From Saccoglossus kowalevskii (taxonomy: Eukaryota > Hemichordata > Enteropneusta > Harrimaniidae): 35,701 nt of DNA. The notes under the pieces were generated by a model, which worked only from the letters and a program-made list of their open reading frames with translations, made no database searches and was not told the origin of the DNA. The position numbers were made by a program, and so were the translations under genes. The stretch lies in the NCBI RefSeq assembly GCF_000003605.2, contig NW_003136836.1, positions 67,077-102,777 on the forward strand. Direction: 5' to 3'. Shown in pieces: positions 1 through 35,701 of the stretch (position 1 is its first letter; each line of letters opens with the position of its first letter).

Positions 1-30
1 AGTGTTACAGTGACAGATGTATAATAATAC
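1..30 (+). repeat. 3' end of a dispersed repeat cut by the window edge
   Basis: The first bases, GTGACAGATGTATAATAAT and flanks, match the right end of the 320-bp dispersed repeat copies at 13149-13468 and 32453-32774. Only the tail of this third copy is inside the window. Confidence 0.5.
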
Positions 31-495
31 ATATTATTGTATACATTTGACTATGATATGAACTGTTCTTGTAGCTCACACCTGAGTATTCGTTCGATGA
101 AATTCTCTAATACGCATGCGCATGTTTTGGTACGAACATTATCAATCAATGTACATGCGTATTATTGATTTCGGTTATTTCCTCAAATAAATACTGCCAT
201 GTGTCCTGCAAACATGTTTAGTTTGATGATAAATCATTGTCCAATTTGGTCTACAGTACGGCGTATCGGACAACAATATTAAAAAAATACATGTTTTCGT
301 CCGTATTGCATCTTCAAAACTTAAGTGTGTTATTCACGTTTGGGCCTACTTTTAACGTCTATTTAACCACATCTTGCATTATTAAAAACACTAGACCATT
401 CAGAACATAATCACCGTGTTTTACGACAATGCGATCGTTCAAAGCAAGCATTAAAACTGATGAAAAACAGTTACGTACTTGACTACGGAACCTAC

Positions 496-680
496 CTGGT
501 AATAGAAGACATCAGTTTCTGGGTAGGTTTTTATCAAATAGTCTGCCCCCCATCTCAACATATCTTTGACGTTTTTGGATTGGTTACATGCATCATAGGC
601 ATCCGGATACTCAAGAAGACCCCACGCGACGACTGTCATCGAAAACGCCGTAGGTAACCCCGCTTTGATATGGTCGCCGG
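496..680 (-). CDS. GH9 exon 3: DAGDH and following helices
   Basis: It begins with CC completing the alanine of DAGDH, then HIKAGLPTAFSMTVVAWG, the most conserved N-terminal stretch of GH9. It continues through DMLRWGADYLIKTYP to the donor CAG|GTAGGT in phase 0. The next exon, expected to start near the VG.G..DH region, is not present in 1-495. Confidence 0.9.
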
Positions 681-3228
681 CTGAAAATAAAGTTAATGGC
701 AAATAAGACGTTCATACTTCGTCCAAAGGACCGTGATAAGAGTATACGAATCACATAGTTTGTGTTTGGCGACTGGCGATCGACTGTTTTATGTCTGTTT
801 TAAATTTCTAACATATCAGCTCCGTAACAAACTTGTATTTTGATATTAAATTGGTGTATTTTATCAGCACTGCTTGTAAATGCACATCAGTTTCGTTTAA
901 TGTCTCATACGGGGTATGTCTTCTGATATATTCTGACGGCATTGTGTTTCGATCATGGCCGCCGATATCTCGTTGATAGTGAGAGAGGCACTTGTTTCTA
1001 CCTCTTAATTAGTGTTCCATTTTCCGCTCTCGCCTGCACAATGGAATACTATTTGAGCGGCACAACAAATCTCGTGTCTTTCTCGCTCTCAACGAGATTT
1101 AGACGGCCATTCGCGTCTAAGGTATATTACAGCGGCCCATTAAGGTAGAAGCATACACATAAATTAAAATACCCAGAATTTATTCATTTTGCAATAAACT
1201 GTACTCCAAGGCAATGTAAGGATATCGACTTAAAAAAAGTTGGAGGTCACCAGTCTTATTTTCGCGAAACTGATGGTTGTATTTTAGTGGAAAATCGCCA
1301 TTTTGGCACTCTTATAACGCTTTTACCATAGGTTCCTATGGCATAGATATTATGCAATAGCTCAAAATCTAGCCTGGTGACATAGGCTGCAAAAATTATA
1401 TATTGTTAATGATGGAGTACTTTTTGTTGTTCCGAATTATTTTAAAAATCTGGGGTTTAAAAAGTGTCAACAAATGCAATTTTTCTTTAACATTGTGTGT
1501 AATTGTTCTAAAAATAGCAGAGATGCAGTTTACCAATAAGTTAATTAGGAAAAGAAGATGACCTCCCTTGTCCACAAAACTATATATTTTTGGAAAGCTT
1601 ATTGTATGAATTTTAAAATTTTGTTAGTATTTTTTTTATGGACACTGTAGTTTGAAATATGCACAAAAATGTGCTTTTTTGGTCAAAAATGATTTTAAAA
1701 AATAGCTTCTAAACCATGCTTATGTTTCCTGTCAAAATTGGTTTATGGGTACATCTGTTTACTATAAAGAAAGTGCCGTCTTGAAAATTGTCTACCAGTT
1801 GTCAATTTTGCAGGGCAGCAGCCCAAATTTCACTACTTCAAGTTTATAATAAATTAACACCCAGGCTAGTTGTCTGATTGTTGTAACACTGTTCAACCAA
1901 AAACAATGCCCCGATGGCGTTTTTAAGATAAACACATTGTCAATCATTTGTGAAAATTTCAAATCAAAAGGTCAAAGCGTCTAGGAGCATTTTTTTTAAA
2001 GTTCTGGGATGTGCGCTAAAAAGAAGCTGAAATAATTGCTAATTTGCACTACAATTCACTCAGTAAGAAGTTTCCTAATGCTCGTAATTAAAATGGCTGT
2101 AACGTTTCCAAATTTAAATGTATCATGGTTTTGTTAAAAGTTAAATATAGTGCATAATATGGAGATCCCGACATTTCTTTTTTTCACCATGTTTCTTTTT
2201 TATTATTCATGTACAGCCTTGCTAAATCTTGCTAAGCATTCAAAAGAGAGAATGTTTGTACCTGTTATCTATATATTAAAATCGTCTTTTGAGTATGTTC
2301 CACTATTCACAATTCTACAAAATTTTAACAGTCTATAGCCAAGACTGTTTGGATAATAAAAAACAAAGAAAAAAAAAGTTCACTCCCAAGTGCCCACGAA
2401 CCTGCATCTCTACCTTAAATTATCTTGGAGTGAAACTTTATAGTCATTTACGCCAAACTAGTTTCCATTCCCCTAACAAACATTGGTACGGGATATGCAC
2501 TCCACATTCGCCTATATCCAAGCTCTTAGAAAATATATAAGTTGTTATAGTAGCATGCTTTTTAGAGAATATCTGAATCACAGATCAAATTTCTGTTATT
2601 TTTTTCTCATGTTGCTAGCTTAACAGATATTGTTGAATTAAAAAAAATGCTATACCGTCATAATATCCTCCAGTAAGATCCTCTCCATTTTCTCCTTGGT
2701 CATTAAGTGCAGAGTCTTTCTTCCAGTGCAGTTTACTTTTCGTTTCATCTGTCATTACTCCAGAACGCTGGGCTTCGTAAAAAAGTAGTGAATCCCGCAG
2801 TACCTCACAATAATCATACGACATACTTGCCACTTGTCAATGAGTTAAAATACATTATAAATTACAAATAGATCTCATGAAAGAATGAAACACAAATTGA
2901 AGGTCAAACAAAACAAAACAAAAACATTTCTGACTATTGTACTTAAATTTAAAGCAATAGAAAAGACTTTCGTAATCATCAATAATTCATAATCTTGTGT
3001 ACCAGACACGTGACATTTGATTTGATTTAGTATCCGATAGACCAGAATGTCGAAAAGTTCGAAAAGACTAAATTGTGCAGGTCGTATCTAATCTTCAGCC
3101 AGCCAGGATGACGAGTCGTCGTTACTCAATAAATGAAAGTGGTCGGGCGGCGAAACTTGTGAAAATTATCGTAAATTACCGGCAGTGACCAGAAAACATC
3201 CCACGACGACCAGACATAGTTTTAACAT
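496..3228 (-). CDS. GH9 endoglucanase (cellulase), 5' part of gene, three exons
   Basis: This is the N-terminal 137 residues or so of a secreted glycosyl hydrolase family 9 enzyme, a family that hydrolyses beta-1,4-glucan (cellulose) by inversion. Exons 3180-3228, 2656-2832 and 496-680 join in frame (intron phases 1, 1, then 0). Residues 1-16 form a signal peptide. The GH9 landmarks follow in order: FYEAQRSG, WKKDSALND, DLTGGYYDAGDH, and GLPTAFSMTVVAWGLLEY. D75 and D78 in YYDAGDH match the conserved catalytic-base aspartates of the family. The DAGDH motif is created only by splicing, because its alanine codon is split G|CC. The catalytic acid glutamate and the C-terminus lie beyond the left edge. 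No CBM is seen before the catalytic domain. Bacterial contamination is ruled out by the introns. Confidence 0.9.
681..2655 (-). other. GH9 intron 2
   Basis: This 1,975-bp intron is AT-rich. No coding exon is visible. Its central part (about 1140-2560) looks like old repeat sequence: the 14-mer ATTAAGGTAGAAGC at 1139-1152 recurs exactly at 3649-3662, and a stretch near 1427-1480 resembles 3790-3850 in inverted orientation. Confidence 0.6.
2656..2832 (-). CDS. GH9 exon 2: start of catalytic domain
   Basis: This exon codes from ASMSYDYCEVL through LFYEAQRSG to DLTGGYYD. The family consensus at this place is YxxxLxxSLLFYEAQRSG..W..DSaL.DG.....DLtGGWYDAGD. The donor GTATAG leaves one G, which completes alanine with CC of the next exon. 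The acceptor is placed at ..gacaag|TGGC because that alone keeps frame with the signal peptide exon. Confidence 0.9.
3180..3228 (-). CDS. GH9 exon 1: signal peptide
   Basis: The ATG at 3228 opens 16 residues with a hydrophobic core (LCLVVVGCFLV) ending in TA, a good signal peptidase site. The donor GTAATT follows a single G, giving a phase 1 intron that matches the acceptor at 2833. I chose this start because it gives the only hydrophobic leader upstream of the GH9 body that joins in frame. A separate 5' UTR exon would not be visible. Confidence 0.75.
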
Positions 3229-4910
3229 CGCTACCAATTATATCTCTAACAAAGAAAACAAAAATATACGCCTGAATACGAAAGTCAAGTCCAAACACAA
3301 AGGATGCCGATACTAGCTGTTTTTTTTAATAAAGACTACGGGTCTGTTATTTGCTCTAAAACAAGTTGTATGTAATAATATGATAGCAACAGTTAAAACG
3401 GCTGTCCCGGCTTTAAATTCACAAAACTTAACGACACAGGACCCGATTTGAAACTGTATAAACCTGGAAACTGTATACACCATTTTTTTAATCTTAGCTC
3501 TTTAAATAAAATTGCCACGACTGGGACTGTCTAACCTGAATGCTCGATATGAAAAGGTTGTTGGTACGTACGACGTGTTGATTTTTAACGACCAGTTTCT
3601 ATCACGCCCATTTTATGCAGCATACTTGGTCTGATGTGCTATGATTAGATTAAGGTAGAAGCCTACTCATAATTTTTGAGAAAGTTTGTCATAAATCACA
3701 TGACAGCGTTATTGGCTGTATTGCCCATGGCACCATGAAATAACATTCTTTTTGTGTTACAGTGACGTATATTGAGAAACTTTAATGTTTTTCAAAAATT
3801 GCTAAATGCATTTTTTTACATTTTTTAAAACCCAGATTTTTGAAGTAATTCAAGGACACAATAAGAAGTATCTGAGGTACAGGACAGTGTGAAAGGTCAA
3901 GAGTGGAGCAGAACCTGGCCTACCATGGTTTATGGTTCATTAAGTTATAACCTGCATCATAGTTGATCTCTGGAAAAAGGGTGGCGCTATACGCTGAAAT
4001 CTGTGTTCACAACTAAAACAATCAGGTGGAAATGCTCGAATCATGGCGCAATATTACAATATTATTCCCTTCTTTCGGCAACCTATAGCCTCCATGGCAA
4101 TTTTAGCGTATGAAATTGGGTCAAGTGTAAATCAAACCAATTCTTTCAGTTTTAAGTTCAAATACTGAAATTAAGTTAAAATGATCACACTCCAAATAAA
4201 TAGTACCCGTCTATTTAAATACGGTTACGAACAATAATATTTAGAGAGCAATATTTTATCTCCTCTATCAAACTAACAACGCAACAATTGCAGCTTTCCT
4301 GAGAATTTGAGCCGAAATATATATACAAGGCAGACTCGATACGTTCAGGAATAATCTGTCAACAAACAAGAATGTTAGATGTTCAGATTGGGTAGCCAAT
4401 CAAGAACAATCTTGAAAAAGTTTCGGAGTCAGGCGAGTTCCTTGTGTACCTACCACAGAGGGCGGTTTCAGAGCTTAGGGGAAGAAAACATGGCGGCATA
4501 CATGGATAAGCTTCTGAACGTAAAACTAGAGAATGTTACTAATACACCGTGAACTCAACCAAACTACGTGTTCTACGAGCTTTGGGGTGATATATGTAAA
4601 GGGGCATAAATGGGTGCCGACAAAGCCACCGTGAAAATGAATACAAGCTACGTAAATTGTAAAAATCTCGAATTACGGCGTTGTATCGCTGTTATTTATA
4701 CAGAACGATGAATGTTGCCACTGTTACATAGCACGTATCCCATTTCCGAGAAACAGAGTCGTGGCCTGACGTGTAATTAAAATGATATAACCTACCTGGG
4801 AAACATAAAGGAAAAATCGCCCTTCGTTGTAGTGGTACCTTGCTCATTTGACCATCAATCTATCGGCGATCAAGCTTGTTTGCGTTCCACGGGTTCGAAA
4901 CGGCGGCCGC

Positions 4911-4938
4911 GCGTGTCGCGTGTCGCGTGTCGCGTGTC
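4911..4938 (+). repeat. Tandem heptamer GCGTGTC x4
   Basis: Four exact copies of GCGTGTC follow directly after a GCGGCCGC octamer in a small GC-rich island within otherwise AT-rich DNA. Confidence 0.9.
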
Positions 4939-6054
4939 ACATCATAAGCGCCAGTCACCGTTTAGTGTATGTTGCACGTGTTAGCTGCGATGCTCTCTGA
5001 GTTTTGATTTGTCGGTCATCGGCAAGACTTGCGCTATCCAGCAGTATCATCACCTGCCCATCGGCCCACTACGATCAGAGATATTTATCAATGTATTGGA
5101 AGTAAGGGTCATACACCATTTTCCATACAGCCAAAATGTCAAAATTTATACTTTCACCCTTCTCACTGACAGGGCTTCTTTTGTTGATTTTCTAGGAGTT
5201 TGTTCAGCTACAGTGTGGACCCCGTTTCAGACTGAAATATGTATCAACTAGACACGTTTTAGACTATGCGACTCATAAAACGGACCCCATTAAGTGGCAC
5301 TTTCGGATTGGAAAAAATCACACGTGTCATTCATATCAAATCGTGACGAGACGGCTAAGCTCATGCGCGCAACACTGAACTGAATCCCATTTAATGCGAC
5401 CATAGATCCTGCATGCATGTCTTTGTTTTCACGTGACGTCAAAATCTGTTTCACACACTAAGCAATATTTATAATATTAGTATATACGAGTTATGCTCGA
5501 AGGAAATCATGTGGCCATTCTCATTAAACTTTGATAATATTTTTTATACAAATGAGTTTCATTCAAATCGGAACGAGAAGCTATTCCACTGTTATTTCAT
5601 GGAGTGCGTACATATGCGTTGACAATTTACAACCGACGAGACAATAACTACAGAAATACCCATTAATATGTTTAATATCTCGCCACAACAGCCTTGCACG
5701 TGTCTTATTTCGTAGACGAGTTGATTATTTGCTTTACACCAATCTTTGAGTTTGTAACCCTCTTTCAATAATTCCCCCTTCTTCATTGATTGGCACACCG
5801 AAATTGTCTTTTCACAATCACTATTCAATAATGGGTTAACTTTACCCAGTTTTCAATTTTTCTACCCATTAGGAAATCTTATTTCACCTCCGGATCGAGC
5901 TTTCAGTTCATTTAAGATAAACAATATAAATGAGGTCAATTTCAGGAGAATTCTTTCTAAACAAATTTATAAGATTTTATATGAACAAAAAAATAATAAA
6001 TATATATATATTATCAGTAATGTTTAAAGCTGGATGAGTCGTATGTGAAACAGA

Positions 6055-6190
6055 AGTCTACCCATAGGACGTTGCGTTTTAAGTGCGCGTTGTTATCTTC
6101 GGTTAGGACTCAGTTCCTCCATCCCTCCGCTTTAAAAGTTACGCACGCTAAAACGCATAGGTAGACGCTTGTTTGCAAACAACGACCACT
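6055..6190. mobile_element. Rearranged fragment of the TTAA MITE family
   Basis: The left half (GTCTACCCATAGG ... CTCCGCTTTAA) matches the right half of the element at 31743-31906. The adjacent 6137-6190 matches its middle (CAAACAAGCGTCTACC) in opposite orientation. This looks like an inverted, partly deleted copy. Confidence 0.5.
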
Positions 6191-6310
6191 GTGGCTCGTT
6201 GCCATAGAAGCAGGTGACGAAAAGTTACCCCCACCCTATACAAAATGTCTAGTCCGCCTGTATGTTTGTTATAATGAGCGCGTATTGTACTCCTGTAGGC
6301 GAGGGCGTGC

Positions 6311-6510
6311 CTTTTTTTGGGGATGCCCGGTGGCCGAGGGGAAGACGTGTAGTGGCGTGAAGCTAGGCGATTAGGTGCCGTACGCGAGCGCCGGTTCGAG
6401 TCACGCACGCAGTACGTATTTACTATAATTAGACATAGTCTTTACCTTGCCGTTTATTCGGTGTTATTTGCTTACTTTACTTCCTATGTCGACAGCAACT
6501 ATGAGTTTAA
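6311..6510 (+). repeat. 200-bp direct repeat with tRNA-like head, copy 1 (SINE-like)
   Basis: It starts with a short T run, then a tRNA-like segment carrying an A-box-like TGGCCGAGGGG at 6331 and a B-box-like GGTTCGAGTCA at 6393. The 62-bp spacing fits a Leu/Ser-type tRNA with a long variable arm. A unique tail follows. I read it as a tRNA-derived SINE or a piece of one. No clear target-site duplication or A-tail was found. Confidence 0.6.
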
Positions 6511-6680
6511 AAATTATTTCTCAGTACTTATTCACTGTTAAAATGCTGTACCATTACTTTCACCATCCTACTACAGCCAGATCTGAAGGCCTTTGCCGCA
6601 TTCTGGCCATGCTGTGTGGCGCGTATCGCGTGGACGGGTTTCACGTTCTCTGCACGTAATAAGCTCGGTTATTAAGCATC

Positions 6681-6880
6681 CTTTTTTTGGGGATGCCCGG
6701 TGGCCGAGGGGAAGACGTGTAGTGGCGTGAAGCTAGGCGATTAGGTGCCGTACGCGAGCGCCGGTTCGAGTCACGCACGCAGTACGTATTTACTATAATT
6801 AGACATAGTCTTTACCTTGCCGTTTATTCGGTGTTATTTGCTTACTTTACTTCCTATGTCGACAGCAACTATGAGTTTAA
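6681..6880 (+). repeat. 200-bp direct repeat with tRNA-like head, copy 2 (SINE-like)
   Basis: It is identical base for base to 6311-6510, offset by 370 bp, with a 170-bp unrelated spacer. A box is at 6701 and B box at 6763. Such identity means recent duplication, conversion or an assembly duplication. Confidence 0.6.
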
Positions 6881-8008
6881 CATAATAATACTCCTTGTTT
6901 CAGATCGAGTGACACACTTTAGCCTCAATTTCTCAACCTTGAGCTAAATGCAACTCACTGAATACAATCTGTTTCGGACAAAAACAAATATGATTTTTTT
7001 CATTTCGTGAGATTTACAACATTTTATCCAAGTCAAGTTTGGAATTGTAAACTTACTCGAGCCCGTACAATTAACACCAAGATCATGAGAATAAGAGGAA
7101 ATACACGATAACCAAATTGATAATACAGTACTTACGGTTCGAGTGTCTCTTCCTAAATAGTTATATTTTCAATTTTCTATATTATAAGCGGGGTAGTAAA
7201 AACCAATTACTAGTTCTCCAACCAGCCGCAAAAAACACTATCGATCTTCGTTATGATTCAATTTATATTTAGTTGCTTATTCACAATGTCACGTGGGTGC
7301 CCACTCACGATAACAATAAATACTATGCAAATGAATAACTAATTCATTACTGACAATCATCAATCACGATGGCTTCACAAGGAAACTATCAATCTTATTA
7401 TTAAACAGTTGTTTAGTTAAAAAAAAACATATTTCGGGGTCGGCTCTTGTCTAAAGTAAATATCTAAAAACGTGTGAATACAAATCAATTTCAAACTCTG
7501 GATACGTTGACTGATTTTGTCCCCAGGGTGTCGTAAAATGCACAAATGAACAGCGTATTGTTAGTGATGATGATGTCATACAATTTGAATGTGTAGAGTA
7601 AAGAAAATAGCAACTAGTGTTTCACCAGCGGCTTTCACCGCGCTCTCCTAAATACTTGAAAACCCCCATAGACATGCCTGGTGAGAACAACCCGCGATCA
7701 AGAATATCGTATCTTTGTCGGTTAACACTTAGAATTATTTAAACTACTCGTAGTCATCCATGTTGCCCACCCCCATTTTTTTTATGAATTAGAATAGATA
7801 GCATATTACTATTTAAACATGTTTATTTGGGGCACGGACCACGATTTTGTTGTAGATAAATATGTTACGTCACGTCTATTACATACCTAATGTATATGAC
7901 TATACGGGAAATAAGCGAACGTGAGCGTTTCAATGAAATATACGACAGTTTCAGTTTTCCTACGATAATACATGCTTGGCGATGAAACGTGTCCTCATGT
8001 AAACCCCC

Positions 8009-8024
8009 CTCTCTCTCTCTCTCT
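8009..8024 (+). repeat. CT microsatellite
   Basis: Eight CT units follow a run of C. Confidence 0.9.
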
Positions 8025-8930
8025 GTAGATGCCAGAACACTTATACCACGTACTGGGTCCGATCAAAGAAAGCGTTGATATCTGTTTGATCTGAAGTCGC
8101 GTCCCTCAAGCCTATGCTTGGGCCAATGTGGCGGTGGAGTGTTCAGTGTTGCACCCCATTCGTTAAGTTCTTGATATGCAAAAACAAGTGGAATGGATTA
8201 TTTTGGGCCGCCGGGGAATACAGTTTAGTTTTGAAAGACTGGATATGCGAATCAAGCTTCTGATTTCGGACAGCTGCAGAAAATTACATTTAAATATGGA
8301 TGAGAAAATTGTGCAATATTGTTTGATATTATATGTTGGTGAATAGATTTTATGGTATACATACAAATAACGCGCATTTTGTCATCGAAACGAATACTAT
8401 CGTGATAACAGTACGTTGACTCATGGTTTTTGTTCCAAACTTCTATAGCGGGTGGTTTTTGTTCAGAATTTACTAGGAAACAGTACCTGTTTACTTGTTT
8501 CTTTATTCTTAACAATACCCATTTACCGGGAGAGGACCGTTTTCCGGACCTTGTTTGTTCCACATGACTAAAGTGAAGAATACCCCCCCCCACCCTCCTC
8601 GCTATTAATTAATAAATGGTGCATTTGTTAAGCAGCAATACACTTGATTTGAACTAACGATCTTCAGATCGATGTGCATTATTAAATACACTCTGATGAA
8701 TGAATTAAGCCGGTGGTTTGAAAGCAACATGTAGTTACTATGATATGTACATGAATCAGGTGCGATTTCTACAGGTCATTGAACCATTGTTCATTATTTA
8801 AGTTTCGCGACCATACCACACTTGTACACGACTGAGCTCAAGGTTATTAAGGACTCCATGGTGTCCAAACACTTCGCTAAAACATACCTCAACGATTATG
8901 TTCAGACGTTGAACATAGCACGCCGTCAGA

Positions 8931-8936
8931 TTTATT
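8931..8936 (-). terminator. Probable poly(A) signal of the TSR gene
   Basis: AATAAA on the minus strand lies 286 bases past the stop codon of the CUB exon. It is the first canonical hexamer I noticed in the downstream sequence. The cleavage site itself cannot be seen. Confidence 0.45.
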
Positions 8937-9221
8937 TCAAACATCAACATAACAGTACACAAAATGCGCATTTAGTTATAGAAACACAAACAAATATAAA
9001 AAAGCGTCAAAATTCGATATTTTTTGTAAAAAAGAGGCGAAGATAATTAATATTTGTTAAAATGTCATGATTGATCACACTTAAAAACAAGAAATAACCG
9101 TAAAATTGATATTCCTTAATTCACTACATACACCTTCAGAAATGCCAGGTAAAAAACATGAACTGTAAATTAGTTTAAAACCGTAAAACAACTGTTTTGT
9201 TTTGCGTTAATCTTCGTACTA

Positions 9222-9461
9222 TCAAGCAATTGAGCCAGCAAGATTTCCTCCGGTGATGTCCGTGTGGTTACTAAAATGTAGTGGTGGTAGGTCATCGGTT
9301 TCATTAGGTACGGTTGTCCATGTTAGGACGTATCCCGTTCCTTCGATACTGCTGTCTGTGTGAAAATATACATCTACAGTGCGACCCGACGATCTGAATA
9401 GTATTGGTTGGTCGGTAGTTCCACAGTACGTCTCAGAACTACCAGTTATTCGGTCTGTGAT
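9222..9461 (-). CDS. TSR gene exon 35: second half of CUB domain and stop
   Basis: The acceptor ttatacag|ATC leads to ITDRITGSSETYCG, FRSSGRTVDVYFHTDSS, GTGYVLTW, the second CUB half. A 31-residue tail with NET and NHT sequons follows, ending GNLAGSIA and TGA at 9222-9224. There is no hydrophobic C-terminal segment, so the protein should be secreted rather than anchored. Confidence 0.9.
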   Translation of the reverse strand: MTDRITGSSETYCGTTDQPILFRSSGRTVDVYFHTDSSIEGTGYVLTWTTVPNETDDLPPLHFSNHTDITGGNLAGSIA

Positions 9462-12400
9462 CTGTATAAAGAACGCGGGAAAAAAACATCGATAAATACG
9501 GCTCAGCAAATAACTCAGTGTTTGAGAATTGAATTTTCAAGATACCGAAAACAAGTCTCGTCTCGTTGTTGTCTCGCTCCTAAACGAGACCTCTGTGGCA
9601 TTTGCTTCTATGGTCGTGGTCTATTCAGCGGTTCTGGCGGTACTAGGATTCTTACTTTGTATTCGATACACATTTCGGTATTCGATAATACTTAAAAAAG
9701 CAAATATCTGACGTAAAAAATGCCTACCTTTAAGTGATCAAACGTGCAGTTGTCACTGTTTTCAAGATCCAAGATCAAAATATTGACGACCACGTGGACC
9801 TTGGTACTGGAGTTGTTCGGCAGCTGAATAGTGGTCGTACAGTCTAATTCGCTTGGATATTGCGAATCGGGATATAGTGGAGAGTCCATTTGACCGGACA
9901 GTGTATCGTAGATGCGTCCACAGCCTGGGGAGGAAACGAAGTGAATTATTGGAGGAAGTGACGTAAGTCGGCGTGACTACCAGCAAACTAAATTGTGCCA
10001 AGGGTTTAAACACTTCAGAGTTTAGAGGAATCTTCCGCCATGAAAATCACATCATACATCAAAAACATTCATAACGGGAATATACAAAACATAAACTCAC
10101 CATAGCGTTCTGGGCATTCGTCCATGTAACATTCTTTTTGGGAGGTTGGGGTTTCATCGGCATGGCAACGCCACTCGTCAACTCTCGAGTCAGGATTGTC
10201 CTTGTCAGTACGACATTCAATGACTCTTGTCTGCGTACCACAACCACAGGAAACCGTACACTAGAAGGAAATAATACGTTTACTTATTAGTCATAAAAAA
10301 AAAAAAATCTGCGTAATTTGTTGCCAATCTGTTTAAAATTTTAATCGATACGTATTGCCGAATTGAAATTATGCCCATTTGGTCCGAACAACACCGAAGA
10401 AAAATCACAATTTAGGCGGGAAACGTTATAAAATCCAAGGTGTAATATTGTACGAAGTTCAAATGCGTCATTCAGAGTTTGTACCACGCAGAAATCATCA
10501 ATATGGCGTGGGTTATGACTTCGTGGGGGGGGGGGGGGTCGCTAGGTTATCTGTACAAGATATGCAGACGAAAAATAAGACTAAATATTTGCATGAAATG
10601 GAAACATATCACGCAAAGCCTCTGAACAAAAATGGTCATTACCAGGTAAAAATATAGGGAATCGAAAAATTGTTACCTAACCACCCCGTCAGAAATATTT
10701 ACACACCCCTTATTTTGAATATTTACACTTACCTGTGACCAATCATGCGTGTACCAGTACGCGGGACAGTCGGCTAGTGTGCACATTTCAGTCGTTTCTG
10801 GTCTCAATTCAGGCATACACGCGGTATCCGGGACAACCGTGACGTCATTCAAGCTTCTACGACAAAATAGGCTACGTGTCCTGATACCCGAACCGCAGCT
10901 GACAGAACACTGATAAATAATATAATATAACCAAAATTAAAAAGAGTAATAAATGTGATTGTGGGCTGTATAAAAGTGTTTTTTTTTTTTATTCTGTAAA
11001 TTTAAATTTTGAATGTTAGATGCGCAGCATATGCCATATTTACACCGAACTTTTTCGGTTAATTATGATCGGAAGTTGTACAGCAATTTCAAGAGTACAT
11101 TTTTTTTACCAGGATTCTACATTAGACATGAAAAAAATGTCGAAGATTCCCTACAATTGGGTCATATTAATTTAAAAAAAAATTATACCTGTCCATATTC
11201 TCCTAATGTCCACACTCCAACGCAACCAATGGGTTGACACGAACGTACGGTGATTGGTTTAGTGAGACCGTTACCATAGCAATCAGTATCATTTGCTATG
11301 GTTACACTTGTGCCATATCTCATCATGCAACGTGCAGTTCTCTCCTGAGTGTTTGTATCGCAGTCACATTTACAATATTCACTCGTAATGAATACGAATC
11401 TATATACACAAAAAAATGAATAAAAACAAACGAGTCAGATGGAATATCACATCGAAGTCGCATTAAATGCAAGAAGGACGCGGCACGTGACACTAATAAT
11501 TAAACGAGGAAAAAATGCAATAAGTACTTACAATGATGACGAGCAAGTTGGTGAGTCGCACTGCTCTGACGTAACAGGACGTGTTAACAACGAACATAAC
11601 GCATCTGGTACTTCTACACTATTGGTTGAATCAAAACACGTGATCGTACGATAGCGAGTACCTTGGCCACAGGTGGTTGTACACTAGAAAAAAGGAAATT
11701 ATAATTAGCTTAGGCACAAATTCATAATTGTATACACAGAAACATGATAATTAAGGTATAAGTAACTCAACGATGCCAATTATTTCGAGTTTTACCTAGC
11801 TACTATCAGAATTAAATGTTTTGATGGCGTCATGGCTTCTCGTCACACAATTCGCAAGTCGATTCATTACAATAAAATGTCCCAAAATTAAACTAAATTT
11901 AATTAAACTAAACTTTGATTGTGGTGTTTTATACGAATACACCACAGCGTCATATTAGATTCGGATAAGGTCTAGCGAGAATGTGTTCGGCTTCGCCTCA
12001 TACTAGTATTACGTTTCCATCAACCATTTTCGTTTAATATGGCATTGTAGAGGATTTGTTGTTTAAACAACGGGACGACATTGTGTGCAATAATGTAATG
12101 AGATATAACGAGACGTAGTCCACGTCCGATCCATCTTGTCACGCAATGATTGGCAGTTCGACGGAGTCAGTTATTTCAATTAAAAAGTATGCGCATTGGT
12201 AGCTTAATAAAAAAAAAACGCGTCAGCGCGTCAATTACGCCGAAAAGTTAACAAGCAAACGACCTGCGAAAATACTAGTAGGTAAATTTCCAGATAAAAA
12301 TGAACATTTTATTTCCTGGACAAATAACGGAGGGTTTGTTGTTTCAAGGAGCCATGCTAACGTGAGAAATGCATTGACCTATTATCTCACGTGGTACCAA

Positions 12401-15400
12401 TCGACCGATGAGATTGCAGCTTTTCAATAAGCAGCGCACGGTATTATAATGAAATGTGTCAACTCACCTCTCCCCATTGACCAATCACAAATGAATACCC
12501 CACACAAACGGGAAGGTTGCACTCTTCGATACTTTGCGGACGATTGAGGGCGGCATTTACGCAATTGTTATCATAAACTTGGTTGTCAGTTCCAAGAGTT
12601 GTGCAGTAAACATCCCTGGTACGAGCCGCTGTTCCACATGTGGCAGAGCACTGCGAAAGACAGAATAACGTGTAAAGTTAATCGATGAAATTAAGAACTA
12701 CATAGAAAACAAAGAAAACAGGGTGCGACATCAACAAATCGCAACGAAACTTGGAAAGTTGTGTTTCATACCTCGCCCCAGACACCAACGTAGTAAGTAA
12801 CGCAGTGTTGTACGTCACAGAGCTCCACGGTGGAAGGGATGTATAAATCTGCGTCAACACAAAGTGTAGCAGATACTTCTGTGTCGGTTCCTTCGATGAC
12901 ACACGTAACAGATCGTATATGGTAGGACTGACCACACGTTGCGGAACACTGTAAATAATTTGAACATTGTGGGATTTCATTATTAAAAAAATATTCAGCA
13001 TCCTGTAAATACGGAGTGAGTATTAATTAATCTAAAATCTGCATTAGAAACAGTCATTGCCATTACCTAAATATGACTGATTGAATATTTGACTAATTGC
13101 CTGTTGTGTCCTATTATCCCTGTACGTGCAGCGGAGGTCGATGCTCCCCGTACTGTCTGAGTGCATACTTTTCGGTATCCTCGTATTATCTTTATCAATA
13201 TACATTTTTTCCTCCCAAGAATACATCATGGGAATGCCGAAATACAAAAAGTTTAGAACAGATTGAGCGAACTTCTTTGTATGGGGTCCGGTCAAGCCCT
13301 GTGGGCAGCCATGTTTGTTTTCATTATTAGAGGACGCTTATGAGCGTAATCGTTCTATATTTAGAATTCGCATTTCCTAATATAGTAAGATGAAAATACC
13401 CCGTAACATACCACAAATTTACGGCACGCTGTAACTTATGGCGCTACGGTGACAGATGTATAATAATGAGATATTACTAGCAGCGCATCTAGGCATAAGT
13501 AAGGTTATATACCGGGCATTGCACAGAGTGACAGGCTAATTGAATACATGTATACAATCTAAGTAAATTATTGTTTACATATGTGTTCACATATGAATAC
13601 AGTTAATTTCTTGAAATAGATAATTATAAATAATCATTGTCCATCCACGCACCTCTCCCCATTGGCCAGTCACAAATGCATACACCACGCAGGCAGGGAC
13701 ACTGCACGCTTCCGTCGTTGCTGGGCGAATGAGGGCGGAGTTCACACAATTGTTATCGTCGACTTCGTCATTGGTTCCGAACGATGCGCAGTAAACTTCT
13801 CGAGCACGAGATGCTGGTCCACACGTGGCAGAACACTGTGAGAGAATGGAAAAGGTTAAAGTTCAGGCGTTTAAATGTCAGTAGAGAACACATGTCATTT
13901 GCAAACAATTGTGTGATTTAATCATAAAATTATTGTCGACGACGGCAGACGCAACTTACCCCGCTCCAGGTACCGACGTAGTATGTAACGCATTCTGACA
14001 CACTGCAGATCTCCACGGTGGTAGGAGTGACTAAACCAGCATTTGCACACAGTGTTGCAGACACTTCTGTGTCAGTTCCCCCAATGACGCACGTGACAGA
14101 TCGTACGCGATAGGATTGGCCACAGGACGCAGAACACTGGAATGGTAAACACACGGGAGGTTAGCTTTCGAACTAAGCTACTTGTGGTCGAAATGTTTGC
14201 TTATTAGTGGTTTTGCTACGTCTGGACAGTTTATATTTATAACATTCATTTCTATTCATTATGTAATTGAAAACAAAATCGAAGCATATTACATCTCCCC
14301 AGGTACCGATGAGAAACTGCACACATTGCGGTACAGTGCAGTCTTCGTACGCCTTTGGTGCGGATAAACCTAGTTCCGTGCAGAGTGTGTCGTCCACGGT
14401 AGTACCGCTGCCTTGTTTCACACATGTGACGTCTCTAACACGTGCAGATGAACCACAGGTAGCGGAACACTGAAACAAAAAAAAATATACTTGCATGTCA
14501 ACAAAGATAAACTCAAACCTAAAGCGGGGGAGTCATTACCTGCGCATGTGTCAGATTGCCATAGTGTGTTTACAAACAAGCGTCTACCCATGAGCCTTTG
14601 CGTTTTTAGCGTGTGTTGTTATCGTCACGTGCGCAGGTAACCCTCCCGCTTTAACATGTAATGTTAAACATAACACAGCATTACAGTGCAATTAGCAAGA
14701 AGAAATTTACCAGTATATGGAACTCGAGCATGTAACCAAGAAGTGATAGTATAACAAGGTACTGTAACCTCAATATAATGAACACCTTTATAATGAATTT
14801 TCTGATATAATGAACACATAACATGTCTCCCGCTTACAACAAACCCAATGTATTACATTTTGTATGTGCTTCAATATAGTGAACATTTCACTATAACAAA
14901 CTAATTGTATGTCTCCCAAAGAGTTCGTTATAACGAGGCTACAGTGTATGCCGTTTCAAGGCTGTACTATGTACTTACTGCACTCCATTGAGCGGTGATG
15001 AATGCGTATACAGAGCATACTGGTACATCACAGGTGTCGGTGTTTATAGGAAGCGATAGACCAGTACCCGTACAATAACTGTCGTCAACTTGGTTACTCA
15101 GAGAGTCGCTAGATATACAGTAAACTGTTCTTGTTTTAATGGCAGATCCACACGTGGCTGAACACTGTTAAAAAACAAATTATTAGTCGATTATTCAATA
15201 ATTGCAAGAACAATAAGAGTTGTGCATACTGCAATTAGAATTCGTCATACTTGTACTGTGTTTGTCTTTTGTTTAAAGTCTGGTAAATGTCACATTTTTC
15301 AACTATGTTCGGACTTTATTTGCATATCTTATCACTTCAATAAAGGAATTGAGTTAACTACATAACGACACACGTCGGCTAGGTTTTACTATTCTCAACC

Positions 15401-18400
15401 GAAATCCTGATCGAGAAAGAAACAGCAAGTGGCTAGAAAAACTCCAAGCAGTTTGCTGAATAACTCAAACTTATCAACAACCGTACATACCTGTCCCCAT
15501 TCACCAATATAGAAGATGTAACACGTGGGTACGTTGCATATCTCAACAGTAACAGGTGATGACTCGTCAGGGTTGGAACACAGATTGGCGTTAACCAAGT
15601 TACTAGTTCCCTCGATGACGCATGTAACAGAACGAATACGGTAAGAAAAGCCACAGGAAGCTGAACACTGCAAGATATAACGAAAATGCATAGATGAGGA
15701 TTGAATAAATGTCAAACGTGTTCTATGATGACCAGAAACCAATAAATAGTTCAGAAGTAAAGGACAATATTAAATTATAATTTATTATAATTATAAGAAA
15801 GGCGAAGCCAATAATTCCTCTGAGGGTCATTATAACTGATATTGGCCGACAATGAGTTTTATTATATCGAATAAATAAACATAAACATTGGCGTATAAAG
15901 AAGACGCTCAATCCACGTGACGATCTTGAACACGAGGTATAGTAATTGTTCATAAGTACCTCTCCCCAACTTCCGATTAGGTATTGAACACAATCTTGCA
16001 CTGTACAGTTTTCTTGTGACTGTGGAGCGGATAAACCTTGCTCTGTACAGAAGGTGTCCGCCACAGTGCTGCCACTGCCTTGTTCAACGCAGGTTACACT
16101 TCGTACACGAATAGCTGTACCACATGTAGCAGAACACTGGAAGGCGATCGAATTTTAAGTCAATTTAGCAAGCAATATTTAAACAAATAGTTAGGCAAAT
16201 TAGGTTGAAAAGGTGATTCTTCACTGCCATTTTAAATAATATTTGCGGTGAACAGTTCGATTTCTATAACAATTAATCATAGCTGTCATAGGACACTAAC
16301 CTCGCTCCAGCCAGTAGTTACAAAGGCATAGACATCACACGATTGTAGATTGCAATCCTCAACACTTGATGGAACGTTTAACCCTATTTCGACGCAGTTG
16401 CTAATATCCACATCGTTTGACGTCCCATCAGAAGTACAATAGACATCTCTCGTTCTAATGGCAGAACCACATGTAGCTGAACACTGGAAGATAAAGAAAC
16501 TGTGATATCAATAATATATAATCATTATGTAAATATGTACGCCTACATGTGTTTGTGTATTTTTTTTTGTATCAGAAAATATTTTGTTTATTAAAATATT
16601 ACGTACCTCTCCCCATGTGCCGGTGAAATACGCGTAACATTGAGTAACGGTGCACATCTCCACGGTGCTAGGGGGTTGCAGCCCGTAGTTTACGCAGATC
16701 GCATTGGCAAGTTGTGTGTCGGTTCCCTCAACGATGCATTCAACTGTTCGTGTGCGGTACGATATTCCACACGTCGCTGTACACTGTTAAGAGAGGAGAA
16801 AATAGTTATGTGTGCAAGAAATATGATTCAAGAGATCGTAGATCAACAAATATAAAGTTTGAAAAATAAATGCTATGCGCGGATCATGAAAGTACTGGAC
16901 AACGAATTCGATTAATATTATTAGTAATTTTGACAAAATTGAAAACACACAAATGTGCAAAACATTGTATCATAATTTTGGTGGGAAATTTTGAAATGGA
17001 CAAAGCTTTGTACTTACATCCCCCCAGTTACCAATTTGGTAAGCAAAACATTCCTGTACTGTACACTCCTCCTGAGATGGCGGTTGAACGAGACCAATAC
17101 CAGTGCAGAACGAGTCTGACACAGAGACACTGCTGTTCTGTACTACACAAGTAACTGTTCTTATACGAACTGATCTTCCACACGTTGCCGAGCACTGCAA
17201 TAAAATTGCATTTATACTTTGAAAAATTACAGAAAAAGTGTTTAAAGGGCTAATACTATAGACACCATAAACCCATTCCCTTGACTTTTATAAATATTTA
17301 TAAGAGTTAATTGCGGATGAAAATGTTTCGTTATTCTATCTGTCAACAGTAACCCCTCGTTTCAATTTGAATTCTGATTTTGATAAATATTTACGAGAAC
17401 AAAATCAGAATTGGTTCATGGTGTCGATAGATAACACATCGTGTATATACTGTAAAATTGAAAAGAATGCAGTTTTGCTATGTTATTTTGTTATTTGAGC
17501 AACAGACTAAGCAATCGAAGCTTAGAACGCCATTCATCAATATACACCATTATTACGTCACGGAATATTTTCATCTATAGAGGGCGTGACCCGTGAATCG
17601 ACTGATTTGATGCGGTTTCAGCAGAAAAAAAAAATCGACTTACTGTGCTCCATTCAGTAGTTAAGTAAGTGTAGTTGAGACATGGTGGGTTGTCAAGGCA
17701 TATCTCTATCACAGATGGTTTGCTAAGACCGGCGTTAATGCACTCATTGTCAGTCACATGACCATTGGAACCAACAGCATTGCAGTAGACGTCCCTCAAT
17801 CGGTATGCCGAACCACAAGTAACCGAGCACTGTAACGAGAAGTATACGTCACATAGAATTATGTTCACAACTTTCAGACACCACCATTCGTCCACTCCGA
17901 AAAAAAATGCTGATCACTCTTAAAAACAAATGTTACTTACGTCGCCCCAAGGACCGGTATAAAACGTAACACAATCGCCCACAGAACATGTCTCCACTGT
18001 AGAGGGCGTAGTTAACCCGGCGGTCAAACAGAGATCGAGAGCGACCTCAGTGTTGTCTTCACCTACACACGTGACATCTCTCACGCGATACGACGAGCCG
18101 CACGTTGTGGAACACTGCAAACAGTAAAATAAAAAAAAAGTGTCAATTTTAAATCAAATAATAAATAAAATATAATATCAAACTCGTGACGGTGACGTCG
18201 AGTAGTTATATAAAACTGTACATTAGTTTACCTGTCCCCAGATTCCGGTCGTGAATTCTACACACTGTGGAACAGAACAATCTTCCTGAGTTGATGGCTT
18301 TGTCTGTCCTTGCCCGGTACACACGTCATCTGATACAACAGCGCCACTACTCTGTTCCACACATGTGACAATCCTCGCGCGAACTGATTCACCACAAGAG

Positions 18401-21400
18401 GCAGAACACTGAAAAAAAAGACACGTATATAGACCCGGTTATTTTCGCAAAGGAACCTTGCCCATCTGATATAAATGGCATATACGGTGAACATTTCGTG
18501 CATTGGTTTATTCACACACTTTTTTTTTAGTTTTCAAACTGCCTTAAGACGAAACTTACCTCGCTCCAGTCAGTAGATGTAAACGCGTAACTGAGGCATT
18601 GTGGGACAACGCACTCCTCGATGCTCGATGGGAGAGTTTGACCAAGATTTTGACAGACGCTGTCGGCAACGTTCTCGGTAGTACCCGAGTGTGTACAATA
18701 CACATCTCTGTTTCGGAACGAAGAACCACATGTAGCAGAACACTGAAACGGAAAAAAAATACGAGTCTCAGAATTTAATTCATTCACGTTTGTGTGCAAT
18801 CTTGTGTTTGCTTCCACATTTCTTACAATACACAATTTTGAAACTTTATGATACATACCTCGCTCCATACGCCGACGTAGTAGATAAAAGAACATGCAGG
18901 GACATCGCACATTTCGAAAAAGGTCGGCTGCTGTAGACCGGCATTTGTACATTCCGACGTTAAAACAGTTGTATTAGTACCGACCACGATGCAGCTCACT
19001 GATCGGATCCTGTATGCTTGATCACATGATGCGGAACACTGGAAAAAATGAAAAATTTTCTTTAGAAACTGTTTTTCCAGAATTACCGCAGTATATGATT
19101 ACGAATACATAACACATATAGTAAAACGATGTACGAAGTGTGTGAAATTACTGTACCTCTCCCCAGTCGCCCACAGTAAAGATGAACGTGGTGCATTGTT
19201 GGACAGCGCAATCTTCTTGCGTCGATGGTTTGGACACGCCGAGGGTGGAACACAACGAATCTGACACAGTGACATCACTGGATTGATCGACACACGTCAC
19301 ACTTCTTGTGCGATAAGAGCTTCCGCAAGTAGAAGAACACTACAGAAAGGAGAGAATACGAATAAATAATTACATCCAGGTTATCAAAGAAAATATTTAC
19401 TAAAATGTTAGCATTTGCATTATTTGTTTTTGATAAAACAAACCCTTATGTTTTGTTTTCAAGTAAATAATTATAAATTCAAATGACAGTTAAGTCTAGC
19501 AAACGACAACCATCGACCGCAATGTGTAATGACGATATTGATTGGATACTGTTCAACGATTCACGTGTGTGAGCTGAACCAATCAGATTCAGTTCACGCG
19601 TGTAGAATGTACACCTTTCTTTAATTCAAACCTTCTGGTTTGAATATATCAGCATAAAAACTAATGGGGTTGTAGTTCACCTCACGAGTTAATTTAAGTA
19701 ATGTTTTGATATTGTGATGTCGGCGTCGAAAGATGGTGTGCAGTTGCACACGTGTAAACGATTTCTACTTACGGAACTCCATTCGCCGACAGTAAAGGCA
19801 TACACTTGACATGCAGGTACGACACAAATGTCAGTTGCTGTGGGAACTTCAAGTCCGGCGCCAATACAGTTGTTCGTGTCAACTTGGCTAGTGCTTCCAC
19901 TTGCAGCACAATACACACTTCTTGTTCGGATTGCAGAACCACATGTGGCAGAACACTGAAAAACGGATCAAGTAATCGTAAAGTAACAATTTTAACGCTG
20001 AAGTGAACATGTGCCGCCATTTTACGAAAATGTACCCGGAAAAAGTTTCCCACGTTTTTTTAGTCGATGCGAAGTTGCTTACAAGATCGTTACCGATTCT
20101 AACCCAACATTCTATTTTTCGACCTATCAGCGTTAGCCTTTGAGAAGTGTATTATATACGTTACGGTTTAATACCATTTTACAGGTAGGTCGCCAATTCT
20201 ACTTACCTCTCCCCACGCCCCAGTGTAATAAGAATAACAGGCGGGCAATGAACAAGATTCAACAGTGGAAGGGTACTCGAGACCAGCTGACTGGCACTGT
20301 GACTGTGCTAACGCAATGGTCGTCCCGACAGTCACACATGTTAGTGTCCTCGTACGGAATGCTGTGCCACAGGTTGTGAAACACTGTAAGGGATTATACA
20401 ACATGGAATGAAAAAATCAACATCCGAGCAGTATTGTATTAACAGAATACGATTGAAATGAAAGTTACTGTCTTGGAGTAGTTATCACACGTGTTAGAGA
20501 GTAAACGCTAATGGCAATGACTTACGTCTGTCCATTCTCCCACGATATACTCAACACAAGGCGGTGTGAAGCATTCTTCCGTCGTTGTAGGTTTCTGAAG
20601 ACCATTCCCTAGACACAAGTCATCTGCAACAGTGAAACCGTTGGTGGACGCGACGCAGGTGACCGTGCGAAATCGGTAGGAGGTACCACATGTTGCTGTA
20701 CACTGGATATGATAGATTTTATAAAGCATAGTTAGTTCTTATGTATTTCACAAATTGCGTTTATTTGCCCGAGATATACTAACATTGCACGAGTACAAAA
20801 ATAGTTACCGTTCCCCAGGAAGTTGTGTCGAAAAAATAGCTTTGCACACAGACGGGAACGCTACACGTTTCTTGTGTGTTTGGTTTGGTCAGGCTCCTAG
20901 AAGCGCAGAATGCATCGTTAACCACGTCCTGGCTAGCCGACTCAACGCAAGTCACAGATCGTATTCTGATGGATGTTCCACATGTTGCCGAACACTGAAA
21001 ACAAACCACAACAACTAAATGAGTAATTTATGTATAAATATGCGATATCTATACGAGTATGTGGAGATTAAAGCCAAAAATGTCCCATATATCTGTGTGA
21101 ATGAAGACCTAAAATCGCCCGAAGCACCGCGCCGTATTTAAAGTGGTTTAACTGTACAGTTTCACATGATTTTATTCACCTGTTCCCAGATACCCGTTGT
21201 GTACACATAAATAACGCAGGATGGAACACTGCACACTTCCAAACCGACTGGCATAGTAATTCCCAGTGACGCACATTGGTTAAGGTTCACGGTTACCCCC
21301 GAGGTAGAGATACACGAAACCGTCCTCGTTCGGTAGGAACTTCCACAGGTAACCGAGCACTGCAAGACGTGAGATAATTCGGTGTGATTCAAGTTTTTCA

Positions 21401-24400
21401 CGTTGTGGAATTAATAACTTCATGATATAACTATCTCAATAAACGAATATTCAAACCATGTTGTGATTGAATCAATGTCTAAATTAGCATGAAGATTTAC
21501 AACGAACGAGGATGAACAAAATTGCGGTTTGATAACTTACTCAGACAGACTATCACACGACACATTACAGGTCTGTCCGTTCTATCTAAATTATATATAT
21601 AATGATATAATAATCAATTTACTTACGTCACCCCATGCACCCGCAGAGTACTGCAAACACTCAGGTACGTTACACGTTTCGACTGAAGCCGGCAGTTCAA
21701 TACCGGCACATAGACTGTTATCTACGATGAAACCGGATGAAGATGTACATGTCACTGACCTGGATCTAATTGATGAACCGCAACTTGCAGAGCACTGAAA
21801 TAACGAACATGTTACACTGATTAATTTACACCATTAGGTGTGTGTAGCTATAATAGACCAGTTTCGAGTTATAGCGCCATCAGTTGGTTCCGTGCGAGAA
21901 TGCTCGCGCAATTTAAAGACCACTTTCCCAGGGGTAGCGAAACTAGGATGCAAAAATACTCCTGCTTTGTCATGGTGGAAGATATAAGCAGTTTTATATG
22001 TGTATGATAACAGGCACACGAGCATTTATTTTACCATGGAAACCGTACTCACCGATCCCCATTGATTGACATTATACGTATACGCCACGGATGGACAAGC
22101 CGACAGTCCACATGACTGAATAGTTTCGGGTTTCACTACACTTGAGTTTTGACACAGACTGTCGTCGACAGAGTTACCAGTCGCACTAGTACACTGCGCG
22201 GTTCTCGATCTTGTCACGGTAGTTCCACAAGTAGCAAGACACTGACAAATAATTATTGGTATCTTATAATTTCCGGGGTTTTAGAAAGACTGGTGTGAAA
22301 TTGAATGATGCTGCTCTATATGATGTTATTTATTAAATATTTTAATAAAAAAACAATATGTGTCTCATTCGTGACGCCAGGTAAAGAATAACATAATTTC
22401 TGATTGCGTATACAAATTAAAATTCCGTCATGTTATCCATCGACCAATTACATTTGCACAAAATAGTTTGGTGTATTCATATAGCCATTATCGCAAGGGA
22501 GGATAAATCCTTCAGTTTATAACGGATGAGAAAATTGGGGATATTGACTTACAGTACTCCAAGACCCAGTGACGTAACTATAGGCGACTGTGACGCAATC
22601 CTGCAGAACGCAGACTTCTGTCACAGCCCTCTCGCCGAGTCCACTATTCACGCAGTTCGAGACATCGACTTGTGTTCGAGTAGACGAGTCGTAGCACAGC
22701 ACGAGACGGGTTCGAACACCGGTACCACAAGATACCGAACACTGCACAAGGAAAGAGAGGTCAAACTGTTAGAACTTTTGACCGTACAAAAGTTAAAAAG
22801 ATTAAAGAATATACAAGTTACAAGGAGTAGTAATACTCGGAATACATTCAACTAAACGTGTATTTGTTACACCGGTATATGTCAATTTAAGACCCCCCCC
22901 CCTCCCTCACCTTGCGCTTCGTCACATAGAATTTTTACCTTCACTTACCTGTCCAAAGCTGGTTGAAAAGTAGGAATAAGTGGATGTCGGACATTCTGAT
23001 AGAACACAGGGCTCTGATGTGGTTGGTGTGACAAGACCAGCAGAGGTACACGAGTCGTAGCTCACTGCTACGTTGTTGGTATCGAGGCAAGTCACTGATC
23101 GGTATCTCATGGCGTTGCCACAAGTCGCAGTACACTAAAAACAAATGACATGCACAGCAAATCAGGAATGTTAAGTCACTTCTGATTTCAACGACCAAAC
23201 ATAGACCTATGTTGACGTTTTCGACAATTGTCAAGCACGGTTAATTACAGAATATCGATTGGTCAAACTGATACACGCGTGTTCAATATTCAATTACAAG
23301 TTAGGTCGTCCAGTGCATAGCACAGTTTAACAAACGCGAAATTGGTTATTGTGTTAGCGCCATTTGCCGTTACGAGTATTCGGTAGTCAAATGAGCCGCG
23401 GTGGCGCTATTGCACTCACTGATATTATAGCGCCCGCAATGGCCACCGATCAACGAACTAGTACAGTATGAGGATGACAAAATAATTACCAAACTCCATG
23501 CCCCAACACTGTACGTGTATGTGTTTGTAGTTGTTGGGCACGCATTGGATAAAACACAGATTTCCACCGAATCTGGAAATTTCCAAATACCACAATAGTT
23601 GGCTTCCACTTCGTTGCCAGTTTCCAAGTTTGTGCACCTCACGTCACGTGACCTTGTACCTGTACCACATGACACAGAACACTGAAACAAATTCATAACA
23701 TAATATAAACAATTGTGCGTAAAACGTTACTGAAAATTAACAATCAGAAAAACTAGAAAATAAAATCCACACATCTCTTACGATCGAACTAACACAACAG
23801 TAAATTAGAAAATGAATTGTTCTTCTCAGAAAAATATCCAAATATGTATCTAAACACTTCACAAAATCATACCTGGCCATATACACCGGTAGACCATTCA
23901 AATTGTGTAGAAATTCCAACCTGCGTGGAGGAAAACTGTGACCACACTGATGTGAAGTTAGCCATCTTCACGTTCAAGGCGAGATAACAATTGCTTGAAC
24001 TATCCATACCGCTTGAAGAGAGAGAAGTGCCTTTCAGACATCCCATAATATAGGGGTAGTCATCGGTCACGTGATACTGGTATACCCCCTCGCTGTTTAT
24101 TCGACCGTGACACTCATCGAGGTCGACGGATGTCAAGACATTTCCCATCTCGTCAATATTACCGTAGATGGCAAACCCGTCAAGGGCCACGCCTGCAAAT
24201 AGAAAAGTATTTATCCACTTAATTAAAAAAACTCCTACTGAATTATCGGAAAATATGGAAATAATAATAATTAACAAAATTTACACAATGAGTACAAGTT
24301 TTTTTTCTTAATTAGTCCTACGACAAAATGAAATGACAGAATGAAAATCTTATTACAAAAACGAATGAAAAGTTATCAAACCAAAATCAAAACTTGGTCG

Positions 24401-25585
24401 GTAGACTGAAACCACAGTCACTTGGGGGNNNNNNNNNNNNNNNNNNNNNNNNNNNNNNNNNNNNNNNNNNNNNNNNNNNNNNNNNNNNNNNNNNNNNNNN
24501 NNNNNNNNNNNNNNNNNNNNNNNNNNNNNNNNNNNNNNNNNNNNNNNNNNNNNNNNNNNNNNNNNNNNNNNNNNNNNNNNNNNNNNNNNNNNNNNNNNNN
24601 NNNNNNNNNNNNNNNNNNNNNNNNNNNNNNNNNNNNNNNNNNNNNNNAATGTCGATTTCTTCTTACCTTAAAATGCGAAAAAATTTTTTTAGAGGGGGTC
24701 AGGTGTTACGTTAATAACCATTGTTCATAATCGCTAACTTGGTTTTATTCAAAACTGCACAAATCCCGCGTTTTCTGATGATATCCGACGATTTCATGAA
24801 CGAAAATGGCCAGCAGCCAGAATCAAGGGGGATTCGCACAGAGTTCTGGCGTTTGGAACCCACAGGGTGTCGATTTACTAGGTGCCGTGTTTCACAACTT
24901 GTTTATTTATATACGTATAGCGGATGATTTTTTTTGAAAATTAGTATTTATTGATTTTCAGCCCCCAAGTGACTGTGACTGAAACATCCAGGGAAGCATC
25001 ATATTGATTATAAACACTGCCCTCTATCGCAAATATTGCACCAATTTTATGTTAATTATCTGATCACTTTTACTACTTACCAATTATTTCACTCTCATTT
25101 AGCCCAGGGATGCATTCTGGGTAGGTACGATAAAAATACCTTCCCTGGAAATCGACACGGCCCTTACACAAGTCGACCTCTTGTCGCCACTGCCCAGTTA
25201 CTGCCTCTCGCCCAGTGCTATCAAATGGACTGTACATGGGCACGCCATTAATTGCCATAGCAACGGGACCATCTGGGAGACAGCCAGGTAAAACAGCGAC
25301 CTGTGGATATTGTGGAATTCGCATTTCGTATGTCTGGGGTTGAAGAGCGTAAGGAAAGTTTGGCTGCTGTGGGAAAACCCCAATTTGGTGGTCGGGGATT
25401 CCGTTGCTAACGATGACGTAATAATTTTGAGAGCCGACAGTTTCTGTTGCTATGGTGATGTTGCCAGTCTCGTTGGTGTTGAATTCTACAGTTGCATTTG
25501 ATCGGAACTGATGAAGTTCAAAGTCCGTCAAACCGTGTACTTTGTTCAGAAATAGGACAAACGTTATAAACATAGGTAGCCGCAT
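9222..25585 (-). CDS. Secreted YHYH - 31x thrombospondin type 1 repeat - CUB protein (complete, 35 coding exons)
   Basis: I joined 35 exons by GT..AG sites with consistent phases to a predicted protein of about 2,281 residues. Order: signal peptide (1-18), YHYH-family domain in two halves (about 85-225), 31 six-cysteine TSRs of the ADAMTS type (276-2136), and a CUB domain (2138-2270 or so) before the stop. Each TSR reads CSxTCG, an R-x-R-x-V-x-C strand, then three further cysteines and a single tryptophan just before the next repeat. There is no protease, transmembrane helix or GPI signal, so an extracellular-matrix or secreted role is likely; the exact function is unknown. The domain mix recalls ADAMTS C-terminal regions (TSRs, CUB in ADAMTS13), but the YHYH head separates it from them. 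Intron phases are 0 throughout the array except at exons 1/2, 30/31 and 33/34. Confidence 0.88.
9728..9924 (-). CDS. TSR gene exon 34: first half of CUB domain
   Basis: The acceptor cctccccag|GC completes a glycine, then CGRIYDTLSG, MDSPLYPDSQYPSELDC, VVVNILILDLENSDNC and FDHLK. These are the CUB signatures (Cys1, SP.YP..Y....C, hydrophobic strand ending D.E....C..D). NNSS and NCT give N-glycosylation sequons. Donor AAG|GTAGGC, phase 0. Confidence 0.9.
10101..10260 (-). CDS. TSR gene exon 33: TSR 31
   Basis: CTVSCGCGTQTRVIEC with an extra cysteine after CG, PTSQKECYMDEC, then ERY and the donor G|GTGAGT in phase 1. It carries seven cysteines; the odd one could pair with the CUB or another chain. 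Confidence 0.88.
10733..10909 (-). CDS. TSR gene exon 32: TSR 30
   Basis: CSVSCGSGIRTRSLFC, RPETTEMC, LADCPAYWYTHDWSQ. Looks like a canonical ADAMTS-type TSR (C-P-x-W spacing). 59 codons, phase 0/0. Confidence 0.9.
11189..11399 (-). CDS. TSR gene exon 31: end of TSR 28 and degenerate TSR 29
   Basis: The acceptor tatatag|A is placed to match the phase 2 donor. It continues LFVFITSEYCKCDC, so the CSxTCG opening is CKCDCD and the preceding tryptophan is tyrosine. It then returns to standard TSR sequence (TQERTARC ... RSCQPIGC) and ends TLGEYGQ. The acceptor is the least certain splice site in the gene. Confidence 0.75.
11532..11683 (-). CDS. TSR gene exon 30: TSR 28, first part
   Basis: CTTTCGQGTRYRTITC, SEQC, SPTCSSS, then the donor TT|GTAAGT in phase 2. 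The segment that normally carries the tryptophan is moved into the next exon. The GQGTR form is nearer to canonical ADAMTS TSRs than the central repeats are. Confidence 0.85.
12468..12650 (-). CDS. TSR gene exon 29: TSR 27, class C, extra pair
   Basis: CSATCGTAARTRDVYC, VYDNNCVNAALNRP, YSFVIGQWGE. Sister of exon 27. 61 codons. Last exon of the homogeneous block. Confidence 0.9.
12772..12948 (-). CDS. TSR gene exon 28: TSR 26, class B, extra pair
   Basis: CSATCGQSYHIRSVTC, VIEGTDTEVSATLC, PSTVELC, VTYYVGVWGE. Sister of exon 26. 59 codons, phase 0/0. Confidence 0.9.
13149..13468 (+). repeat. Dispersed 320-bp repeat in intron 27
   Basis: It runs from TACTGTCTGAGTGCATAC through CCTCCCAAGAATACATCATG to GGTGACAGATGTATAATAAT. 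A second copy lies at 32453-32774, and the tail of a third at 1-30. No terminal inverted repeats or coding sequence; class not recognised. Confidence 0.75.
13653..13835 (-). CDS. TSR gene exon 27: TSR 25, class C, triplet 6
   Basis: CSATCGPASRAREVYC, VDDNNCVNSALIRPAT, YAFVTGQWGE. Paired with exon 29 (YDNNCVNAALNRP, FVIGQWGE). Donor GTGCGT. Confidence 0.9.
13960..14136 (-). CDS. TSR gene exon 26: TSR 24, class B, triplet 6
   Basis: CSASCGQSYRVRSVTC, GTDTEVSATLC, PTTVEIC, VTYYVGTWSG. Nearly the same as exon 28 in GTDTEVSATLC and VTYYVG, also at DNA level. Confidence 0.9.
14293..14469 (-). CDS. TSR gene exon 25: TSR 23, class A, triplet 6
   Basis: CSATCGSSARVRDVTC, KQGSGTTVDDTLC, PKAYEDC, FLIGTWGD. 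59 codons. It is the last A exon; the B-C pair after triplet 6 has none. Confidence 0.9.
14519..14654. mobile_element. TTAA-type MITE in intron 24
   Basis: The inverted ends are TAAAGCGGGGGAGTCATTAC and, on the minus strand, TTAAAGCGGGAGGGTTACC. The right end has an intact TTAA and the left is CTAA. The interior (ACAAACAAGCGTCTACC, CATGAGCCTTTG, GTGTGTTGTTA) matches the element at 31743-31906. Confidence 0.65.
14761..14946. mobile_element. pogo/Tigger-like MITE in intron 24
   Basis: The terminal inverted repeats are ACTGTAACCTCAATATAATG on the left and ACTGTAGCCTCGTTATAACG on the right (minus strand). A-T-rich internal tandem motifs (TATAATGAAC) follow. Ends of the form CTGTA.CCTCG.TATAACGAA are common in pogo/Tigger-derived MITEs. 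No transposase is present. Confidence 0.6.
14979..15164 (-). CDS. TSR gene exon 24: TSR 22, class C, triplet 5
   Basis: CSATCGSAIKTRTVYC (first Arg replaced by Lys), VDDSYC, VYAFITAQWSA. 62 codons. The intron after it carries two MITEs. Confidence 0.9.
15491..15667 (-). CDS. TSR gene exon 23: TSR 21, class B, triplet 5
   Basis: CSASCGFSYRIRSVTC, VIEGTSNLVNANLC, PVTVEIC, FYIGEWGQ. 59 codons, phase 0/0. Confidence 0.9.
15960..16136 (-). CDS. TSR gene exon 22: TSR 20, class A, triplet 5
   Basis: CSATCGTAIRVRSVTC, VEQGSGSTVADTFC, PQSQENC, YLIGSWGE. 59 codons. Very close to exon 25 (GLSAP, VQYLIG/VQFLIG). Donor GTACTT is weak. Confidence 0.88.
16301..16483 (-). CDS. TSR gene exon 21: TSR 19, class C, triplet 4
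   Basis: CSATCGSAIRTRDVYC, VDISNC, PSSVEDC, VYAFVTTGWSE. 61 codons, donor GTTAGT. Confidence 0.88.
16607..16783 (-). CDS. TSR gene exon 20: TSR 18, class B, triplet 4
   Basis: CTATCGISYRTRTVEC, IVEGTDTQLANAIC, PSTVEMC, TGTWGE. 59 codons, phase 0/0, donor GTACGT. Confidence 0.9.
17018..17194 (-). CDS. TSR gene exon 19: TSR 17, class A, triplet 4
   Basis: CSATCGRSVRIRTVTC, VSVSDSFC, PPSQEEC, YQIGNWGD. 59 codons, phase 0/0. Confidence 0.9.
17644..17829 (-). CDS. TSR gene exon 18: TSR 16, class C, triplet 3
   Basis: CSVTCGSAYRLRDVYC, VTDNEC, then EICLDNPPC with one extra residue between the last cysteines. NYTYLTTEWST is a variant of YAF and carries an NYT sequon. 62 codons. Confidence 0.9.
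17941..18114 (-). CDS. TSR gene exon 17: TSR 15, class B, triplet 3
   Basis: CSTTCGSSYRVRDVTC, TEVALDLC, PSTVETC, GPWGD. 58 codons, the shortest of the ABC block. Confidence 0.9.
18232..18408 (-). CDS. TSR gene exon 16: TSR 14, class A, triplet 3
   Basis: CSASCGESVRARIVTC, VEQSSGAVVSDDVC, PSTQEDC, GIWGQ. 59 codons, phase 0/0. Confidence 0.9.
18560..18742 (-). CDS. TSR gene exon 15: TSR 13, class C, triplet 2
   Basis: CSATCGSSFRNRDVYC, PSSIEEC, LSYAFTSTDWSE. 61 codons, phase 0/0. Confidence 0.9.
18859..19038 (-). CDS. TSR gene exon 14: TSR 12, class B, triplet 2
   Basis: CSASCDQAYRIRSVSC: the glycine after the second cysteine is Asp, so the O-fucosylation consensus (CxxS/TCG) is lost here. 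PTFFEMC replaces the class B TVExC. All six cysteines are kept. 60 codons. Confidence 0.88.
19157..19339 (-). CDS. TSR gene exon 13: TSR 11, class A, triplet 2
   Basis: CSSTCGSSYRTRSVTC, VTVSDSLC, PSTQEDC, GDWGE. At 61 codons it is the one A exon longer than 59, with two extra residues before the tryptophan. Donor GTACAG. Confidence 0.88.
19773..19955 (-). CDS. TSR gene exon 12: TSR 10, class C, triplet 1
   Basis: CSATCGSAIRTRSVYC with the class C tyrosine before the third cysteine, VDTNNC, and VYAFTVGEWSS. 61 codons, phase 0/0. Confidence 0.9.
20207..20383 (-). CDS. TSR gene exon 11: TSR 9, class B, triplet 1
   Basis: CFTTCG with F in place of the usual S, RTRTLTC, PSTVESC (class B mark), TGAWGE. 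59 codons, phase 0/0. Confidence 0.9.
20526..20702 (-). CDS. TSR gene exon 10: TSR 8, class A, triplet 1
   Basis: CTATCGTSYRFRTVTC, then the class A loop FTVADDLC, PTTTEEC, and IVGEWTD. First member of the first ABC triplet. 59 codons. Confidence 0.9.
20809..20994 (-). CDS. TSR gene exon 9: TSR 7
   Basis: CSATCGTSIRIRSVTC, PNTQETC, TSWGT. A-like (TQExC) but with a longer segment before the tryptophan. 62 codons, phase 0/0. Confidence 0.9.
21180..21359 (-). CDS. TSR gene exon 8: TSR 6
   Basis: CSVTCGSSYRTRTVSC, LEVCSVPSC, GIWEQ. 60 codons, phase 0/0. B-like at the start (SSYR) but not a clear member of any class. Confidence 0.9.
21627..21794 (-). CDS. TSR gene exon 7: TSR 5
   Basis: CSASCGSSIRSRSVTC, PASVETC, GAWGD. 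With 56 codons it is the shortest TSR exon. It starts to resemble the central A/B classes (VDNSLC). Confidence 0.9.
22053..22241 (-). CDS. TSR gene exon 6: TSR 4
   Basis: CLATCG, TRSRTAQC with the third cysteine preceded by AQ instead of VxC, tryptophan in NQWGS. 63 codons, phase 0/0, donor GTGAGT. Confidence 0.9.
22553..22741 (-). CDS. TSR gene exon 5: TSR 3
   Basis: CSVSCG, RTRLVLC, six cysteines, tryptophan in GSWST. 63 codons, phase 0/0. Closer to TSR 1 than to the central classes. Confidence 0.9.
22949..23134 (-). CDS. TSR gene exon 4: TSR 2
   Basis: CTATCG, RYRSVTC, six cysteines. The usual tryptophan before the next repeat is phenylalanine (TSFGQ). 62 codons, phase 0/0, donor CAG|GTAAGT. 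Confidence 0.9.
23490..23681 (-). CDS. TSR gene exon 3: TSR 1
   Basis: CSVSCG opens the array, with RSRDVRC and six cysteines, closing on GAWSL. At 64 codons it is the longest single-TSR exon. Its third cysteine pair is spaced unusually (EIC..SNAC). It is diverged from the central repeats. Phase 0 at both ends. Confidence 0.9.
23873..24192 (-). CDS. TSR gene exon 2: second half of YHYH domain and linker
   Basis: The acceptor tttgcag|GC completes the glycine of exon 1. It encodes VALDGFAIYGNID, DLDECHGRI, GVYQYHVTDDYPYIMGC, the classic second half of YHYH proteins (DGf.iyG .. LDeC.G .. YHYH.t..yPY..gC). The motif reads YQYH at 206-209. A short linker ends FEWSTGVYGQ and runs straight into the first TSR cysteine. 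The donor CAG|GTATGA is phase 0. Confidence 0.88.
24413..24977. mobile_element. hAT-like non-autonomous transposon containing the assembly gap
   Basis: Both ends carry the 16-bp inverted repeat CACAGTCACTTGGGGG (right end read on the minus strand). The element is bracketed by the 8-bp direct repeat ACTGAAAC at 24405-24412 and 24978-24985. An 8-bp target duplication is typical of hAT elements. It sits in the intron between exons 1 and 2. Positions 24429-24647 are N, so an internal ORF cannot be excluded, though the 565-bp size argues for a MITE. Confidence 0.8.
24429..24647. other. Assembly gap (219 N)
   Basis: A run of N starts directly after the left terminal repeat of the hAT-like element. 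It lies in an intron and does not interrupt coding sequence. Confidence 0.99.
25081..25585 (-). CDS. TSR gene exon 1: signal peptide and first half of YHYH domain
   Basis: The ATG at 25585 starts a signal peptide (MRLPMFITFVLFLNKVHG). A beta-rich stretch with N-glycosylation sequons follows (NAT 30, NET 38, NIT 42, NES 163). The first YHYH-family half is AINGVPMYSPFDSTG (111-125), then the CKGRVDFQGRYFYRTYPEC block (140-158). The family motif Y-H-Y-H is here Y150-F-Y-R153, so its histidine is lost. The donor is ATTG|GTAAGT, phase 1. A possible 5' UTR acceptor lies just upstream (tttttgatag), so the transcript may start further right. Confidence 0.88.
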
Positions 25586-26140
25586 CTTGCTCGGCTGACG
25601 TCACACCGGAACCTATCAAAAATGAATTGTAAAATATATAAATATTATATTAGATGTTGTGGGCTTTTATATGCAAAAGAAAACTCTTTATTTACTTTGT
25701 TTAACTGTGTCGTGCATTTGATACGATAAACACAAACAAAACAGTGTTTCGTTTCTTGTTGCCATTGACCCATTGAGAAATGTACATGCATAACCTATAC
25801 AATGTCTACAAATATTTGTATAATAATGCGCCCAATAACAGTCAGAAAGAAGACTATAGCACGAAAAACAATTGTTTTACTCTGTTATACAATTATACGT
25901 GCATAAATGTGTAACACGCAAGCATAATGGTTTCACACGTGGTGCCAGCTTTATGACAACGTGCAGAACTATCAGGTGCAGTCAACAAGTAAATTTTCAA
26001 AAATGTTTGGTATTTATGTTTGATCAACAGTAACTTAATTTATGAACATTATTAAGGCTTAATTTAATTTGGAGGGGAGAGGTCAATCTGTTCGCAACTC
26101 CCCTCCCTCTCAACCAAATTAAATTGCCCTCCCACTCAGT

Positions 26141-26311
26141 TTTGCTCCCACTGCCCTCTCCCCACTCAGTTTTTGTTCCCCACTGCCTTCTCTCCAATCG
26201 GCTTTGCTCCCACTGCCATTTCCCCACTCAGTTTTTGTTCCCCGCTGCCTTCTCTCCACTCGGTTTTGCTCCCACTGCCCTCTCCCCACTCAGTTTTTGT
26301 TCCCAATGACC
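26141..26311 (+). repeat. Minisatellite, 31-bp monomers in 62-bp dimers
   Basis: Monomers start at 26141, 26172, 26203, 26234, 26265 and 26296. Odd copies begin TTTGCTCCCACTGCC and end CACTCAGTT. Even copies begin TTTGTTCCCC and end TCTCCA. Alternation gives a 62-bp higher-order unit. Diverged units continue on both sides (about 26110 and 26400-26510). Strong pyrimidine bias on the plus strand. Confidence 0.85.
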
Positions 26312-26670
26312 CATTTCACCGGCAACACTCTTTATTAAAAGAGTTGTACCCAAGTTCAAATTTTGCGCTTCTGAAAAATACAATGTACAATCAGTGATTT
26401 TGCCCTTACCCGCTCAATCTAAAAATGGAACTGCCCTCTGAATAAAAATCTTCTCCTACTGGAATTCCCCTCTGAGAAACCCTATTTTTAATTCCCTCCC
26501 ACTGAAGATGTTTTATTTTGCCTGCCCGCTAAAAATCTCTTGCGAACACATTTTTTCACGAACAGCTCCGTTGACTGCACCTAAACTATGCGGTGTTTCA
26601 GCGGGTAAGCGCACTTTGATTTGTGAACTTTCTCTAACCAATAAGAAGTTATTCCATCTGGTGCAAAATA

Positions 26671-26699
26671 TCATAGACCCTCCACTGGAGGGTCTATGA
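26671..26699. repeat. Perfect 13-bp hairpin
   Basis: TCATAGACCCTCC and its exact reverse complement GGAGGGTCTATGA flank a 3-base loop, ACT. No coding or RNA-gene context is visible. Confidence 0.85.
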
Positions 26700-27431
26700 A
26701 AATATACAACATAATTGTAGAATACATGAGAAAAGGGATAGTAAACACTGAACTACGGCAATCTCGGAGAAAAGGTGAACTTGTATTTATAAAAATGTTT
26801 CTAAAATATAGGAAAAGATTTGATTTTACGCGCACGTCAAGCAAAACAGTCAGTTCAGACCAAAACAACGTATTCAAATTGAAATCTAAAGCGGGGGAAA
26901 TGCGGTGTTAATTACACTTTCATGTAATGCAGAAGTGACGACTGAGATTTCTATAAAACAAAAGGCAATTGAAATAAACACAGATGTGTCAGAAGGTAGT
27001 TTTCTCGCAAGTAGGATGCGAGAACTCAGAGACAATAGAGAATATATCGCGGGAAAGGGAAATAAAAAGGAGTTTATGACGGCGTCAACGTTTCTGTACA
27101 ATGGAAGTTATGTTCAATCATCGAATTAATCGCGTCCCTGTAGTGGATGGACGCTTATATTGTGGATTTTCGGTCAAAAAACAAATATGCACGGACAATG
27201 TGGTTTAGATGGGGCATAATAGTCAACAAATTGTCGACCGATCTGCGATCATTCCGGAATCGCTCAATTTCAGTCATTTATATACAAATAACATTATTGA
27301 ATTCAGGTACGACACTTCACATGCGACCATCCGCCTTATTGCTGCGTATATATTACGCACAATTGGATAAAACGTTACTCGTACGAAACAAATTTGAGAG
27401 ACTTTTGTGAGCTTTATCAACAGTATAATAC

Positions 27432-27865
27432 CAGAGGTACATTACTTGTGGTTTGCAACTCGCATAGTAGATTAGTACTGTATGGTGACATCATGTCAAG
27501 ATCCCATTCAAGTCTCTTCTCGTAGATAGCGAGACTGAGGCTACGACCTTCTGACATGACACATATCAATGTTCAAGGTTTGTAATGAAAAAATAAAACT
27601 TTTCTTGTCACTATCATAGTGAAAAATGTAATACATCGAAAATGTACAGAAAATATAGTTCTTGTAATCCGTCATATCGTGGGCAGCTATTTTGATCCAC
27701 CTGGACATCCCAGTATCCTAGTTACCTCGGGCATGCGCATTCGCATTTTTCTGAGTTGGAACGCTTATGCGAGAGCGAGATTGTGACGGGATCTTGGTAT
27801 CATGTCACCGTAGTTACAAACCCCAAGCATGGATGTACATCCATGCCCCAAGTAATGTACCTCTG
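27432..27865. mobile_element. hAT-like MITE, 434 bp
   Basis: Terminal inverted repeats start CAGAGGTACATTACTT at both ends, and inverted similarity extends about 70 bp inward (GTGACATxATG, AAGATCCC). ATAATAC flanks both sides (27425-27431, 27866-27872). CAG.G ends suit hAT elements, though the visible duplication is 7 rather than 8 bp. The right arm contains a perfect 20-bp palindrome at 27827-27846. Confidence 0.75.
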
Positions 27866-28731
27866 ATAATACATATATATGTACTGTCATTGTAGCAGGT
27901 ACATCCTATTTTTGGAATTTAACACAACACTATGTAATTGTTGAAAACTATTTGAAAACTATTTGGCGAAAAGTTGGCTCAATTTGGTTTCAAATTTGTT
28001 TTTTCATTCGGAATTTTCTCAATTATGGCACACATAAATGTATAATCCGAAACGTTGAAACTGGTTAATGAAGTTACTGATATTTTTGATCTCGAGAGTA
28101 GTTGCAATCATTTGAAATACGTTCTAACAGACACATGTAAAATAATATCGACGAAGTTTCGAATTACATCACAGGGTAAAATAGTAAGTGATCTTACCTA
28201 CTGGAATAGTGACCAGCAATTTCAACAATTCGTGAAATGAACACGGACGACTTTAATGACCAGCGGATGAAATGAGCAACCCGCAGTTCAGAGTCAGTCC
28301 GGTGATCTGACACTTGCTATCCGTTTCTGAACTAATCAAGTCTTTTCTTCATTCGTATGCAAATTAACAAATATTGTTTCAACTGTGATTACCACATATC
28401 TTAAAACCATTACTTTTTCTCCACCTGTTCTCACGTTGTATAGTTGTGATGGTACTGTGAACGGAGGTGTGAACGTACTATGGACGGTTTCGTGGAATAC
28501 GTCCCCGCGTCGAAAAAACAAGGAATAGTTTCCCTGTTCATTATAGATCACAATTTCTAATAATTCTCTTAGCCTTATTCTGAGTTCAATATTTTTATTA
28601 ACGGAACACCGAACCATGCGTGTTATGGGCGTGTTGGGTTTGATTCGAATTGTTAGGGGTTCTATGTGGGATGAATACACAGCGAATACACATGGTGATA
28701 GTAATAGTGATTCAGCGGCGCTCACACTTCA

Positions 28732-28760
28732 CACGGTTACTAAAAAAGTTAGTAACCGTG
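28732..28760. repeat. Perfect 12-bp hairpin
   Basis: CACGGTTACTAA and TTAGTAACCGTG are exact reverse complements around a 5-base loop, AAAAG. Confidence 0.8.
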
Positions 28761-29122
28761 CACTTCGGTACACTAAATCATCTGTTGCTCCGAATTTCAA
28801 CTCGTCCAGACAACATATATATTTTACAAGATTTTTACTGATGTAAATTAAGAATTTCCAGTAAAAAAGTACACAATGGATTCTCGCTGTCAAATATCAG
28901 CCAGACCCCAGCAGGGGTGTTACTCCAAGTCAGGCCTTGTACCCATGCTGAAGTATAGCTTTTCAAAAAAGCCTCTAAACACGTACTTATTTTTGTGAAA
29001 TTATACCGCTTTTCAAGTACAGAAATTTAAAATAGATACCCTATATACATACTGAAATCATACTGTTTCCAAGTTGAGGTAATATGAATTCATGAGATTG
29101 TCTTTTCACACTTATTTATACA

Positions 29123-29182
29123 TTTTAAAATATTCGACCCTAAACACGGCACACGCGTCAAATAATACTCCTTTCACGCGTT
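29123..29182 (+). repeat. Dispersed repeat fragment, copy 1
   Basis: TTTTAAAATATTCGACCC, TAAACACGG, ACGCGTCAAATA and CACGCGTT occur in the same order in the copy at 34490-34566. Followed by a T run. Confidence 0.55.
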
Positions 29183-30350
29183 TTTTTTTTTTTTTACTTT
29201 TTACTTCAGCTTGCGTACCATATCTTTTTCAGAGACCCCCCCCCCCCTATATGAGGCAGACCAATATGTTCGTAAAACCGTGAGCCATGAAACCAGGACA
29301 ACTAAAATTTGCCAAAAAAAAAAAAGAAAAAGACAGGACGGTCAAAACTGGTACATTCGCTTGGACGCCTTATTGTTAATTTTCCTATACCGAGTTACGT
29401 AATGACATTTCACCACGTACTAATAGTAGTATAGTACACGTCGGAATGTTAAATCTGGAACTCTGGCCCACGACTTGAGTTATTTATACATTTTGTTATA
29501 TATGTTTACACGTTAGTGTCGAAATGGAACGTCTGCTGACGTAACGGGATCTGATCAATACGATGAACCACTTATATAAGCGAACTGACAGAGTCAACAG
29601 CCACTTTGAAATCATTATGCATGCGATTCGGCACCGCCGCACATATCACCAACACCGTACAGAAATTCCCCGCGACGACACCCCCCCCTCCCGACGTGTG
29701 AAATGCAATCAGGATTTACAGATTGACACGACTGACTCACAATTGTTTAAAGTCCCTGGGAACTGATAATCCCCGGTGCCAATGGACTAAATGGATCACG
29801 CCAATACACTAATAAAAGCACGTTCACAACTCTCATATACTGGCAGTCAATTACAATAATATAATTGCGTAACTCAATCATACATTGTGCTATTATGCAA
29901 TTGACAACATTTTCTGTCTTAGCTACAAGCGTCACCGTTTTCACCTGACTCCAGGAGGCTGTGGGTCAGCCTATCACGTCGATAATGGTTGGCACATTTC
30001 ACAAAACTGTTATGCAAGGGAAAACTGCCAAAGTATTATAATCACTGCACCCACATGATTTATCCACATATATTTGCTAACATGGTGAAGGAAATAGACG
30101 AACTGTCGATTGAAAAATATTGATATATTCTCGTAGTCAATGAAATATTGGATAGGCTAACAAATTGGAATGTGCCTGCCGTTGGTGACGCAATATCCTG
30201 TTCACGCATGCGCAGATCCACTTTTTTATGTTAAAAACAAATGAAAATAAAATCACTTCACCGCATCGATTTTCTGAGAGAAACTATGAATGAACCAGAA
30301 AAAAGTATTATGAGTAATTCTGCAAGTGTTGAACCTGACGAAAGGGCAGT

Positions 30351-30483
30351 TTAAAGGGCGGAAGTCGTCGTGCCGCGTTCTGTTCGATATGGGACTCATA
30401 GCGACGTTTACAACGCGTGTAAAATACATTGTTTATTTACATTAAATTCGAACACGCGCTGCGCGACGACCACCACGCTTTAA
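30351..30483. mobile_element. TTAA-flanked inverted-repeat element
   Basis: The ends are TTAAAGGGCGGAAGTCGTCG and, on the minus strand, TTAAAGCGTGGTGGTCGTCG. The interior has no coding capacity and differs from the elements at 14519 and 31743, so it is a separate family. Confidence 0.6.
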
Positions 30484-31382
30484 TAATCAGCATATATGTG
30501 ATTACCCGTTCAACTCCGAAATCTCATGTACTGCGTGACAGAACGTTTGTCGGGAAAATCGAATGCTTGTAATAGGACTTGAAACTTTTTAATCGTGCAA
30601 TTTCCAAATGGTGATCTATGACCTTAGAATGCTCTTACTTTGTAAAAATTGACTATCATCAAACCATCGCTACTGCGACGCTATGTTCGATTTCACGCAT
30701 AACGCGGGATCTCGGAGTGAACGGAAAATGATCGATATACTGTCTTTTGCACAAAGCTAAATATAAAGATTACATTTTGAGCACAAATTTTTGTTCTGCA
30801 ATTTGAGAAACCAATCCAAAATATGCTTAGAAAGAGTTTAGACGACGTTGACAAATCGGGGTCTGCCATGTTCCTGTTTAATTCTGTTTGATGTTTTTAT
30901 TTTATTTAATCAATTTTCACTGAATTAGTATGGTACACTTATAATACAGCCTTTACCTTGGGTTCAGTGATTCTCGACATGTTTAATGTTTTCCTGGCTT
31001 TCCACTCAACCGATTTATATAATCACATAAAAATAAATCCAGTCTTCAAATACACCAAAACTATTTTGCATTGAGATTGTGATTGAAGGTATGGACTTTG
31101 CATTATGCGTGTCATACATTGTAGAAGTTTATGCTGAAGGGTGAAGAATAGAAGGTAATTTTAAAGTGGCTTAGCTATTCGTCATGTTTGTACTCTTATG
31201 GAAGGTCCCAATACGTAATAAATAGACACGCAATAGACTGAAGAAATTTCTATTCCCAATCATACATGGCTGAATGCAATTTGGATTCTTTGTAAAAGAT
31301 TTCTGCATCAGTCAAGAAATTAAGCAATTTAATGTTTTATTTTAATTTTTTTATTTTATTAGCGTTCAGTAGTTTGCAAAAG

Positions 31383-31452
31383 CCAATCAGCAGGCTTCTT
31401 TATCATTAGAAGGAACCAATCAAAATACTTTAAGCAGATGCTTGCTGATTGG
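31383..31452. repeat. Inverted CCAAT-containing repeat
   Basis: CCAATCAGCAGGC at 31383-31395 is mirrored by GCTTGCTGATTGG at 31440-31452 (12 of 13 pair), with another CCAATCA between them. It may be a small hairpin element or a CCAAT cluster. Confidence 0.4.
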
Positions 31453-31742
31453 TTGTTTGCTTATTTAACATATTCATGAGAATATTCAAATCATAGTTTC
31501 AAGGTACAGGTCCTGACGGAGTATGTTTGCACTGGAGTCAGGGGGGAGAATGTGAGCATGAATTGCACATAAGCATATTTGCTCTATTAGAAGCCCATCT
31601 CCAATAGAATTTTACACTGGATCATTAAAATATTACATTTTGACCATCGACATAGCGCTACATTCTACATTAATGTATGAATTATTTATAGAGCAAATAC
31701 AACACATAATATTCAATGACACGCACCACTACTGTGGGGGCT

Positions 31743-31906
31743 TTAAAGCAGGGGAGTCGTCACCTGCACATGCGTCAGATGGCCATAACGCGTCTTTGTT
31801 TACAAACAAGCGTCTACCATGAGCCTTTGTGTTTTTAGTGTGTGTTGTTACCGTCGCTTGGGACTCAATTCCCATGCGTGCGCAGGTGACGACCCTCCCG
31901 CTTTAA
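31743..31906. mobile_element. TTAA-type MITE
   Basis: It is bounded by TTAA at both ends. The left end is TTAAAGCAGGGGAGTCGTCA and the right end on the minus strand TTAAAGCGGGAGGGTCGTCA; both continue CCTGC. TTAA target duplications are the mark of piggyBac-type transposition. No transposase is present. Confidence 0.75.
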
Positions 31907-32452
31907 CATATCTGATTCTAGAAGATATTATAAAGTGTTACAAATGTAGATAATGAGAACCAGTGGCCTTATTAGTTATAATTTCACATTTTTATCATAA
32001 AAATGTGGTTCCAGAAAAAAACATTAAGTACATAAACGGGGCAATTGGCTTGAAATTGAAAAGAAATTACATTTGAAAATTACTAAAAGTAGTACCTTAA
32101 AATCTGTATTAGAAGCCGCACCCATTCTTTTTAAATAATTGAGAATGAAAAAAATCACAATTTCTCATATGTGTAGATGTTCTAATAGAAATTGCATCTC
32201 TTCTGTTGCACTGTATCATTTTAATAAAGTCGCAGCTTCTTATACGAATTTACAGTACATTTCATCCAATACAACAATGTTCATTCACGTGTGCATAGGA
32301 GGAAAGATGAGTCAGTTAAACCTGTCTAAAGGAAACACCCTAAGAGTGATAAAATTGTTCTGTTTACTGACGCGTTCTTTATATAGAGGTCTTTCAAAAA
32401 ACATGCGTCTGACAAAGAGACTTGAAAATGCATTTAGTGGAAGTGCGACCAT

Positions 32453-32774
32453 GTACTGCCTGAGTGCATACTTTGCAGTATCCTCATAATAACCTTATTA
32501 TTATACATCTTTTCCTCCCAGGAATACATCATGGGAATGCCGAAATCCGAAAAGTTTAACAGATTTAGCGAACTTCTTTGTGTGGGGTCTGGTCAAACCC
32601 TAAAGGCAGTCATGTTTGTTTTTTTATTATTGGAGGACGCTTACGCGTGTAATTGTTCCATATTTAGAACTCACGTTTCCTAGGTAATATGGTAGGATGA
32701 AAATACCCAGTGCAATACCACAAAATTACGACATGCTGTAACTTATGGCGTTAAGGTGACAGATGTATAATAAT
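32453..32774 (+). repeat. Dispersed 320-bp repeat, second copy
   Basis: It is collinear with 13149-13468 over its full length: TACTGCCTGAGTGCATAC, CAGGAATACATCATGGG, GAGGACGCTTA, GATGTATAATAAT. Differences are mostly substitutions and small indels, indicating a moderately old family. Confidence 0.75.
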
Positions 32775-32877
32775 ATTACATATACAAAGTGACACGAGTC
32801 TGATTTGTTAACCTGGATTTGTAATTCTGAAAAAAGGGTGAATTGAGAAAACTTGTGTATTTCCTGTAAACAATGTA

Positions 32878-32883
32878 TTTATT
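32878..32883 (-). terminator. Probable poly(A) signal of LRRC47
   Basis: AATAAA on the minus strand lies 339 bases past the LRRC47 stop codon. Confidence 0.45.
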
Positions 32884-33221
32884 TTGCAAAGAAACATTAT
32901 GCAATGTTCACGAAACAGTGCAATTGCTGATTCAAATTGCATCCATCGACTGAAATTTTGAAACTGTATAAATTTACTAATGACTGCAAACTGTGAATCA
33001 TTAGGGTGATGATGATTAATGCATAGCTGTAAACTGATTAATACTTTAACCTTATTAGTCAGAGAGGTCCTAAAAACCAGAAAAGTTCACTTTGTTTTAA
33101 TTTCACAAATTTGTTTCATTTTCAATTTACAAATTCATGTAGATTTAATTTAATGGATTTTATGCATCAGCGAAAAATAGCGAAATTAAAACCCAATAAA
33201 CAATTAATGCATTTACAGTAT

Positions 33222-35342
<2,121 letters not shown>

Positions 35343-35701
35343 CTTCAGACAAAAACAACGAGCAGTCGGTGTAAAATTGGGAAGTGTAGTTTGATATGCG
35401 ATTAAGATTACAGTACAAAAACAAGCAGCCTCTCGGCTGAGATAGCTCCACTGTTAGCAATTCACATTTCAATTAAAGAACAGAAGATATCATTAGAAAA
35501 TGAACAATATGCATTGTATCAATGCAATGGGACTTGCTGTTTTCAACAAGAATTCAAAAATATCATTTTTCACCATAAATGATTGTGGTTTTTAACAAGA
35601 AGAAAATATCACTTTTTACCAAAAATGACAAAAGTATTCATCAAAATTAGAGAATTGAAGATATCATCATGAAATGAACAAATTTGAGAGTGGTCCACAT
35701 G
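35343..35701. other. LRRC47 intron, no exon seen
   Basis: No further LRRC47 exon is recognisable. Two loosely similar AT-rich segments (GAAGATATCAT..GAAATGAACAA near 35486 and 35658) suggest a degenerate repeat. Confidence 0.5.

Follow-up and report, generated by a model that had tools for sequence, protein, structure and literature searches.

Was the long row of TSR exons in this stretch of DNA built by copying one exon at a time, or by copying a block of several exons? An earlier note had sorted exons 10-27, and a pair that follows them, into three recurring classes and had proposed a three-exon block as the copied unit. Exons were searched for on the minus strand of the window (the whole 35,701-nucleotide stretch that was analysed), the pattern being AG directly before a cysteine codon, with an in-frame GT donor; a first exon search on the plus strand alone gave nothing. 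On the minus strand the window holds what looks like a complete, animal-type gene of 35 exons, encoding a secreted protein 2,281 residues long, with a YHYH domain, 31 ADAMTS-type TSRs (the number already counted in the earlier note), a CUB domain and a stop codon, in that order. The GT and AG ends of the 34 introns of the gene model were required by the exon search and phase 0 of the array exons was built into it, while the joined frame of the 35 exons, open throughout, is a later check. Pfam matched PF14240 (YHYH) across both YHYH exons (E 5.5e-15, 56.3 bits for a cut-off of 25), PF00431 (CUB; E 1.2e-14) and TSP1_ADAMTS (PF19030), the latter with 99.3 bits in T08-T10 and 28.3 bits in T31 for a cut-off of 23.8, T08-T10 being the array exons included in the scan. 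Pfam scans of 23701-35701 and 1-12000, each in the three minus-strand frames, found no metalloprotease domain. The PDB sequence search returned no chain at E up to 0.01 (best E 0.59), and no RNA family matched at its gathering score. The features are listed below in gene order; the assignments of T08-T27 rest on exon letters and lengths, the free tree and leave-one-out class profiles. Exons 10-27 of the earlier note are T08-T25 (20702 to 13653), and T26-T27 (12948 to 12468) correspond to its additional B-C pair.

25081..25585, minus strand: exon 1, with the start methionine, a stretch resembling a signal peptide (by eye) and the N-terminal part of the YHYH domain (gene model, Pfam)
23873..24192, minus strand: exon 2, second part of the YHYH domain (gene model, Pfam)
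20809..23681, minus strand: TSR exons T01-T07 (exons 3-9 of the earlier note), without a period of three
20526..20702, minus strand: T08, class A, unit 1
20207..20383, minus strand: T09, class B, unit 1
19773..19955, minus strand: T10, class C, unit 1
19157..19339, minus strand: T11, class A, unit 2, with 183 bases and a 12-residue tail
18859..19038, minus strand: T12, class B, unit 2, without TVExC
18560..18742, minus strand: T13, class C, unit 2
18232..18408, minus strand: T14, class A, unit 3
17941..18114, minus strand: T15, class B, unit 3, least firmly assigned (2.8 bits)
17644..17829, minus strand: T16, class C, unit 3
17018..17194, minus strand: T17, class A, unit 4
16607..16783, minus strand: T18, class B, unit 4
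16301..16483, minus strand: T19, class C, unit 4
15960..16136, minus strand: T20, class A, unit 5
15491..15667, minus strand: T21, class B, unit 5
14979..15164, minus strand: T22, class C, unit 5
14293..14469, minus strand: T23, class A, unit 6
13960..14136, minus strand: T24, class B, unit 6
13653..13835, minus strand: T25, class C, unit 6
12949..13652, minus strand: 704-base intron C6-B7, expected site of an A exon, with a repeated element at 13150-13467
12772..12948, minus strand: T26, class B, partial unit 7
12468..12650, minus strand: T27, class C, partial unit 7
11532..11683, minus strand: T28, A-like by a margin of 11.2 bits, occupying the A position that follows C7, with its donor end in phase 2
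10101..11399, minus strand: TSR exons T29-T31, class margins of at most 2.0 bits
11189..11399, minus strand: T29, TSR exon
10733..10909, minus strand: T30, TSR exon
10101..10260, minus strand: T31, TSR exon
9222..9924, minus strand: two CUB exons (9728-9924 and 9222-9461) and stop codon (gene model, Pfam)

The array proper consists of 20 minus-strand exons, from 20702 down to 12468, that read ABC six times and then B-C. All 27 exons of T01-T27 encode six cysteines, with the spacing 4-11-14-14-5 in 19 of them, and the protein contains WxxC 27 times and CxxS/TCG 29 times; consensus sequences for C-mannose and O-fucose are given as WXXW/C and CXX[S/T]C in the available part of PMC11990869. Mean identity within T08-T25 was 0.507-0.513 at lags 3, 6, 9 and 12, and all remaining lags up to 12 gave 0.401-0.451; adjacent exons (lag 1, 0.433) were less alike than exons three apart (0.513). 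A super-repeat is recognised by similarity that peaks between domains several places apart and by the same exon pattern in each block: the peaks lie here at 3, 6, 9 and 12, and every block has one TSR body per exon, in phase 0 in the model. We took as period score the best over periods 2-6 and compared it with shuffled exon orders. The score was attained by 0 of 20,000 shuffles for T08-T25, by 2 for T08-T27 and by 23 for T01-T27, which is the fairest comparison as the region was not picked, while T01-T08 on their own had no period (19,367 of 20,000 shuffles). The body from C1 to C6 by itself carried the period (0 of 20,000), and so did the last 8 tail residues by themselves (116 of 20,000). 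Together with the trees and class profiles described below, the period score bears out the fixed order of three classes, six times over, plus one B-C pair.

Counted from the exon letters, the proposed class marks stood in part. VYC occurs in 7/7 C exons and in 0/13 A or B exons, as does, more generally, Y before C3; TVExC is found in 6/7 B exons (T12 has FFEMC instead), and QE precedes C5 in 4/6 A exons. YAF proved weaker in class C than claimed, being present in five of the seven exons with YTY and YSF in the other two. V-x-D-x-x-C had been put forward for class A and does occur in 6/6 A exons and 0/7 B exons, but 5/7 C exons share it and it is therefore no A mark. Class-specific columns are few: nine were flagged, two of which are gap columns. 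Net charge showed no clear difference between classes. Exon lengths were as described, with C exons of 183, 183, 186, 183, 186, 183 and 183 bases (183-186 had been stated) and A and B exons mostly of 177 (5/6 in A, T11 having 183; 5/7 in B, T12 having 180 and T15 174). The tail after the last cysteine has 12 residues in 7/7 C exons and mostly 10 after A and B, so that the spacers mostly run 10-10-12. From T08 to T27 the tails measure 10, 10, 12, 12, 11, 12, 10, 10, 12, 10, 10, 12, 10, 10, 12, 10, 10, 12, 10 and 12, with the pattern broken at T11 and T12; the tail-length period-3 score of T08-T25 was matched by 19 of 20,000 permutations. At T25-T26, where the next exon is a B and not an A, the C body still carries its C-type tail. 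As a separate and weak observation, C-A introns are longer on the whole (433, 151, 449, 164 and 509 bases; 346 of 20,000 permutations).

A free mixture-model tree of the 20 array exons placed A (85/94), B (75/34) and C (93/92) each on one side of a branch, these values being rough bootstraps; the tree proposed as a check thus sets the three classes apart, B weakly. In a plain LG+G4 free tree B was not on one side of a branch, and C joined inside it, beside T09 and T12. A class-constrained tree lay 1.0 log unit from the free tree. Trees with neighbouring exons as clades, the pattern named in advance as contrary to the proposal, were 199-201 log units worse in three registers (AU p ≤7.7e-6). Neighbours are thus rejected as nearest relatives in these unit-clade trees, which are the strict form of that rival, and some mixed histories are left by the rejection. 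Leave-one-out class profiles, whose labels were taken from reading the exon order, placed 20/20 exons, T15 most weakly. Outside the array, T05 and T07 scored best as A (11.6 and 13.4 bits), and T01, T03 and T04 as C (14.7, 20.7 and 8.9 bits). When T01-T07 were added to the tree, T01, T03 and T04 grouped with C, and T02 and T07 with A, in some cases attached by long branches.

On this basis, we propose, with a probability of about 0.88, that the classes diverged first and that a three-exon block was then copied in tandem, in a gene for a secreted TSR protein with selection on the classes. TSR exons in the middle of the gene would first have split into A, B and C, and the block would then have been copied to six full units and a partial B-C unit, probably by recombination in introns. 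As the array exons are phase 0 at both ends in the model, any whole number of exons could be added without a change of frame. The copies would later have diverged to near synonymous saturation with their class-specific residues kept, which suggests that selection held the classes. Period and trees agree with the proposal that the unit amplified was one three-exon block or a whole number of such blocks, and identity by class and trees with the proposal that the split is older than the amplification. The A missing from the last unit may have been deleted, or B-C alone may have been copied. Outside T01-T27, a profile search gave 24 matches (E up to 10). T28-T31 were the four that passed the threshold, and none of the 24 lay in the 704-base intron, where no TSR relic of a lost A exon appeared among the matches listed.

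The copied blocks may have been larger than one trimer, or copied in different registers, a variant of the main reading rather than its opposite and one that we regard as a real, if lesser, possibility. It would fit the pairing of C10 with C22 (96/94), the resemblance of T10-T12 to T22-T24 at lag 12 (0.49, 0.44 and 0.44 in variable columns) and the disagreement between the class trees of A, B and C. However, the lag-12 likeness ends at T13/T25 (0.30), the youngest event (B6C6 to B7C7) spans no more than one trimer, and exons of 60 residues have little power, with 71, 54 and 77 of 105 topologies unrejected for A, B and C. Compared with label permutations, the class trees had no extra congruence (best 160/720 and 24/120, a comparison of little power given the short exons). 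As judged from these sequences, the class trees agree no better than permuted labels in any of the three registers tried, and they establish neither an order of the duplications nor stepwise copying by single clean trimers.

At the DNA level little of the duplication is left. A dot plot had been expected to show off-diagonals; the A-to-A distances of 931-1667 bases are as predicted, but the plot is nearly empty and shows hardly anything except the youngest pair. Array exons are linked to one another by three self-matches with E below 1e-6 (12459/13644, 12769/13957 and 18695/19908). The T26 match (12769-12951) is 75% identical to 13957-14139, and the T27 match (12459-12679) is 75% identical to 13644-13863; NG86 dS of these youngest copies is 0.96 (T24/T26) and 1.01 (T25/T27). 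Third codon positions are near saturation, with a match of 0.36 within classes, 0.325-0.343 between classes and 0.258 in shuffled columns. Comparison of the introns, 26 in number, gave five weak matches within an E limit of 0.1, one of the five between like junctions (C-A with C-A). Satellite higher-order repeats, to which the array had been likened, are told by near-identical, homogenised copies; with an average protein identity of 50-54% between same-class copies, near-saturated third positions and introns that hardly align, the analogy does not hold.

These data also bear on concerted evolution, in which gene conversion within classes, as in satellites, would make the classes no older than the copies. 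Same-class likeness in both body and tail would be expected from it, and it could account for a stretch of 54 bases with 85% DNA identity between T13 and T10 (both C), other short C-C tracts at exon starts (78-83%) and the B6C6/B7C7 match, which extends slightly beyond the exon ends. However, fourfold sites match at only 0.07-0.40 in six same-class pairs besides the youngest two (57 pairs in all), and third positions hardly match better within classes than between them; we consider this explanation improbable. Slightly less probable still is that exons were copied singly and that the period reflects convergence under selection for three alternating surfaces. The small number of class-specific columns and the little history left in synonymous sites are compatible with it, but copying of single exons predicts that lag 1 is the most alike, contrary to the identities found, trees that unite neighbours fall behind by about 200 log units, Y before C3 separates C from A and B without exception, and the C-type tail is kept with the C body even before B. 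That an unordered TSR array was misread as ordered by chance, most letters being common to all classes and VxDxxC failing to part A from C, is negligible in view of the order shuffles (23 of 20,000 for T01-T27, none for T08-T25).

Under the block-copying reading, the protein would most likely form a long extracellular rod built from disulfide-bonded TSRs, in which a spacer of 12 after C and mostly 10 after A and B may impose a three-domain structural period. The rod would space or display the YHYH and CUB ends, together with ligand sites. That the three-TSR block is a working unit of the molecule, beyond a duplication scar, is a tentative and rather unlikely further step, in which selection would have kept the period through near synonymous saturation. 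If true, each trimer could provide a single ligand site, a bend or a contact for assembly, e.g. from the longer third spacer and the class-specific aromatic before C3; a functional three-domain unit would be open to direct testing.

A literature search for TSRs with super-repeat or higher-order repeat found no paper, one for YHYH domain and thrombospondin returned a single phage paper, and wider searches gave no relevant title among the matches listed. Block duplication of several domains is already known from nebulin and CR1, and this array is another case. Nebulin is intracellular, whereas here the protein is secreted and the unit is three. According to the available text of Bjorklund et al. 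2006 (PMC1553488), a four-exon block recurs with seven domains in nebulin super-repeats; as here, a multi-domain block is the tandem unit, with a peak at distance n in the domain similarity vector, but nebulin exon borders lie inside domains, in contrast to the array here, where each exon holds a single TSR body and the borders fall immediately ahead of C1. CR1, as described in the accessible part of PMC6883348, also has extracellular repeats and a multi-domain, multi-exon unit duplicated within one gene. Its domains are SCRs, in a unit of seven and four copies, and two of its functional sites are described as nearly identical, compared to 50-54% same-class identity here. ADAMTS and ADAMTS-like proteins have the same TSR type (Pfam TSP1_ADAMTS), and ADAMTS13 likewise has CUB domains (PMC8051872, in part). 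They differ from the protein here, which has no metalloprotease in the scanned flanks, an N-terminal YHYH domain and 31 TSRs in a row. THSD7A has two alternating TSR types, a period of two against three here, and we know of no YHYH or CUB domain in it. The alternation is not stated in the available part of PMC8662735; the long TSR array is shared, with 19 TSRs in THSD7A and 18 in THSD7B (PMC11990869). Bjorklund et al. suggested, from a sample that they called too small, that exon-shuffled repeats may be limited to single-domain copies, with other mechanisms copying several (PMC1553488, available text). The gene described here is a clean counter-case, with one TSR body per exon and symmetric phase 0, and yet copied in threes.

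On the minus strand of the window we assembled, from stop-free stretches and splice sites, a gene model of 35 exons with an open frame running from methionine to stop (2,281 residues). All 34 introns have a GT donor and an AG acceptor, which the exon search itself had demanded. The N-terminus of the modelled protein resembles, as judged by eye, a signal peptide, and 31 TSRs lie between a YHYH domain (Pfam PF14240, E 5.5e-15) and a CUB domain (Pfam PF00431, E 1.2e-14), each encoded by two exons; an N gap (24429-24647) falls inside the intron separating the YHYH exons. TSR-coding exons are numbered T01 to T31 along the gene. When T08-T10 were scanned, the TSRs were of the ADAMTS type (Pfam PF19030, 99.3 bits), and Pfam detected no metalloprotease in the minus frames of the flanks (1-12000 and 23701-35701). 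The domains and introns together point to an animal host. Each exon from T01 to T27 starts at the TSR first cysteine and has both ends in phase 0 in the model. The T28/T29 intron (11399-11683) differs from the rest of the introns that separate TSR exons in being modelled as phase 2, and may therefore have shifted its position or been newly gained.

The order proposed in the earlier note, in which three exon classes A, B and C recur, was confirmed: T08-T25 read ABCABCABCABCABCABC and are followed by B-C (T26-T27). Mean identity was 0.513, 0.507, 0.508 and 0.508 at lags 3, 6, 9 and 12, and 0.401-0.451 at the remaining lags up to 12. The best period score was equalled by 0 of 20,000 order shuffles for T08-T25, by 2 for T08-T27 and by 23 for T01-T27, the last figure being the fairest because the T08-T25 region was chosen for its pattern. 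No period was found within the first eight exons alone (19,367/20,000 shuffles). In T08-T25 the body, from first to last cysteine, was sufficient for the period (0/20,000), which was present but weaker in the last eight tail residues (116/20,000).

The tree suggested earlier as a check gave the expected grouping of the 20 array exons: in a free mixture-model tree A, B and C each formed one side of a branch, with supports of 85/94, 75/34 and 93/92, the bootstraps being rough. Under LG+G4 the free and class-constrained trees were 1.0 log unit apart, and in the free tree B was not clean, C attaching within it next to T09 and T12. The rival history, in its strict version where neighbouring exons form clades, was 199-201 log units worse in three registers. 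Leave-one-out class profiles assigned 20/20 array exons correctly, with a margin of only 2.8 bits for T15. With the same profiles, A was the best-scoring class for T05, T07 and T28 (margins of 11-13 bits) and C for T01, T03 and T04 (margins of 9-21 bits); the classes therefore extend beyond the ordered stretch, and T28 occupies the exact place of the A next after the last C. When T01-T07 were added to the tree, T02 and T07 grouped with A and T01, T03 and T04 with C, several branches being long. Mutual agreement between the A, B and C class trees was no better than with permuted labels, so trimers may have been copied singly or in groups.

Individual class marks fared less well. VxDxxC, put forward as a mark of A, is present in 6/6 A exons but also in 5/7 C exons (B, 0/7), and YAF, described as usual in C, holds in five of seven. 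C exons do tend to be longer, except that T11, an A exon, equals most of them. Their extra length lies past the sixth cysteine, as a 12-residue tail in all seven, T16 and T22 having one further residue within the body; the end of each exon therefore encodes the start of the next TSR. Along T08-T27 the spacers measure 10,10,12,12,11,12,10,10,12,10,10,12,10,10,12,10,10,12,10,12 residues, and their period in T08-T25 was reached by 19/20,000 permutations. This pattern suggests a putative rod period of three TSRs. T25, with no A next to it, still has a C-type tail attached to its C body, which fits copying of whole exons with breaks in introns. Introns leading from C to A exons (14470-19772) tend to exceed in length those from A to B and from B to C (346/20,000 permutations). 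Other features of the window, including repeats within two of the array introns, are as follows.

Neighbouring gene and repeats in the window
~487-687 and 2657-2812, minus strand: pieces of a gene from glycosyl hydrolase family 9 (Pfam PF00759, E 2e-18 and 3.5e-11), on the same strand as the TSR gene and downstream
6310-6510 and 6680-6880: direct repeat of 201 bases, 100% identical
13150-13467 and 32453-32774: repeated element, copies 85% identical, the first within the T25/T26 intron, where the A exon is missing
14520-14626 and 31744-31855: repeat, copies 85% identical, one within the T22/T23 intron
26131-26305: minisatellite lying upstream of the TSR gene, with units of 30 and 62 bases

The modelled protein contains WxxC 27 times and CxxS/TCG 29 times. 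These motifs fit the consensus sequences that PMC11990869 lists for C-mannosylation (WXXW/C) and for O-fucose added by POFUT2 (CXX[S/T]C). The protein is therefore most probably secreted and glycosylated, forming a rod that ends in the YHYH domain on one side and the CUB domain on the other.

Third codon positions matched at 0.36 within classes and 0.325-0.343 between them (shuffled columns, 0.258). dS, examined for 8 of 57 same-class pairs, was 0.96 and 1.01 for the youngest two (T24/T26 and T25/T27) and 2.5 for T20/T23, and gave no value for the other five. Fourfold sites matched at 0.07-0.40 in the six examined pairs besides the youngest two, with 15-25 sites each, and introns gave five weak matches. 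The array is therefore old, its class identity being preserved at the protein level and barely at silent sites. DNA identity of the youngest copies is 74% (T24/T26) and 73% (T25/T27), the match extending slightly beyond the exon ends; the sole other standout is a 54-base tract at 85% identity between T13 and T10, both of class C.

The units of satellite higher-order repeats are near-identical, whereas those of this array are old and their silent sites hardly preserved, so the analogy drawn in the earlier note is not supported. Our literature search for TSRs with a super-repeat or higher-order repeat matched no paper. The array belongs with the multi-domain tandem duplications described by Bjorklund et al. 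2006 (PMC1553488), where duplication units span one to nine domains, one example peaks at three, and four exons of nebulin recur with seven domains. The same paper suggests that copies made by exon shuffling may tend to be of single domains; single-TSR exons of symmetric phase that were yet copied in threes run against that suggestion.
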